Part shown: positions 1-64,000 of the stretch, piece after piece | Numbering within the stretch: the first letter of the stretch is position 1 | Layout: each line of letters begins with the position of its first letter | From: Streptomyces pactum | GTDB taxonomy: Bacteria; Actinomycetota; Actinomycetes; Streptomycetales; Streptomycetaceae | NCBI RefSeq assembly: GCF_002005225.1 | Contig: NZ_CP019724.1 | Location: 2,232,001 to 2,296,000 of the forward strand | Reading direction: 5' to 3' | Length of the DNA: 64,000 nucleotides | Translations under genes and position numbers: made by a program | The notes under the pieces: generated by a model | Seen by the model: the letters and a program-made list of their open reading frames with translations, nothing else | The model's database searches: none | Told to the model about the DNA's origin: nothing

Positions 1-694
1 CGGGCGTGCGGTCCATCTGGTCGAGGGCCTCCAGGTAGGCCAGCTTGAGGCCTTCGCGCCGCGCCCAGTTGAAGAACCCGGCGTCCAGGTGGAGCCCCTG
101 TTCGGCGGCGAAGCGGCGGGCCTTCGCGGAAGCGTCCACGTAGGTGCCGGGAACCACGGTGAGCGAGGTCCTGGCGTGGTCGGGCACGTCGTGGTTGGTG
201 ACGAAGTCCTCGCCGCAGAAGAAGTGGGCGCGCATCGCGGGGTCCCTGCGGACCGCGCGGGCGAGGGCGGTGGAGCTGTTGCCCGTGCTCGACCCGACGA
301 ACTCCTTGATCCCGAACTGCCGGAACACGGCCAGCACGACCGAGGCCAGGCGGTCCTTGGTGGTGCCGGTGGGCTGTCGCGACTCGTCCTTCGTCCACAG
401 CCCGGGCACGCCGATGGCGGCGCCGAGGTCCGGGGCCGGCCGGCAGGGCGTACGGCGTGTGATGCCGTCGTCCAGGAAGTCCGGAGAGCTCAGCGGAAGG
501 AAGTCGAAGTACGCCCGCTCGGGGGTTTCGTGGTCGCGGCGTGCCGCGCCGCGGAGGGTGTGGCGCGGCTCCAGTGCCCCGGAGCAGTTCGGGCACCGGT
601 ACACCAGTGCGAGTTCGAGTTCGACGTCACAGCACAGGCAGGCGAGTGTGTACGTGCCTCCCGCGCCGCCCTTGCTCTTCTCGTCATCCGGCAC
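1..694 (-). CDS. Threonine-synthase-like PLP-dependent enzyme (3' part beyond the left edge)
   Basis: About 231 N-terminal residues are visible and the gene continues past base 1. The N-terminus carries a rubredoxin-like zinc ribbon (CLCC near residue 20, CPNC near 36), followed by a fold-type II PLP domain. The segment PTGTTKDR (near residue 115) matches the lysine loop of threonine synthase (PTGSFKDR in the family), and GSSTGNSST fits the phosphate-binding loop. Family members do beta- or gamma-replacement/elimination on amino acids. Here it follows the exporter genes with only 73 bases between, so it is probably co-transcribed and either makes a non-standard amino acid precursor or is a flanking housekeeping gene. 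The GTG start at 694 follows a GGGGA motif; no in-frame ATG lies upstream. The exact reaction cannot be told. Confidence 0.8.
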   Translation of the reverse strand, partial: MPDDEKSKGGAGGTYTLACLCCDVELELALVYRCPNCSGALEPRHTLRGAARRDHETPERAYFDFLPLSSPDFLDDGITRRTPCRPAPDLGAAIGVPGLWTKDESRQPTGTTKDRLASVVLAVFRQFGIKEFVGSSTGNSSTALARAVRRDPAMRAHFFCGEDFVTNHDVPDHARTSLTVVPGTYVDASAKARRFAAEQGLHLDAGFFNWARREGLKLAYLEALDQMDRTP

Positions 695-767
695 TGCGGC
701 GTCCCCATTCGTTCGTTCTCGTGGAACCAGATGCGATAGGTGGTCGTGTGGGAAGGGAACGCGGGGG

Positions 768-2552
768 TCAGCCCGCGTGGCCTTCGTCCGCCGTGGCGCC
801 CCGGCCGTGCCAGGAGCGCCACAGCGCCGCGTACGGCCCCCCGGCCGTGACCAGCTCGTCGTGTGAGCCGAGTTCGACGATCCGGCCGTCTTCCACCACG
901 GCGACGCGGTCGGCGTCGTGGGCGGTCTGCAGGCGGTGGGCGATGGCGATCACGGTGCGGTCGGCCCGTACGGCGGCCATGGCCCGCTCCGCGTGCCGTG
1001 CGGTGGTCGGATCCAGCAGCGAGGTGGCCTCGTCGAGGATCAGGGTGTGCGGGTCGGCCAGCTCCACCCGGGCCAGGGACAGTTGCTGGGCCTGCGCGGG
1101 GTCGAGCTCGGCACCGCCGGAGCCGACCTGCGTGTCGAGGCCGTCGGGCAGGTCCTTGACCCAGTCGGCGCCGATCACGGCGAGCGCGTCCAGCAGTCGC
1201 TCGTCGTCGGCGTCGGGGGCGGCCATGGTCAGGTTGTCGCGGAGGCTCCCGATGAAGACGTGGTGCTCCTGGGTGACCAGGACGACTCGGTTGCCGAGCT
1301 CGTCGGCGGCGGCGAGGTCCACGACCGGCACACCGCCGACCTTGACGCTGCCCGTACGCGGGGTGTCCGCGCCGGACAGGAGTTTGCCGAGCGTGGTCTT
1401 GCCCGCGCCGGACGGGCCGACCAGGGCGAGGCGCTCCCCCGGGCGGACGGTGAGGTCCACGTCCTTGAGCACGTCGTGGCCCTCCACGTACGCGTAGGTG
1501 ACGCCGCGGACCTCGATGCGGTCGTCGGCGGGTGCGGGCACGCCGCTGCGGGGCTCGCCCGCGACCATGCCGATGCCCTTGATGCGGGCGAAGGCCGCGC
1601 CGCTGCGCTGGAGCTGCTCCATCCACATCAGCACCCGGTCGAGCGGTTCCACCAACTGCCACATGTAGAGGCTGCCGGCGACGACCACTCCCAGGCTGAC
1701 GGTGCCGTCGAGGTAGGCGTAGCCGCCGACGAGCAAGGTCACCGCGACGGGCAGGGAGTGTGCGAACTCCGTGACGGGGAACAGCACGGTGCGCAGGAAC
1801 AGGGTGCGGCGGGCGGCACCGTACGCGCGGCCGATGGCCGCGTCGGCGTCCCGGACGCGGCGGCGGCGCAGGCCGAACGCCTCCACCGTACGGGCGCCCT
1901 CGGCGGTGGCGGCGACGATCTCGGCCACCTCCGAGGCGGCTTCGCCCTCGGCGAGGTAGGCGGTCCTGGCCCGGGCGAGGTACCAGCGGGTGACCAGGAA
2001 CACGAAGGGCATGCCGACCAGGGCCCACAGGCCGAGCATCGGGTGCAGCAGGAAGACGGCGACGAAGATGAACAGCAACTGCATTCCGGCGACGAACACG
2101 TCCGGGATGGCGTTGCGCAGTGTGGTGGCGACGGTGCCGACGTCCATCGAGGCACGGGTCGTCAGGTCGCCGGTGCCGGCCTGCTCCACCACCCGGGCGG
2201 GCAGGGCGAGCGCCCGGTCCACGACCTCCTCCCGGAGCCGTGCGAGGGCCCGCTCGCCGAACCGGTGGGATTGGTTGAGGGCGAACCGGGTCAGCACCAG
2301 TTGGGCGACGGCGCAGACGAGCACGCCGAGGGCGAGCTGGTCGACGGACACGGCGCCGTCGCCGGTCTCGACGCGGGTGACGATCCGGCCGAGCAGCCAC
2401 GGTCCGGCGAGGCCGGCCACGGCGGCGAGGCCGGCGAGCAGGACGACGACGGTCATGGACCGCCAGTCGGCCTTGATCAGTTCCACGCCGGCCCGGCGTG
2501 TGGTCGCGCGGTCCGCGACCGGAAGCCGCCATGGCTCGTTCGGGCGGCTCAT
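768..2552 (-). CDS. ABC exporter half-transporter with canonical Walker motifs and degenerate signature
   Basis: 594 residues: an N-terminal six-helix transmembrane domain (first hydrophobic helix near residues 30-55) and a C-terminal ATPase domain. Walker A is GPSGAGKTT (near 378), the Q-loop lies in VTQEHH, Walker B is LILDEATS (near 500) and the H-loop is IAIAHRL. The ABC signature, normally LSGGQ, is replaced by LDPAQAQQLSLAR, so this subunit cannot supply a normal signature to its partner. The start codon overlaps the stop of the upstream ABC gene by four bases (ATGA), which implies translational coupling and a heterodimer. The likely role is export of the cluster's product, possibly with self-resistance; substrate is inferred from context only. 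Confidence 0.93.
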   Translation of the reverse strand: MSRPNEPWRLPVADRATTRRAGVELIKADWRSMTVVVLLAGLAAVAGLAGPWLLGRIVTRVETGDGAVSVDQLALGVLVCAVAQLVLTRFALNQSHRFGERALARLREEVVDRALALPARVVEQAGTGDLTTRASMDVGTVATTLRNAIPDVFVAGMQLLFIFVAVFLLHPMLGLWALVGMPFVFLVTRWYLARARTAYLAEGEAASEVAEIVAATAEGARTVEAFGLRRRRVRDADAAIGRAYGAARRTLFLRTVLFPVTEFAHSLPVAVTLLVGGYAYLDGTVSLGVVVAGSLYMWQLVEPLDRVLMWMEQLQRSGAAFARIKGIGMVAGEPRSGVPAPADDRIEVRGVTYAYVEGHDVLKDVDLTVRPGERLALVGPSGAGKTTLGKLLSGADTPRTGSVKVGGVPVVDLAAADELGNRVVLVTQEHHVFIGSLRDNLTMAAPDADDERLLDALAVIGADWVKDLPDGLDTQVGSGGAELDPAQAQQLSLARVELADPHTLILDEATSLLDPTTARHAERAMAAVRADRTVIAIAHRLQTAHDADRVAVVEDGRIVELGSHDELVTAGGPYAALWRSWHGRGATADEGHAG

Positions 2553-4333
2553 CGGCTGGTTCCTTCCTGGAGGGCCGTCGCGTGCGGGGCCGGGGCGCTC
2601 TCGTCGCTGCCCCGGAGCACGAGCTCCCGGTAGCCCGGGTGGGTGGCGAGCAGTCCGCCGTGGGTGCCGACGGCGACGACCTCGCCGTCCACCAGGTAGG
2701 ACACCTGGGCGGCCCGGTCGAGGATGAGGGGTGAAGTGCTGACCACCAGAGTGGTGCGGCCGTCCCGGGCCTCGAGGACGCGCTGGGCCGCGGTGGCCTC
2801 GGTGTGCGCGTCGAGCGCCGACGTCGGTTCGACCAGCAGCAGTACTTCGGGGTCGGCGAGAAGGGTCCGTACCAGGCGCAGACGCTGGCGTTGGCCCCCG
2901 GAGACGTTGCGGCCCCGGGCTTCCAGCCGGTCGTCGAGGCCTTCGGGCAGGGCCTCCACGATGTCCTCGGCCACGGCGGCCCGCACGGCCCCGGCGAGTT
3001 CGTCGGCCGTGTGGTCGTCGTGGACGGAGACGGCCGAGCGCAGGGCCCCGGCGAAGAGGTGGGCGTCGTTGTCCGCGACGAGGACACGGCGCCGCACTTC
3101 GGCCAGTTCGATCTCGGAGAGCCGGGTGCCGCCCCAGGTCGCGTCGGAATCGGTGTAGCGGGCGAGCCGGTCGACGACGACGCGTGCCTCGTCGAGGCGG
3201 GCGCAGACGAGGGCGGTCATCCGGCCGGGTTCCAGCGTCAGGCCGGAGTGCGGGTCGTGCAGGGCGGCGGGGCCGGCCGGGGCCGCCGCCGGGCTCGCCC
3301 CGTCCGCCACGTCGGGCTCCAGAGCCAGGATGTCGATCACCCGTCGGGCGGCGACGAGGCCGCGGGGCAGGTCGTCGGCGCCCTCGATGAAGAACGACAC
3401 GGGGACCAGGAGCGCGGCGACGTAGCCGTACACGGCGACCATCTCACCGACGGTGATCGTTCCGCTGGCGGCCATCCTGGCACTGATCCAGGTGACGACG
3501 GCCAGGAAGATCACCGGGAGGCCCGCGCCGATGGCCTGGACCCAACTGGTGAAGGAGGCGACCCGGTAGCCGTCGGTGAGGACGGCCTGCGACCGTTCCC
3601 GGTACCGCTTGCCGAAGGCGGCCTTGCCGCCGATGCCGCACAGCACGCCGAGGCCGGAGACGATGTCGCCGGCGCGGGCCGTCAGCTCCCCCTGCCGTTC
3701 CCGGTAGGTGCCCTCCGCGCCATGCAGTTTGCCGAGGAGGGGGCCGACCGCGAGGGCGAGGAGCGGGACGCCCAGCAGGACCACGCCGGCGAGCACCGGG
3801 GAGATCGTGAACAGCAGGACGGCGGTGGCCGAGTAGGCGACGACCGCGCCGACGCCGGGGCCGGTGATGGTGAGCGTCACGGCGATCCGCCCCATGTCGC
3901 CCGCCTGGAGGTGGGTGAGTTCACCGACGGAGACCCTGCGCGGCAGGGTGGCACCGAGCCTGGTGACCTGCCGGACGACGACCTGCGCCGTCCGGTAGGC
4001 CGCGTCCGTGCGGATGAGGGTCATGGTGCGGTGCCGCAGGATGCCGAGGGTGGCGATGGCCGCGCCGGTGACCAGGATGATCACGACCCAGAGGACCAGC
4101 GTGTCCGTGTCGCGCCGCCGAAGGCCGTCGTCGATGGCCTTGGCCATGAAGTACGGCGGCAGCATCAGCGCGCACATCCACAGGGAACCCCACAGGGAAC
4201 CGAGCAGGATCCGGCCGCGCTGCATCACGACCAGCCACCACAGGTAGCGGGCCGGACTGCCAAGGTCCGGCGTGCCGGGGTCGGTGTAGGGGACCCGGCG
4301 CTCGCGCGTGGGCAGGGCGGATCCTTCGGTCAT
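2549..4333 (-). CDS. ABC exporter half-transporter with degenerate nucleotide-binding site
   Basis: 594 residues with transmembrane domain (about 1-330) and ATPase domain. The signature VSGGQRQRLRL (near 475) is canonical, but the P-loop region reads CARLDEARV with no GxxGxGK(S/T), the Walker B aspartate is Val (LLLVEPTS), the Q-loop Gln is lost (VADNDA) and the H-loop reads LVVSTSPL without His. It is the mirror image of its partner, so a heterodimer would have one complete ATP site and one dead site. The ATG at 4333 was chosen because homology begins soon after; the open frame extends upstream to 4903 through the promoter and the next gene, which is spurious. Its transcript probably starts near 4549 from the shared cluster promoter. 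Confidence 0.92.
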   Translation of the reverse strand: MTEGSALPTRERRVPYTDPGTPDLGSPARYLWWLVVMQRGRILLGSLWGSLWMCALMLPPYFMAKAIDDGLRRRDTDTLVLWVVIILVTGAAIATLGILRHRTMTLIRTDAAYRTAQVVVRQVTRLGATLPRRVSVGELTHLQAGDMGRIAVTLTITGPGVGAVVAYSATAVLLFTISPVLAGVVLLGVPLLALAVGPLLGKLHGAEGTYRERQGELTARAGDIVSGLGVLCGIGGKAAFGKRYRERSQAVLTDGYRVASFTSWVQAIGAGLPVIFLAVVTWISARMAASGTITVGEMVAVYGYVAALLVPVSFFIEGADDLPRGLVAARRVIDILALEPDVADGASPAAAPAGPAALHDPHSGLTLEPGRMTALVCARLDEARVVVDRLARYTDSDATWGGTRLSEIELAEVRRRVLVADNDAHLFAGALRSAVSVHDDHTADELAGAVRAAVAEDIVEALPEGLDDRLEARGRNVSGGQRQRLRLVRTLLADPEVLLLVEPTSALDAHTEATAAQRVLEARDGRTTLVVSTSPLILDRAAQVSYLVDGEVVAVGTHGGLLATHPGYRELVLRGSDESAPAPHATALQEGTSR

Positions 4334-4548
4334 CTCGGCCGTCCTTGTACAGGGGGGTTCATCGACGTGGGCCTTGGCTTCGGACCGCGGCGCGGCGGGC
4401 GCGGTCATGGGACGTGGGCGCGACGAGGCCGGGGCGGCGGGACACTGCGGGGACGGCCTCGTACGGCCGGGAGCGCTGCGACCGGGTGAGGCTTCCGGCC
4501 CACCGGTTTCCCGGCCGGCACGGCCTCGGTGGGCACATGTCAGCAGCG

Positions 4549-4585
4549 TGCTGGCCATACTCTTAGAGCTTCCCCGGTGTGTCAA
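4549..4585 (-). promoter_or_regulatory. Shared cluster promoter, copy A (exporter operon)
   Basis: Read on the minus strand: TTGACA (4585-4580), a 17-base spacer ending in CTAA, then GAGTAT (4562-4557) and a probable +1 A at 4549 after seven bases. Copies B (20127-20163) and C (39412-39448) have the same layout. The leader to the ABC start is about 216 nt. The region between this promoter and 4333 holds no convincing gene. Confidence 0.7.
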
Positions 4586-4625
4586 GAGAGCGTGATCTTG
4601 AGGCCGTACGGCGTCCGACGCGGTG

Positions 4626-5438
4626 TCAGGACGCGACGAGACGCTTGTTGACGTCGTCCCGGAAGTCCAGCCAGTCCTTGACGGGCGCGGGGTCGAAGTC
4701 CGGTGACCGGGCGACCAGTTGGAACAGGCGCGTGCCCACGTCCACGAGGTCCTGGCCGACCTCCTCGGGGCCGCGCCGGAACACCCGGGTCGAGCGCTCG
4801 ATCTCCGCCGGGTCTCGGCCCGTCTCGGCGCACCAGGCGTCGAGGACGCCGTGTTTGTGCGCCAGTTCCGTGGCATCACCGAAGCCGTGCCAGATGTCGG
4901 CATGCCGGGCGGCCAGCCGCAGGGTCTTGCGTTCTCCGTTGCCGCCGACCAGGACGGGGATCTTGCGGGTGGGCGCGGGGTTGAGCCGCTGCCACCGCCG
5001 TTCGATCCGCTCCAGCCCCTCGCCCAAGGCCGCGAGCCTGCTCTTCGGCGTCCCGAATTCGTAGCCGTACTCGTCGTAGTCCTTCTCGTTCCAGCCGGCG
5101 CCGATGCCGAGGATGAGGCGGCCGTCGCTGATGTGGTCGACCGTGCGCGCCATGTCGGCGAGCAGGTCGGGGTTTCGGTAGGAGTTGCAGCTCACCAGGG
5201 GGCCGAACTCGACGCGGGAGGTCGCCTCCGCCCAGGCGCCGAGCATCGTCCAGCACTCGTAGTGCTCGCCGTCGGCGGGACCGTAGACGGGGAAGAAGTG
5301 GTCCCAGTTGAACAGGATGTCCACGCCGAGTTCCTCGTACTGGGCGACGGCGCGGCGGATCTCCGCGTAGGAGCAGTACTGCGGCTGGATCTGCACGCCG
5401 ATGCGGACGGGCCGGGCGGCGGAGTGGGGGTAGGACAT
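4626..5438 (-). CDS. LLM-class (luciferase-like) F420-type oxidoreductase
   Basis: 270 residues matching the bacterial luciferase-like TIM-barrel family. Typical family elements are the N-terminal IGVQIQPQ strand, the WDHFFP segment, and GRLILGIGAGW with its following acidic/aromatic stretch, where F420 or FMN enzymes bind cofactor. It probably oxidises or reduces a late intermediate, or the product. The gene is 37 bases downstream of the T-TE gene and ends about 40 bases before promoter A, so it closes the PKS-NRPS transcript. Choice of F420 over FMN is family-based inference; the substrate is unknown. It is separate from the luciferase-type domain embedded in the FAAL protein at 31510-37926. 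Confidence 0.85.
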   Translation of the reverse strand: MSYPHSAARPVRIGVQIQPQYCSYAEIRRAVAQYEELGVDILFNWDHFFPVYGPADGEHYECWTMLGAWAEATSRVEFGPLVSCNSYRNPDLLADMARTVDHISDGRLILGIGAGWNEKDYDEYGYEFGTPKSRLAALGEGLERIERRWQRLNPAPTRKIPVLVGGNGERKTLRLAARHADIWHGFGDATELAHKHGVLDAWCAETGRDPAEIERSTRVFRRGPEEVGQDLVDVGTRLFQLVARSPDFDPAPVKDWLDFRDDVNKRLVAS

Positions 5439-5475
5439 GGGCTTCTCTCTTCGGATCGCCGTGGGTGTGGACCGG

Positions 5476-6456
5476 TCACGGATTGCCGGGCGGTGGGGCC
5501 CCGAGATGCCGTGCCATCTTCGCCAGCAGTTCCTCCTCGGCGTCCCGGAGGAAGAAGTGGTCCCCGGCGATCTCCTCGATCGCGGCGGGCCCGCCGCTGT
5601 ACGCGCTCCACTGCTCCGTGACGTCCCGTCCGGCGTCCTCGTCCCCGCGTCCGTAGAACACGGAGACGGGGCAGTCGAGCGGTTCGGACGGGGGCGCCTT
5701 GTAGTGGTCGAGGATGGCGTAGTCGGCCCGGAGGATCGGGATGTACAGCTCCATCAGCTCCTCGTTCTCCAGGAGCTCCTCGGGGGTGCCCCGCAGCCGC
5801 CGCAGCCGCTCGGTGAACTCCTCGTCCGACAGGTCGTACGTGGTCTCGGCGGGCGTGGCCAGATGGGGCGCCGGACAGCCGGAGACCAGCAGGCGCCGGG
5901 GCGGCGGAAAACCCAGCGCGCGCAGGTGGCGGACGAGTTCGAAGGCGAGGACGCCTCCGAAGCTGTGGCCGAAGACGGCGTACGGGGCGCGGCGTGCCTC
6001 CTCCATCCCCCCCGCGAGGTCGTCGAGCAGGGGCTCCAGTTCGGACTTGGCGCGCTCGGGCCAGCGGGCTCCGCGCCCCGGCAGCTCCAGCGGGATGACG
6101 GCCACCGACGACGGCAGCCGGGTCTTCCACGGTTCGTACATGCGGGCGGAACTGCCGGCGTACGGGAGGCAGTACAGGTTCAGGACGGGTACGCCGGCCG
6201 CCTCGGGCGGAGCGGGGCGCGGCTGCCGCGGCGGTCGCAGTCCGAGGAGTCCGCGGACGGTGGGGTGGTCGTGGATGTGCCGCAGGGGCACGCGGTGGCC
6301 GAGCGCCGCGATCAGACGGCGCTGGAGTTCCACCGCGAGGAGGGAGTTGCCCCCGGCCTCGAAGAAGTCCTCGTCGTCCGAGACGGGGTCGGACTCCAGC
6401 GTCTCTCGCCAGGCCCTCACTACGGCTTCCCGGCGTGCTTCGGTTTCCGTGTTCAT
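5476..6456 (-). CDS. Carrier protein-thioesterase didomain (T-TE, type II TE-like)
   Basis: 326 residues. Residues about 8-75 form a carrier domain with GGNSL as the phosphopantetheine Ser site. Residues about 95-326 form an alpha/beta-hydrolase with LPYAGSS, LPGRG, nucleophile motif GHSFGG and the terminal GDHFF His motif. These motifs are those of editing (type II, GrsT-like) thioesterases rather than of terminal TE domains, so the fusion to a carrier domain is notable: it may release the chain after transfer to this T, or clear a stalled carrier. The ATG at 6456 is taken because carrier homology starts directly after it; the open frame upstream is a shadow of the hydrolase gene. The gene follows that hydrolase by 83 bases. 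Confidence 0.88.
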   Translation of the reverse strand: MNTETEARREAVVRAWRETLESDPVSDDEDFFEAGGNSLLAVELQRRLIAALGHRVPLRHIHDHPTVRGLLGLRPPRQPRPAPPEAAGVPVLNLYCLPYAGSSARMYEPWKTRLPSSVAVIPLELPGRGARWPERAKSELEPLLDDLAGGMEEARRAPYAVFGHSFGGVLAFELVRHLRALGFPPPRRLLVSGCPAPHLATPAETTYDLSDEEFTERLRRLRGTPEELLENEELMELYIPILRADYAILDHYKAPPSEPLDCPVSVFYGRGDEDAGRDVTEQWSAYSGGPAAIEEIAGDHFFLRDAEEELLAKMARHLGAPPPGNP

Positions 6457-6539
6457 GATGGCGCTTTCCGGTACGGGGGGGGGATCAGGGTGGGCCGTCG
6501 CGGGGGCCCGGTGGCGGCACGGGCCGGGTGCCGGCCTCT

Positions 6540-8411
6540 TCACACCTGGGGCGCTGTGGGCAGGACCACCCTCGACGGGTGGCCTGGGCCCCGGTGGACC
6601 CGCACGACCGGCACGGGGTCCCGCTGAGGCACCTGGGCGTTGTCCCGGTCGCAGCAGGTGACGCTGATCCGCAGTCGGCGGCCGGCCGCGAAGACGTTCG
6701 ACGTGGGGTGCATGTCGGCGACGAGTTCCACCGGTTCGCCCGGGAGCGGCGCGACCGAGTCCGCCGTCCCCGGGTGGTAGGGCAGGCCCATGGCGTCGTG
6801 CAGGGGTGTGTCCAGGCCGCGGTGGGATGCGCGGATCACCGCCTCGCTCACGTAGTGGGAGTCGCCCTTCTCGTCCACCTCCTCCAGGTAGACGAAGAAC
6901 TCGCCGTCCGGGTGGGTGGACGTGACCCACAGGTGGACCAGGGGGTGGCCGGTGACCTCGAGGTCCTCGGTGAGCACCGGCGAGGTGTAGGTCAGGGCCT
7001 TGCGGTCGTTCGCCGTGAGGTCGTAGCGGAACCCGGCGCCGTACCCGTCGGACCAGCGGGAGGTCGTCCCGGTGGTGGCGGAGTAGTCGACCTCGTAGGC
7101 GTCGGCGCCGTCGGCGGGGCCGGGCCCGGTTCCGTCGTCGGCGAGCAGCAGTCCGTCGTTGGCGGAGGGGACGGTGCCGGTCGGGCCCTCGTGGAAGTGG
7201 AACGTCCGGGGCCGCACGTGGGGCGGCGGCCAGTGGCTCGCGGTGCGCCACTCGGTGCCCGGCGGGGCGCTCATGGTGAAGTACCTGACCGGTCGTTCGT
7301 CCATGACTCCGTTGTCGACGCCCTTGAGCCAGTGGTCGTACCAGCGCAAGTGCTCACGGGCGATGTCCTCGTCCGACCACTTGTTGTGGCTCCAGGGGCC
7401 GATGACGAGACGCTGGGGGTTGGCCAGGTTGCGGTACCAGAGCGTCGTGTCGCGGACCCAGATGTCGTACCAGCCGGTCAGGTGGCACACGGGGACGCCG
7501 GAGGCGCTGATGTCGGCCAGCGCGGCGGCGGGGTTGACGTGCTCGTACGGTGTGATGCCCGTCGCCTCGTCCGTGCTGTCACGGAACCGCAGCGTCGCGG
7601 CCTGCTCGAACACCCGGGCGTTGAGCCGGTGTCCGGCCACGACACCGGCGACGTCCGCATCCTTCGAATGGGCGGCGCCCGCCTCCGTGTCGAGCCTGCG
7701 GACGGTCTCGCCCCAGTTGCGTGCGAAGTCGTCCCGGAAGACTCCGCCGGGGCGCAGGAACGCGTAGAGGTCGAACATCGCCATCTGCGGGACGATCGCC
7801 GCCAGGTGCGGTGGCGCCGTACCGGCGGCGAGCAGTTGGCTGATCCCCGAGTACGACATGCCGAACATGCCGACGCGTCCGGTGGACCAGGGCTGCTCGG
7901 CCAGCCATTCGGTCACCGTGTGGGCGTCCCGGGCCTCCTGGGGGTCGAACTCGACGGGCCGGGTGCCCTCCGACGCGCCGCCGCCGCGCACGTCGACCAC
8001 GCCGACCACGTAACCGTTGCGCAGGAGTTCCCGGAGCCAGGGCTGGCTGTCCAGTTTGGTCAGCACGCCGCCGCTGACGTGCTCGGCCCTGCGGTAGCGC
8101 TCGTGGCACCAGACAACCGGCAAGGGCTCCTGGACCACCACACCCTCACGTTTGGGACGGTACAGATCGGCGGCCAGGCGCACCCCGTCGGTCATGGTGA
8201 TCCGTACGGTGCTGCGCTCGGCCAGGTCGGCCTCGGCGAGGAACGCGACGATCTCCGCCTTGCGCGCGAGGAGTTTCTCGCGCAGGGCGGGGGTCACGGC
8301 GCCGGCCGGGGCGTCGAAGCGCAGCTTCCCGTGCTCGGCCCACAGGGCTATGCCCTGCGCGCGCAGGGACAGGAGGAGGTCGACGACGCTTTCGGACACG
8401 TGCGGGGTCAC
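6540..8411 (-). CDS. CocE/NonD-family hydrolase with N-terminal TubC-type docking domain
   Basis: 623 residues. Residues about 5-60 match the TubC N-terminal docking fold (LLLSLRAQGIALWAEHGKL, then APAGAVTPALREKL and RKAEIVAFL), normally found at the start of NRPS subunits. The rest is an S15/CocE-NonD serine hydrolase: nucleophile elbow GMSYSG, a GWYDIWV segment, WSHN, and a C-terminal PepX-type beta-sandwich. A substrate carried on, or just released from, the assembly line is likely; the reaction could be deacylation or peptide-bond hydrolysis. The GTG start at 8411 overlaps the NRPS stop by four bases (GTGA), which fixes the start and keeps the docking domain in frame. A paralogue with the same architecture is at 44030-45946. 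Confidence 0.88.
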   Translation of the reverse strand: MTPHVSESVVDLLLSLRAQGIALWAEHGKLRFDAPAGAVTPALREKLLARKAEIVAFLAEADLAERSTVRITMTDGVRLAADLYRPKREGVVVQEPLPVVWCHERYRRAEHVSGGVLTKLDSQPWLRELLRNGYVVGVVDVRGGGASEGTRPVEFDPQEARDAHTVTEWLAEQPWSTGRVGMFGMSYSGISQLLAAGTAPPHLAAIVPQMAMFDLYAFLRPGGVFRDDFARNWGETVRRLDTEAGAAHSKDADVAGVVAGHRLNARVFEQAATLRFRDSTDEATGITPYEHVNPAAALADISASGVPVCHLTGWYDIWVRDTTLWYRNLANPQRLVIGPWSHNKWSDEDIAREHLRWYDHWLKGVDNGVMDERPVRYFTMSAPPGTEWRTASHWPPPHVRPRTFHFHEGPTGTVPSANDGLLLADDGTGPGPADGADAYEVDYSATTGTTSRWSDGYGAGFRYDLTANDRKALTYTSPVLTEDLEVTGHPLVHLWVTSTHPDGEFFVYLEEVDEKGDSHYVSEAVIRASHRGLDTPLHDAMGLPYHPGTADSVAPLPGEPVELVADMHPTSNVFAAGRRLRISVTCCDRDNAQVPQRDPVPVVRVHRGPGHPSRVVLPTAPQV

Positions 8412-11400
8412 AGCTCGCCCAGCTCGCGCGCGCCGGTCGTGTCGACGGCCGTCTCCCGGGACCGGAGGGTCCAGCGCAGTGTGTCGATCCGGGCGGCGAG
8501 GCCCGCGACTGTCGGCGTGTCGACGACGGCGCGCACCGGGATCTCCAGGTCCTGGGACCGGCGCAGTCGTTCCACGACGGCCAGCAGGGTGAGCGAGTCG
8601 CCGCCCAGTTCGAAGAAGGTCGTGTTCACGTCGACCACGTCGAGCTTCAGCACCTCGCTCCACACGGCGGCGACGGCGTGCTCCGTCTCGGTGCTCGGCG
8701 GGACCACCACGACCTCGGCCGGTGGCTGGTCGGTGGGCCGGGGCAGCCGGGCCCGGTCCACCTTGCCGGTGGCCGAGGTGGGCATCGTGTCGAGCCGGAC
8801 GAGGAGGGCGGGCTGCATGACCGCGGGCAGCTTGGGCGCCAGGTACGAGCGCAGCTCCGGATCGTCCGGGCCGCCTTCCGGGGCCGGTACGAGATAGGCG
8901 ACGAGCCGCTCGCCGGGCTCCAGGACCACCACCGCGTCCGCCACGCCGGGGTGGCCGCGCAGCACGGACTCGATCTCCTCCAGCTCGACCCGCACGCCGC
9001 GGATCTTGACCTGGTGATCGGTGCGGCCGAGGAACTCCATCTCGCCGTCCGGCAGCCAGCGGACCATGTCGCCCGTCCGGTAGAGGCGGCGTCCTGGCCT
9101 CGCGGGGTCCGGGGCGAAGCGCTCGGCGGTCAGTTCGGGCCGGTTGCGGTAGCCGCGGGCGACGCCGTCCCCGCCGACCAGCAGCTCGCCGGGGACACCT
9201 ATGGGCTGCTGGTTGCCCCAGCGGTCCACGACGGCGCAGGAGGCGTTGGAGACGAGCTCGCCCAGCGGCATGGAGGCGCGGTCCCGCGAAGCGTGGCCCA
9301 TGCGCCCGGCGAGGGCCACGCCGGCGGTCTCCGTGGGGCCGTACTCGTTCCAGATCAGGCACCCGGGCGACACGACCTCGCGGATGCGGGCGACCAGGTC
9401 TCCGCTGAGGTTCTCGCCTCCCAGGGAGACGTGGCGCAGGGTCGGCAGGGTGACTCCGGTGCCCGTGAGCGCCCGCATCTGGGTGGGCGTGAGGTACAGC
9501 ATGTGGATGTCGTGATCGTCGACGAACCGGGCCGTGGCCTCGGGGTCCGCCCGTACCTCCAGCGGCAGCATGACCAGGCGGGCACCGGCCGTCAGCGCGT
9601 GGAACATCTGCTCCACCGACCAGTCGAAGTGGTACGAGAGGTTGTGCACGACGCGGGTGCCCTCGCCGATGGGCCGGACGTCCTGTGCCCACCGCATCCA
9701 GGGGGTGACGGCCGTGTGGGGCAGTCCGACGCCCTTGGGCCTGCCCGTCGTCCCGGAGGTGTACATGAGGTACACGAGCTGTGCCGGGTCCACCGCCGGG
9801 TCGGGGCGCGCCCCGGCTGGGGCCGGTGCGGTGCCGCCGTCCGCGTCGACGGGGCCCTCGGCCTCCGCGTGCACCACGTCGACGCCGTCGAGCGCGCCGC
9901 CGGGCAGCAGGGGGTGCAGCTCGGCGGTCGTCACGAGCACGCGCAGCCCGCTGTCCTCGACCATGTGGGTCATGCGGTCCTCGGGGGCGAGCGGGTCGAT
10001 CGGCACGTAGGCCGCACCCGCCTTGAGGATGCCGAGGATGCCGGTCAGGAGGTCCACCGAGGGTGCCGCGCAGAGTCCCACGAGGTGGTCCGTGCTGACG
10101 CCGCGTTCCGCGAGCGCGGCGGCCAGCAGATCCGCGCGCCGGTCCAGTTCGCGGTAGGTGACCTCCGTGTCGCCGCTCTCGACGGCCACCGCGTCCGGAG
10201 TCCTGCGCGCCTGCTCCTCGAACATGTGGTGGAGGAACGTGTCCGTCGGGTACGGCCCGCAGCGGGCCGCCGACCAGGATTCGATCTGCCGCTGCTCGTC
10301 CGCGGGGAGAACCCGCAGGCCGGAGAGCCGCTTCGTCGGCGCGGCGACCGCGTCGGCGGCGAGCGTGCGGAAGTGGTCAAGGATCCGCCACGCCTTGTCC
10401 TCGACGAAGAGGTCGGTGTTGTACTCCAGCGCCACCCTGTAGGTGGTCTCGGTCTCGGTCACCGAGAACACCAGGTCGAACTTGGCTGCGTTGCGGTCCA
10501 GGTCGACGTCGGTGACCGTGAGGCCGGGCAGCTCCGGTGACGGCATCTCCTGCTGGAAGGCGAGCATGACCCGGAACAGCGACTGCAGCCCGGAGCGGTC
10601 CGTGGCCACGGCGTTCACCACCCGCTCGAACGGGACGTCCTGATGCGCGTAGGCGCCCAGCGTCCGCTCGCGTACCTCCCCGAGCAGCCCGAGCACCGTG
10701 GGGTCGCCGGAGAGGTCGCAGCGTACGGCGAGGGTGTTCAGGAAGTAGCCGAGCATGCCTTCCAGCTCGGGCAGGTCGCGGTTGGCGCTGGGGGTGCCCA
10801 CCACGATGTCCGTCTGGCCGCTGTACCGGTGCAGCAGCGCGGCGAGGAGGGTCAGCACGGTCATGAACGGCGTGGCGTCGTTCTGGCGGGCCAGCTCCCG
10901 GACGCGGCGCGAGACGGCCCGCGGCAGCTCCACGGCGACGGTCGCGCCCCGGCCGCTCGGGGAGCCCTGCGGGGTGAGGTCCGTGGGCAGGTCGAGTACG
11001 GGAAGGGGGCCGCGCAGGCGCTCCTTCCAGTACTCCAGTTGCGCGTCGAACGCGGCGTCGCCGACGGTGCGCCGCTGCCAGGCCGCGAAGTCGGCGTACT
11101 GGAGGGCCGGCGGGTCGGCCGCTGGGACGGTGCCCTTGGCGGCCGACGCGTACAGCTCCAGCAGTTCCGCCACGGCGAGCTCGAAGGAGTGGATGTCGGT
11201 GATGGCGTGGTGCATGTTGACCAGCAGGACGTGCCACTGGTCCGCCAGCCGGTACAGCTCCGCCCTGAGCAGTGGCCCCCGCTCGACGTCGAACGGGCGC
11301 TGCGCCGACGCGCCGATCCGGTCGACGAGGACCTGCTCCCGCTGCTCCTCCGGCTCGCCCTGGAGGTCGATGATCTCCAGCGGCAGTTCCATGGCGGCCT

Positions 11401-11941
11401 CGACGACCTGGTGGGGCACGCCGCCGACGGCGCGGATGGTCGTGCGGAACGGCTCGTGGCGGTCGACCAGCGTCCGGAGGGCCAGCCGCAGTGCCGCGAC
11501 GTCGAGGTCCCCCTCGATCTCGACGGCGGCGGGGACGTTGTACCGGGAGCTGGGTCCCAGGATGTGCTCCTCCACCCACAGGCGCTGCTGGGCGAAGGAG
11601 GCCGGCGCCTGGAAGGTCCCGTCGGTCCGCTCCGCGAACGCCGGGACGGACGGGCCGGTGAGCGGCGCGTCGTCCCCGCGCAGGTCCTCGATCCTGGCCG
11701 CCAGTTCGGCGGCCGTCTGGCTCTCGAAGAGCGCGCTGAGCGGGATGCGGATGCCCAGTTCCTCACGGAGCCGGCCGACCATCCGGGCGCCCTGGAGCGA
11801 GTTGCCGCCGAGGGCGAAGAAGTTCGCGTCCGGGTCCGGGGTGTCGATGCGCAGCACGGACGCCCAGACGGAGGTCACGGTGTCCGTGACGGAAGGGGTG
11901 TGCGTGTCGCCCTGCGGGGCGGTCCCGTACTGCGAGGTCAT
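8408..11941 (-). CDS. NRPS, T-C-A-T
   Basis: 1177 residues: T1 about 15-80 (GGNSL), C about 105-540 (MHHAITD, so HHxxxD kept), A about 560-1040 (YTSGTTGRPKG, YGPTE, GDMVRW, GKVDR) and T2 about 1065-1130 (GGDSL). Reading pocket positions by eye against GrsA gives D-W-E-Y-S-G-E-G-V-(K), which I do not recognise, so the substrate is open. The protein starts with a T domain, while the preceding PKS ends in a C domain; T1 therefore completes a module split between two proteins and needs aminoacyl loading in trans. The start (ATG 11941) overlaps the thioesterase stop (ATGA). Confidence 0.93.
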   Translation of the reverse strand: MTSQYGTAPQGDTHTPSVTDTVTSVWASVLRIDTPDPDANFFALGGNSLQGARMVGRLREELGIRIPLSALFESQTAAELAARIEDLRGDDAPLTGPSVPAFAERTDGTFQAPASFAQQRLWVEEHILGPSSRYNVPAAVEIEGDLDVAALRLALRTLVDRHEPFRTTIRAVGGVPHQVVEAAMELPLEIIDLQGEPEEQREQVLVDRIGASAQRPFDVERGPLLRAELYRLADQWHVLLVNMHHAITDIHSFELAVAELLELYASAAKGTVPAADPPALQYADFAAWQRRTVGDAAFDAQLEYWKERLRGPLPVLDLPTDLTPQGSPSGRGATVAVELPRAVSRRVRELARQNDATPFMTVLTLLAALLHRYSGQTDIVVGTPSANRDLPELEGMLGYFLNTLAVRCDLSGDPTVLGLLGEVRERTLGAYAHQDVPFERVVNAVATDRSGLQSLFRVMLAFQQEMPSPELPGLTVTDVDLDRNAAKFDLVFSVTETETTYRVALEYNTDLFVEDKAWRILDHFRTLAADAVAAPTKRLSGLRVLPADEQRQIESWSAARCGPYPTDTFLHHMFEEQARRTPDAVAVESGDTEVTYRELDRRADLLAAALAERGVSTDHLVGLCAAPSVDLLTGILGILKAGAAYVPIDPLAPEDRMTHMVEDSGLRVLVTTAELHPLLPGGALDGVDVVHAEAEGPVDADGGTAPAPAGARPDPAVDPAQLVYLMYTSGTTGRPKGVGLPHTAVTPWMRWAQDVRPIGEGTRVVHNLSYHFDWSVEQMFHALTAGARLVMLPLEVRADPEATARFVDDHDIHMLYLTPTQMRALTGTGVTLPTLRHVSLGGENLSGDLVARIREVVSPGCLIWNEYGPTETAGVALAGRMGHASRDRASMPLGELVSNASCAVVDRWGNQQPIGVPGELLVGGDGVARGYRNRPELTAERFAPDPARPGRRLYRTGDMVRWLPDGEMEFLGRTDHQVKIRGVRVELEEIESVLRGHPGVADAVVVLEPGERLVAYLVPAPEGGPDDPELRSYLAPKLPAVMQPALLVRLDTMPTSATGKVDRARLPRPTDQPPAEVVVVPPSTETEHAVAAVWSEVLKLDVVDVNTTFFELGGDSLTLLAVVERLRRSQDLEIPVRAVVDTPTVAGLAARIDTLRWTLRSRETAVDTTGARELGEL

Positions 11942-12705
11942 GCCGTTCCAGCCTTTCCGTAGAGCGAGACCGCGCCGAGCCGGTCGGTGATGTCCGCCAT
12001 GACGGCCGTGCGCGCGGAGTGCGGGAAGAAGTGGTCTCCGGGGAACATGCGGCAGTCCGACGGCCCCGTCGTCACCTCGCCCCACCGCGCCAGTACGTCA
12101 CTGCCGACGCTGCCGTCCTCGGTGCCGCCGTACGCCGTGACGGGACAGGTGAGCAGGGGTTCGCCGCGGTGGACGCGGCTCTCGACCACGGCGAGGTCCG
12201 CGCGTATGACGGGGAGGAGCAGCGCCATCAACTCCGGGTCGGTGAGTACGGCCTCCGGGGTCGCGCCCCACTCCCTGAGCCGGTCGCCGAGCCGCTCGTC
12301 GGACAGGGTGTGCAGCGGTGGATCCGGTACGTCCCTGATCTGCGGCGGCACACAGCCGGAGGCGAACAGCCGTACCGGCGAGCCCGCTTCGAGCTGCTGC
12401 AGCGCCCGGGCCAGTTCCCACGCCACCACGGCCCCCATGCTGTGGCCGAACAGGGCGAACGGGCGGTCCAGCAGCGGGACGACGGCGGGGACCAGGGCGT
12501 TGAGCAGGTCGTCCATGCGGTCCAGGGGCGGGGTCAGGACCCGGTCCTCACGGCCGGGCGGCTGAACCGCCCACAGCTCGATGCCGTCGGGCAGCTCGTC
12601 GGCCCACGCGCGGTACGCCGAGGCACCGCCTCCGGCGTGCGGCAGGCACAGCAGCCTGATGGCCGCGTGGGGCCTGAGGACCAACGGCCGGACAAGCGTC
12701 GTCAT
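11938..12705 (-). CDS. Type II thioesterase
   Basis: 255 residues with the GrsT-type signature: LPHAGGGAS near the N-terminus, QPPGRED, nucleophile motif GHSMGA, and GDHFF with the catalytic His near the C-terminus. Editing thioesterases clear mis-primed or stalled acyl groups from carrier domains. Both ends are coupled by four-base overlaps: the ATG overlaps the MbtH stop and the stop overlaps the NRPS start. A second type II TE lies on the plus strand at 53206-54006. Confidence 0.93.
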
Positions 12706-12917
12706 CGGGTTTTCTCGTTCTCCATCTTCAGGCGGAGGCTCAGCGGACGCATGTCGGTCCACACCTCCTTGATGTGGGCCAGGCAGGCGTCCTTCGGGCC
12801 CTCGTGACCGGCGTGCTTCCAGCCTCCGGGAACCTCGCGGCCCAGCGGCCAGATCGAGTACTGCTCCTCGTGGTTGACCACCACGGCGTACTGGGCTTCT
12901 TCCTGCCGCTCGTCCAT
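12702..12917 (-). CDS. MbtH-like protein
   Basis: 71 residues, typical MbtH length. The family core is visible: [22 protein letters not shown], and [18 protein letters not shown]. MbtH proteins bind and activate or stabilise NRPS adenylation domains; the neighbour T-C-A-T is the obvious partner, though it may serve several A domains of the locus. It is the first gene after the PKS-C protein, 75 bases downstream, with a small hairpin in that gap. Confidence 0.96.
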
Positions 12918-12941
12918 GGACCTCTTCCTTCTCTGATGAGC

Positions 12942-12963
12942 GGGTCCGCCGGTTGCCGGACCC
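12942..12963 (-). other. Intergenic hairpin between the PKS gene and the MbtH gene
   Basis: A perfect seven-base inverted repeat (GGGTCCG and CGGACCC) with an eight-base loop lies about 30 bases after the PKS stop. It has no T-tract. It may damp transcription or stabilise a transcript end inside the operon. Confidence 0.4.
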
Positions 12964-12992
12964 GGTTGCGGCCCCGGGCCGCCGTTCCCCTG

Positions 12993-15900
12993 TCAGGCGC
13001 CCGGGGCCCGGGTGGACCGCGGGGCGCCCAGGCGGCGTCGTCCCCTGGGTGCGACGCCGCCTGCCCGCAGGGCCCGCCGCATGGGTCCGGCCAGGGCCGC
13101 CAGCGTCGTCCCCGGTTCGGCCGTCACCTCGCGCAGCGCGGCAAGGAAGGCCGCCCGCACCTCGAGGGCCTCCGACTCGGTCAGCCGCAGGGAGTTGTAG
13201 GTGAGCCGCATGCTCAGACCGTCCTCGCCCGGCTTGCCGTACAGGCAGATGTCGAGCTGCGAGGTCTGGTTGGCGGGTGGCAGGAAGTCCGTGAACTGGA
13301 ACGCGGTGGAGAAGACCGGGTTCCGGCCGATCCGGGGCGTGCCGTCGGCGGGCGCCACCTGCTCGGCGATCAGCGTGAACGGGTAGCGGCTGTGGGCGTA
13401 GGCGCCGACGCTCTTGCGCTGGGCACGCCGGACCAGTTCCTCGAACGTGTCGGTGTCGCAGAGCGCCAGGCGTACGGCGAGCGGGTTGACGAACATGCCC
13501 ATCTGGTTGCCCATGCTCTTGCTGTCCCGCCCGGAGAACGGCACGCAGATCACCATGTCGTCGTCCGACCCGATGCCCCGCAGCGCCGCGGCGTACGCGC
13601 TGAGGAGGAGGACGTGCACGGTGACGTCCCACTTCCCGGCGAGCGCCGCCACGGCTTCGGACAGGTCCGGGTCGACCGTGAAGTCCACGGTCTCGTTGGA
13701 CACTTCGGCGCCGGGCGCGTCGTAGTCACCGATGTGCAGCCGGGGCAGCGGGCCGGCCAGCTCGCCCAGCCAGTAGGCCTCGGCAGCCGGGCGCTCGGGA
13801 CCGGCCAGCCACGCGAACCGGCCGCGGATCAGCTCCTCGTACGTCGATTCCAGCGGCTCCGGCGACGGCTCCCGGCCCTGGGCGAGCGCCTCGTACGTCT
13901 CCAGCAGCTCCCGCAGGAAGATCCCGATGCCGGTGCCGTCGGAGATGAGGTGGTGCATGGTGTAGTGCACGCAGTGGTGTTCGGAGCCGAGCCGGTACAG
14001 CGCGGCGCGCAGCGGCGGGGTGCCCAGGTCGTCGAAGGGGACGGCGCTGTCCGCGCGGATCAGCCGCTCGGCCTCGGCCTCCGGGTCGGGGTGCGCGCTC
14101 AGGTCGATCAGCGGGACGTCGAGGTCGAAAGCGGGCAGGACCCGTTGGCGGGGCCCGTCCGCGGTGTCCCGGAACACGAGGCGGAGCGCCTGGTGCCGGT
14201 CGATCAGGTACGCGACGGCCCTGCGGAAGACCTCAGGGTCGACGGCGCGGTGCACGTGCGTCCACACCGGGAGGTTGAGTTCGGCGCGGCCCTCCCCCAA
14301 CTGGTGCTGCACCCACATGCCGCTCTGGGCGTTCCAGAGGCCGAACCAAGCCGGGTCGGTCTCGTCCGCGGCCGCCCGGCCCGAATCGGTCGCGGTGGTC
14401 GTGGTGGGCTCGGTGCCCGGGGTCGTCACCGAGTCCGGGACCGCGGCGGGGTCCGGGTCCTGCGCCTGGTCGGCCGCCTCGTCGTCGGCGGTCAGGTGCC
14501 GGGCGAGGTCAGCGACCGTCGGGTGGGCGAACAGGTCGGCGATCGACGTCTTCACGTCGAGGGCCTCCTGCAGGTTGTTCGACAGGCGCAGGGCCAGCAG
14601 CGAGTCGCCTCCGAGGTCGAGGAAGGTGGCGGACACGTCGATCTCGCGGATGCCGAACTCGGCGGCCCACAGCCTGCCGAGGGTCTCCTCCATCGGGCTG
14701 TACGCGCCGTCGGGCCGCCCCAGCAGTGTCACGTCCGGGACGGATGCCCGGGACCCGGCGGCGGCCCGGGTGGCGGACGCCGCCGACCGGGCGGACACGG
14801 CCCGCCGGATCGGCTCGCCCAGGCGGATGGGCGAGGCCGCCATACGGGCCCGCAGCACGGCCGGGTCCAGCACGGCCAGCGCGTCGTGATTGATCTCCCC
14901 CACGATCACCTGCCCGTGGTTCGACCGGACGGCGGCGTGGAAGCTCGCCAGCGCGTCCTCGATCTCGACGGACCGGAAGAAGCCCTGGTCACGCTGGACG
15001 CCGTGGTCGGCGGCCATGCCGGTGCCCAGCCAGTCGGTCCAGTTCAGGGTGATCGTGCGCAGCCCTCGCTGTCCGCGCCAGGCCGCGTATGCGTCGAGGA
15101 AGAGGTTGGCCGCCGTGTAGTCGCCCTGGCCCGGTGAGCCGAACAGGGCGGTGGTCGAGCTGAACATCACCATCAGCTCGGGCGGGTCGTCGGCGGTCAC
15201 CTCGTCCAGCACCATCGCGCCCATGACCTTCGGGGCCAGGGTGGCCCGGTAGGTGTCGGGCGTCTTGTTCATCAGGAAGCCGTCGCCCGCGGTGCCCGCC
15301 GCGTGGATCAGCCAGGTGACGCGGCCGAGGTCGCGGCGGACGGTCGCGAGGACGCGTGCCATGTCGTCGTGGTCGGAGACGTCGCCCGCGCAGACGAGGA
15401 CGCGGGCGCCGTGGGACTCCATCTCCTGGATCAGGCGGATCCGCCCGGCCTGTCCGGCCGGCCCGTCGCGCAGCACGTCGGGCCACTGCTCGCGGGGCGG
15501 CAGTCCGCTCCTGCCGACCAGCGCGATCCTCGCTCCGGGCCGGGCCGCGCCGATGGACCGGGCGACCTCCAGGCCGAGTCCGCCGAGGCCACCGGTGATC
15601 AGGTGGACGCCGTCCGGTACCGCCGGAGTGTCCTCCGGTTCGGGGCCCAGGTCCGCTTCGACGAGTTCGAGGACGTAGCGGCCTTCGGAGCGCAGGGCGA
15701 CCTGCCCGGCCGGGTCCGTCCCGAGGATCTCCCGGGCGAGCGTGCCGGGCGGGACGCCGGCGGCCGTGTCGACGCACCGGCAGCGGACGTCGGGGTGCTC
15801 CTGGCCGATGACCTTCGCCAGCCCGAACAGCGCGGAGTGGGCGGGGACGACGTAGGGCTCGTCGCCCGTGACGGTCTCGACGTGCCCCGCGACCACGGTG

Positions 15901-18900
15901 AGCCGGCGCGGGCCGGTGCTCTGCCTGCCGAGGGTCTGGGCCAGGCTCAGCAGGGCCATGACACCACTGTCCAGGAGGCGTTCCTGAGCGTCTCGGCCGG
16001 GGCTGCCCGCCTCGTCCTCGCTCGCCACGAACACGGTCTCCGGCGGCAGCGGCTCCGTCCAGGTGGTCCAGTCGGTGTCGGCGCCGGTCACGTCGACGGT
16101 CACGTCGGCGTCCCGCAGCTCGGCGACGACAGCCGCGCGCCGGGGAGAGTCGGCTCCGACCACCAGAACGCGGTCGACCGGCCGCCGTGCGGCACCCGCC
16201 GCGCCGGCGGGGTCACCGGCCGCCTCGGTGCGGGCCGCGGGCACCCAGCGCAGGATGTGGTGTGCCGAGGCCCCGCGGGCGTTGTGGACGGTTCGCCGGG
16301 GGTCGTGGACACGCTTGGCCGTGAAGCCTTTGACGTCGAGGACGACGGCACCGTCGGGGGCGCAGACCAGGACGTCGACCTTGCGGATCTCGTCGCTCTG
16401 CGGGAAGTCCGGGTCGGGCTGGACGAAGCTGACGCACTGGGCGGGCATGGGCCCGTGCACGGTGAGGTGGTCGTAGGCCAGCGGCAGGTAGAAGTCGTGC
16501 CCGGACGCGTCGGCGGCGCCGTCGTCGCCTTGGAGCATCGCCCAGCGGTGGAACCCGGTCGCCAGATCGAGCAGCGCGGGGTGGAGCGCGAAGGCACCGG
16601 TCTCCTCGTGGTAACGCTCCGGCAGGTTCAGGTGCCCGAGCGCGGCCCGCACGCCGACGTCCACCGAGCGCAGGCTGTCCTGCCAGCGACCGCCGAAGTC
16701 CATGACCCGGTGCTCGGCCTGCAGGGTGCCGACGTCCACGGTGGCGAGCCGGCAGCGGGCGGCGAGGGCGGGCAGGTCGGCGTGGCGCGGCGGCCGGGGC
16801 CCCGCCGAGAGCCTCCCGCGCACGTGTACGGTCCACCGCCGCCCCTCGGGCGCTGCCGGGTCCTGGCTGACGACCTTGAACGCGGCGCCGTCATCGCCGT
16901 CGGAGCGCACGATCGTGTGCGCGACCCGCGGCTGCCGCGCCGTGACCAGAAGGGGGACCTGGAACTCGACGTCGGACAGGACCGTGACCTGCTCGCCGAG
17001 GTAATCCGTGCCCGCGGCGCGCGCCATCTCCAGATACGTGGTGCCCGGCACGATGGCCTCCGAGAGCATCTTGTGCTCGCTCAGCACCCAGTGGCGTTCC
17101 AGGTCGAAGGAGGTGCGGAATACCGCTTCGTCCACCGTCCGCACCAGCATCTCGTCCAGGAGCGGGTGGGGCCCCGGCGTCAGCGGCGCGCGGGGGGCCG
17201 ATACGGGCTCCAGCCAGTGGCGCGTGCGCTCGAACGGGTAGGTCGGCAGCGCCACGCGGCGGGGCCGCTCGTCGGCCTGGTAAGCGGTCCAGTCGGGGGT
17301 GATGCCGTGGAGCCAGAGCAGGCCCAGGGCGCGCTGGGCGGTTTCCAGCGGCCCGCGGCTGTCCTGCCGGTGCGGCAGCGTGGCGGTCACCAGGCGCGGC
17401 GGCTGAGCGCCCGCGAGGTTCCGTGCGGCGAGGCTGCGCAGCGTCTGGCCCGGGCCGACCTCGAGGAAGGCCACGTCCGGGTCGGCCGCCAGGACCTCGA
17501 CGCCCCGCGCGAACTCGACCGTCGCGAGGACGTGGCGGCCCCAGTAGGCGGGGTCGGTGGCCTCCCGGGTGGTGATCCAGTCGCCGGTCACGTTGGAGAG
17601 GAACGGCACCGCCGGCTCGTGCCGGGGCACTTGGGCGACGGCGCGGGTGAACTCCTCGACCATCGGGGCCATCAGTGCGCAGTGGAAGGCGTGCGGGGTG
17701 GCGACCGGCCGGGTCGCGATCCCCTGCCGCTCGGCGAGGGCCGCGAACGCGGCGATCGCCTCGTGCGGGCCCGACACGACGCAGTCGGACGGGCCGTTGT
17801 GCGCCGCCAGGGAGAGTCCGGCGGGCAGGAGCCGTTCCACGGTGGCCCGGTCGGTGGCGACGCTGAGCATCGCGCCGCCCGCCTGCCGCTCCATGAGCCT
17901 GCCGCGCAGGGCGACCAGCCGCAGCGCGTCGGCGAGTTCGAAGACCCCCGCGCGGCAGGCGGCCACGTATTCGCCGAGGCTGTGCCCGATCATGGCGGAC
18001 GGGGTGACGCCCCAGGCGTTCCACAGCTCGGCCAGCGCGTGTTCCAGAGTGAAGAGGGCCGGCTGGGCGAGCGCGGTGGTGCCGAGCCGGCGGGCCGCTT
18101 CCTCGTCGTCCGGCGCGGCGAGCAGCAGGTCGCGGACGTCCGTGCCGAGTTCGGGGCGCAGCAGTTCGGCGCACCGGTCGACGGCCGCGCGGAACACCGC
18201 CTCGTGAGCGTAGAGCCCGGCCGCCATTCCCGGGTACGCGGAGCCCTGCCCGGTGAAGAGGAACGCGACGGAGGGCGAGGCGGCGTCGGCGGTGCCGGTC
18301 GTCATGCTCCCGCCGTCGCGCATTTCCAGGGCGCGTGCCGCGCTGCGCGGGTCCGGGGCGACGACGACGCGGCGGTGGCGGAACTCCTGGCGGCCCTGCG
18401 CCAGGGTGAAGGCGACGTCGGCGAGCGACAGGTCCTCCTGCCGCAGTCGCGCGGCCAGCCGGTCGGAGACCCGCTCCAGGGCCTGCGGGGTGCGGGCCGA
18501 CAGGACGAGTACCTGGGAGGGGCGGGCGGGGCCGGGCGGGGCGGGTTCCGGTGCCTCTTCGAGGACGACATGGGCGTTGGTGCCGCCGAATCCGAAGGCG
18601 CTCACCCCGGCTCGTCGGGGGCCGCCGTCGGGGGTGTTCCAGGGGGCGAGCTCCCGCTGGACGTAGAACGGCGTGCTGGGGAAGTCGATGGCCGGGTTGT
18701 CCTGGCGGAAGTGGACGGTGGGAGGCAGCGTGCGGTTTCCCAGGGCGAGCGTGGTCTTGAGGAGCCCGGCGATTCCAGCGGCGGCGTCGAGGTGGCCGAC
18801 GTTCGACTTCACCGAGCCGATCGCGCAGCGGCCGACGCGGTCCGAGCCGGCGCCGAAGGCCCTGGTCAGCGCCTCGATCTCGATGGAGTCGCCGATCCGG

Positions 18901-19868
18901 GTGCCGCTGCCGTGAGCCTCCACGTAGCTGATGTCGCCGGCCTCGACACCGGCGATCTCCAGGGCCTCCAGTACGACGGCGCTCTGCCCTGCCACACCGG
19001 GCGCGGTGAAACTCGCCTTCGCGGAGCCGTCGTTGTTGACGGCGGTGCCCTTGATGACCGCGTACACCGTGTCGTTGGCGCGCAGTGCGTCGTCGAGGCG
19101 CTTGAGTACGACGATGCCCGCGCCGTTGTTGAAGACGGTGCCCCGGCTGTCGGCGTCGAAGGGACGGCAGTGCCCGTCGGGGGACAGGATGCCGCTCTCC
19201 TGGTACCGGTACCCCTTGCCCGGCGGCACCTTGAACGCCACTCCGCCGGCGATCGCCATGCCGCACTCGTGGTTGAGCAGACTCTGGCAGGCGAGGTGGA
19301 CCGCCACCAGGGAGCTGGAGCAGGCGGTGTGCACAGGGATGCTCGGGCCGTGCAGGTCGAGTTTGTAGGAGACCCGTGTGGTGAGGAAGCCGAGCTCGTT
19401 GCCGAGCCCCACGTTGGAGGCGCCGATGGAGGCGCCGCTCTCCAGGTTGGCGAAGACGTGCGGGAGGTAGGCACTGGTCCCCGCGCCGCCGAAGACACCG
19501 ACGCTGTCCCCGATCCGCCCGGGGCTGTAGCCGGAGTGCTCCAGTGCCTCCCAGGCCAGTTCGAGGAAGATCCGGTGCTGCGGGTCCATGATGGTGGCTT
19601 CGCGGGGGGTGTACCCGAAGAACTCCGCGTCGAAGAGGTCGACGCCCTCCGCACGGGCCCCGGCCTTGACGTAGCCGGGGCGGGAGAACTCCGCCTCGGG
19701 GACACCGACGGCGAGCAGTTCGGCGTCGTCGAAGAAGGATACGGACTCGACGCCGTCCCGGAGGTTCGACCAGAACCGGTCCAGGTCGGGTGCGCCCGGG
19801 AATCGTCCGGCCATGCCGATGACGGCGATGTCGGTGCCCAGCTCCTGCGAGTCGTCGGCCTCTTCCAC
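12993..19868 (-). CDS. Hybrid PKS-NRPS, KS-AT-DH-KR-ACP-C
   Basis: 2291 residues. KS about 8-430 (TACSSSL, EAHGSGT, KSNVGHLD all present); AT about 530-840 (GHSLGEY, HAFH, the malonyl-type signature); DH about 905-1190, whose first motif is HKMLSEAIVP with Ser where HxxxGxxxxP expects Gly; KR about 1415-1660 (GGLGGLGLEVA; Ser and YTAAN catalytic residues); ACP about 1720-1790 (GGDSL); C about 1830-2270 (HHLISDG). It adds a C2 unit and ends in a C domain that must use an amino acid on the next protein's T domain. The GTG at 19868 follows GGGGGAG and precedes KS homology; frames extending further upstream run through the leader. Transcription probably starts at promoter B, about 259 nt upstream. 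It resembles the PKS at 47219-52648. Confidence 0.95.
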   Translation of the reverse strand: MEEADDSQELGTDIAVIGMAGRFPGAPDLDRFWSNLRDGVESVSFFDDAELLAVGVPEAEFSRPGYVKAGARAEGVDLFDAEFFGYTPREATIMDPQHRIFLELAWEALEHSGYSPGRIGDSVGVFGGAGTSAYLPHVFANLESGASIGASNVGLGNELGFLTTRVSYKLDLHGPSIPVHTACSSSLVAVHLACQSLLNHECGMAIAGGVAFKVPPGKGYRYQESGILSPDGHCRPFDADSRGTVFNNGAGIVVLKRLDDALRANDTVYAVIKGTAVNNDGSAKASFTAPGVAGQSAVVLEALEIAGVEAGDISYVEAHGSGTRIGDSIEIEALTRAFGAGSDRVGRCAIGSVKSNVGHLDAAAGIAGLLKTTLALGNRTLPPTVHFRQDNPAIDFPSTPFYVQRELAPWNTPDGGPRRAGVSAFGFGGTNAHVVLEEAPEPAPPGPARPSQVLVLSARTPQALERVSDRLAARLRQEDLSLADVAFTLAQGRQEFRHRRVVVAPDPRSAARALEMRDGGSMTTGTADAASPSVAFLFTGQGSAYPGMAAGLYAHEAVFRAAVDRCAELLRPELGTDVRDLLLAAPDDEEAARRLGTTALAQPALFTLEHALAELWNAWGVTPSAMIGHSLGEYVAACRAGVFELADALRLVALRGRLMERQAGGAMLSVATDRATVERLLPAGLSLAAHNGPSDCVVSGPHEAIAAFAALAERQGIATRPVATPHAFHCALMAPMVEEFTRAVAQVPRHEPAVPFLSNVTGDWITTREATDPAYWGRHVLATVEFARGVEVLAADPDVAFLEVGPGQTLRSLAARNLAGAQPPRLVTATLPHRQDSRGPLETAQRALGLLWLHGITPDWTAYQADERPRRVALPTYPFERTRHWLEPVSAPRAPLTPGPHPLLDEMLVRTVDEAVFRTSFDLERHWVLSEHKMLSEAIVPGTTYLEMARAAGTDYLGEQVTVLSDVEFQVPLLVTARQPRVAHTIVRSDGDDGAAFKVVSQDPAAPEGRRWTVHVRGRLSAGPRPPRHADLPALAARCRLATVDVGTLQAEHRVMDFGGRWQDSLRSVDVGVRAALGHLNLPERYHEETGAFALHPALLDLATGFHRWAMLQGDDGAADASGHDFYLPLAYDHLTVHGPMPAQCVSFVQPDPDFPQSDEIRKVDVLVCAPDGAVVLDVKGFTAKRVHDPRRTVHNARGASAHHILRWVPAARTEAAGDPAGAAGAARRPVDRVLVVGADSPRRAAVVAELRDADVTVDVTGADTDWTTWTEPLPPETVFVASEDEAGSPGRDAQERLLDSGVMALLSLAQTLGRQSTGPRRLTVVAGHVETVTGDEPYVVPAHSALFGLAKVIGQEHPDVRCRCVDTAAGVPPGTLAREILGTDPAGQVALRSEGRYVLELVEADLGPEPEDTPAVPDGVHLITGGLGGLGLEVARSIGAARPGARIALVGRSGLPPREQWPDVLRDGPAGQAGRIRLIQEMESHGARVLVCAGDVSDHDDMARVLATVRRDLGRVTWLIHAAGTAGDGFLMNKTPDTYRATLAPKVMGAMVLDEVTADDPPELMVMFSSTTALFGSPGQGDYTAANLFLDAYAAWRGQRGLRTITLNWTDWLGTGMAADHGVQRDQGFFRSVEIEDALASFHAAVRSNHGQVIVGEINHDALAVLDPAVLRARMAASPIRLGEPIRRAVSARSAASATRAAAGSRASVPDVTLLGRPDGAYSPMEETLGRLWAAEFGIREIDVSATFLDLGGDSLLALRLSNNLQEALDVKTSIADLFAHPTVADLARHLTADDEAADQAQDPDPAAVPDSVTTPGTEPTTTTATDSGRAAADETDPAWFGLWNAQSGMWVQHQLGEGRAELNLPVWTHVHRAVDPEVFRRAVAYLIDRHQALRLVFRDTADGPRQRVLPAFDLDVPLIDLSAHPDPEAEAERLIRADSAVPFDDLGTPPLRAALYRLGSEHHCVHYTMHHLISDGTGIGIFLRELLETYEALAQGREPSPEPLESTYEELIRGRFAWLAGPERPAAEAYWLGELAGPLPRLHIGDYDAPGAEVSNETVDFTVDPDLSEAVAALAGKWDVTVHVLLLSAYAAALRGIGSDDDMVICVPFSGRDSKSMGNQMGMFVNPLAVRLALCDTDTFEELVRRAQRKSVGAYAHSRYPFTLIAEQVAPADGTPRIGRNPVFSTAFQFTDFLPPANQTSQLDICLYGKPGEDGLSMRLTYNSLRLTESEALEVRAAFLAALREVTAEPGTTLAALAGPMRRALRAGGVAPRGRRRLGAPRSTRAPGA

Positions 19869-20126
19869 AACTCCCCCAATCCGTACTACCGCGTGGTGTT
19901 CTGACTGACGCTGCCCGCGCGCGATCGCGCACCGCGGCGACGGGCACGCGGCGGTGTCCGTCGTGGTTCCGGGAGCCGCCCCTGCCGGGCCGGGCGCGCG
20001 ACAGGCCGGCGCGGACCGGGCGGGGCGGGGCGGGAAGGAGACAACCATCCGGCAGGAGTCCCGGAAGAAGGCCGGGAGCCGGGTATGTCGGTCGCGCTGC
20101 GGGAACGTCGATACATTGCGGCAGCG

Positions 20127-20163
20127 TCCCGCTCATACTCTTAGCCGCCCTTCCCGGTGTCAA
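20127..20163 (-). promoter_or_regulatory. Shared cluster promoter, copy B (PKS-MbtH-NRPS operon)
   Basis: On the minus strand: TTGACA (20163-20158), a 17-base spacer ending in CTAA, then GAGTAT (20140-20135), with +1 A near 20127. The TGA stop of the upstream NRPS gene (20162-20160) lies inside the -35 hexamer, so the promoter is embedded in the end of that gene. The 259 nt leader down to 19868 holds no convincing gene. Confidence 0.7.
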
Positions 20164-23100
20164 GGTCCGTCGGTCGAGGGCCGTTGCGGCCGGGTGGCCT
20201 GCCTGCGCCTCATCTGCCGGTGCTGTCGTCTGCCGCGTTCCCTGGCACCGTCCAGGCCGGCGGGCCCGTCCGGGCCGGCGGGCCCGTCCGGGCCGGCGGG
20301 CCCGTCCGGGCCGGCGGGCCCGTCCGGGCCGGTCGCGTCCCCCGCGAGGGTGGCCTGGGCGCGGACGGTGGTCGAGCGGAACAACTCCATCAACTCGGTG
20401 CGGATGCCCACGTCCGCCGCGAGCCGGCGGTGCAGTTCGATGAGCAGCAGCGAATGGCCACCGAGGTCGAAGAAGTTCTGGTCGAGGCCGATGTCGTGGA
20501 CGCCCAGGAGGTCACGCCACACGTCGGCGACGGCCCGTTCCGTGTCGTTGCGGGGGGCGATTGCGGGCGCTTCGGTGCGTGCCGGGGCGGGCAGTGCCCT
20601 CCGGTCGATCTTGCCGTGCGCGGACAGGGGCAGAGCGGACAGCGCCACGAGCGCGGAGGGAACCATGTGGCGGGGCAGGCGTGCCCGCAGGTGCTCCATC
20701 ACGGCACTCGTGTCGACGCCGCCCAGGCCCTCGTCCCCGGCGTCCCGCGGGACGAGGTAGCCGACGATCCGGGGCTCGTCCTGCCCCTCCCGCCGGACGG
20801 CCACGACCCCCTCCCGTACGAGGGGGCACGCGGTCAGGGCCGCCTCGATCTCGCCCAGCTCGACCCGGAACCCGCGAATCTTCACCTGGTCGTCGCCGCG
20901 CCCCAGGAACTCGAGGGTGCCGTCCCCGCGCAGCCGCACGAGGTCACCGGTCCGATACGTCCTGGCCTCGACCTCCCCGCCGGGCGGCTGCGCCGCGCCG
21001 GTCGAGCCGAGGTGACCGGGGACGAAGGCGGCCGCGGTGAGGTCCGGTCTGCCCACGTAGCCCCGGGCCACGTTGGCGCCGGAGACGCAGAGTTCCCCGG
21101 GGACCCCGGCCGGCACCTGCCGTCCGTCGCGGTCGAGCACGTGGACCGTCGTGTTGGGCAGCGGCCGGCCCAGCGGGGCGTTCACCGCCTCCGGGTCCGC
21201 GTCGCGGGGAACGAGCCAGGTCAGCACGCCCACAGTGGTCTCGGTGGGGCCGTAGTGGTTGTACACCCGGCAGTCCGGGCCGGCGGTGCGGGCGACGGAG
21301 CGCAGCCACTGCCAGGCCGAGGCCTCGCCGCCGATGACGAGACGGCGGCGGGGCAGCAGATCCGCGCACCGCCCCGAGCGCATGAGGGCCTTCAGATGGG
21401 AGGGGGCGATCTTCAGGCAGTCGACCCGGTGTCGCGTCATGTAGTCGGCGAGGGCGTCGGCGTCGAGGGCGCGCTCACGGGTGATCAGGTGCAGCACTCC
21501 CCCCGTGACCAGGGGAGGCACCAGCATGGTCAGGCACGAGTCGACGGTGAGCGGCTGCAGCATCGCGTAGCTCAGCGGTTCGTCGACGCCGAGCCGGTCC
21601 AGGACCGCGAAGGTGTAGTTGACGATCTGGCGGTGCTCGACGGCGACGCCCTTCGGCGCGCCGGTGGAGCCGGAGGTGTAGAGGACGTACGCGATGTTCC
21701 CGGGTGCCGCCCCGCCGTCGGGGCAGTCGGTGGGCCGGTCGCGCAGCGCGGTCCAGCCCGGGTCGAGTCGCACCGTCCTGATCGGGGCCCCGGGGTCCGC
21801 GACGCCCGTGTGGACGAGGACGGCGGCACCGGAGTCGGCCAGGACGGCCGCGCGGCGAGCCTCCGGGTCGGCGGGGTCCACCGGCACGTAGGCGCCGCCC
21901 GCCTTGAGCACGCCGAGCACGGCGACGGCCATGGCCGGGGTGCGTTCCAGAAGCAGACCGACCGGGCGTTCCGGTCCCACACCCGCCTCCCGCAGAAGGT
22001 GCGCCAGTTGGTTGGCGAGCCGGTCGAGTTCGGCGAAGGTGAGCGCGGTGTCCTCAGCCTGTACGGCGACGGCGTCCGGGGTGCGGGCGGCCTGCTCGGC
22101 GAACAGCTCGTGCACGCACGAGGCCGCCGCCGGGTACACGGTCCGTTCGGCGGGCGGGGCATGGTCGGCGTCGGTGGGCAGGGGCAGTGCGCCGACCGGG
22201 GTGTCCGGCGCCCCGAGAGCGGCGGTCACGAGCTGCCGCAGGTGTGCGGCCAGGCGGGTCACGGTCTCGCGGTCGAAGATCTCCGTGTCGTACTCGAACT
22301 GCCCGAGGACGGTGTCGCCGTCCTCGGCGAGGTTCAGGGTGAGGTCGCGCTTGCTGGTCCCGTTGTGGACCGGGAAGTCGGTCAGCCGCAGACCGGCCAT
22401 GGTGGGGAAACGTGCTGCGGGGCGCAGCGTGCACATCACCTGGAAGTAGGGGACGGCGCCCCCGGTGCGGTCGGGGCGCAGCCGCTCCACGACCTTCTCG
22501 AACGGGACCTCCTGGTGGACGAGCGCCTCACCGGTCACCTCCCGGACGTGGCGCAGGACCTCGCGGAACGTCCGGTCGCCGTCGAGCCTGGCCCGCAGCA
22601 GCAGCGTGTTGACGAAGAGGCCGATCATCGGCTCGACCTGGGAGTGGCCACGGTTGGCCACCGAGGTGGCGACGAGGAAGTCCGTCCGGCCGGTGTAGCG
22701 GTACAGCAGGACGTCGAGGGCGGCCATGACGGCCATGAACAGGGTCGCGCCTTCGTGCCGTCCGAGCTCCCGGAGCCCGGTGACGGTGGCGGCGTCCAGG
22801 CCGAAGTCCACCACGTCGCCGCGGTACGCCGGGGTGAGCGGACGGGGCCGGTCGGCCGGAAGCTCCAGGACGGGTGGCGGGTCGGCCAGCACCCGTTCCC
22901 AGTAGGCGATCTGGTCGTCGTAGGCCGCGCCGCGCAGCCGGTCGCGGTGCCAGCGCGCGAAGTCGCCGTAGTGGACGGGCGTGGGTTCGGCGGCGGGCCT
23001 CTCGCCGCGCAGGACGGCGTCGTATCCGGCGGCGACCTCGCGCAGGAGTACGGCCCAGCTCAGGGCGTCGCCGACGAGGTGGTGCATGTTGAGCACCAGG

Positions 23101-23606
23101 ACGTGGTCGTCCTCGGCGAGGGTGACGAGGTGGACGGCCAGGGGAGGCGCGCAAGTCAGGTCGAACGGGCGGGCCGCGACGGACCTGGCCAGCTCGCGGG
23201 CGCGCCGTTCCCGCTCCGGGGCCGGCTGCCCGGTCAAGTCGTGCCGCTGGACGGGTACCCGGTCCGGGTCGGGGGCGAAGTACTGCCGGGGTTCGGAGCC
23301 GTCCAGGCCGAACGTGGCGCGGACGACGGCGTGCCGGGCGATCGAGGCGTCCAGAGCGGTCTGGAGGGCCGGGACGTCGAGCGTGCCGGTCAGCCGTACC
23401 GCCGCGGGCACGTTGTACGCCCCCGTGCCGGGGAACATCTGCTCGAACAGCCACAGTTGACGTTGCGGGTACGACAGGGGGGCGCTGCCGCGCTCCGGGT
23501 GGGCGGCGATCCGCGACTCGGACCTCGTGCTCAGTCCGCGCTGAGCCAGCAGTCGGCGCATGGCCTCCCGCCGCTTGTCGGCGTTGTCTCCGCCGGTGCC
23601 GCTCAC
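20160..23606 (-). CDS. NRPS, C-A-T (Asp-like specificity code)
   Basis: 1148 residues: C about 45-480 (MHHLVGDALS), A about 490-1000 (YTSGSTGAPKG, YGPTE, GDLVRL, GKIDR), T about 1018-1085 (GGHSLLL). Ungapped alignment to GrsA gives pocket residues D-S-T-K-V-G-H-V-G-(K), close to the aspartate code DLTKVGHIGK, so Asp or a substituted Asp is predicted. After the T domain comes a tail of four to five GPDGPA-type collagen-like repeats and an Arg-rich end, about 60 residues, perhaps a linker or docking tail. The GTG start at 23606 overlaps the stop of the upstream gene (GTGA). Confidence 0.94.
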   Translation of the reverse strand: MSGTGGDNADKRREAMRRLLAQRGLSTRSESRIAAHPERGSAPLSYPQRQLWLFEQMFPGTGAYNVPAAVRLTGTLDVPALQTALDASIARHAVVRATFGLDGSEPRQYFAPDPDRVPVQRHDLTGQPAPERERRARELARSVAARPFDLTCAPPLAVHLVTLAEDDHVLVLNMHHLVGDALSWAVLLREVAAGYDAVLRGERPAAEPTPVHYGDFARWHRDRLRGAAYDDQIAYWERVLADPPPVLELPADRPRPLTPAYRGDVVDFGLDAATVTGLRELGRHEGATLFMAVMAALDVLLYRYTGRTDFLVATSVANRGHSQVEPMIGLFVNTLLLRARLDGDRTFREVLRHVREVTGEALVHQEVPFEKVVERLRPDRTGGAVPYFQVMCTLRPAARFPTMAGLRLTDFPVHNGTSKRDLTLNLAEDGDTVLGQFEYDTEIFDRETVTRLAAHLRQLVTAALGAPDTPVGALPLPTDADHAPPAERTVYPAAASCVHELFAEQAARTPDAVAVQAEDTALTFAELDRLANQLAHLLREAGVGPERPVGLLLERTPAMAVAVLGVLKAGGAYVPVDPADPEARRAAVLADSGAAVLVHTGVADPGAPIRTVRLDPGWTALRDRPTDCPDGGAAPGNIAYVLYTSGSTGAPKGVAVEHRQIVNYTFAVLDRLGVDEPLSYAMLQPLTVDSCLTMLVPPLVTGGVLHLITRERALDADALADYMTRHRVDCLKIAPSHLKALMRSGRCADLLPRRRLVIGGEASAWQWLRSVARTAGPDCRVYNHYGPTETTVGVLTWLVPRDADPEAVNAPLGRPLPNTTVHVLDRDGRQVPAGVPGELCVSGANVARGYVGRPDLTAAAFVPGHLGSTGAAQPPGGEVEARTYRTGDLVRLRGDGTLEFLGRGDDQVKIRGFRVELGEIEAALTACPLVREGVVAVRREGQDEPRIVGYLVPRDAGDEGLGGVDTSAVMEHLRARLPRHMVPSALVALSALPLSAHGKIDRRALPAPARTEAPAIAPRNDTERAVADVWRDLLGVHDIGLDQNFFDLGGHSLLLIELHRRLAADVGIRTELMELFRSTTVRAQATLAGDATGPDGPAGPDGPAGPDGPAGPDGPAGLDGARERGRRQHRQMRRRQATRPQRPSTDGP
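20251..20334 (-). repeat. 18-bp tandem repeat (about 4.5 copies) inside the NRPS gene
   Basis: The unit TCCGGGCCGGCGGGCCCG on the plus strand repeats in frame and encodes GPDGPA on the minus strand. The first copy has one change (TCCAGG). It lies about 90 bases upstream of promoter B in reading order. Such repeats can change copy number by slippage. Confidence 0.9.
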
Positions 23607-26600
23607 AGGTCCTCCTGGGTCAGCAGTCGATCGAGGTCGCTGTCGGACAGCTCCGCGACCCGCAGCACCAGCGCCGCGCGCTCGTCGACCTCGTGGCCGG
23701 TGCCGGGGTCGTCCCGCAGGGTCCGGACGACACCGGCGATGGTGGCGTCCGCGAAGAACCGGTCCAACGGGAACGCCGCGCCGAAGGCTTCCCGGATGCG
23801 TACGGCGAGCCGGGTGGCGAGCAGTGAGTAGCCGCCCGAGGCCCAGTAGTCGTCGTAGACGCCCACCGGTCCCTCGGTGCCGAGCGTCTCCTGCCACAGC
23901 ACGGCGACCGCCCGTTCGGCGTCGTCGCGCGGTGCGACCGAGGTGGCCGTCGCGGTCCGCGCCTCGGTACGGGCGAGGTTGCTGAGCGCCCGGCGGTCGA
24001 TCTTGCCGCTCGGGGTCAGGGGCAGCTCGGCGCAGGGCACGAACAGCGTCGGCACCATATAGGCGGGCAGCCGCCCGTGCAGATGCCGGCGCAGCTCCTC
24101 CGCGTCGACCCGCTGTCCCTCGGCCGCGAAGCAGTAGGCGGCCAGGACCTCGCCCTCGGCCGTCACGACGGCCTGTTCCAGTGAGGGATGGGCGGCGAGG
24201 GCCTGCTCGACCTCGGCGGGCTCGACCCGGAACCCGCGGACCTTGGCCTGCAGGTCGCTCCGGCCGACGTACTCGATCACCCCGTCGGACCGGAACCGCG
24301 CCCGGTCACCGGTGCGGTAGAGCAGTCCGCCGGGTCCGTCGGGGAAGGGGTTCGGCACGAAGCGCTCGGCTGTGAGGTCCGGCCGTCCGGCGTAACCCCG
24401 GCCGAGGGCGGGCCCGCCGATGTACAGGTCTCCCGCCACCCCGGCGGGGACCGGCCGCATCAGCTCGTCGAGCAGGTATGCGCTGGTGCCCGCGATGGGC
24501 CTGCCCAGAGGCACCTTGCCCGCCGCCACGTCGGCGTCGGTGAGCACGTGCCAGGTGACGTCGGCGGAGATCTCGGACGCCCCGTACAGGTTGAGCAGCA
24601 CCCGGCCCGCAAGGGTCTCGAGGAAGCGGCCCGCGAGGTCGGCCGGAAGGGCTTCACCGCTGCTCACCCACAGGCGCAGGGCGGGCAGTTCGCCGGCGAT
24701 GCCGGGCACCGTGTCGAGGAGGGTCCGCAGGAGGGACGGGACGAGCACGATGCGGGTGACCCGGTGCTCGGCGAGCGCCGCGACCAGCGCGGGCGGGTCC
24801 ACGAGCAGGGACTGCGGCAGCACCACGACCGGTACGCCCTGGCAGAGCGGCCCGAAGATCTCCCAGAACGAGTCGAGGAAGTTCAGCGAAGTCTTCTGGC
24901 AGAGGACCTCTCCGGGCCGGAAGGGGAACTCCCGCCACATCCACTCCAGTCGGTTGACCATGCCCCCGTGCAGGCCGACGACGCCCTTGGGGACGCCGGT
25001 CGAGCCGGAGGTGTAGAGGACGTAGGCGGGCTGGGCGGGATCGACGCGTACGTCGAGGGGGGTGGTGGGCCGGTCGGCGGACGCCCGCCGCAGCGCGTCG
25101 ACGTCCACCGTCCGCGCGGTGTGCGTGCCCTCGCCGAGGCGCTCCCGGTACTCGCCCTCGACCAGCACCAGGTCGGCTCCGGCGTCGGCCAGCATGAACC
25201 GGAGCCGGTCCGTCGGGTACGCGGGGTCGAGGGGCACGTAAGCGGCACCGGCCTTCATGACGGCCAGCAGCAGCACGATCGTCCGCGGGGATCGCTCGGC
25301 GCAGACGGCGACGCGTGACTCGGCACCGACGCCCCGTCGCCGCAGTTCCCTGGCGAGCTGGTTGGAGGCGGCCTCGACCTCCCCGAAGGTCAGGGACGCG
25401 GCGGGGTCCAGCGCGTCGCGGACAGCGACCGCGTCCGGCGCGGCGGCGGCGCGCTCTTGGAACATCTCGGGCAGGGAGCGCCGACCGACGTGGCCCTCGG
25501 GTCCGTGCGCCCACTCGCCGGTGACCTTCGCCCGCTCGGTCTCCGAGAGCAGGTCGAGGCGCGCGAGGGGCCGGTCGGGGTCCGCCACGACCTTGTTCAG
25601 CAGGGTGACGAAGTGCGCGCCGATCCGGCGCACGGTCTCCTCGGTGAACAGGTCCGTCGCGTACTCCAGGATGCCGACCGCCTCGTCGCCCGTCTCACGA
25701 AGCATGATCATGAGGTCGAACTTGGCGTTGACGGCGGGCATCGGCACCTGTTCGAGGTGCAGTCCGGCGAGGTCGAGGGGAGGCAGCGGGGCGTTCTGCA
25801 GGACGAGGACGTTCTGGAACAACTGTCCGTGGCCCAGGCTCCGTTCGGGTGCGACGGCCTCCACGACCAGCTCGAACGGCAGCTCCTGGTGGGCGTAGGC
25901 GGCGAGCGTCGTCTCCTTGACCCGCCCCAGCAGGTCGCGGAACGACAGGCCGGGGTCGACGTCGGTGCGCAGGGCCAGCATGTTGACGAAGACGCCGATC
26001 AGGTTCTCCACGTCGGGATGGGTGCGCCCGGCGATCGGGGAGCCGACGACCACGTCCCGCTCGCCCGAGTACCGGTGCAGCAGGAAGGTGAAGGCCGCGA
26101 GCAGCGTCATGAACAGGGTGGCGCCCTGGCTGCCGCCCAACTGCTGGAGGCCCTTGACCAGCGGGCCGGGCAGTGTGAGCGGCACGGTCGCGCCGGCGAA
26201 GCTCTGGGCCGCCGGGCGCGGGTGGTCCGGTGGGAACTCCACGAGCTGGGACGCGCCGGCGAGCTGCGTCCGCCAGTACTCGGCCAGTTCCTCGCGCTTC
26301 GGCCCCTCGAGCCGCGCCCGCTGCCAGGCGGAGTAGTCCGCGTACTGGACGGGCAACGACGGCGGTTCCTCGGTGGCCGCGCCGAGACGGCGGGCGTAGT
26401 GGATGCCGAGTTCCCGTACGAGGACGCCGGTGGACCAGGCGTCGGACACGCTGTGGTGCATCGTGAGCAGCAGGATGTGCTCCTCGTCGCCCACCCGCAG
26501 CAACGCTGCCCGCAGCAGGGGCGCCCGGGTCAGGTCGAACGGCCGCCGCGACTCGGCGAGGGCCAGCTCCTCCCAGCGCTGCCGCCGCTGTTCCTCCGGC

Positions 26601-29600
26601 AGGTCGCGGAGGTCGGTGACGGGCAGCGGAACGGAGACGTCCGCCGCGATGCGCTGGGTGGGCCGCTCGCCGTCGAGGCCGAAGGACGTCCGCAGGGCCT
26701 CGTGCCGGGCCACGATGTCGTCGAGGGACCGCCGCAGCACCTCGGCGTCCAGCAACCCTTCGACGCGCACGACGTCGGGGATGTTGTAGACGGAGTTGCC
26801 GGGGGTGAGCTGGTCGATGATCCAGAACCGTTGCTGCCCGTACGACAGGGCCAGCGCCTCGTCGCGCGGCGCGACCGGGATGGGGTCCTGGGCCGCCGCC
26901 TCGCTCTCGTCGCTGCGCACGTATTCCGCGAGACCGGCCACGGTCGGCCGGCGCAGCAGGTTGAGCAGCGACAGTTCGACGCCCAGCGCCGCGCGGGCCC
27001 GCGACACGATCTGCGTCGCGAGCAGGGAGTGCCCGCCGAGTTCGTAGAAGTCGTCGTCGCGGCCGACCGTGTCGATGCCCAGCATCTCGGCCCAGATCTC
27101 CGCGATGACCGTCTCCGTGGCGTCGCACGGCTCCGTGTAGCCGGTGCTCAGCTCCGGTCGCGGGTGGCGGGCCCCGCCGGCGAGTACGGGACCGCGCCTG
27201 GCTGCCTCCGGGTGGCGGACCCACCGGTCGAGCCGCTCCTCCAGGTCGGCGGTGACGATGGTGGTCACGCCGGCCTCGGCGCTCTCCGCGATACGGCTCA
27301 GCAGCCGGACGCCGTCCGCGACGCCGACGCCGTAGCGGGTGACGCTGGTCATCGGGCGGCCGAGGCCGTCGTCGGGTATCCAGTCCTCCATGTCGACGCT
27401 GATCCACCGCGTCCCCGGCTGTTCGGCCCTGGCCTGGGCGAACGAGTCCAGGAACACACAGGCCGAGGTGTAGCCGGCGGTGCCGAGGCCGCCGAGCAGC
27501 GCCGCGTTCGAGGAGAACAGCAGCACGAACTCGGGCTCACGTGCGGCCAGGGTCCGTTCCAGTACACGCGTGCCGTCGACCTTGGCGCGCATCACTCCGT
27601 CCAGCCACCGCCGGTCGAGGGTGTCGATGGGCGCGAAGGCGTTCTCGCCGACGATGCCGGCGGCGTGGAACACGCCGGTGACGGGTCCGAGCAGCCGCTC
27701 CGTCTGCGCCAGGGCCCGTTCCATCCCCGCCTCGTCGGTGACGTCCGCCCGTTGCACGAGGACACGCGCGCCGCGTTCCCGCATGGCGCGCAGCCGCCGG
27801 ATACTGCGGCTGGTGGGGTCGGCGTCGCCGTGGCGGGCCGTCCAGCCGTCCCACTCCTCCTCGCCGGGGAAGGCGGAACGCCCGATCAGCACGACGGACG
27901 CGGCCATGCCGGCCAGGTGGTCGGCCAGTTCCAGGCCGACCGCGCCGAGCCCGCCCGTGATCACGTACACGCCGTCGCCGCGCAGGGGGCCGCGGGCCGT
28001 GCCGAGCGTCAGCGGCTGGAAGGTCCGCGTCCACCGGGTACGTCCGCGGTAGGCGATCAGGCGCTCGTCGGGCGCCTCCGCGATGACGTCGACGAGCCGG
28101 TCCGCGAGTTCGCCCGCGCCGGAGCCCAGGGTGTCGTCCGGGGCGACGTCGACGCAGTGGACGCTGATTCCCTCGTACTCCTGCGGGACGCACTTGGCGG
28201 CACCCAGCAGGGTGGCGACCTCCGGCCTCGGCCGGTCGGCGCGCTCGACGCGGACGAGCCCGTGGGAGACGACCCACAGGTCGACGGGAGCGGCGGCGCT
28301 GCGGGCCGAGAGGGCCCTGGACAGCCACAGCAGGCTGTGCATGCCGCGGGTAGCGGGGTCGTCGTCCGGGGCGTCGCCGTCCGCGTCGACACTCCACAGG
28401 TGGAGCACCTTCGCGGGCCACCGGTCGCCGTCGAGCACGGCCAGCAGTTCGGCGTAGGCGGCCGGGTCGGCCGGGTCGATCCAGTGGTCGACGGCGCTCC
28501 GGGGGCCGTCGGCGGGCGCCGGGGTGCCGGGCGCGACGACGGTCAGCCGGTGTCCGGCCGCCGTGGCGCGGTCCTTGACGCTCCGGGCCAGCGGGTGCGG
28601 CAGGCCGTCCCGTCCGACCGGGGCGAGGAGTAGCCAGTGCTCGCCGGCGGGGCGGGGCGGCGCCGGGGGCGGCATGGGCGCCGACTGCCAGGCGGGAGCG
28701 AGCAGCCAGGACTCGGGGTCGTTCGGCCGGGTGGTGGCGGGCAGTCGCCGGGAGGGCCCGGAACGCTCGCCCGGCGGGTCGAACCGGCAGCGTGTGCGCT
28801 CGAACGGATAGGCGGGCAGCCCGACCCTCCGGCGCCCGTCGGGGTCCGCCAGGGCATCCCAGTCGACGGTCTGGCCGGTGGTCCACAACTGGGCGACGGC
28901 GTCCAGGAGATGACTGAGGTCGTCGGGGCGGCGGCGGTCGTAGACGGCCCGGAGCGAGGGCAGCACCACGGGACGCGCCCGCGGGTCCGCCTCGGCGAGG
29001 TGCTCCGCCGCCAGCGCGCTCAGCGACTGCCCGGGGCCCACCTCGACGAGGGAGCGGTCCCGATCCGCGCACAGGGTGGCCAGCCCGTCCGCGAACCGGA
29101 CGGTGCTGACGCTGTGCCGGGCCCAGTACATGGGGTCGGTGGCCTGTTCCGGGGTCATCCAGGTGCCGGTCACGTTGGACACGAGCGGGATGCGGGGCGG
29201 CGAGAGCGGTATCCCGGCGATCAGCTCCGCGAGGGGCGCGGCCATGCCGGCGACCATGGGCGAGTGGAAGCCCCGTTCGGCGCGCATCCGCCGGGCGGCG
29301 ATCCGGCGGTCGGCGAGGCGCCGCTCCAGCGCCTCGATCTCGTCGACCGGCCCCGACACGGCGGTCAGGGCGGGCCCGTTGACGAGGGCGACGGCCAGGG
29401 ATCCGTCGAGGTGCCCTTCGGTCTCCTCCGCACCGAGCGGGACGGCCAGCATGGCGCCTTCCGGCATCCCGTCGAACAGCTTGGCGCGGGCGACGACCAC
29501 GTTCAGGGCGTCCTCCAGGGCGAAGACGCCCGCGACGGTGGCGGCGACGTACTCGCCCAGGCTGTGCCCGATGAGCGCGGAGGGCGACACGCCGAGCGAC

Positions 29601-31510
29601 TGCCACAGCCGGGCCAGCGCGTACTCGACGACGAACAGCGCCGGATGGGCGAGCCCGGTACGCCGCAGCGGGTCGTCCTCCTCGTCGGGTCCGCCGAACA
29701 TCATGCGCCGCAGGTCGAACCCGCCGCTCGCGGGCGCCTCGACGGCCGGGCCGCGCAGCCCCAACTCGTCCCGCAGGTCGCGGCCGAGGAGCGGCAGGAG
29801 CAGGTCGCAGCACTCGTCCACGGCCGCCCGGAATTCCGGCATGCCCTGGTACAGGTCCCGGCCCATCCCCCGGTACTGGTCTCCGAGTCCGGCGAACATG
29901 AAGGCGACGGGCCGGTCCTGGCGGGCCGCGGTCCCCTCGTGCAGCCGCGCGGGGTCGCCGCCGCCCAGTACGGCGAGGGCGTCCTCGCGGTCCCGCGCCA
30001 CGAACGCCCCGCGGTACTCGAACGGGACCCGGCCCTGCCGCAGGGTGTGGGCGACGTCCGCCGTCGTCAGCTCGGGCCGCTCCTCCATGTGGCGGGCGAG
30101 CCTTGCGGTCATCTCCTCCAGCGCGGAGGGCGTCTTGGCGGACAGGACGAGGAGCTCCGGCCCGGTGCCGTCCGGGGCGAGCGGGATGGCGGGCGTCTGT
30201 TCCAGGAGGATGTGGGCGTTGGTGCCGCCGAAGCCGAAGGCACTGACGCCGGCCCGCCGGGGGCCGTCCCGGTCGGGCCAGTCGACGAGCTCCGTGTTGA
30301 CGTAGAAGGGGCTCGCCGCGAAGTCGATCTGCGGGTTGGGGGCGTCGAAGTTCAGTGACGGCGGGATCTTCCCGTGGTGCAGGGCCAGGGCCGTCTTGAT
30401 CAGGCCGGCCGCGCCCGCCGCGGCGTCCAGGTGCCCGATGTTGGTCTTGACGGAGCCGATGGCGCAGTACCCGGTGGCGTCGGTGCCCTGCCGGAAGGCC
30501 TTGGTCAGCGCGGCGACCTCCACCGGGTCGCCGAGCTTCGTGGCGGTGCCGTGCGTCTCGACGTAGGAGATGGTCCGCGGGTCGACGTCCGCGATCTTCT
30601 GCGCGCGCAGGACGACCTCGGCCTGGCCGTCCAGGCTGGGCGCGGTGAAGCCGACCCGGTTGGCGCCGTCGCTGTTGACCGCGGACGCCTTGATGACGGC
30701 GTACACGGTGTCGCCGTCCTCCAGGGCGTCGTCCAGCCGCTTGAGGGCGAGGACGCCCGCCCCACTGCCGAAGATCGTGCCGTCACCGGCCGCGTCGAAG
30801 GCCCGGCACCGCCCGTCGGAGGAAGCCGTGCCGCCGGGGACGTGGACGTAGCCCGTGCGCTCGGGCAGCACCACCGTGCTTCCGCCGGCCAGAGCCACGT
30901 CGCACTGGTAGCTGAGCAGACTGTCGCAGGCGAGGTGGGCGGCGACGAGCGAGGTCGAGCAGCCGGTCTGGACCGTCATGCTGGGGCCGCGCAGATCGAG
31001 GTGGTACGAGACCCGGCTGCTCAGGAAGTCCTTGTCGTTGCCGAGCATGGCGAGCTGCGTGTCGGAGTCGCCGATGTCCGGGTGGTCGAGCAGGTTGTAC
31101 AGCAGGTAGGTGCTCAGGCCCATGCCGGCGTAGACGCCGATGGTGCCGGACCGGCCGGACGCGGTGTGCCCGGCATGCTCCAGCGCGGCCCAGGCGGTCT
31201 CCAGGAAGAGCCGCTGCTGCGGGTCGAGCAGCGCCGCCTCGCGCGGGGAGTACCCCCAGAAGCGGTGGTCGAAGCCCTCGGGGTCGTCGATCGGAGCGCC
31301 CGCGGGGACGAAGCCGGGCTGCCCCGACACCTCCGGCGGCACGCCCAGCCCGGCCAGTTCCTCCGGGGTGAAGTGCCGGATGGACTCGACTCCGTCGCGC
31401 AGGTTCGCCCAGAACGTCTCGACGTCGGGCGCGCCGGGGAACCGGCAGGCCATGCCCACGACGGCGATGTCCGATCCGTGGTCCTGCGCCGGCTCGTTGA
31501 GTTCACTCAT
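23603..31510 (-). CDS. Hybrid PKS-NRPS, KS-AT-KR-ACP-C-A-T (beta-alanine-like code)
   Basis: 2635 residues. KS about 15-440 (TGCSTSL, VETHGTATK, KTNIGHLD); AT about 535-840 (GHSLGEY; RGFHS at the HAFH/YASH position); KR with its structural half about 860-1450 (GGLGAVGLE; catalytic Ser and Tyr present but GYTSAC has Cys where the active-site Asn is expected); ACP about 1465-1530 (GGHSL); C about 1545-1990 (MHHSVSDAW); A about 2010-2505; T about 2535-2605 (GGYSL). Pocket residues read L-D-W-V-V-S-L-A-D-(K), very close to the beta-Ala code of BlmVII (VDWVISLADK). There is no DH. ATG 31510 overlaps the upstream TGA by one base; GTG 31513 (GTGA overlap) is an alternative start. Confidence 0.95.
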   Translation of the reverse strand: MSELNEPAQDHGSDIAVVGMACRFPGAPDVETFWANLRDGVESIRHFTPEELAGLGVPPEVSGQPGFVPAGAPIDDPEGFDHRFWGYSPREAALLDPQQRLFLETAWAALEHAGHTASGRSGTIGVYAGMGLSTYLLYNLLDHPDIGDSDTQLAMLGNDKDFLSSRVSYHLDLRGPSMTVQTGCSTSLVAAHLACDSLLSYQCDVALAGGSTVVLPERTGYVHVPGGTASSDGRCRAFDAAGDGTIFGSGAGVLALKRLDDALEDGDTVYAVIKASAVNSDGANRVGFTAPSLDGQAEVVLRAQKIADVDPRTISYVETHGTATKLGDPVEVAALTKAFRQGTDATGYCAIGSVKTNIGHLDAAAGAAGLIKTALALHHGKIPPSLNFDAPNPQIDFAASPFYVNTELVDWPDRDGPRRAGVSAFGFGGTNAHILLEQTPAIPLAPDGTGPELLVLSAKTPSALEEMTARLARHMEERPELTTADVAHTLRQGRVPFEYRGAFVARDREDALAVLGGGDPARLHEGTAARQDRPVAFMFAGLGDQYRGMGRDLYQGMPEFRAAVDECCDLLLPLLGRDLRDELGLRGPAVEAPASGGFDLRRMMFGGPDEEDDPLRRTGLAHPALFVVEYALARLWQSLGVSPSALIGHSLGEYVAATVAGVFALEDALNVVVARAKLFDGMPEGAMLAVPLGAEETEGHLDGSLAVALVNGPALTAVSGPVDEIEALERRLADRRIAARRMRAERGFHSPMVAGMAAPLAELIAGIPLSPPRIPLVSNVTGTWMTPEQATDPMYWARHSVSTVRFADGLATLCADRDRSLVEVGPGQSLSALAAEHLAEADPRARPVVLPSLRAVYDRRRPDDLSHLLDAVAQLWTTGQTVDWDALADPDGRRRVGLPAYPFERTRCRFDPPGERSGPSRRLPATTRPNDPESWLLAPAWQSAPMPPPAPPRPAGEHWLLLAPVGRDGLPHPLARSVKDRATAAGHRLTVVAPGTPAPADGPRSAVDHWIDPADPAAYAELLAVLDGDRWPAKVLHLWSVDADGDAPDDDPATRGMHSLLWLSRALSARSAAAPVDLWVVSHGLVRVERADRPRPEVATLLGAAKCVPQEYEGISVHCVDVAPDDTLGSGAGELADRLVDVIAEAPDERLIAYRGRTRWTRTFQPLTLGTARGPLRGDGVYVITGGLGAVGLELADHLAGMAASVVLIGRSAFPGEEEWDGWTARHGDADPTSRSIRRLRAMRERGARVLVQRADVTDEAGMERALAQTERLLGPVTGVFHAAGIVGENAFAPIDTLDRRWLDGVMRAKVDGTRVLERTLAAREPEFVLLFSSNAALLGGLGTAGYTSACVFLDSFAQARAEQPGTRWISVDMEDWIPDDGLGRPMTSVTRYGVGVADGVRLLSRIAESAEAGVTTIVTADLEERLDRWVRHPEAARRGPVLAGGARHPRPELSTGYTEPCDATETVIAEIWAEMLGIDTVGRDDDFYELGGHSLLATQIVSRARAALGVELSLLNLLRRPTVAGLAEYVRSDESEAAAQDPIPVAPRDEALALSYGQQRFWIIDQLTPGNSVYNIPDVVRVEGLLDAEVLRRSLDDIVARHEALRTSFGLDGERPTQRIAADVSVPLPVTDLRDLPEEQRRQRWEELALAESRRPFDLTRAPLLRAALLRVGDEEHILLLTMHHSVSDAWSTGVLVRELGIHYARRLGAATEEPPSLPVQYADYSAWQRARLEGPKREELAEYWRTQLAGASQLVEFPPDHPRPAAQSFAGATVPLTLPGPLVKGLQQLGGSQGATLFMTLLAAFTFLLHRYSGERDVVVGSPIAGRTHPDVENLIGVFVNMLALRTDVDPGLSFRDLLGRVKETTLAAYAHQELPFELVVEAVAPERSLGHGQLFQNVLVLQNAPLPPLDLAGLHLEQVPMPAVNAKFDLMIMLRETGDEAVGILEYATDLFTEETVRRIGAHFVTLLNKVVADPDRPLARLDLLSETERAKVTGEWAHGPEGHVGRRSLPEMFQERAAAAPDAVAVRDALDPAASLTFGEVEAASNQLARELRRRGVGAESRVAVCAERSPRTIVLLLAVMKAGAAYVPLDPAYPTDRLRFMLADAGADLVLVEGEYRERLGEGTHTARTVDVDALRRASADRPTTPLDVRVDPAQPAYVLYTSGSTGVPKGVVGLHGGMVNRLEWMWREFPFRPGEVLCQKTSLNFLDSFWEIFGPLCQGVPVVVLPQSLLVDPPALVAALAEHRVTRIVLVPSLLRTLLDTVPGIAGELPALRLWVSSGEALPADLAGRFLETLAGRVLLNLYGASEISADVTWHVLTDADVAAGKVPLGRPIAGTSAYLLDELMRPVPAGVAGDLYIGGPALGRGYAGRPDLTAERFVPNPFPDGPGGLLYRTGDRARFRSDGVIEYVGRSDLQAKVRGFRVEPAEVEQALAAHPSLEQAVVTAEGEVLAAYCFAAEGQRVDAEELRRHLHGRLPAYMVPTLFVPCAELPLTPSGKIDRRALSNLARTEARTATATSVAPRDDAERAVAVLWQETLGTEGPVGVYDDYWASGGYSLLATRLAVRIREAFGAAFPLDRFFADATIAGVVRTLRDDPGTGHEVDERAALVLRVAELSDSDLDRLLTQEDL

Positions 31511-34500
31511 CACGCCCTGCCCCTTCCACCGAGCCCGCGGGACCTTCGCCTGCTGTCGCGCTGACGGCGCGCTCGTTCCTCGCTGTCGGAGAACACCCGC
31601 TGCTCCGTAGCGGCGCCGCCCTCGCCCAGATGGGTGGCGAGCGCGCTGACCGTGGGGTGCTCCAGGAGCTTGATCAGGGGCAGCTCCACGCCCGTTTCAC
31701 GCTGCAGCCGGTTGTGGACCTGGACCATCAGCATGGAATGTCCGCCGAGGTCGAAGAAGTTGTCGTACAGCCCGACCGACTCGACTCCGAGCACCTCGCT
31801 CCAGATCGCGGCGATCGACCGCTCCAGCTCCGTCACGGGTGCCGCCTTGGCGCCGTTCCCGGAGCCTGCCCACTCCAGGGCCGCCAGTGCCTTGACGTCG
31901 ACCTTGCCGTGTGCGGTGCGCGGCAGGTCGGGCAGGAGGACGAACCCGCTGGGGACCATGGACTGGGGCAGCCGCTCGCGCAGGCCGCGCTGGAGGTCGC
32001 GGACGGACGGGGCGGCGCCGTCGGCCGCCACCACGCAGGCGACGAGCCGGGAGCCGGCGGACGTCTCCCGCTGGGCGATCACGACGGCTTCCCGTACGTC
32101 CTCGCGGGCCGCCAGGGCCGCCTCGATGTCTCCGAGCTCGATGCGGTGCCCTCGCACCTTGACCTGCCGGTCGATCCGCCCGAGGAACTCGACGCGGCCG
32201 TCCGGGCGGTAGCGGGCGAGGTCGCCGGTGCGGTACAGCCGCGCCCCGGGCGTGCGGGTGAACGGGTTCGGTACGAACTTCTCGGCGGTCGCGTCCGGGC
32301 GGCCCCAGTAGCCGCGGGCCAGCCCGGCGCCCCCGATCACCAGTTCGCCGGCCACGCCGACCGGGACGGGGCGCAGCCCGTCGTCGACGATGTGGATCTG
32401 GGTGTTGGCAATGGGGCCGCCGAGCGGCACCGTCTCCTCCACGTCGGTCACCTCGTGGGTGGCCGACCAGATCGTGGTCTCGGTGGGGCCGTACATGTTG
32501 ATCAGCCGGGCGGGCAGTTGTTCGCGCAGTTCCCGGGCGAGGTCGGGCGGGAGCGCCTCGCCGCCCAGCAGCAGCGCCCGCAGGGACGTCAGTCCGCTCA
32601 GGGCCGCCTTGTCGAGGGCCATCAGCCGCATCGCGGAGGGGGTCGCCTGGAGCAGGGTCGGCCGCCAGGCGGCGATCTGGCCGGCGAGGGACATGTCCTC
32701 GCCCCCGGCGGTGCCGGCTTCGGCGGCGGTGTCGCGTCCACTGCGCCGGCGCACCTGGTCGAGGGCCGGCAGCCCGTCCAGGACCGTCCGGCGGGGCAGT
32801 CCGAAGTCCACCAGGCAGGCGATCTCGTCGACCCCCGCCTCGGCGCACCGCTCGATCAGCGGGCGTACGGACTCGGGCGTGCCGAACAGCGCGCCGGTGT
32901 CGAAGTACCGGTTGAAGGCGAACTCCAGCAGGTCGTCCATGTCGGACTTGCTCATGCCGGCGAGGTCGACGGGCAGGCCGAGCGTGCGCACCAGGTTCTC
33001 GATCAGACCGACCGACGACCGCAGGTAGGCGGTGAAGGGTTCGCGGACCTGCTCCTTCACCGCTTCGACGTCGTCACCGATGAAGGTGTGCAGCATCAGG
33101 GTCAGCACGCCGGCGTCCGGGTCGTGGCCGTGCTGGAGCCGGGCCTCCCGGTAGCGGCGTACGTTCTCCGCGACCTGCTCGACGGTCTGGCCGAGGAGGT
33201 GCGTGAGGACGTTCGCGCCGATGGCTCCCGCCCTGGCGAAGGTGTCGGGGCTGCCGGCGGCGGTGATCCAGGTGGGCAGCGCGGGCTGCAGCGGGGCGGG
33301 GCGGATGGCGATGTCCACCGGCTTGCCGGTGCCGCCGGGCAGGGAGACCGTCTCCCCCCGCCACAGCCGCTGCACGGTGTCGATGTCCCGGAACATCTGC
33401 TCCTTGCGGTCCTCGTACCGCTCCGGGAAGAAGACGAAGTCGTCGGCGTGCCAGCCGGAGGCGAACGCGACGCCGGCCCGTCCGCCGGAGATGTTGTCGA
33501 CGAGGGACCACTCCTCCGCCACGCGCACCGGCGAGTGCAGCGGCAGGACGACACTGCCCGCACGGACGGCCACGTCGCGGGTGACGGCGGCGATGGCGGC
33601 GCTGAGCACCGAGGGGTTGGGGTAGAGGCCGCCGAACTCGTGGAAGTGCCGCTCGGGGGTCCACACCGCGGTGAAGCCGTGCTGGTCGGCGAAGCGGGCG
33701 CTGTCGAAGACGAGGTCGTAGCGCCGGCCGGCGTCGTCCGTGCCGGACCGGGCGTCGCTGGCGAAGAAGAACAGGCTGAAGTCGACGGGCTTGGCCGGGG
33801 CCGACGGCGCGGCCTGCCGGGAGAGCACGTCCTGCGCCAGTACCACCTTGGCGCCTCGGGTGAGCGTCCACAGCAGTTCCAGGACGGAGATGTCGAACCC
33901 GGCGTTGGTCACGGCGAGCATCGTGTCGTCGGTCCCGCACCCGACCTTCTCGTCCATGGCGGCGAAGAAGTTGCCCACATTGCGGTGGGTGACCACCACG
34001 CCCTTGGGGACGCCGGTCGAGCCGGAGGTGTAGAGGAGGTACGCGGCGTTGTCCGCGGATGCCCGGCCGGCCGGGCATCCGGTCCGCCCGTCGGGTGTGG
34101 CGAGGACGGTGTCGACGTCGAGGAGGGGGACGGCTCCTTCGGCGACCCGGTGCGCCACGCGGCTGCGGGTCACGAGCAGGTCGAGCCGGGCGTCCGAGAC
34201 GACCACGTCCAGCCGGTCGCGCGGGTAGTCCGGGTCGAGCGGCACGTACGCGCCGCCGGCTTTGAGGACGCCCAGCATCGCGACGACCAGCTCCGGGGAG
34301 CGGTCCAGGCAGATGCCGACCCGGGACTCCGCGCCGACACCCCTCGCCACGAGCTCCCGGGCCAGCCGGTCCGACGCCTGGGACAGCTCCTCGAAGGTCA
34401 GCCGCGCCGACCCGAAGACCACGGCGACGACGTCGGGCGTACGCGCGGCCGCGGCCTCGAACTCCTCGTGGACACACAACTCCCCGGGGAGGTCCAGGGC

Positions 34501-37500
34501 GGTGTCGTTCCAGTCGGCGAGCACCCGCCGGCTCTTCTCGTCGCTCAGCAGCGGCAGCGCGGACAGGGTCCGGTCGGGGTCGGCGGCGATGCCCGCGAGC
34601 AGGGTGCGGAAGTTGTCGGCGAGGTCGGCGACGGTGGCGCGGTCGAACAGGTCGGCGTTGAACTGGAGGCGTCCGACGAGACCGTCCCCGTGCTCCGCGA
34701 CGATCATGGTGAGGTCGAACTGCGCGGTCCGCTGCGGCACGTGGACCGGCGCCAGGTCGAACCCCGCCACGGTGAACGGCCGCGTCCCGTGCCCGGTGGC
34801 GACCGCGGCGAGGTCGCCGGGGAAGCGGGAGGGTGCCTGGTGGTGGATGAACATGGCCTGGAAGACGGGGGACCGTGCCGGGTCGCGGCCCGCCTGGAGC
34901 TGCTCGGCCAGCAGGCCGAACGGGTACTTCTGGTGGGCCAGCGACTCGGAAACGGTCCGGGAGAACCGGGTCAGCAGCTCGCGGAAGACCGGGTCGCCGC
35001 CGAGGTCGCCGCGGATGACGACGGGGTTGACGAAGTAGCCGACGGTGTCCACGTACGCGGGGCGGCCCCGGCCGGACACCGGCGAGCCGACCAGGATGTC
35101 GGTCTGGCCGCTGTAGCGGTGCAGCAAGACCTCGAACGCGCACAGCAGCGCGGTGTACAGCGTCGTCCCCGACTGCCGGGCCAGGGCGGTGAGCCCGCCG
35201 AGCAGTCCCGCGTCCACGGTGAAGTCGTGGGTGTCCCCGCGGTATGTCTGGACGGGCGGGCGGGGCCGGTCGGTGGGCAGCTCCAGTACGGGCAGTTCGC
35301 CGCCGAGCCGCTCTCCCCAGAACGCGGCGGCGGCCTCGCCCTCGGCGCTCTGCGCGTACCGCTTCTGTGCCGCGACGAAGTCCGCGTAGTCGCCGGCCGG
35401 CGGAAGTTGCGCGGCCGTGCCGGTCAGCGCCGCCCGGTAGCAGCGCGCCAGTTCGTCCACGACCAGGGACATCGACCAGAAGTCCGCGACGATGTGGTGC
35501 ATGACGAGCAGCAGTACCCGCCGGCCGTCGGCGCCCGCGTACAGCAGGGCCCGTACGAGGGGTCCTCGCGTCAGGTCGAAGGGCTCGGCGGCGGCGTCCG
35601 CGAGCAGGTCTTCCAGGGCGTCCGGCGCGGCGTCCGCGACGTCCGTACGGTCGAGGACGACCTTCCGCCCGGCGTCGATCCGCCGCACCGGGTGCCCGTC
35701 ACCCGCGGTGTACGAGGTGCGCAGCGCGGCGTGGCGCTCCACCACCCGGTCGAGCGCCCGCTGCAGGGCGCCCGGGTCGACGTCGTCGGGGAGGCGTACG
35801 GCGCCCGCGACGTTGTAGGCGGGGCCGCAGCCGGTGACGTGGTCGAGGAACCACAGGCCGCGCTCGCCGTGGCTCAGTTCGTCGGGTGAGGTGGCGGGAG
35901 GTGCGTCGGGTCCGGCGGCCTCGGGTACGACCGTGTCCGAGGCGGCCTCGACGGCGGCGACCACGGTCGCGAGGACGTCCCGGACCGGGGCGCCGTGCAT
36001 GGCCCCGTACCCGAGTTCGACGCCGAACGCCTTCTCCACCTCGTGCTGGATCTCCAGGAGGTCGAGGGAGTCGAGGCCCAGTGCGGGGCCGGACAGGCCG
36101 AGGTCCAAGGCGTCGGGGTCGCCGCCCGCGCGCCGCGCGATGCCCGTCCTCAGGAACGCCTCCACCGTCTTCGGTGTGCCTGCCTGGCCGGGTCGCGCGA
36201 CGCTGGTGGCGGTGGAGGCGTCAGCCGCGTCGTCCTGGCCGTACTCGTGGACGCCGAGCACGGCGAGCGTGCCGGCCAGGTACTGCTCGCGGGCCGCGAA
36301 CCGCTGGATCTTCCCGCTCGACGTGCGCGGCAGCCGTCCGGGCCGGACCAGCGCGAAGGCGTACGGGGCGATGAGGTGGTCCTCTCCCACGGCGGTCCGC
36401 ACCGCCGCCGCGACCTCCCGCACGTCGGCGTCGCGGGCGACCCGCTCCGCCTCGTGCGCGACGACCAGCACCTCCTGGCCGTCGACCGGGATGGTGAAGC
36501 AGGCTCCGCCGTTGTGCCGGAGTGCCGGGTGGGAACGGAAGGCGGTGTACTCGATGTCCTGCGGGTAGTGGTTCACCCCGCGCATGATGATCAGGTCCTT
36601 GATGCGGCCGGAGACGAACAGCTCGCCGTCGACGACGTATCCGAGGTCGCCGGTGCGCAGGAAGGGGCCTTCCTCCGAGCCCTCGATGCGCGCGCCGAAC
36701 ACCTCGGCGCTGGTCTCGGGGCGCTCCCAGTAACCCTGGGCGACGCTCGGGCCGCTGACCCAGATCTCCCCGACCTCTCCGTCCACGCGGCGTCGGCGCG
36801 TCTCGGGGTCGACGATGGCCAGTTCCTGTTCCGGGGAGGGCTGTCCGCAGCCCACCTCGCGGCCGGCGCCCTCGGTTTCGCGTACGACGGGTGCCGCCTT
36901 GGGCGAGCCGCCGGTGACGATGAGGGTGCCCTCGGCCAGTCCGTAGCAGGGGTAGAACGCCTCGCGGCGGAAGCCGGTGGGCGCCAGGAAGTCCGCGAAG
37001 GCGTCCATGACGTCGGCGCGGATGGGCTCGGCGCCGTTGAAGGCGACCTGCCAGCAGCCGAGGTCCAGGCCCTCCATCTGCTCGGGGGAGATCTTGCGCA
37101 TACACAGCTCGTAGCCGAAGTTCGGTCCGCCGCTGGTCGTGGCGCGGTGGTCGGAGATGGTCCGCAGCCAGCGCAGGGGGTCGGCCGCGAAGGACATCGG
37201 CGGCATCAGCACCGTCGGGTATCCGGTGTACAGCGGCTGCAGGATGCCGCCGATGAGGCCCATGTCGTGGTAAGGCGGCAGCCAGATCACGGTTTTGCTG
37301 TCGGGTGTGAGCTGGAAGAACCGCTCGATGTCCGCACCGTTGTGCAGCAGGTTCCCGTGGCTGACCATCACCCCCTTGGGGGTGCCGGTGGAGCCGGAGG
37401 TGTACTGGAGGAAGGCGAGCGCGTCACGGGGCACCGGGGCCGGCCGCCAGTCGGTCTCCGGGGCCAGGTCGGTGTCGACCCCGATCCACCGGAGCGTGCC

Positions 37501-37926
37501 CAACAGGGGGTTGGACTCGGCGAACGTGTCGCGCTGCGCCGCGACGGCCCCGAGGGTCAGGGCCGCGGTCGGGCGGGCGTCGGAGACGATCGCCTCCAGC
37601 CGGGACAGGCTACGGACCAGAGCGGACCCGTTCGGCGGGTACACGGGAACGGCGATGACCCCGGCGTACAGGCACCCGAAGAACGAGGCGACGTAGTCGA
37701 GTCCGGGCGGCAGGACGAGCACGACGCGTTCCCCCGGGGCGCAGTGCCGCCGCAGTGTCGCGCCGATCTGCCGGGCCCGGGCGTCGAGTTCGCCGTAGGT
37801 CCAGGAGACCTCGCTGTCGCGCTCCAGGAAGGTGTAGGCGACGGAGTCGGGCTGCTCCGCGGAGCGACGCAGCAACAGGCCGGTGAGCGAGTCGGCGACG
37901 CGGCTCGCAGGCCGTCCACTGTTCAT
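31510..37926 (-). CDS. Lipoinitiation NRPS, FAAL-ACP-C-A(monooxygenase insert)-T
   Basis: 2138 residues. Residues about 1-575 are a fatty acyl-AMP ligase (YTSGSTGTPKG, WLPPYHDMGLIGG); ACP about 590-670 (GLDSLDL); C about 680-1130 (MHHIVADFWS); A about 1150-1990; T about 2030-2100 (GGHSM). A luciferase-like flavin monooxygenase domain of about 350 residues (about 1376-1727, beginning VDFSLFFFASD, with WTPERHFHEFGGLYPNPS) is inserted between core motifs A4 and A5. The pocket reads D-I-L-Q-L-G-M-I-W-(K), near the glycine code DILQLGLIWK. A fatty acid would be adenylated, joined to Gly, and the Gly alpha-carbon or nitrogen probably oxidised on the carrier, by analogy to MtaG of myxothiazol. This is the likely start of the assembly line. 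The Arg-rich C-terminus may be a docking tail. Confidence 0.95.
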   Translation of the reverse strand: MNSGRPASRVADSLTGLLLRRSAEQPDSVAYTFLERDSEVSWTYGELDARARQIGATLRRHCAPGERVVLVLPPGLDYVASFFGCLYAGVIAVPVYPPNGSALVRSLSRLEAIVSDARPTAALTLGAVAAQRDTFAESNPLLGTLRWIGVDTDLAPETDWRPAPVPRDALAFLQYTSGSTGTPKGVMVSHGNLLHNGADIERFFQLTPDSKTVIWLPPYHDMGLIGGILQPLYTGYPTVLMPPMSFAADPLRWLRTISDHRATTSGGPNFGYELCMRKISPEQMEGLDLGCWQVAFNGAEPIRADVMDAFADFLAPTGFRREAFYPCYGLAEGTLIVTGGSPKAAPVVRETEGAGREVGCGQPSPEQELAIVDPETRRRRVDGEVGEIWVSGPSVAQGYWERPETSAEVFGARIEGSEEGPFLRTGDLGYVVDGELFVSGRIKDLIIMRGVNHYPQDIEYTAFRSHPALRHNGGACFTIPVDGQEVLVVAHEAERVARDADVREVAAAVRTAVGEDHLIAPYAFALVRPGRLPRTSSGKIQRFAAREQYLAGTLAVLGVHEYGQDDAADASTATSVARPGQAGTPKTVEAFLRTGIARRAGGDPDALDLGLSGPALGLDSLDLLEIQHEVEKAFGVELGYGAMHGAPVRDVLATVVAAVEAASDTVVPEAAGPDAPPATSPDELSHGERGLWFLDHVTGCGPAYNVAGAVRLPDDVDPGALQRALDRVVERHAALRTSYTAGDGHPVRRIDAGRKVVLDRTDVADAAPDALEDLLADAAAEPFDLTRGPLVRALLYAGADGRRVLLLVMHHIVADFWSMSLVVDELARCYRAALTGTAAQLPPAGDYADFVAAQKRYAQSAEGEAAAAFWGERLGGELPVLELPTDRPRPPVQTYRGDTHDFTVDAGLLGGLTALARQSGTTLYTALLCAFEVLLHRYSGQTDILVGSPVSGRGRPAYVDTVGYFVNPVVIRGDLGGDPVFRELLTRFSRTVSESLAHQKYPFGLLAEQLQAGRDPARSPVFQAMFIHHQAPSRFPGDLAAVATGHGTRPFTVAGFDLAPVHVPQRTAQFDLTMIVAEHGDGLVGRLQFNADLFDRATVADLADNFRTLLAGIAADPDRTLSALPLLSDEKSRRVLADWNDTALDLPGELCVHEEFEAAAARTPDVVAVVFGSARLTFEELSQASDRLARELVARGVGAESRVGICLDRSPELVVAMLGVLKAGGAYVPLDPDYPRDRLDVVVSDARLDLLVTRSRVAHRVAEGAVPLLDVDTVLATPDGRTGCPAGRASADNAAYLLYTSGSTGVPKGVVVTHRNVGNFFAAMDEKVGCGTDDTMLAVTNAGFDISVLELLWTLTRGAKVVLAQDVLSRQAAPSAPAKPVDFSLFFFASDARSGTDDAGRRYDLVFDSARFADQHGFTAVWTPERHFHEFGGLYPNPSVLSAAIAAVTRDVAVRAGSVVLPLHSPVRVAEEWSLVDNISGGRAGVAFASGWHADDFVFFPERYEDRKEQMFRDIDTVQRLWRGETVSLPGGTGKPVDIAIRPAPLQPALPTWITAAGSPDTFARAGAIGANVLTHLLGQTVEQVAENVRRYREARLQHGHDPDAGVLTLMLHTFIGDDVEAVKEQVREPFTAYLRSSVGLIENLVRTLGLPVDLAGMSKSDMDDLLEFAFNRYFDTGALFGTPESVRPLIERCAEAGVDEIACLVDFGLPRRTVLDGLPALDQVRRRSGRDTAAEAGTAGGEDMSLAGQIAAWRPTLLQATPSAMRLMALDKAALSGLTSLRALLLGGEALPPDLARELREQLPARLINMYGPTETTIWSATHEVTDVEETVPLGGPIANTQIHIVDDGLRPVPVGVAGELVIGGAGLARGYWGRPDATAEKFVPNPFTRTPGARLYRTGDLARYRPDGRVEFLGRIDRQVKVRGHRIELGDIEAALAAREDVREAVVIAQRETSAGSRLVACVVAADGAAPSVRDLQRGLRERLPQSMVPSGFVLLPDLPRTAHGKVDVKALAALEWAGSGNGAKAAPVTELERSIAAIWSEVLGVESVGLYDNFFDLGGHSMLMVQVHNRLQRETGVELPLIKLLEHPTVSALATHLGEGGAATEQRVFSDSEERARRQRDSRRRSRGLGGRGRA

Positions 37927-38006
37927 CGAGGCTGGTCCTTCCCCCGTGATCGAGGTGTTGTCTGCGGTGGCCGGTTCTGCGGCCCGGGCGACGTACCGGT
38001 CGGTGG

Positions 38007-39164
38007 TCAGCCGCGGCCTACGACCTGCCTGGCGTACTGGCCGAGCATGGACTGCTGGATCTGGGTGGTGCCCTCGATGATCTCCATGACCTTGGCGTCC
38101 CTGAAGTGCCGTTCCACCTGGCCGGGAGTGCCGATGCCCTGCGCTCCCTGGATCTGGACGGCGTCGGCGGCGGCCTGGTTGGCCAGCAGCGAGGCACGGT
38201 ACTTGGCCATGAGGGTGAGGTTGACCGCGTCCGCCTCGCCCTGGTCCTTGCTCAGTCCGGCCTGGTGGCACAGAGCCCTGGTGGCGGCGATGTCGGTGAC
38301 CATGTCGGCGAGCATGCGCCGCACCAGTTGGTGGTCGCTGACCGGGCCGCCGTACTGGTGGCGCCCGTCGGCGTAGCGGACCGAGGCCTCCATGCACGCC
38401 TGGGCCAGTCCCACCGATCCCCACGCGGTGCTGTAGCGGCCCAGGTCGAGGGAGGAGGAGGCGATGAAGGTCAGGCCCATACCGGGCCGGCCCACGAGCG
38501 CCTCGGCGGGGATGCGGCAGTCGTCGAAGACGAGCTCACCGAGCATCGAACCCCGCAGCCCCAGCAGGCCGTTGAGGGGGTTGACGGTGAGGCCGGGGGT
38601 GTCCCGCTCGACCAGGAACGCGGTGTGCTTGCCGTCCAGTTTGGCGAAGACGAGGAAGAGGTCCGCGATCTGGCCGAAGCTGATCCACTTCTTGCTCCCG
38701 CGCAGGACGAAGCCGTCCGCACCGTCCGGGGAGGCGACGGGCTCGGCCTCCATCTCGATGGAGGCCGCGTCGGAGCCGATGCCCGGTTCGGTGAGGGCGA
38801 AGGCGGCGAGCGTCTCGCCGCGGCGGATCGGTCCGATCCAGCGGTCGCGCTGCTCGGCGGTGCCCCAGCGGTCGAGGGCCTGGGCCACCATGTCCTCGAC
38901 CGCGACGAAGTTGCGGATGTTCTGGCAGGCGCGGCCGAACTCCTCACTCATCAGCCCGTACGTCACCCAGTCCATGCCGCCGCCACCGCTGTCCACCCGC
39001 ACGGGCGCCGCGAGGCAGCCTTCGTCGGCGAGCGCGCGCACCACGTCCGTGGAGATGGCCTGTTCGGCGTCGAACGCGGCGGCGTGCGCAAGGATCTCCT
39101 TCTCGGCGAAAACCTTGAACCGGCTCCGGGCCGCCCGCTGATCCACAGACAACTGGACGATCAC
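38007..39164 (-). CDS. Acyl-CoA dehydrogenase-like flavoprotein (aminomalonyl-ACP type, ZmaI/FkbI-like)
   Basis: 385 residues, normal acyl-CoA dehydrogenase length. Family segments include AFALTEPGIGSDA, GSKKWISFGQIAD and the C-terminal QIQGAQGIG...EIIEGTTQIQ region near the flavin/active site. Cluster homologues (FkbI, ZmaI) oxidise an ACP-bound semialdehyde to the carboxylate to give hydroxy-, methoxy- or aminomalonyl-ACP. Its partners (HADH, ACP, ligase) are 3.6-9 kb upstream in reading order. The GTG at 39164 is used because homology starts at VDQRAAR just after; the frame upstream runs into the leader. It is the first gene after promoter C and is followed by the FAAL gene 80 bases later. 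Confidence 0.88.
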   Translation of the reverse strand: MIVQLSVDQRAARSRFKVFAEKEILAHAAAFDAEQAISTDVVRALADEGCLAAPVRVDSGGGGMDWVTYGLMSEEFGRACQNIRNFVAVEDMVAQALDRWGTAEQRDRWIGPIRRGETLAAFALTEPGIGSDAASIEMEAEPVASPDGADGFVLRGSKKWISFGQIADLFLVFAKLDGKHTAFLVERDTPGLTVNPLNGLLGLRGSMLGELVFDDCRIPAEALVGRPGMGLTFIASSSLDLGRYSTAWGSVGLAQACMEASVRYADGRHQYGGPVSDHQLVRRMLADMVTDIAATRALCHQAGLSKDQGEADAVNLTLMAKYRASLLANQAAADAVQIQGAQGIGTPGQVERHFRDAKVMEIIEGTTQIQQSMLGQYARQVVGRG

Positions 39165-39390
39165 AAACAAGCACCACCTTGTGTCGCGAGCGGAGGATTG
39201 AACTGCCCGCGCCGCGGTGGACGCGCGCGAGCCGAGCGTCATCGGTCGAAGGGACGCTCGTGGAAGTGGGGAAGACCGGGGTGGGCCGCAGGACGCCGGG
39301 GCGGTACCGCGTGGCGTCTCAACGGTGCCGGCGTCACCGCCGGGATGGTGCTCCGCCTGACCCGTTCGAAGGACGGTTCGAGGGGCGACC

Positions 39391-39408
39391 TGCACAGACA
39401 CCTGTGCA
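39391..39408. promoter_or_regulatory. Palindrome just downstream of promoter C (possible operator or leader hairpin)
   Basis: TGCACAG and CTGTGCA flank the four bases ACAC: a perfect seven-base inverted repeat at about +5 to +22 of the transcript from promoter C. It could be a repressor site, perhaps for the neighbouring HTH protein, or a 5' hairpin. Copies A and B lack an obvious equivalent. Confidence 0.45.
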
Positions 39409-39411
39409 ATC

Positions 39412-39448
39412 TGGCTTTCATGTTCTTAGCCGTCCAACCGGAAGTCAA
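39412..39448 (-). promoter_or_regulatory. Shared cluster promoter, copy C (acyl-CoA dehydrogenase-FAAL operon)
   Basis: On the minus strand: TTGACT (39448-39443), a 17-base spacer ending in GGCTAA, then GAACAT (39425-39420), with +1 A near 39412. The leader to the GTG at 39164 is about 248 nt and holds no convincing gene. It begins about 40 bases after the stop of the HTH regulator gene. Confidence 0.68.
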
Positions 39449-39487
39449 GAGCCAACTGCCGCCACGCGCAGCCCTCCACGGACGGTG

Positions 39488-40312
39488 TCAGCCCACGGAC
39501 TGGAGCACATCGGCCTCGTAGTAGTAGACCCTGCGGCCGTCCGCGCGACGCCGCCAGGCGTTCACCGACGCGAGCCGGTAGACGTTGCTGGTGGACAGGC
39601 CCCACAGCTTGGACACCTCCACGACGGTGAGCCACCGCTCGCCGCCCGAGGCGTTCTGCCGGCTCACCTGCCGGTCCAGTTCGCGCCAGCGGTGGGCCGG
39701 CCAGGCGTGCTCGGGGTCGACGTCGCAGCGCAGTTCGCTCGGCAGGAGCTGTTCATGGGGCTGGATCACGGCGACGAGGGAGCCGCCGCACCGTTGCTCG
39801 ACACACGGGCCGACCCTGAACTTGCGCACCCGGTGGGGGTAGGCGGCTCGCTTCGCTGTGGCCGCCGTCTCGGCGATCTCGGCGACGACGTCAGCGGCTG
39901 CCGTGTGCGCGCAGAGCCAGTGGGCATGGCGGTGCAGAAAGGCCGCCATGGCGGCGACCGACCGGTCGGGGGCGGCACAGGCCCGCTCGTTGGCGACCAG
40001 GTCGGACCACGCCAGCAGGCGCGCCCGGACGAAATCCCGGGCCTCCACGGCACTGGAATTGAGCGAAATCCCCCGACCTGGCTGACGGGACACCTTCTCG
40101 CCCTTCTGCGGCGACACCGTCAGCATTTCCTCGCACTGGCGGTAAAGGCGCGGAAGAGATGTCAGATTTCGCCTGAACTGATCGAAACAACTTCCGCACA
40201 CATGCAGTCGGGCCTGACCGACCTGCCGCATTCGAATGACGTCACATTTGCAACTGTGACACTGATCGCTCTGCTGTACATCGTTCGACACTTCGATTCC
40301 CGTCTGCACCAT
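39488..40312 (-). CDS. Putative cluster regulator: zinc-ribbon protein with C-terminal excisionase/MerR-type HTH
   Basis: 274 residues, no specific family recognised. The N-terminus has Cys pairs (CHSCKC near 18, CGSC near 39) that look like a zinc ribbon, and a further CVEQRC lies mid-protein. The last about 50 residues (LTVVEVSKLWGLSTSNVYRL, then a wing with RRADGRRVYYYEADVL) look like a winged helix of the MerR/excisionase kind. Base composition is less GC-biased than in the neighbours. Because promoter C lies directly downstream and the gene sits inside the cluster, it is a candidate regulator of the shared promoters; that is inference. Start ATG 40312; a GTG seven codons later with GGGA upstream is possible. 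Confidence 0.65.
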   Translation of the reverse strand: MVQTGIEVSNDVQQSDQCHSCKCDVIRMRQVGQARLHVCGSCFDQFRRNLTSLPRLYRQCEEMLTVSPQKGEKVSRQPGRGISLNSSAVEARDFVRARLLAWSDLVANERACAAPDRSVAAMAAFLHRHAHWLCAHTAAADVVAEIAETAATAKRAAYPHRVRKFRVGPCVEQRCGGSLVAVIQPHEQLLPSELRCDVDPEHAWPAHRWRELDRQVSRQNASGGERWLTVVEVSKLWGLSTSNVYRLASVNAWRRRADGRRVYYYEADVLQSVG

Positions 40313-40790
40313 GGGAAGTCCCCGGGCCTCACACTGTCACTGCATACCGCAGACATGAAGGAAGAGAGGGAGAACCGGGCACCCGCTGCGACGCGTGCAG
40401 CAGAACGACAAAGGTTAGCGGTTGCAAACCGTAGAAACGCGAGAGGTCGAGCTCGCGCGATCCGCACCGCGGCCGCATTCGCCGCACCATGCCCACCTGC
40501 CCCCGTACGAGAAACTCAGAACCGCAAAGGGATATTCAGCAGGCCCCGTTCCCTCACCCCTGCATCAGCTCCATCCCGCTAAATACAACGTCCCGCTTTC
40601 CGAGTATGTCACAGACATGACCAGCCTCAACCGAGAATTCTGTGACCTGGCTCACCGGCCCATATTTCCGTCATCGGAATTGACACATCCGAAGTCACCG
40701 GATGGCGACTTCACGTCGACGGTGTTATTACTTCGATGGTGTGCGCATGGCGACGAACCGGCTGTCTCCCGGACGCCGGCACGCGCTCGG
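40313..40790. other. Intergenic region upstream of the HTH gene
   Basis: 478 bases with lower GC than the surroundings and no supported gene. It must hold the promoter of the HTH gene. A near-palindrome CGGTT-GCA-AACCG (40419-40431) sits about 107 bases before the start and may be an operator. Further upstream, on the minus strand, GTGACA followed 18 bases later by TTGTAT is a possible promoter. Both are weak calls. Confidence 0.4.
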
Positions 40791-41447
40791 TCAGGACGGC
40801 GCCGCCGGCACTGCGAGGGCGGTGACGATCAGCCCCTGCTCCACAAGCCACCGCCCGGTGAACCCGTCGGCGGGCACCGCGGGATCGGCCGTCAGCAGCC
40901 GGGCCGAGAAGGTGCCCTCGTACTCGATCGTGATGTCCGCCTGCTCGAAACCCAGCCATCTGCGGGTGAGCGGGAACCACGCCTTGTACACGCACTCCTT
41001 CATGCTGAACAGCAGCCGGTCCCAGTCGACTCCGGGGTCGAGTCGCGCCATGTCCGCGATCCGCAGCCGCTCCGCCTCGAGCCCCACGAGGCGCAGCGCC
41101 CCGTCCGGCAGGGGCAGATGGGGTTCGGCGTCGACACCGATCGCGAGCACGCCGTCGGACACCCGGGCCACGGCCGCCCCCTGGTATCCGTCGCAGTGGG
41201 TCATGCTGCCGACGAGGCCCTCCGGCCACACGGGGGCGCCGCGCTCGCCCGGCAGGATGGAGACGGGGCCGACACCCAGGTCCGCGAGCGCTCTTCGCGC
41301 GCACCGGCGGACGGCGGCGAACTCCCGTCTTCGCTCTTCCACGGCGCGGCTCACGACCTCCGGCTCCCCGTCGAGGAGTGGCGCGTCGGGCGGGTCGCCG
41401 CACGTCTCCGCGACGGCCACCGCGGCCGGTAACAGCTTTTCGATCAT
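40791..41447 (-). CDS. 4'-phosphopantetheinyl transferase (EntD/Npt type)
   Basis: 218 residues. The family's magnesium and catalytic motifs are visible: GSMTHC, IGVDAE (GVD motif), and FSMKECVYKAW (the KExxxKxW motif). It transfers phosphopantetheine from CoA to the conserved Ser of the ACP and T domains, turning on all carrier proteins of the locus. The ATG at 41447 has a strong ribosome site (GGGGGAG five bases upstream). It is followed by 478 bases before the HTH gene and preceded by a decayed 1.3 kb stretch, so it probably has its own promoter. Confidence 0.94.
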   Translation of the reverse strand: MIEKLLPAAVAVAETCGDPPDAPLLDGEPEVVSRAVEERRREFAAVRRCARRALADLGVGPVSILPGERGAPVWPEGLVGSMTHCDGYQGAAVARVSDGVLAIGVDAEPHLPLPDGALRLVGLEAERLRIADMARLDPGVDWDRLLFSMKECVYKAWFPLTRRWLGFEQADITIEYEGTFSARLLTADPAVPADGFTGRWLVEQGLIVTALAVPAAPS

Positions 41448-41868
41448 CAGCGCTCCCCCGCAGATGCGGTGGGCCCTGCAGCCCACCCGTCCCGCGGCCA
41501 CTCCTCGCACGGGATTCCCGGAGAGTGGGTGACCTCGGTGCCGGCGATACGACTTTTCGACCGAACCGCCGGAGAACACCGGCCATTTACGATCACGCCC
41601 GGCCCGAGCCACGCTACGTCAACCGGCGGACCCCGGCAAGCGTTTCCGAGAAGGCTCACACCCGCTTCCCAGACGCCCATCCGGCGCTCAACTCCATACG
41701 CGAACTTTCCCGACATGGAGGGCGAGTTGGACAGTAAGCCTTGCATGCCGGAGGAACCTGTCAGAGCATTCGACCGTTCTCGATCCGAGATACACCGGCA
41801 CCACGACGGAGACGCCTCCGTATTCACCGAATCACGAGGAACCGCACACTGCATCGGAGGAAGCGACA

Positions 41869-42095
41869 ATGGCTGCCTCTGGGCAATCCGACGTGGATGT
41901 TTTCCCTCTCTGCCTGAGCGGAAGCGTCTTCGGCCGGACCGTCGACCAGGGCACCTAGCGCCGTCCTCGACGCGTACTTCTCGGCCGGCGGGAATTCGGT
42001 CGACACCGCCGGTTCGGCACGCGCAAGGTCCGGGACCAGGTGGTCATCGCCATCGAGGTGGGCCGTAAGGAGGGCACACCCTCTGGAGAAGAAGC
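41869..42095 (+). pseudogene. Aldo/keto reductase remnant
   Basis: A good ribosome site (GGAGG, eight bases before ATG 41869) starts a frame that reads VDVFPLCLSGSVFGRTVDQ, then stops at TAG 41956. One frame over, the match continues as AVLDAYFSAGGNSVDTA, and then in the first frame again from 42025 as KVRDQVVIAIEVGRKEG. These are consecutive N-terminal pieces of the aldo/keto reductase family (PLCLGGNVFGWT, FAVLDAY, GGNFIDTA, VVIATKVGRKEG), with two frameshifts and an internal deletion. The rest of the roughly 320-residue enzyme is missing. It is the only plus-strand gene trace in this part of the locus. Confidence 0.75.
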
Positions 42096-42706
42096 CCCGG
42101 TGCGGTGGCGCCGGCCCGGTTCGCCGCCGTCCGCCGACGAACCGGACACGACGGCACGACGACCTTCGCCCGTCAGCACACCGTCCTGATCGGTTTCGAC
42201 TCCTCGAATCTTTCACAAGTGCCGCGCGCCCCGGATACGATAAATACACTACTGCGGAAGAAGCGCCGTCCTGTTTCGCCGTGTTACTCGGGGCCGTCGA
42301 GGACGGCGTGGCCCATGTCGCCGAGGTCGAGTTCGCCACCCATGCGCGGGCAAGCGATCCGACCGCCATGGCGGAATTCTCCGGCACCAACACCACGTGC
42401 TTCGAACCGGCCTTTGGGAACCTCGCCGGGGGTTCCGGTGCAGTTCCGGGATCTGATACGGATACAACGGCAGGCCAGGGGCACCAGCGGCTCGACATAC
42501 GGGCCGTACATATGCATCGGGACTCCACATAGGGCCGCCTGCCGAACGGGCACTGACCGGCGGCGAACACCTCATACCGATGGACCGGTACATGTTCGAC
42601 AACACCAGATATCCGGTTACCACGATCTGTTATCCGGAATCCACCGATGGAAAGCCGTCGTCGGCGCGCGCGCCGCACGGGGGCCGAGCCGCGGTGGACC
42701 GAGCCG
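42096..42706. other. Decayed or non-coding stretch
   Basis: About 610 bases between the aldo/keto reductase remnant and the terminator of the ligase operon. Short open frames on both strands show no recognisable family and no good start signals. Base composition is less GC-rich than in the flanks. It is probably degraded sequence left by a past insertion or deletion. Confidence 0.5.
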
Positions 42707-42762
42707 CCGCGGGACGACCGCGTCGCGGCCCTGCGAGGCCTCGCGACGCGCTCGTCCCGCGG
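42707..42762 (-). terminator. Strong hairpin terminator after the ligase gene
   Basis: An 11-base perfect inverted repeat (CCGCGGGACGA at 42707-42717, TCGTCCCGCGG at 42752-42762) encloses an inner eight-base repeat (GCGTCGCG at 42720-42727, CGCGACGC at 42742-42749) around a 14-base loop. It lies 18 bases past the ligase stop. There is no T-tract, as is common for high-GC actinomycete terminators. Confidence 0.75.
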
Positions 42763-42779
42763 TCGGCGTGGGTGTCGCG

Positions 42780-44033
42780 TCAGACCGCCCCGCCGTAGGC
42801 CCGGGCTCCCTCGCGCACGCGGTCGGGCCAGTCGGCGGAGTCGAGGCCGTACTGGCACAGGAAGGCGTAGACGAGCCGCTCGAGCCCGAACCCGACGCAC
42901 GCGCTGCGCGCCGCGCCCTGCGTGCCGTAGTCGATGCCGAAGCCGCGCCCGAACAGGTCGTCGTGGAAGTTGAAGGAGCCCACCGCGATGGTCCGCCCGG
43001 GTGCGACGGTGAGGCGCAGCTCGTACTTGAGCTCCAGCAACCGCTGCGACCAGATCCGCGCGGAGGTGTCGCCGCCGCCGAAGAACGGGTCGTTGCCCAC
43101 CTCGCAGAAGCCGCTCAGGCCGAGATCCTCCACGAACCCGAAGATCTTCCGCATGAACAGTTCGCGCGAGGCGAGGACGTCCTCGCGCGGCCCCATGAAG
43201 ACGATCTCGCGGATGGTGAAGTCCCACAGCCGTTCCATCGTCGTGGCGTAAGCCGCCTCGAAGCGGAAGGACTTGCCCTTGGCCGTGACGACGTGCACCC
43301 CGTCCGTGTCCAGCGTCCGCCCCCGGTACTGGTGGAACGTGTGGTAACACATGGTCGGCGGCAGGCAGTAGTCCACGTTGCGGCAGGCGTCGAGGACGGT
43401 GGAGTCGACGCCCGTCTCGGCATAGGACTTCTGGAAGCCCTGGTACACGTCGATGTCGTTGTGCAGCCGGGTCACGAACATCAGGTGCTGCGGGAACGAG
43501 GCGAAGTAGCCGGCCGTCGCAAGGGCCCCGGTGCTGATCAGCGTCGGGTAGCGGTACTCCGTCGGACTGAAGTCCTCGGCCAGGATCCGCTTCACCGCCC
43601 CGTCGAAGTACGCGAGCAGCGACAGCAGCGGCTCACCGACGGCGACCTGTCCCTCGCCCGCCTCGGTCACCGCGCCCGCCCGCGCGAGCAGTTCGAACGT
43701 CCCCTCCTCGACCACTCGCTCGTGCGGGGACGTCCACACCGACTTCGGCGGGGTCGTCCGCTGCCGGCGGACGTCACCGTCGACGACCCGGTTCACCTTC
43801 TCGGCGAGCTCCCCCGCAGGGAGCGGGGTGGCCGAGCGGAGGGTCACCCCGCGCACCTCGCCGTCGGCCGTGTCCAGTTCGTATCCCGTGATCTTCGAGG
43901 ACACGAAGAGGAGGCGGCGCTCGATCTCGGCGGCGAGCTCCCCGGCCACCGGGGTGTGCAGCTCGACCCGTGTACGGAACTCCCCGGTCCCCGCGCCCGT
44001 CGGCGCGGTGTCCTGTCGGGTGGTGTCGGTCAT
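42780..44033 (-). CDS. Class II aminoacyl-tRNA-synthetase-like amino acid:carrier-protein ligase
   Basis: 417 residues. The core resembles the catalytic domain of SerRS and the amino acid:[carrier protein] ligases: MCYHTF (zinc Cys), ERLWDFTIREIVFMG (motif 2 region), and SACVGFGLERL (second zinc Cys plus motif 3). There is no tRNA-binding coiled coil, so it should charge a carrier protein rather than tRNA. Together with the ACP at 46032-46280, the HADH and the acyl-CoA dehydrogenase, it fits the ZmaJ role: activate Ser, load the ACP, and feed aminomalonyl-ACP synthesis. Ser is inferred; Gly or Ala ligases are known in the family. The ATG overlaps the hydrolase stop (ATGA). Confidence 0.85.
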   Translation of the reverse strand: MTDTTRQDTAPTGAGTGEFRTRVELHTPVAGELAAEIERRLLFVSSKITGYELDTADGEVRGVTLRSATPLPAGELAEKVNRVVDGDVRRQRTTPPKSVWTSPHERVVEEGTFELLARAGAVTEAGEGQVAVGEPLLSLLAYFDGAVKRILAEDFSPTEYRYPTLISTGALATAGYFASFPQHLMFVTRLHNDIDVYQGFQKSYAETGVDSTVLDACRNVDYCLPPTMCYHTFHQYRGRTLDTDGVHVVTAKGKSFRFEAAYATTMERLWDFTIREIVFMGPREDVLASRELFMRKIFGFVEDLGLSGFCEVGNDPFFGGGDTSARIWSQRLLELKYELRLTVAPGRTIAVGSFNFHDDLFGRGFGIDYGTQGAARSACVGFGLERLVYAFLCQYGLDSADWPDRVREGARAYGGAV

Positions 44034-45946
44034 GTCTCTTGCTCCTGAGCGGCTGGGAGGACAGGGAGGCCGACGAAGGACGCGTGGGCGCCTCTCCGGT
44101 GGATCTGGACGACGGGCGGCGGGTGGTGCGCGGAGGTCTCGGCGTTGTCCCGGTCGCAGCAGGTGACGGCGATCCGGAGCCGGTGCCCCGGAGCGAACAC
44201 GTGGCTGATCGGGTGCAGGTCGAAGACCAGCGCCACCGGCTCCTCGGGCAGCGGTGAGCGGGTCCGCTCCGAGCACGGGTGGTACGGCAGCGAGAGGTTG
44301 TCGTACGGAGCGGGGCCCAGCGCCCGGTGGGAGGCGCGCATCACGCCCTCGGTGACGTAGTGGGAGACCCCTTCGGCGTCGACGTCCTCCAGGTAGACGA
44401 AGAAGTCGCCGTCCGGATGGGTCGACGTCACCCACAGTTCCGCGACCGGGTGCCCGGTCACCTCCCGTTCCCGTTCCAGCGGGGCCGTCGTGTAGGTGAG
44501 GGCCGTCCGGTCGTTGCCGTTCATCGGCTCGTAGCCGAACGGTCCGCCGTAGGCGTCGGTCCAGCGGGTCGCCGTGCCGGAGGTGGCCGTGTAGTCGACG
44601 ACGAGGTCGTCCACGCCTCCGAGCCGCGAGGGCGCCCGGTCCGTCAGCGTGCCGTCGTTGACGGAGGTCGCGGGCAGGTCCGGGCCGGGACCGAAGTACA
44701 TCCGCGTGGTACGGACCCCGGCGGGCGGCCACTGGTGCGTGGTGCGCCACTCCTCGCCGGGGGGCGCGTTGCGCCGGCGGTAGCGGATGGGCGGCTCGTC
44801 CATGACGCCGGTGTCGACGCCCTTGAGCCAGTGGTCGAACCAGCGCAGGTGCTCGGCCGCCAGGTCGACGCCCTCCCTGCCGTTGTGGGACCAGTCGCCC
44901 ACGAGGAGCTTGCGCGGCCCGGTGAGATTGGCGTGCCACAGGAACGCGTCCCGCACCCATGTGTCGTGCCAGCCGGTGAGCTGGTACACGGGAACGCCCG
45001 CGGCGGCGATCGCCGCGACGCGGGTGGAGGGGCTCTGCCGCGCGTACGGCGGCTCGTCGTCGCCCTCGCCCCGGCTGTCCCGGAAGGGCAGCGCAGCGGC
45101 CCTGGCGAAGACGTCCGTGTTGGCCCGGTGCTCCTCGGCGGCCGCGCGCACGGCCGCCGAGTCCTCCCGTACGGGCGCGGCCCCGGTCTCCGTGTCCAGC
45201 CGCCGCACCATCGCGCCCCAGTTCCGGATGAAGTCGTGCCGGAACGCGCCTCCGGGACGGAGGAACGAGTAGAGGTCGAAGAGCGCGACCTGCGGGAAGA
45301 TCGCCTTCAGGCTGGGCGGGGCGGTGCCGGCGGCGAGGAACTGGGTGATTCCGAGATAGGACTCGCCGTACATGCCGACGTTCCCGTCGCACCAGTCCCG
45401 CGCGGCGAGCCATTCCGTGATCTCGTAGGCGTCCCGGCTCTCCTCGGGGCCGAACTCCATGCCCCGCACGCCGCTTGAGGCGCCCGTGCCCCGGGCGTCC
45501 GCGGCGGCGATCACGTAGCCGTCGTCGAGGATCCGGCGCAGCCAGGGTCGGCTGTCGAGCTTGGTCCAGGTCAGGCCGTCCACCACGTCCGAGCGGTGGT
45601 AGCGGTCGTGGCACCAGAGGGCCGGCAGCGGCTCCTCGACCACCCGGCCGTCCCGCTTGGGACGGAGCACGTCCACGGCGATCCGGACGCCGTCGCGCAT
45701 CGTGACGTAGTGGGTGGAGGACTCGATGCCGTCGACGGCTTCGAGGTAGGCCAGGACGTCCGCCGACCGCTCCTCCAGCAGTGTCCGCAGCTCCTCGTCG
45801 ACTCCGCCCGGCGGCGTCTCGTGGTGCAGCCGGCCGCCGGCCGCCCACACGCGGACGTTCGAGGCCCGCAGCCGCAGCAGCAGAGGGACGACGGACGCGC
45901 CGGCCGCGCCGGGGCCCGGTACGGCGTCCTCGGTCCGCGCCGTCAT
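44030..45946 (-). CDS. CocE/NonD-family hydrolase with N-terminal TubC-type docking domain (paralogue 2)
   Basis: 638 residues. Residues about 18-70 carry the TubC-like docking fold (VVPLLLRLRASNVRVWAAG, then DEELRTLLEERSADVLAYL). It is preceded by about 17 extra residues and is less typical than paralogue 1, since the APAG(A/V)LTPEL stretch reads TPPGGVDEEL. The hydrolase has nucleophile elbow GESYLG, a GWHDTWV segment, DWSHNG and a PepX-type C-terminal sandwich. The two paralogues align over their whole length. It lies between the ACP, from which a strong hairpin separates it, and the ligase, to which it is coupled. A role on assembly-line intermediates is inferred. Confidence 0.85.
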   Translation of the reverse strand: MTARTEDAVPGPGAAGASVVPLLLRLRASNVRVWAAGGRLHHETPPGGVDEELRTLLEERSADVLAYLEAVDGIESSTHYVTMRDGVRIAVDVLRPKRDGRVVEEPLPALWCHDRYHRSDVVDGLTWTKLDSRPWLRRILDDGYVIAAADARGTGASSGVRGMEFGPEESRDAYEITEWLAARDWCDGNVGMYGESYLGITQFLAAGTAPPSLKAIFPQVALFDLYSFLRPGGAFRHDFIRNWGAMVRRLDTETGAAPVREDSAAVRAAAEEHRANTDVFARAAALPFRDSRGEGDDEPPYARQSPSTRVAAIAAAGVPVYQLTGWHDTWVRDAFLWHANLTGPRKLLVGDWSHNGREGVDLAAEHLRWFDHWLKGVDTGVMDEPPIRYRRRNAPPGEEWRTTHQWPPAGVRTTRMYFGPGPDLPATSVNDGTLTDRAPSRLGGVDDLVVDYTATSGTATRWTDAYGGPFGYEPMNGNDRTALTYTTAPLEREREVTGHPVAELWVTSTHPDGDFFVYLEDVDAEGVSHYVTEGVMRASHRALGPAPYDNLSLPYHPCSERTRSPLPEEPVALVFDLHPISHVFAPGHRLRIAVTCCDRDNAETSAHHPPPVVQIHRRGAHASFVGLPVLPAAQEQET

Positions 45947-45983
45947 GTCGTACGCCTTTCTGTCTCGCGGGTCACCGCGGACG

Positions 45984-46022
45984 ACGCCGCGCGTGGCCGT
46001 CGGGGACGGCCACGCGCGGCGT
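45984..46022 (-). terminator. 18-bp perfect hairpin between the ACP and hydrolase genes
   Basis: Left arm 45984-46001 and right arm 46005-46022 are perfect reverse complements (arm ACGCCGCGCGTGGCCGTC) around a GGG loop. It begins nine bases after the ACP stop. No promoter fits in the 37 bases left before the hydrolase start, so it is more likely a partial terminator or RNA-stabilising 3' end that lowers expression of the hydrolase and ligase relative to the ACP. Confidence 0.75.
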
Positions 46023-46031
46023 TCCCGAGGG

Positions 46032-46280
46032 TCACGCCGCCGTCGTGGTCTTCGACGTCACCAGGCGGACGAGTCCGTCCACCGTCCGGAAGTTGTCGAA
46101 CTCCATGTCGTCGGGGGTGAGCTGGAGCGAGAACTCCTGCTCCACGAAGAGCGCCAGTTGCATGGCGAAGAGCGAGTTGACGTATCCCAGCGCGAAGATG
46201 TCGTCGCTGTCGGCCAGGGCCCGGCCGTTGAGCTGCGGCGCGAGGAACTCCCGGACCCGGGTGCGCACGTCGTCCTGCAT
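46032..46280 (-). CDS. Discrete acyl carrier protein (aminomalonyl/methoxymalonyl-ACP type)
   Basis: 82 residues. The phosphopantetheine site is in FALGYVNSLFAMQL, and the following VEQEF and DDMEFDNFRTVDGL segments match the ACPs of extender-unit pathways (FkbJ, ZmaD/ZmaH). It should carry the amino acid while HADH and acyl-CoA dehydrogenase oxidise it, then offer the extender to an AT. A good ribosome site (GGAGG, seven bases before ATG 46280) fixes the start. Confidence 0.92.
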   Translation of the reverse strand: MQDDVRTRVREFLAPQLNGRALADSDDIFALGYVNSLFAMQLALFVEQEFSLQLTPDDMEFDNFRTVDGLVRLVTSKTTTAA

Positions 46281-46314
46281 CGTTCTGCCTCCAGTGTGGG
46301 GTGGGGTGGGGTGG

Positions 46315-47166
46315 TCAGTAGGTGTAGAAACCGCGTCCGGCCTTGCGGCCCAGCAGCCTGGCGTCGACCATTCGCTGGAGCAGCGGCGCCGGGCGGTACT
46401 TGCTGTCCCGGAAGCTCTCGTACATGACGGTGAGGGAGTTCAGGATCGTGTCGAGGCCGATGAGGTCGCCGGTCTCCAGCGGGCCCATCTTGTGGCCGAA
46501 GCAGCCCTTGAACATCCGGTCGACCTGCTCGGCCGTGGCGACCTGGTCCTGAACGCAGAAGATCGCCTCGTTGATCGTCAGCATCAGTACGCGGTTGGTG
46601 ACGAAGCCCGGGGCGTCCTGGACGACGATGCCCTCCTTGCCGAGGTCCCGCAGGAGCCCCAGCGCGGTGTCCAGGGTCAGCTCCGAGGTGAAGTGGCCCT
46701 GGACGACCTCGACCGTGTCCATCAGCGGCACGGGGTTCATGAAGTGCAGCCCGAGCACGTGCTCGGGGCGCTCGGTGACCGAGCCGACCCGGGTGATGGG
46801 CACCGCGGAGGTGTTGACGCCGAAGACGACCTCCGGACGGCAGATCTTGTCGATCTTCTCGTAGACGTCGCGCTTGATGTCCCAGTTCTCGGTGACGTTC
46901 TCGACGACGAAGTCCGCGGCGCTCAGGGCCGACAGGTCGGTTCCGGTGGTGATGCGGGCGAGGATGGTGGCCGGGTCGTCCTTCAGGCGCTCCGCGCGGA
47001 ACATGCCCTGCAGCCGCAGGTCGCTCCCGATCTGTGCCGTGGCGGAGGCGAGCTGCTCCTCGGACACGTCGATCAGCAGCACGTCGAACGCCGACTGGGC
47101 CAGGGACTGTGCCACTCCACGGCCGATGGTGCCCGCGCCGATGACACCCACCGTACGGATGTTCAT
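46315..47166 (-). CDS. 3-hydroxyacyl-CoA dehydrogenase-like enzyme (ZmaG/FkbK-like)
   Basis: 283 residues, the usual short-form length. The N-terminal Rossmann motif GVIGAGTIGRGVA binds NAD(P), LHFMNPVPLMDTVEVV holds the catalytic His, and GPLETGDLIGLDTIL belongs to the C-terminal dimerisation domain. In extender-unit pathways it oxidises the beta-hydroxyl of an ACP-bound hydroxyacyl or seryl group to the aldehyde. It lies between the PKS gene (52 bases upstream) and the ACP gene (34 bases downstream). Confidence 0.92.
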   Translation of the reverse strand: MNIRTVGVIGAGTIGRGVAQSLAQSAFDVLLIDVSEEQLASATAQIGSDLRLQGMFRAERLKDDPATILARITTGTDLSALSAADFVVENVTENWDIKRDVYEKIDKICRPEVVFGVNTSAVPITRVGSVTERPEHVLGLHFMNPVPLMDTVEVVQGHFTSELTLDTALGLLRDLGKEGIVVQDAPGFVTNRVLMLTINEAIFCVQDQVATAEQVDRMFKGCFGHKMGPLETGDLIGLDTILNSLTVMYESFRDSKYRPAPLLQRMVDARLLGRKAGRGFYTY

Positions 47167-47218
47167 GCTGATACCGCCTCAGATGATTGGAAGGGGGCGG
47201 CCGAACGGGTTCGCCGTC

Positions 47219-50200
47219 TCAGCCGTGGGACTTCTTGCCGTCGAGGTGTGTCGCCAGGTCGGCGACCGTGACGTACCGGAACAGGTCGACCATCGACACC
47301 CTGACGGCCATGGTCTTCTGGATGCTCTGTGCCATCCGCAGGGCGACGAGGGAGTCCCCGCCCAGCGAGAAGGCGCTCTCATGGATGTTCAGCCGGTCCA
47401 GACCGAGTTCCCTGGCCCAGATCCGGGCGAGCTGGTGTTCCGTCTCGCTGTACCCGCCGTCCTCCCGGCCGAGGAGCGTGACGCCTTCGGCCGGTGCGGG
47501 CCCGGCGGACGCGTCCGCCGCCGGCCGGCGGGACTCACCGCCGGCCTCGGCGACCCGCTGCCGGACGGACTCCTCCAGGACCAGCGGAGCCCTGCGCAAC
47601 TGGGCCGCCAGACGGTCGGGGTCCACGGAGCCCAGCACCCCGTAGTTGATCTCGCCGACCACCACGGGCGAGCAGGGCGCGGCGAGGATCTCGTCCAGGC
47701 TGCCGAGCCCGTCCTCCACGCTGATCGACCGGAAGAAGCCCTGGTCCCGCTGGACGCCGTGATCGAACGCCATGCCGGTGTCCAGCCAGTCGGTCCAGTC
47801 GACGGTGACCGTCCTGCGGCCCAGAGCGGTGCGGTGGTCGGCGAAGTGGTCGAGGTAGGTGTTGGCCGCGGTGTAGTCGCCCTGGCCGGCGACGCCGAAC
47901 ACGGAGGTGGTCGATCCGAAGCAGAGCATCAGCTGCGGCGGATCGTCCGCGGTGACGAGGTCCAGGACGGTCGCGCCGAGCACCTTGGGGGCGAGGGTGG
48001 CCCGGAACGTCCCGGCGTCCTTGCGGAAGAGGAAGCCGTCGCCCGCGACGCCCGCCGCGTGGATGACACAGGCGATACGGCCCAGGTCGGCGCGGACGGC
48101 ACGGACGACGTCCGCCATAGCGGCCTCGTCGGCCACGTCCGCCCGGTAGCAGCGCACCCGGGCACCCAGGTCCTCCAGCTCCCGCAGGGCGGTGAGCTGC
48201 CGGTGGCGTCGCGGGTCCTCCGCGCCCGTCTCGTCACGGTGGTCGCGCGGGTCCGGGGCGCCGCGGCTGACAAGCGCCAGACGGATGCCGGGTACGGTGC
48301 GGCTCAGATGCCGGGCCACGGCCAGTCCGAGGCCGCCGAGGCCGCCGGTGATGAGGTGGACGCCCTCGGGGCGCTCGTCCTCCTGGCGGGAGCGATCCCG
48401 CAGGTGCAGCGGCGCCAGCTCGGTGACATGACGTCCGCCACCGCGGAGCGCGACCATGGTCGGTGACCACGGCCCGAGGAGTTCGGTGCACAGCGCGACC
48501 GCGTCGGTGTCCTCGTCGACGTCGAGGCAGAGGACCTCGGTCCCCTCGTGCTCCTGGCCGATGACCTTCGCCAGGCCGAACAGGGTCGCGTGTACGGGGG
48601 CCGTGGCCGGCTCGTCGCCCGTCACGCGTGCCACGTGCGGGGCGATCACGGCGAGCCGGCCGGGGACGGCGTCCCGTGCCGCCAGGGCCCGCACCAGGTG
48701 GAACAGGCTGTCGGCCCCGCCGCGCAGCCGACGGTCGAGCTCCGCGACCCCGCGCTGGGCGTCGGCGGCGGGGGCGGCGACGAACACCGCTTCGCCGGGC
48801 ACCGCGTCGCCCAGAGTGTCGAGCAGCCGTCCCCACCCCTCGGCCGTGGGGGGAACGCCGTAGTGGTCGTCGCCGGGGGCGCTCCACTCCCCCGCGAGCT
48901 CGGCCGTGATCACCCGTACACCTCGGGAGCGCAGCGAGACGCCCAGGTCCCCGGAGAGCCCGCCGCCTTCCGTCACGAGGAGTACGGCGGCGGGCGCCTC
49001 TCGCTGCTCCGTGACGTCCGGCGCGGGGATCCAGCGCAGGGTGTGGTGCCGGGAGTGCGGGCGGATGCGGGCGACGGTGTGCCGCGGGTCGGGGACACGC
49101 TTGACCGTGAAGCCGAGGATCTCCACCGCGGTGTTGCCGTCGGCGTCGCGGACGGTGACGTCGACCTTGCGGATCTCGGTGCCGCGCCCGGCGTCCGGGT
49201 GGGGAGTGATGAGACTGGTCCCGGTGGGCGGCAGCGGCGCGTGGATGCGGAGCACGTCGTACCCGACGGGGAGGAAGAAGGCGCGGCTGCCCCGGTACTC
49301 CTGTACGTCCTCCCGGGTCTCGTGGACGGCGAATCCGCTGAAGCCCGTCGCGAGGTCGAGCAGCGCCGGGTGGAGGACGTGGTCCTCGCACTCGGAGCGG
49401 TACCGCTCGGGCATGTCGAGGATGCCGAGCGCGGTGCGGACGCCGACGTGCATGGTGCGCAGGCTGTCCGTCCAGCGGCGGCCGAACTCCATCACCTTGT
49501 GCTCGGCCTGGGCCCTGCCGAGGTCGACGGTCTCCAGAGCGCACCGCGCAAGCAGGGCGTCCGGGTCCTGGCGCGGCGGCGGGACGAGGCTGCCGGCGGC
49601 GGCCTTGCCCTGGACGTGGACGGTCCACACGTCGCGCTCGGGGTCGTGGCCGGCCACGGAGAACTCCACGGTGTCGTCGTCGAGTTCGCGGACGGTGGTG
49701 TGCACGGTGCGGGGCTTGTTCTCCTGCACGAGCAGCGGCACCAGGAAGTCGACGTCCCTGATCTCGGTGACGGGGCGGCGCAGATGCGCTGCGGCGGCGG
49801 CCCGGCCCATTTCGAGGTAGGTGGTCCCGGGGACGATCGCCTCACCGAGCATGCGGTGTTCGGCGAGCACCCAGTGGCGGTCGAGGGACAGCTCGGATGC
49901 GAAGACGGTCTGTCCGGCGGAGCGGAGCAGCACCTCGTCGAGCAGCGGGTGGCGGCCGGGCTCACGGGACACCCGGGGGGCCGCGGGCTCCAGCCAGTAG
50001 CGCTTGCGCTCGAAGGGGTACGTGGGCAGGGGAACCCGGCGCCGCCCGTCCTGGCCGTAGTAGCGGGCCCAGTCCGGCGCCACCCCGAGGAGCCACTGCT
50101 GGCCCAGGGTGCGGCGCATCGTCTCACCGGCACCGCGCGGGTCGCGGCGGTGCGGCAGCGACGCCGTGGCCGTGACGCCCCCGGTGCCCGCGTCGGCGAG

Positions 50201-52648
50201 CGTCCGCCGCGCCAGGCTCGCGAGGGTCTGTCCGGGGCCGACTTCCAGGAGCACCGGTGCGCTCTGTGCCAGCAGGCGCACACCGGCGGCGAACTCCACG
50301 CACTGCCGTATGTGGCGTCCCCAGTACTCCGGGTCCCGCGCCTGCTCCGCCGTGATCCAGTCACCGGTCACGTTGGAGACGAACGGAATACCGGGCGCCG
50401 CCCGCTCCACCCGGGCCACTGCCGAGACGAATCCGTCGACGACCGGTTCCATGAGTACCGAGTGGAACGCGTGGGACACCTCCAGCGGCCGGGTCGCCCA
50501 CCCGCGTTCGTCGGCCGTCACGGCGAACTCCTCGACCGCGTCGGCGGGCCCCGACACGACGCAGTCGCGGGGGCCGTTGTGCGCGGCCAGGCAGGCCCCG
50601 TCGGGCAGCGCGGACTCCACCGCGTCCCGCTCGGCCACCACGCCGAGCATCGCTCCGGCCCCACAGCTCTGCATCAGCTCACCGCGCAGGGCCACCAGCC
50701 GCAGCGCGTCCTCCAGCCGGAAGACTCCGGAGACGCACGCCGCGACCCACTCCCCCAGGCTGTGCCCGAGCAGGTGTGAGGGTTCCACACCCCACTCCCG
50801 CCACAGCGCGACCAGGGCGTACTCGACGACGAACAGCGCCGGCTGCGCCCACCGCGTCTGTCCCAGGAGCGCGGCTGCGACCGCGTCCTTCGGGAAGAGG
50901 ACGTCGCGTACGTCCCCGTTCAGGTGGGGCCGCAGGTGCTCCGCGCAGGTGTCCACGGCCGACCGGAAGGCCGGCTCGGACGCGTAGAGTCCGCGCCCCA
51001 TGCCCGGGTACTGGGCCCCTTGCCCGCTGAACATGAACGCGACGTGCGGCGCGCTCGGCGCGGCCTGCCCGCTCGTCACGTACGCGGGGTCGCGGGTCTC
51101 CAGCGCGGCGGCCACCGCCTCGGCGTCGGTCCCGCACACGGTGCGCCGGTACGGGAAGTCGCGTCGGCCCGTGGCCAGGGTGAAGGCGGCGTCGGCCAGT
51201 GCGGGACGCTCGCGGCGCAAAAACGCCGCCAGCCGGTCCGAGGCTTGGTCCAGGGCGTGTTCGGAGCGCGCCGACAGCACCAGGAGTTCGGACTCTCGGG
51301 GGCTCGGTGCGGGTTCGGGGGCGGGGCCGGCCTCCTCGAGCACCACGTGCGCGTTCGTGCCGCCGAAGCCGAACGCGCTCACCCCGGCGCGGCGCACCCG
51401 CCCGGCCGTCCGCGGCCACGCCCCGAGTTCCGTGTGCACCCGGAACGGCCCGTCCGTGAAGTCGATGTCCTTGTTCCCCTCCACATGGTTCAGGGAGGCG
51501 GGGAGTTCCTCGTGGCGCAGGGCCAGCACGGTCTTCAGCAGTCCGGCCATCCCGGCGGCGGCGTCCAGGTGCCCCACGTTGGATTTCACGGAGCCGATCC
51601 GCCAGGTTCCCGGTGCGCCGGCGAAGGCCCGAGTCAGGGCCTGGACTTCGATCGAGTCACCGATCAGGGTGCCGCTGCCGTGCGCCTCCACGTAGTCGAT
51701 GTCCCCCGGCTCCAGCCCGGCCGTCGCCAGGGCCTCCGCGATCACCGCGGCCTGCCCCGCGACGCTCGGCGCGGAGAAACTCGCCTTGACGGCACCGTCG
51801 TTGTTGACCGCCGTGCCCCTGATCACCGCGTGGACGGTGTCTCCGTCGGCGAGGGCGTCCGCCAGTCGCTTCAGCGCCACCACCCCGACGCCGTTGGCGA
51901 AGACCGTCCCTCGGGCGGCGGCGTCGAAGGGCCGGACACGGCCGTCCGGGGAGAGGAACCCGCCCTCCTGGTAGGCGTAGCCGGTCTTCTCCGGGACCTT
52001 GTACGAGACCCCGCCGGACAGGGCCATGTCGCACTCGTAGCCCAGGAGGCTCTGGCAGGCGGCGTGCAGGGCGACCAGCGAGCTGGAGCAGGCCGTCTGG
52101 ACGGGATAGCTCGGTCCCTTGAGATCGAGCTTGTAGGAGACCCGCGTGGTCAGGAAGGCCAGTTCGTTGCCGAGGCCGATGTTCTCCCCGCGGATGCCCT
52201 CCCCGTCGTCCATGTTGCTGAGGACGTTCCCGATGTACGCGCTGCTGCTCGCGCCTCCGAAGACCCCGACGGTGCCCGGGTACCGGGCCGGGTCGAGGCC
52301 CGCGTGCTCCAGCGCCTCCCAGGCGGTCTCGAGGAACAGCCGGTGTTGCGGGTCCATGATCTTGGCTTCCCTGGCGGTGTAGCCGAAGAACTCCGCGTCG
52401 AACAGGTCGATGCCCTCGAACGAGGGGCCTGCCTTCACGTAGTGCGGTTGCCGGGACTCCTCGGCGTCGACCCCGGCCGCCAGCAGATCGTCGTCCCCGA
52501 ACTCCACGACGGACTCGACGCCGCCGCGCAGGTTCGCCCAGAACTCGGTCAGGTCCCGGGCACCCGGGAAGCGTCCGGACATCCCGATGATGGCGACGCC
52601 TTCCGGCACGGACGGGTCGTCGAACCCCTCGTCGTTCGTGTCGCTCAT
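47219..52648 (-). CDS. Type I PKS module, KS-AT-DH-KR-ACP
   Basis: 1809 residues. KS about 15-430 (TACSSSL, EAHGSGT, KSNVGHLD); AT about 520-850 (GHSLGEW, HAFHS); DH about 885-1170 with an intact HRMLGEAIVP motif; KR about 1425-1660 (GGLGGLGLAVA, YTAAN); ACP about 1725-1800 (GGDSLVA). It has the same domain order and strong local identity with the PKS half of the protein at 12993-19868, suggesting duplication. Directly followed by the HADH and ACP genes, it is the best candidate to use aminomalonyl-ACP, though its AT motifs are malonyl-like and the sequence cannot prove that. ATG 52648 has a GGAGGGAG ribosome site. There is no C domain, so the order of transfer to the core line is unclear. 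Confidence 0.94.
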   Translation of the reverse strand: MSDTNDEGFDDPSVPEGVAIIGMSGRFPGARDLTEFWANLRGGVESVVEFGDDDLLAAGVDAEESRQPHYVKAGPSFEGIDLFDAEFFGYTAREAKIMDPQHRLFLETAWEALEHAGLDPARYPGTVGVFGGASSSAYIGNVLSNMDDGEGIRGENIGLGNELAFLTTRVSYKLDLKGPSYPVQTACSSSLVALHAACQSLLGYECDMALSGGVSYKVPEKTGYAYQEGGFLSPDGRVRPFDAAARGTVFANGVGVVALKRLADALADGDTVHAVIRGTAVNNDGAVKASFSAPSVAGQAAVIAEALATAGLEPGDIDYVEAHGSGTLIGDSIEVQALTRAFAGAPGTWRIGSVKSNVGHLDAAAGMAGLLKTVLALRHEELPASLNHVEGNKDIDFTDGPFRVHTELGAWPRTAGRVRRAGVSAFGFGGTNAHVVLEEAGPAPEPAPSPRESELLVLSARSEHALDQASDRLAAFLRRERPALADAAFTLATGRRDFPYRRTVCGTDAEAVAAALETRDPAYVTSGQAAPSAPHVAFMFSGQGAQYPGMGRGLYASEPAFRSAVDTCAEHLRPHLNGDVRDVLFPKDAVAAALLGQTRWAQPALFVVEYALVALWREWGVEPSHLLGHSLGEWVAACVSGVFRLEDALRLVALRGELMQSCGAGAMLGVVAERDAVESALPDGACLAAHNGPRDCVVSGPADAVEEFAVTADERGWATRPLEVSHAFHSVLMEPVVDGFVSAVARVERAAPGIPFVSNVTGDWITAEQARDPEYWGRHIRQCVEFAAGVRLLAQSAPVLLEVGPGQTLASLARRTLADAGTGGVTATASLPHRRDPRGAGETMRRTLGQQWLLGVAPDWARYYGQDGRRRVPLPTYPFERKRYWLEPAAPRVSREPGRHPLLDEVLLRSAGQTVFASELSLDRHWVLAEHRMLGEAIVPGTTYLEMGRAAAAAHLRRPVTEIRDVDFLVPLLVQENKPRTVHTTVRELDDDTVEFSVAGHDPERDVWTVHVQGKAAAGSLVPPPRQDPDALLARCALETVDLGRAQAEHKVMEFGRRWTDSLRTMHVGVRTALGILDMPERYRSECEDHVLHPALLDLATGFSGFAVHETREDVQEYRGSRAFFLPVGYDVLRIHAPLPPTGTSLITPHPDAGRGTEIRKVDVTVRDADGNTAVEILGFTVKRVPDPRHTVARIRPHSRHHTLRWIPAPDVTEQREAPAAVLLVTEGGGLSGDLGVSLRSRGVRVITAELAGEWSAPGDDHYGVPPTAEGWGRLLDTLGDAVPGEAVFVAAPAADAQRGVAELDRRLRGGADSLFHLVRALAARDAVPGRLAVIAPHVARVTGDEPATAPVHATLFGLAKVIGQEHEGTEVLCLDVDEDTDAVALCTELLGPWSPTMVALRGGGRHVTELAPLHLRDRSRQEDERPEGVHLITGGLGGLGLAVARHLSRTVPGIRLALVSRGAPDPRDHRDETGAEDPRRHRQLTALRELEDLGARVRCYRADVADEAAMADVVRAVRADLGRIACVIHAAGVAGDGFLFRKDAGTFRATLAPKVLGATVLDLVTADDPPQLMLCFGSTTSVFGVAGQGDYTAANTYLDHFADHRTALGRRTVTVDWTDWLDTGMAFDHGVQRDQGFFRSISVEDGLGSLDEILAAPCSPVVVGEINYGVLGSVDPDRLAAQLRRAPLVLEESVRQRVAEAGGESRRPAADASAGPAPAEGVTLLGREDGGYSETEHQLARIWARELGLDRLNIHESAFSLGGDSLVALRMAQSIQKTMAVRVSMVDLFRYVTVADLATHLDGKKSHG

Positions 52649-53205
52649 CACTGCTCCCTCCGTCCTGCACGCGTCCATCGGTGCTGCCGAGGCCCCCTGC
52701 GGCCTGCTGTCTTCGCGGTGGTGGGCCAGGGCGCTCCCGCCGCGCGGTCGTCCGCGTGCCGGGCGGGCCGCTGCATACCTCAGGTACGGGCGGCCTGCGC
52801 GGCCGTGGGCGAGTGCGACGGCGGTGCCGGAGTGACGGACTCCTGGGACCCGAGGGGCAGGAGGCGGGCGTCGGCCTCCTCAGGCCGGACGGCCTCACCG
52901 GCCTCGGTTCCATCGGCGTTGTTTGTTGCCCCGTACCGCACTCATTCCCCCAACGACTGCCCTCGAGAATCTCGAAAGAGCAGGAAATCGATGCTGCTCG
53001 ATGGTCCATCGCTCGGTGTTCGCAGCTCACGTCGATCGGCAGTGAGACTAACCCAGGATCCCACGCGCCACAATGGCTTCCGGCGTGACGTGCGCGATAG
53101 GAGGCGAAAGCGCCTGGAACCCACTCCTCACGCTCGCCCCGGAGACAGCTCTGTGGCACGCTGTTCTGGCCGATGAGCAGGACCGGAATCAGAAAGAGGC
53201 CGCAC
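52649..53205. other. Divergent intergenic region between PKS and thioesterase genes
   Basis: 557 bases with no supported gene. It must hold the promoters of both flanking genes. Seen here: a PKS-directed promoter candidate (53045-53073), a perfect short palindrome TACCTCAGGTA (52776-52786), and AT-richer sequence with repeated ATCGATG/CTCGATGG-like words around 52990-53030. None of the three shared promoter copies occurs here. Confidence 0.5.
53045..53073 (-). promoter_or_regulatory. Candidate promoter for the PKS operon
   Basis: On the minus strand: TTGTGG (53073-53068), 17 bases, then TAGTCT (53050-53045), a plausible housekeeping-type promoter. The leader to 52648 would be about 390 nt. 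It differs from the shared promoter of units A-C. Confidence 0.4.
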
Positions 53206-54006
53206 ATGCACGGCAATGCGCCCACGCGCCCCTGGATCCACCGACTGTCGAAGACGAATCCGCCCGGAAGTATACGGCTGTTCTGTTTTCCTTATGCCGG
53301 TGGCGGCGCTTCCACATTCCGCGGTTGGGCCGAGCTGCTGCCGGACGAGATCGACGTCCACGCCATTCAGCCGCCGGGCCGCGAGGACCGGCTGTTCGAG
53401 GACCCGGTCGACACCTTGCAGGCGACTCTGGACGCCGTCGTCCCGGAGCTGCTGGAGTACTCCAAGGAGCCGTTTGCCCTGTTCGGACACAGTCTCGGGG
53501 CGATCGTCTGCTGGGAGGCAGCCCGCGTTCTGCGCGAGGAGCACAACCTTGAACCGGCCCGTGTGTTCCTCTCGGGATGCCGCGCCCTGCCCGCCGTGCA
53601 CGACGGCCGGCGGGACCTTCACACACTGCCCGAAGCGGAACTCATAGAGGAACTCCGGCTCATGAACGGAACACCGGAGGAGATTCTCCGGAACGCCGAC
53701 TTCATGCGGATGCTGCTGCCCGCCGTAAGGGCGGACTATGCGATGCTCTCACGCTATTCCTTTCTTCCGTGCAAGCCTCCTGGCGCACCGGTGACGGTAT
53801 TCGGCGGAGCGAGCGACCCGGGCGTGGGAATGAATCACCTCCAGCAGTGGTCCGAGTTGATCGAGGGAGAGCTCGACTCGGTGGTCCTGCCCGGCGACCA
53901 TTTCTTCCTGCATGCGTCGCGGGAGCCCCTTCTCGCGGAAATGGCGAAACGTCTCGTCGGGCCCGTTCAGGCGTCCGGGCGGGAGTCCTCACTCGGTTCG
54001 CTCTGA
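53206..54006 (+). CDS. Type II thioesterase (only intact plus-strand gene)
   Basis: 266 residues with GrsT-type motifs: FCFPYAGGGAS, QPPGRED, GHSLGA as nucleophile elbow, and GDHFFLH with the catalytic His. It probably edits carrier domains. ATG 53206 is preferred over the in-frame ATG 53173 because AGAGG lies six bases before it and nothing like a ribosome site precedes 53173. It diverges from the PKS operon and overlaps the convergent T-TE gene by 40 bases at its 3' end. Which assembly line it serves is open. Confidence 0.93.
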   Translation: MHGNAPTRPWIHRLSKTNPPGSIRLFCFPYAGGGASTFRGWAELLPDEIDVHAIQPPGREDRLFEDPVDTLQATLDAVVPELLEYSKEPFALFGHSLGAIVCWEAARVLREEHNLEPARVFLSGCRALPAVHDGRRDLHTLPEAELIEELRLMNGTPEEILRNADFMRMLLPAVRADYAMLSRYSFLPCKPPGAPVTVFGGASDPGVGMNHLQQWSELIEGELDSVVLPGDHFFLHASREPLLAEMAKRLVGPVQASGRESSLGSL

Positions 54007-55052
54007 CCTCTTCGGCCGTCGTCGATGTCCTTCATGGCGTTTTCGACGGCCTTCAGGGTCGGCTCGTGCGCGATCATCTCGAAATGGTCGACGGGCACCC
54101 GGTACTGCTGGTAGTCGGTGAGCCCGAGGTCGGGCCAGTCGGTCACCCGGTGGAGGGTGCGCTCGACGTCCGACGGGTCGTCCCGGTCGTCGGTCGAGAA
54201 GAGCCGCACGGCGAAGTCGCCCGGCTCGGGCACGTAACCCGACACCGCCGAGCCGACGGAGCCGAAGACCCGCAGTCCGGCCTGGAACTCCGCGAAGTCG
54301 GTCTCGATGGGGTCCGGCCCCTGCGTGCTCACCGCCTGGTACACCTCGGCGGCGTCCGGCTCCTGGCCCTCCGGTATCGCGATGCCCGCCTCGTGCGCGA
54401 CGGACAGGAGCTTCTCCCCGGCGGCCTCGGCCACCGTCAGCGGCGGGCAGTACAGCGAGGTGTTGAGCAGGACGACGGAGCGCACGTCCCATCCGCGCCG
54501 CCGCAGTCCGGCGGCGAGTTCGTAGGCGAGGATGCCTCCCACGCAGTATCCGGCCAGGTGCAGGCTGCGCGGCGCGTCCGCCTTCTCCAGAACTCCGACG
54601 AAGTCGTCGACGATCTCCGCGAGCGTTCCGCAGGGCGCACCCTCGGCCGGGTCGAGGCCGCAGGCCTGCAAGCCGAGCACGGGGCGGTCGATCGGGTCGC
54701 CTCCGAAGCGGTGGAGGCCGATGACGCCGCCGCTCGCCGCCGGCACCAGCAGGAGCGGGGCGCCGGTGCCGTACGGGTTGAGGGTGAGCAGCCGGCCGCC
54801 GGGCCCGGGGGTGTCGTTCCTGATGCGGGCGCTGAGGCCGCCGAACGTGGGCGCCTCGAACAGCGTCTTCAGGGGGACCCGGGTACCGAGGGCGCCCCGC
54901 AGAGCGGCGACCAGCTTCGCGGCGAGCAGGGAGGACCCGCCCGACCCGAAGAAGTCGGCGTCCAGGGAGGCGGGCGGCCGGCCCAGCACCCGGGACCACT
55001 GGGCGGCCACGACGGCCTCGGTGGCGTCCCGCTCTACGAAATGCGACTGCAC
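53967..55052 (-). CDS. Carrier protein-thioesterase didomain with Cys nucleophile (T-TE)
   Basis: 361 residues: T about 10-75 (GSGGSSLLA) and a type I-like TE about 85-345. The nucleophile elbow reads AGYCVGG, so Cys replaces the usual Ser; the C-terminal segment VPVDHFEM supplies the His. Cys thioesterases of NRPSs often carry out difficult macrocyclisations or use transthioesterification. It is the last gene of region 2 and probably releases that peptide. GTG 55052 has GGAAGG about seven bases upstream and overlaps the preceding gene by 19 bases. Confidence 0.87.
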   Translation of the reverse strand: MQSHFVERDATEAVVAAQWSRVLGRPPASLDADFFGSGGSSLLAAKLVAALRGALGTRVPLKTLFEAPTFGGLSARIRNDTPGPGGRLLTLNPYGTGAPLLLVPAASGGVIGLHRFGGDPIDRPVLGLQACGLDPAEGAPCGTLAEIVDDFVGVLEKADAPRSLHLAGYCVGGILAYELAAGLRRRGWDVRSVVLLNTSLYCPPLTVAEAAGEKLLSVAHEAGIAIPEGQEPDAAEVYQAVSTQGPDPIETDFAEFQAGLRVFGSVGSAVSGYVPEPGDFAVRLFSTDDRDDPSDVERTLHRVTDWPDLGLTDYQQYRVPVDHFEMIAHEPTLKAVENAMKDIDDGRRGQSEPSEDSRPDA

Positions 55053-55810
55053 GGCGCTTCCTTCCCCTGGTCGCTCTCGGCTGCGCGGGCCGAGAGGAGT
55101 TCCGACAGCAGCGGCGTCACCGCCGGAGTACCGAACAGCTCTTTCACGGTCAGTCCGGTGCGGTGCACCGACCGTGCGTCGGCGTCCGGCCACTCGGAGC
55201 CCTCGCTGAGGATGACGTGCCCGAGCTGCAAGGGGTCGGTGCGGTCGGCCGCCGCGGACAACGTGAAGCCGAGCCAGGCCCGCTGCGCCTGCGTCAGCTC
55301 GTCGGCGATGTCGTCGTCCAGGTCGGGCGCGGTCCGGGTGACAAGGGAGCGGAGGAAGGCACTCGCCTCCCGCAGGGCCTCGGACGCCGGGAGGCCGGTG
55401 ATGTCGGGCAGCTCGGCGGGGTCCAGCGCGTCGTCCATGTCCAGGGCGAGGTCCAGCAGCAGTTCCCGGGGCGTGCCAGGGCCGGGGACCACGGGGTCGA
55501 GGACGACGAGCGGTGTGCCGGGCACGGGCAGTTCGCCGACCAGCAGCGCCGCGAGTTCGACGGCGGAGCAGTAGGCAAGCACGGCCCGTGGCGGGGCGCC
55601 GGTCGCGATCCGGGCCGCCCAGTGCCGAGCCTGCGTCGCCAGGTCGGGGACCGTCTCCGCGAGTCCGGGGTAGCGCAGCGGATCGATCCTGAGGCGGTGG
55701 GCGTGCAGCTCGGGCGGGAGGACGGGGTCGAAGCTGCGCGGTGGTATCTCGTTGCCGAACTCGATGACGACGACCGGCCGGCCGTCGTGGGGAGTCGTCT
55801 CGCCGGACAT
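55034..55810 (-). CDS. Unknown protein, possible degenerate alpha/beta-hydrolase (thioesterase-like)
   Basis: 258 residues; no family recognised with confidence. The N-terminal strand VVVIEFGNEIPP and the segment VLAYCSAVELAALLV, where a nucleophile elbow would be expected, followed by LVVLDPVVP, recall the layout of a thioesterase, but the GxSxG/GxCxG motif is broken. It lies between the A-T and the T-TE genes, with 5 bases to one and a 19-base overlap with the other, so it is surely part of region 2. It could be a substrate-holding or auxiliary protein for the T-TE. Confidence 0.65.
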   Translation of the reverse strand: MSGETTPHDGRPVVVIEFGNEIPPRSFDPVLPPELHAHRLRIDPLRYPGLAETVPDLATQARHWAARIATGAPPRAVLAYCSAVELAALLVGELPVPGTPLVVLDPVVPGPGTPRELLLDLALDMDDALDPAELPDITGLPASEALREASAFLRSLVTRTAPDLDDDIADELTQAQRAWLGFTLSAAADRTDPLQLGHVILSEGSEWPDADARSVHRTGLTVKELFGTPAVTPLLSELLSARAAESDQGKEAPCSRIS

Positions 55811-55815
55811 TCGCT

Positions 55816-57618
55816 TCAGTCTCCGTTCTTGGGCGCCGCGTCGACCACGGCCGCCAGCTCCGCCAGGACCGGATGGTCGAAGACCGCCTGCAGGCCCACC
55901 TTGACGCCGAACCGGTCGCGTACCTTGCCGATCATGCGTGCCGCGAGCAGCGAATGCCCGCCGACGTCGAAGAAGTTGTCGCGGGCGCCCGGCACGATGC
56001 CGGTCAGCTCAGTCCATATCCCGGCGATGGCCTCCTCGGTGGAGCCGGGCGGGAAGGCCGCCTCGGGCCGCTGTGCGGGCTCGGACGGCGCGTCCAGCAG
56101 GGACTTGCGGTCGATCTTGCCGTTCGGGGTCAGCGGCATGGCGTCCAGCCGCTGGACGCGGGAGGGGACCAGGTACCGGGGCAGCCTCGCCGCCAGCACC
56201 TCCTGCACCGTCTCCACGGTGGCCCCGCCGCAGTAGAAGGCGACCAGGGAGCCGCCCGAGCCGTCGTCGCACAGCACGACCGCGGACTGGCTGACCTCCG
56301 CCAAGGTCAGCATGGTGTGCTCGATCTCGGCGGGTTCGACGCGGATGCCGCGGACGCTCAGCTGGGCGTCGCGCCGTTCGACGAACTCCAGGTCCCCGGA
56401 GTCCGTCCAGCGGCAGACGTCACCCGAGGCGTACCAGCGCTCAGCGGCGGCGGGGCTCCCCCCGGCGGGCCCGGCGTCCGAGACGAGGGCCGCCGCGCCG
56501 AACCTCTCCTCGGTGAGAGCGGGGTCACCTCGGTACCCGGCGGCCAGGACCGCCCCGCCGATGAGGAGTTCGCCGGTCGCTCCGGGTCCGGTGACGTCGT
56601 GGCCCTGACGATCGACCAGCCGGACGCGCGCGCCGGTGATGGGGGTGCCGATGACCGGAGCGCGGCCGGGGTCGCCGCCGCCGCGCAGGTCCCGGCTGGC
56701 GGTCGTGACGACGGTCGCCTCGGTGGGGCCGTAGTGGTTGTGGACGGCGGCGGGGAACGAGGGGCTCGGCCACACCCGCAGCCGGTCACCGCCGGTGAGC
56801 AGGACCCGCAGGGAGCGCGGGGGCGAGTCGGAGCCGATCAGTTCCTCGGCGAGCGGTGTGCTCAGGAAGCACTGCTCGATCGCGTTGTCCTGGAGGAAGC
56901 CCGTGATGGCCGTCACGTCGGCGCCCGGGGGCTCGGCGGGCAGGACGAGGGTCGCACCGCTGGCGAGCGCCGCCCAGGTCTCCCAGACGGAGGCGTCGAA
57001 CCCAAGGCCCGCGAAGGCGGCCACGCGCGTGCCGGGCCCGGTCCCGTAGGTGGCCCGGTGCCAGTCCAGCAGGTTCACCAGGCTGGCGTGAGCGACCTCC
57101 ACCCCCTTCGGCGTCCCGGTGGAGCCGGAGGTGTAGATGACGTACGCGAGGGCGGACCCGACCGCTCGCGGCTCCCGCGCGGGGCCGGGGAGAACGTCCT
57201 GCGGCGTGGGCACCGTACGCGGCACCCGGTGGCGCAGATCGGGGCGGGCCAGCACGGCGAACGGCCGCGCGTCGTGGAGGACCGACTCGATGCGCCCGTC
57301 CGGGAGGGCCGGGTCCAGGGGCAGGTAGGCGGCCCCGGCGCGCCAGGCCGCCAGTTGGGCGACCACGCCCGGCACGCCCCGCTCGTACAGGACGCCGAGC
57401 AGGCAGCCCGGTTCGAAGCCCGGCGTCTCCTGGAGCCGTGCCGCCGCGGTACCGGCCTCGTCCCACAGACGCCGGTACGTCAGCTCGTCCTTGCCGCACT
57501 CGACCGCCGTCGCCTCGGGGTCCGAGTCGACGATGCGCCGCAGCAGGCGCACGACCGTCCGTTCCTCTGGAATGTCCTGCATGGGGAGGTGGGGTCCCTT
57601 CGAGTGGTGGTCGTTCAC
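55816..57618 (-). CDS. NRPS, A-T (Leu-like specificity code)
   Basis: 600 residues: A about 20-510 (YTSGSTGTPKG, GFDASVWE, YGPTE, GKIDR) and T about 525-590 (GGHSLLA). Pocket residues read D-A-W-F-L-G-H-V-V-(K), nearly the leucine code DAWFLGNVVK, so Leu or a close aliphatic residue is predicted. No C domain is attached; the preceding protein ends in a C domain that would use this T. GTG 57618 overlaps the upstream stop (GTGA) as in several genes here; ATG 57582 is an alternative start. Confidence 0.92.
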   Translation of the reverse strand: MNDHHSKGPHLPMQDIPEERTVVRLLRRIVDSDPEATAVECGKDELTYRRLWDEAGTAAARLQETPGFEPGCLLGVLYERGVPGVVAQLAAWRAGAAYLPLDPALPDGRIESVLHDARPFAVLARPDLRHRVPRTVPTPQDVLPGPAREPRAVGSALAYVIYTSGSTGTPKGVEVAHASLVNLLDWHRATYGTGPGTRVAAFAGLGFDASVWETWAALASGATLVLPAEPPGADVTAITGFLQDNAIEQCFLSTPLAEELIGSDSPPRSLRVLLTGGDRLRVWPSPSFPAAVHNHYGPTEATVVTTASRDLRGGGDPGRAPVIGTPITGARVRLVDRQGHDVTGPGATGELLIGGAVLAAGYRGDPALTEERFGAAALVSDAGPAGGSPAAAERWYASGDVCRWTDSGDLEFVERRDAQLSVRGIRVEPAEIEHTMLTLAEVSQSAVVLCDDGSGGSLVAFYCGGATVETVQEVLAARLPRYLVPSRVQRLDAMPLTPNGKIDRKSLLDAPSEPAQRPEAAFPPGSTEEAIAGIWTELTGIVPGARDNFFDVGGHSLLAARMIGKVRDRFGVKVGLQAVFDHPVLAELAAVVDAAPKNGD

Positions 57619-60600
57619 AAGCACTGGGAGGCCGGCGGCTTCCCGGACACCAGCAGCTCCTCGTAGACACGGGCGAGGCGGTGCGCGGTGCTCGACGCGA
57701 CGCGGTCGGCCTGGAAGCTGATGTCCACCCGCAGCCCGCCGTCGGCCGTCGGCCAGATCTCGCAGACGATCTCGTGCATCGCGGCGGGTGGTTCCATCGG
57801 CAGGCGCCGCACCGCACACCCGGCGAGGGCGAGCTCCTCGGGCACGCCGTTCTGCACGGCGAACATCGTCTGGTACAGCGGGTTGCGGCCCGTCCTGGGC
57901 GGCCGGATCGCGCGGACCACCTCCGAGAACGCCACGTCCTGGCGCGCGAAGGCGTCCTCGACGGCGGGGCGTGCCGCCTTCGCCAGGTCCGCGAGCGCCG
58001 GCGCGCCGTCACCTTCCGGCAGCCGCAGGCACACGACGTCCACCAGGCAGGACACGGCCGCCATGGAGGCGGGTCCGGAGCGGCGCACGAGGGGGACGCC
58101 GATGCCGAAGTCGTCCTGTCCGGTCACGTCGGCGAGCGCGGCGGCGTATCCGGCCGCGAGGGGCAGGAACAGGGTCGCTCCGAGGCGGCCGGCCTCGGCG
58201 CGGAGGCGGGCGGTGACCACCGGGTCCACGGCGAAGCCGAGGCTTTGGGCAGGCTGCTCCGGCTCCGCTCCGGGCGCGGGCAGGGCGAGGTCCGGCAGGT
58301 CCGCCAGGTGCCGGGTCCAGTAGGCCAGTTGGGCGGCGGTCTCGTCGGGGTCGTCGAACCGGGCGGCCTCGTCGGCCAGCCCCCGCAGGGTCGGCGCGAG
58401 GCTTTCGAAGTGCGGATCGGCGCCGCGGCTGCGGGCTTCATAGGCGTGTGTCAGCTCGGTGATGAGGAGGTCCTGCGACCAGCCGTCGAAGGCGATGTGG
58501 TGGACGGTGAGGCCGACCAGCGCCGTGTCGTCGTCCACCGGGGCGCACACGCATCGCCACACCCGCGCGTCCTCGATGCGCAGGGGGCGGTTCATCGCCT
58601 CCTCCACCAGGGCCCGCGCGTCCTGGGTCCGGTCGCCGGGGGTGAGCGTCTCGACGCGGACGGCATGCGCGGTCTCGGGCGCCAGAGCCACCGGCTCGGG
58701 GTCGAGTCGGTAGGCCGATCTGAGGGCCTCGTGGCGCCGCTGCAGGTCGTTGAGGGCCTGTTCCAGGGCGGTGGTGTTCAGCGGACCGGTGACCTCCCAC
58801 AGCAGGTGGCACAGGGCGGTGGAGTCGCTCGGGTCCAGCTCGTGCAGCAGGCCGAAGTGGGCCTGGATGCCGTCGAGGCGGACCCGGTCGGTACGGCCGG
58901 CCGGTTCCGCCGGGGCGGCGGGGGAGCGGGTTTCCAGGAACTCCGCGAGGCCCTCGGCCGTGGGGTTGCGCAGGAAGCCGGAGACCGGCACGGAGATGCC
59001 CGTACGGTCCGAGAGGCGCGCGCAGAGCCGGATGGCGTCGAGGGACGTCCCGCCCAGAACCGCGAACGGCGCGTCGGGCGCCGCGTCGGTCTCCAGGAGG
59101 GCGCGGATCTCCTCCAGGACGACCGCCGTCCACGGGCTCCGCGGCTGTGCGGGCCCGCCGGGAGCGGTCGTCTCCTCCGGCGGGCCGGCGGGTGCCCGCC
59201 GGGTCGTCGACAGCAGCCGCGCGGTGTCCGTCTTGCCCGTGGGCGACAGCGGGATGGCGTCGACGCTCCGCAGGTCGTCCGGGACGCTGTGGGGAGGCAG
59301 CCCGGCGACGAGGTGGGCGCGCACGGCCGCCGGTGCGACGGCGTCCCCGGGGGCTCCGGGCTCCGCGACGTAGAAGAGCACCATGGCGGTGTAGGCGCCG
59401 TCCGGGCCCGGGACGGGCACCGCCACCGCCTGCTTGACGTGCGGCAGGGCGAGGCAGACGTTCTCGATCTCCAGCGGCTCGATCCGCCGTCCCCGGATCT
59501 TGACCTGGCGGTCGGCCCGGCCGACGTAGTGGAACAGTCCGTCAGGGGTGGTGAACCCGAGGTCCCCGGTCAGGTAGAGGCGGACGGTCCGGCCGCCGAC
59601 GGGGGTGTCCACGAAGCGTGCGGCCGTGTCCTGCGGCATGTCCAGGTATTCGACGGCGAGGCCGTCCCCGCCGATGCAGATCTCCCCGGTCTCCCCCGGC
59701 GGACATGTCCGGCCGTCCCGCAGCACGTGGACGGTCGTGTGCGGCACGGGCCTGCCGATGGGGATGCCGTGCGGGAGTTCCGTGTCCGTCGGCACCACGT
59801 CGTGTGTGGTGGTGAAGACGCAGGATTCGACCGGCCCGTAGCCGTTGGTCAGCCGCACCTCCGGGTAGGCGTCCAGGAAGCGGCGCACATGGTGCGGTGA
59901 CAGCCTCTCGCCGCCGGTGATCACGTGCCGGAGGCCGAGGAAGCAGGAGGGGTCCTCGTCGACGAAGGCGTTGAACAGGGAGGTGGTGAGCCATGCCGTG
60001 TCGACGCCCTGGTCGCGTACGAGCGCGGCGAGCCCCGAGGGCAGCAGGTACTCGTCCTCCACCAGGGCCACCGTGCCGCCGCTGGTGAGGGGCCCCCACA
60101 GCTCCAGGCTGGCGACGTCCCAGGGGAGCGCGGCCGATGCGAGCATGACATGGCCGGGGCCGAGGTCGGCGAAGCCGCCGGGCTGGAACAGCCGGGTGGT
60201 GGCCCGGTGCGGGGTGACGACGCCCTTGGGGACGCCGGTACTCCCCGAGGTGAAGAAGACGGTGGCCTCGCTACCGCCGTCGCAGGCCACGGCCCGGACG
60301 CGGCGCCGGCGCCGTACCGCCTCGTCGACGGGGTGGTCGGCCGGGGACCAGGTGGGCACGCGGAGGTCCTGGGGCTTCTCGACGACCGCGAGCGGCGGTC
60401 CAAGCCGCCGGAGGATGGAGTCCAGCCGCTCCTCGGACCAGCGCGGGTCCAGGGTGGCGTAGGCGGCCCCGCACTTGAGCACGGCGAGGACGACGGCCGC
60501 GTACTCGGGCGAGCGGCTCATCAGCACGGGCACCCGGTGTCCCGCGGAGACGCCCAGGGCACGCAGTTCGGCGGCGTAGTCGTCGCCGGCCGCGTCCAGT

Positions 60601-60731
60601 TCCCCGTACGTCAGGCGACGGCCGCCCTGCACGACGGCGGCGGCGCCGGGCTGGGCGCGGGCCTGGTGGGCCACCGCCTCATGGATGAGCTCACCGTGGA
60701 CGTACTCGGTGGTTTCGGCGTCACGCGCCAT
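57615..60731 (-). CDS. NRPS, A-T-C (Val-like specificity code)
   Basis: 1038 residues: A about 10-520 (FTSGSTGVPKG, YGPVE, GRADRQVKIRG), T about 535-605 (GGTSLDA) and C about 625-1030 (HHIAFDG). Pocket residues read D-V-L-W-I-G-G-V-F-(K), close to a valine code (DALWIGGTFK). The A10 region GKTDTARL is slightly unusual but keeps the catalytic Lys. Its ATG overlaps the P450 stop by 11 bases. The P450 next door may oxidise the T-bound residue. Confidence 0.92.
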   Translation of the reverse strand: MARDAETTEYVHGELIHEAVAHQARAQPGAAAVVQGGRRLTYGELDAAGDDYAAELRALGVSAGHRVPVLMSRSPEYAAVVLAVLKCGAAYATLDPRWSEERLDSILRRLGPPLAVVEKPQDLRVPTWSPADHPVDEAVRRRRRVRAVACDGGSEATVFFTSGSTGVPKGVVTPHRATTRLFQPGGFADLGPGHVMLASAALPWDVASLELWGPLTSGGTVALVEDEYLLPSGLAALVRDQGVDTAWLTTSLFNAFVDEDPSCFLGLRHVITGGERLSPHHVRRFLDAYPEVRLTNGYGPVESCVFTTTHDVVPTDTELPHGIPIGRPVPHTTVHVLRDGRTCPPGETGEICIGGDGLAVEYLDMPQDTAARFVDTPVGGRTVRLYLTGDLGFTTPDGLFHYVGRADRQVKIRGRRIEPLEIENVCLALPHVKQAVAVPVPGPDGAYTAMVLFYVAEPGAPGDAVAPAAVRAHLVAGLPPHSVPDDLRSVDAIPLSPTGKTDTARLLSTTRRAPAGPPEETTAPGGPAQPRSPWTAVVLEEIRALLETDAAPDAPFAVLGGTSLDAIRLCARLSDRTGISVPVSGFLRNPTAEGLAEFLETRSPAAPAEPAGRTDRVRLDGIQAHFGLLHELDPSDSTALCHLLWEVTGPLNTTALEQALNDLQRRHEALRSAYRLDPEPVALAPETAHAVRVETLTPGDRTQDARALVEEAMNRPLRIEDARVWRCVCAPVDDDTALVGLTVHHIAFDGWSQDLLITELTHAYEARSRGADPHFESLAPTLRGLADEAARFDDPDETAAQLAYWTRHLADLPDLALPAPGAEPEQPAQSLGFAVDPVVTARLRAEAGRLGATLFLPLAAGYAAALADVTGQDDFGIGVPLVRRSGPASMAAVSCLVDVVCLRLPEGDGAPALADLAKAARPAVEDAFARQDVAFSEVVRAIRPPRTGRNPLYQTMFAVQNGVPEELALAGCAVRRLPMEPPAAMHEIVCEIWPTADGGLRVDISFQADRVASSTAHRLARVYEELLVSGKPPASQCL

Positions 60732-61965
60732 GGCGGGTCCCCCCTGTGACCTCGAGGTGTTCCAGGACGGTGAGGCCGTAGTGCGACCGGGTCACAGGGG
60801 CGGCGGCCTCCTCGATCACGTCCCATCGCTCGCCGAGCCTGCGCAGGGCGACCTCGGCCTCCAGCCGCGCCAGTCCGGCTCCCAGGCAGTAGTGCGCGCC
60901 GAATCCGAACGTGAGGTGCCGTCTGATCCCCCGGCCGGGCCGGAGGTGGTCGGGGCCGTCGAAGACGTCCGGATCGCGGTTGGCCGCCCCCAGCATGATC
61001 AGGACGAGGTCGCCGGCCGCGATACGCCGCCCCGCCACGTCGACGGGCGCCACCGCGAAGCGGGCGACCTGCTGGACGGAGGTGTCGAAACGCAGCAGTT
61101 CCTCCACGACGGCGGCCGGCTCGGCCTTCAGGACGTCCGGCCCGGCCCCGGCGTGCAGGGCCGCCCGTACGGCTTTGCCGATGAAGGTGGAGGTCGTCTC
61201 GAAACCCGCGTAGATGAGCAGGCTCGCCGTGGCCCACACGTCCTGGAGTCCGATCTCGCCGCGCCGGTGCGCCTCGCGCAGCAGCCACAGGCCCGAGTCC
61301 TCGGGCACCTCTCCCCGGAGCGCCTCGTCGACTGCCGCGGTCACCTCGTGCAGCGCCCGGTACCCGCGGGTGACGACCTCGGGGAGGTAGTCCGCGACGA
61401 GCAGCGCGGCGATGTCGGGAGCCCACACGGCGAGGCGGGGCGCGATGTCCTCGGGCAGCCCGAGGATGTGACAGATGACCCGGCTCGACAGCGGTACGGC
61501 CAGGTCGTCCATGACGTCGAGGACGTCGCGTTCCGGCGCGAGGAGTTCGTCGACGAGCCCCTCCACGAAGGTGCGTGCCGCCGCCAGGCGTTCGGCCGAG
61601 AAGAGCGGGGCGACGATCCTGCGGGCGTCGGCGTGCGCGGGGTCGTCGTTGAACATGAACCACTTGCGCACCAGTTCGGAGGTGCGGCTCCCGTCGCCGC
61701 CCTCGCCGTCGGCCGGAGTGTGCAGCCTGCTCCTGCCCTGTTCGGGCCAGGCCGCGGAGAGGGACGGGTTGCGCAGCAGTTCGGTCACCTCGCGGAATCC
61801 GGTGACCAGCCATACGCCGAGGTCCTCGTCCCAGCGGACCGGCTCGTCGTCCCGCAGGTGGAGGTAGTCCATGCAGGGGTCGGCCTGCGCCCGGCCGGTC
61901 ACGTGGTACGGGCACCGGCCCGTGCGCGGAGCGGTGTCCGGGGCCGCCTGCCGTGTGTCACTCAT
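60721..61965 (-). CDS. Cytochrome P450
   Basis: 414 residues, typical soluble bacterial P450. I-helix AGFETTS near 245, ExxR in EELLRF near 290, and heme-binding FGFGAHYCLGAG with the ligand Cys near 358. It lies between a free C domain and the A-T-C gene and overlaps both (8 and 11 bases), which suggests hydroxylation of an amino acid on the carrier domain or of the peptide. Redox partners are not encoded nearby. Confidence 0.96.
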   Translation of the reverse strand: MSDTRQAAPDTAPRTGRCPYHVTGRAQADPCMDYLHLRDDEPVRWDEDLGVWLVTGFREVTELLRNPSLSAAWPEQGRSRLHTPADGEGGDGSRTSELVRKWFMFNDDPAHADARRIVAPLFSAERLAAARTFVEGLVDELLAPERDVLDVMDDLAVPLSSRVICHILGLPEDIAPRLAVWAPDIAALLVADYLPEVVTRGYRALHEVTAAVDEALRGEVPEDSGLWLLREAHRRGEIGLQDVWATASLLIYAGFETTSTFIGKAVRAALHAGAGPDVLKAEPAAVVEELLRFDTSVQQVARFAVAPVDVAGRRIAAGDLVLIMLGAANRDPDVFDGPDHLRPGRGIRRHLTFGFGAHYCLGAGLARLEAEVALRRLGERWDVIEEAAAPVTRSHYGLTVLEHLEVTGGTRHGA

Positions 61966-63295
61966 GGGCGGCGTTCCCGTCCTGGGCGGGCGGCGGCGGG
62001 CTCACCTTCCGCAGCGGGGCCAGGTCGACGGCGCCCACGGTGTCGGATGCGCCGTCGGCGAGGCTCACCAGCGCGGCCTCCACGGAGGCGAGGAAGCGGC
62101 CGGTCGCCCCGGCGCCGAGGTAGTCGTCACTCGCGGTCAGGGACAGGTGCAGGCCGGAGCCCGTGGCGGCCCTGAGGTTGAAACGCGGCCCGCTCTGCCA
62201 GGCGCCGGCGAGCCACTCGACGTCGTCGAGCGCGGGTGATCCTTCGGCCGGGGGCCGGGCGATGTCCCCGAGGTAGTTGAAGTAGCAGTCGAACTGCAGG
62301 GGGTCGGGGTTGGCGCAGCCGGTCTCCGTGAGCCGGGCGCGGAGTTCGTCGATGCTGTACGAGCCGTGGAGCAGGCGTTCCAGGCTGTTCATGTAGAGCG
62401 TGCGCAGGAACACCGCGGGGGCGGCGTCCCGGTCGGCGGCGACGGTCATCGGGGCGAGCTGGTTCATGCTGCTGAGCAGCGCCTGCCAGCGCTTGTCCAT
62501 GCGGTTGCCGGCGAGCAGGCCGAACGTGGCCCGGTCGCGGCCCTTCAGGTCGAACAGGGCGAGGGCGGCCGCGCCGAGGATCACGGACTGGACGGACACG
62601 GCGAGACGTTCGGAGACCGCGCGGGCGGCGTCCTGGGCCCGCTCGGAGTACAGCGCCGCCCGGTAGCGCCGGCTCGTGTCGCCGCCCTGCCGGTCCTCGT
62701 CGACGAACCCCCGCCACTCGTCGAGCCAGAACTCGGTCGTCTGCGCACGCTGCTGTGCGTCGCCGTGCTGGTCCAGCGCGAGGTCGACGGGCTGCGGCGG
62801 GTCGGGGGCGAGCGTGCCCCCGGAGACGAGCGTGCGGAACTCGTCCTCCAGCAGGGTGCAGGCGGCGCTGTCGACGGCCAGGTGGTGCACGACGCACACC
62901 AGGTGCGTGGCGACGCCCTGGTGGACCCCGACGGCGGCGCGCCAGGAGTGCTCCACGTCGACGCGGATCTCCTGCTCCGCCCACTCCCCGGCGACGCTCA
63001 GAGCCGCTTCCCGGGTGGGGGCGGGCAGTTCCACCGTGTCGAGCCGGACGCCCTGGAACGGCCGGACCGTCTGGGTGGGCTCCGCGGCACGGCGGTCGTA
63101 GACGGTCCGCAGCGCCTCGTGCCGCTCGACCAGCCGCGCCCAGGCCGCGGTGGCCTCGGCCACGCCCGTACCGGGAGGGACGTCGAGGACAAGGGGGAGA
63201 TTGCCGTCGCTCTGCTCGTCGGGCCCCGACAGGTCGAGGTCCCTCAGCACCGATAGCTGACCGAAGGTCAGCGGAGCGGTCTTCACCTGGCTCAA
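61958..63295 (-). CDS. Free-standing NRPS condensation domain
   Basis: 445 residues, a single condensation fold. The active-site motif reads VVHHLAVDS (HHxxxD kept), and the segments MNQLAPMTV and CYFNYLGDI fit the second half of the fold. It probably joins the residue of the upstream A domain with that of the A-T-C protein. The start is taken as TTG 63295 because GGAGG lies seven bases before it; GTG 63286 is an alternative. Confidence 0.85.
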   Translation of the reverse strand: MSQVKTAPLTFGQLSVLRDLDLSGPDEQSDGNLPLVLDVPPGTGVAEATAAWARLVERHEALRTVYDRRAAEPTQTVRPFQGVRLDTVELPAPTREAALSVAGEWAEQEIRVDVEHSWRAAVGVHQGVATHLVCVVHHLAVDSAACTLLEDEFRTLVSGGTLAPDPPQPVDLALDQHGDAQQRAQTTEFWLDEWRGFVDEDRQGGDTSRRYRAALYSERAQDAARAVSERLAVSVQSVILGAAALALFDLKGRDRATFGLLAGNRMDKRWQALLSSMNQLAPMTVAADRDAAPAVFLRTLYMNSLERLLHGSYSIDELRARLTETGCANPDPLQFDCYFNYLGDIARPPAEGSPALDDVEWLAGAWQSGPRFNLRAATGSGLHLSLTASDDYLGAGATGRFLASVEAALVSLADGASDTVGAVDLAPLRKVSPPPPAQDGNAAHE

Positions 63296-63440
63296 CTCGT
63301 TGCCTCCATACGCTTGCTGATGTCCTGGCACGTCGGCGGGGGCGCGCGGCTCTCGTTCCGTGCGAGGCCCCCGTCCGGGGTGGGGCCGGCGGGCGCGGCC
63401 CGTGGTCGGCCGCGGTCTCCCGGCGGTCCGGCCGCGTGCC

Positions 63441-64000
63441 CTACTCGCCGGCCAGGAGCACCCGGTCGACCTTTCCGGCCGTGGTGCGCGGGAGCGCCTC
63501 GCGGACGACGATCCGGTTCGGGCAGTGGCTGGCCGGGAGCCGTGCACGCAGCCAGTCCCGGATGTCCTTGCCGGACACGTCGTGCCCGCGGGCCGTGACA
63601 TGGGCCGTGATCGACGCGTGCTGCGGCCGGTCGGCGTCGCGCAGGACGGCGACCGCGGCGGTGATGTCGGGATGCTCCTCCAGAATCGCCTCGATCTCAC
63701 CGAGCTCGATGCGGTGGCCGCGCAGTTTGATCTGGTCGTCGGCACGCCCGAGGAACTCCAGGGAGCCGTCCGCCCGGTACCTGGCACGGTCGCCCGTGCG
63801 GTAGAGCCGTACCCCGGCGCGGGAGACGTCCCGGCTGGGGAAGCGCTCGGCGGTCAGGTCGTCCCGCTCCAGGTAGCCGAGCGCGATCCCGGCCCCGTAC
63901 AGGACGATCTCGCCGATCGTGCCGGGCTCGGTGACCGCCTCGTCCAGGTGGGTCGTACCGGCGTCGTCCACGGCGGCCAGGTAGAGGCCGCTGCCGTCCA
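63441..64000 (-). CDS. NRPS adenylation domain, C-terminal part (gene continues past the right edge)
   Basis: About 186 residues of an A domain: GEIVLYGAGIALGYL, RLYRTGDRARY (A7), GRADDQIKLRGHRIE (A8) and TTAGKVDRVLL (A10 with the catalytic Lys), ending at once after A10. There is no T domain in the same protein, so its partner carrier must be elsewhere. The selectivity pocket lies outside the window. A gap of 145 bases to the C domain gene holds nothing recognised. Confidence 0.92.
   Translation of the reverse strand, partial: DGSGLYLAAVDDAGTTHLDEAVTEPGTIGEIVLYGAGIALGYLERDDLTAERFPSRDVSRAGVRLYRTGDRARYRADGSLEFLGRADDQIKLRGHRIELGEIEAILEEHPDITAAVAVLRDADRPQHASITAHVTARGHDVSGKDIRDWLRARLPASHCPNRIVVREALPRTTAGKVDRVLLAGE

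Follow-up and report, generated by a model that had tools for sequence, protein, structure and literature searches.

Two genes encoding a TubC_N docking domain joined to a CocE/NonD hydrolase were found in the window, by which we mean the whole stretch of 64,000 nucleotides that was analysed. The first of these (copy 1) lies at 6540..8411 on the minus strand, where the original prediction had placed it with the strand left unstated, and encodes a protein of 623 amino acids between a GTG start at 8411 and a stop at 6540. The start overlaps the stop of the upstream NRPS gene by GTGA, an overlap that had likewise been pointed out before. This upstream gene (8408..11941, minus) encodes a T-C-A-T NRPS subunit of 1177 amino acids as annotated with Pfam, and a KS-AT-DH-KR-T-C hybrid subunit (12993..20048, minus; Pfam) is encoded upstream of it. 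The protein encoded just downstream of copy 1 (5476..6456, minus; 326 amino acids) is composed of a T and a TE domain, the latter being closest to the type II enzymes RifR and 3qmw, which we take to be the type II enzyme RedJ.

The docking domain of copy 1 occupies residues 9-61 (8229..8387, minus) according to Pfam and the predicted fold, with K29-L-R-F-D33 as its beta-2 strand. The first sixty or so residues had earlier been proposed to adopt the TubC docking fold, and the TubC_N profile search that was run agrees with this, matching residues 9-60 with an E-value of 7.2e-18 and 64.9 bits against a Pfam cut-off of 26. The closest docking domains with a solved structure are those of AerJ (2.4e-07), Bamb_5915 (3.5e-07) and TubC (7.5e-07). 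The secondary structure of the N-terminus, which is a prediction only, runs H9-18, E22-26, E29-33, H41-49 and H51-61, and a structural re-alignment of the protein covered residues 57-622 and barely tested residues 1-56. The TubC_N profile, the predicted fold and the N-terminal location are features shared with TubC, Kj12ABC, EpoB, Bamb_5915 and AerJ.

The remainder of the protein (residues 64-621; 6549..8222, minus) was identified as a CocE/NonD serine hydrolase from profile matches and from alignment with CocE, and the assignment to the CocE superfamily made from the sequence at the outset holds. Pfam places Peptidase_S15 at residues 75-342 and PepX_C at 367-615, the NCBIfam profile CocE_NonD (TIGR00976) covers residues 72-621 (E 1.3e-109; 367.7 bits against a cut-off of 66.3), and cocaine esterase is matched at 9.4e-41. 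Residues Y106, S186, D316 and H342 align with Y44, S117, D259 and H287 of CocE, presumably the oxyanion tyrosine and the catalytic serine, aspartate and histidine. The whole fold, PepX_C and these four catalytic residues are common to copy 1 and the CocE/NonD hydrolases (cocaine esterase; TIGR00976). An identity as X-Pro dipeptidyl-peptidase (PRK05371) was rejected with 82 bits against a cut-off of 642. Like the type I and type II thioesterases of NRPS systems, copy 1 is an alpha/beta hydrolase beside a carrier domain, but it belongs to a different family and is ruled out as an NRPS thioesterase by the absence of PF00975 among the Pfam matches up to E 10.

Relatives of the fusion proteins

Copy 2 (44030..45946, minus; 638 amino acids) was recognised from Pfam and its predicted fold and is 55% identical to copy 1. 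Its TubC_N match is weaker, with 29.1 bits barely above the Pfam cut-off of 26, and the predicted fold opens with helix-strand-strand-helix-helix in the same order as in copy 1. A search of approximately 5.8 billion proteins gave 705 relatives at E 1e-20, and TubC_N is carried by 27 of the 120 relatives listed. Twenty-eight docking-type rows were obtained by adding copies 1 and 2 to these and removing the partial P0033, which was excluded from A1 and from both trees. The presence of TubC_N in 28/28 of them by Pfam scan lends no independent support as the rows were chosen for that domain. In a tree built from the hydrolase part only, the twenty-eight group together in a single clade (SH-aLRT 100), and none of the 60 plain rows included for comparison, out of 93 plain relatives, falls inside it. 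All twenty-eight keep the catalytic residues in the alignment.

The same gene with the identical four-base junction was found again in two further genomes (G067 and G1036). This recurrence, the single clade formed by the relatives, the TubC_N E-value of 7.2e-18 and the GTGA overlap rule out an artefact, and a frame error or a chance match to the docking domain is left with a vanishingly small probability. The TubC_N-CocE/NonD fusion is real, and copy 2 is also a real fusion. The two copies sit in two deep subclades of the hydrolase-only tree and are therefore old paralogues, which excludes a recent duplication as their origin.

A hydrophobic, export-like N-terminus (hydropathy cut of 1.6 over 19 residues) was observed in 69 of the 93 plain relatives, those with an N-terminus too short to judge being counted as having no such stretch, and in none of the 29 docking-type proteins, with P0008 lying on the cut. 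Copy 1 is thus unlike plain CocE/NonD hydrolases in that a docking domain replaces the hydrophobic N-terminus and in that its gene lies inside an NRPS-PKS cluster. In the simplest history, the ancestor would have been an exported hydrolase whose export signal was lost and which acquired a docking domain. The hydrolase itself is hardly changed in comparison to its plain relatives, with six clade-diagnostic columns at the 80% level.

A scan of genome contigs matched at least eighty loci, with no docking domain found by profile among the eighty listed. Whole-genome searches (E 1e-120; queries P0002, P0003, P0009 or P0010) located the cluster in the genome analysed here (G000), G067 and G1036 only, the overlapping draws yielding 2/392, 2/396, 2/394, 2/323, 1/247 and 2/241 with G000 counted in three of the six. 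The plasmid search gave a single match, at 32%, aligned from residue 61 onward.

The C-terminal tail of the adjacent NRPS

The T-C-A-T subunit ends in TTGARELGEL. Its last six residues, RELGEL (8411..8428, minus), are proposed from sequence conservation to be a short linear motif, and they are kept in both of the other genomes with the cluster. The tail pattern occurs in three of the 486 open frames of at least 60 amino acids in the window, the T-C-A-T NRPS being the only recognised gene among them; a search of the window with this pattern yielded no partner tail for copy 2. Twelve of the 120 NRPS homologues listed, our own included, have R-E-x-G-E-L at the C-terminus, and beyond these twelve no row among the 120 has a G-acid-hydrophobic ending. 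Positions R-6, E-5, G-3, E-2 and L-1 are invariant in the tailed proteins, as are G-8, W-21 and L-23, while the remaining linker positions vary, and the invariance of the tail in 12/12 holds down to approximately 51% identity.

This conservation bears on a role in self-protection or clearing, in which the enzyme would act on product already free in the cytoplasm, destroying or activating it, and the docking domain would be a remnant. As 69 of the 93 listed plain relatives look exported, they would act off the assembly line, which agrees with such a role. However, the five invariant residues of the presumed tail in all twelve tailed NRPSs and the docking clade devoid of any plain row (among the 60 of 93 used) make it very improbable.

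Every NRPS homologue seen with a TubC-CocE protein on its contig was found to be tailed (6/6, our own pair included). The five further pairs (P0168/P0007, P0181/P0011, P0183/P0010, P0216/P0012 and P0263/P0013) were deduced from contigs of equal size in the two protein lists; a species name is also common to three of the five, and the remaining two are listed with no species name. This pairing can miss cases, as it considers the longest contig alone for each row and 120 of the 705 relatives. Six of the twelve tailed NRPSs have no hydrolase pairing among the matches listed, which counts against docking. Twenty-three NRPS rows were examined closely, namely the 21 best together with P0216 and P0263, both picked for their contig size before their tails were known. 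In eleven of the twenty-three, RExGEL is absent and there is no matching TubC-CocE contig; ten of these end soon after the T domain and P0169 ends in ELQRAEI. The eleven untailed proteins form one clade (100/100), so the correlated loss of tail and hydrolase counts as one event. The other 97 of the 120 listed rows, many of them partial or longer proteins, contain no RExGEL tail.

Binding in the solved Kj12 complex involves no more than the five C-terminal residues of Kj12B, LRGEI (PMC6195595). K29 and D33 of copy 1 align with R24 and E28 of Kj12C in a weak alignment (E 0.26), and the beta-2 strand of the six paired hydrolases reads [KR]-L-R-[FY]-[DE], the same charge pattern as R24/E28 in Kj12C. 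At -5 and -4, Kj12B carries L and R but the RExGEL tail carries E and a variable residue, which leaves only G-E-hydrophobic in common between the tail and the solved complex; this also counts against docking. The charged beta-2 strand and a candidate partner tail with G-E-hydrophobic behind a carrier domain resemble the known beta-hairpin/SLiM pairs, whereas the CocE/NonD cargo and a tail of RExGEL rather than LRGEI set the present pair apart from them.

In the review section drawn on here (PMC9113145), the cargo reported behind beta-hairpin domains comprises C, E, Cy, TE and MT domains, reductases and halogenases, and a CocE/NonD hydrolase is not listed there. The initial statement that docking domains normally join NRPS subunits needs correcting in that this is not their only use. 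Docked tailoring or accessory enzymes and thioesterases are already known; our literature search, which lay mostly outside subscription journals, found no published report of CocE with a docking domain, and a docked CocE/NonD cargo appears to be new. It would add one more type to the enzymes that NRPS lines recruit by means of a portable docking domain, and hydrolase residues 1-63 together with the six-residue tail can be named as a specific, testable pair.

Covalent relatives and the proposed action of the hydrolase

A further search aimed at longer proteins yielded 43 matches, five of which contain a carrier domain. P0127, known from a single contig, is a CocE-C-A-T protein with a C-terminal TE match of 21.1 bits, below the cut-off of 26.4. 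P0130, P0132 and P0134, the last two from Micromonospora, are CocE-C-T proteins in which no A domain was found. P0124, which comes from one metagenome contig of 3,587 bases, reads TubC_N-T-CocE, an architecture that may be an assembly join. CocE-type hydrolases are also joined to non-NRPS domains such as a beta-lactamase (P0128) and an MFS transporter (P0129), so such fusions are not peculiar to NRPSs. In the tree that includes the covalent fusions, for which 51 chosen plain rows were used, P0127, P0130, P0132 and P0134 adjoin the docking clade with weak support (81). P0124 groups with the plain relatives apart from the docking clade, and this placement suggests a second recruitment, though from a single contig. 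The catalytic residues are intact in the four covalent proteins checked (P0124, P0127, P0130 and P0134). Given these docking and covalent forms, CocE hydrolases have several routes of attachment to NRPS carriers.

The sequences show two domains, catalytic residues that are all intact, a conserved tail that co-occurs with the hydrolase, and covalent NRPS-CocE fusions elsewhere, and from these features we infer that copy 1 is probably a carrier-directed serine hydrolase, one that physically docks via TubC_N on RExGEL, acts on the carrier-bound chain and cuts it by hydrolysis. The beta-hairpin docking domain would bind the RExGEL tail of the upstream T-C-A-T NRPS and would thereby hold the active site of the hydrolase next to the final carrier domain of that subunit, where Ser186, with His342, Asp316 and the oxyanion Tyr106, would hydrolyse an ester or amide of the bound chain. 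The original suggestion of a hydrolase recruited to the assembly line is supported to this extent by the candidate RELGEL tail next door and by the covalent fusions. On the other hand, a TE is encoded close by (5476-6456) and a second hydrolase is therefore not obviously needed, which counts against this reading. So do the single clade behind the joint loss of tail and hydrolase, the species name common to only three of the five deduced pairs, the lack of such a tail for copy 2 in the window and the CocE fusions to non-NRPS domains.

As to what such a docked hydrolase would do, trimming or de-acylation of a bound intermediate comes near to an even chance and is somewhat likelier than hydrolytic release of the finished chain. 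The hydrolase precedes a C domain in four of the five covalent proteins, and this order would favour the processing of an incoming chain over release. Release is the main rival, possible but unlikely; in it the docked hydrolase would stand in for a thioesterase and set the completed chain free from the last T of T-C-A-T. In its favour, no TE is present in the T-C-A-T subunit, whose C-terminus is the tail, the TE directly downstream is type-II-like, and for enacyloxin the same review section (PMC9113145) describes a chain-releasing C enzyme that is brought in trans to the carrier-bound chain by a beta-hairpin domain. The likeness to enacyloxin Bamb_5915 lies in a beta-hairpin domain that brings a catalytic domain in trans to the bound chain, the domain being a hydrolase here and a condensation domain there. 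Against release, the hydrolase of P0127 stands before C-A-T and not after T, and the C-terminal TE match of that protein is below threshold. Moreover, no hydrolase was seen with the eleven homologous subunits that lack RExGEL, so release is probably possible by other means, and PKS modules continue to the left of the window, so that the T in question may not be the last.

A third possibility, in which the chain would move from the last T to the serine and then to a different carrier, for instance the T of the T-TE protein, is improbable. The T-TE protein directly downstream stands alone, having no C or A domain, and a docking-T-CocE protein exists in P0124, but the enzyme is hardly altered from its plain relatives (the six diagnostic columns above), and the solved relatives listed are, docking-domain matches aside, named esterases, hydrolases and peptidases.

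Returning to hydrolysis of the carrier-bound chain, we tentatively propose, as a serious but not yet probable extension, that CocE/NonD might form a class of NRPS processing domain not described before, which was recruited on at least two occasions and takes an acyl or aminoacyl group off the carrier-bound chain mid-assembly in an on-line deprotection. The forms of recruitment would then be the docking fusion, the docking-T fusion and the direct CocE-C-A-T fusions. If the hydrolase does act on carrier-bound chains, it would need to be considered in product prediction for such clusters, and grafting of the tail could serve to transfer it to other lines.

The surrounding gene cluster

A second T-TE protein is encoded at 53967..55193 (minus). 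Its closest solved structures are T-TE chains of NRPSs (tyrocidine-type, surfactin and EntF), and it looks like a termination didomain. A 258-residue frame at 55034-55810 (minus), inside the cluster, has no Pfam match at E 0.01. The hybrid subunit ends in C and the next NRPS opens with T, forming a split module without an A domain (8408-20048, minus); the CocE-C-T proteins P0130, P0132 and P0134 likewise have no recognised A domain. The subunit at 31510-38424 (minus) contains three AMP-binding stretches, a match to a DIP2-type AMP domain, presumably FAAL-like, a C domain and two T domains, and a luciferase-like monooxygenase lies between its A-domain parts. An acyl-CoA dehydrogenase (38007-39401, minus), a small protein that appears carrier-like by eye (46032-46280, minus) and a 3-hydroxyacyl-CoA dehydrogenase (46315-47166, minus) together resemble what we take to be genes for an unusual malonyl-ACP extender unit.

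The cluster continues to the left of the window on the minus strand (L107:264-9466, L107:9526-10410 and L109:15859-18588) with two KS-AT-KR-T proteins, an A-FkbM methyltransferase-T protein and a PLP-dependent enzyme. Another NRPS cluster near 1.13 Mb of the same genome (L105, L106) contains two TubC_N proteins, and an upstream frame of 4009 residues in that cluster ends in SETEVLTL.
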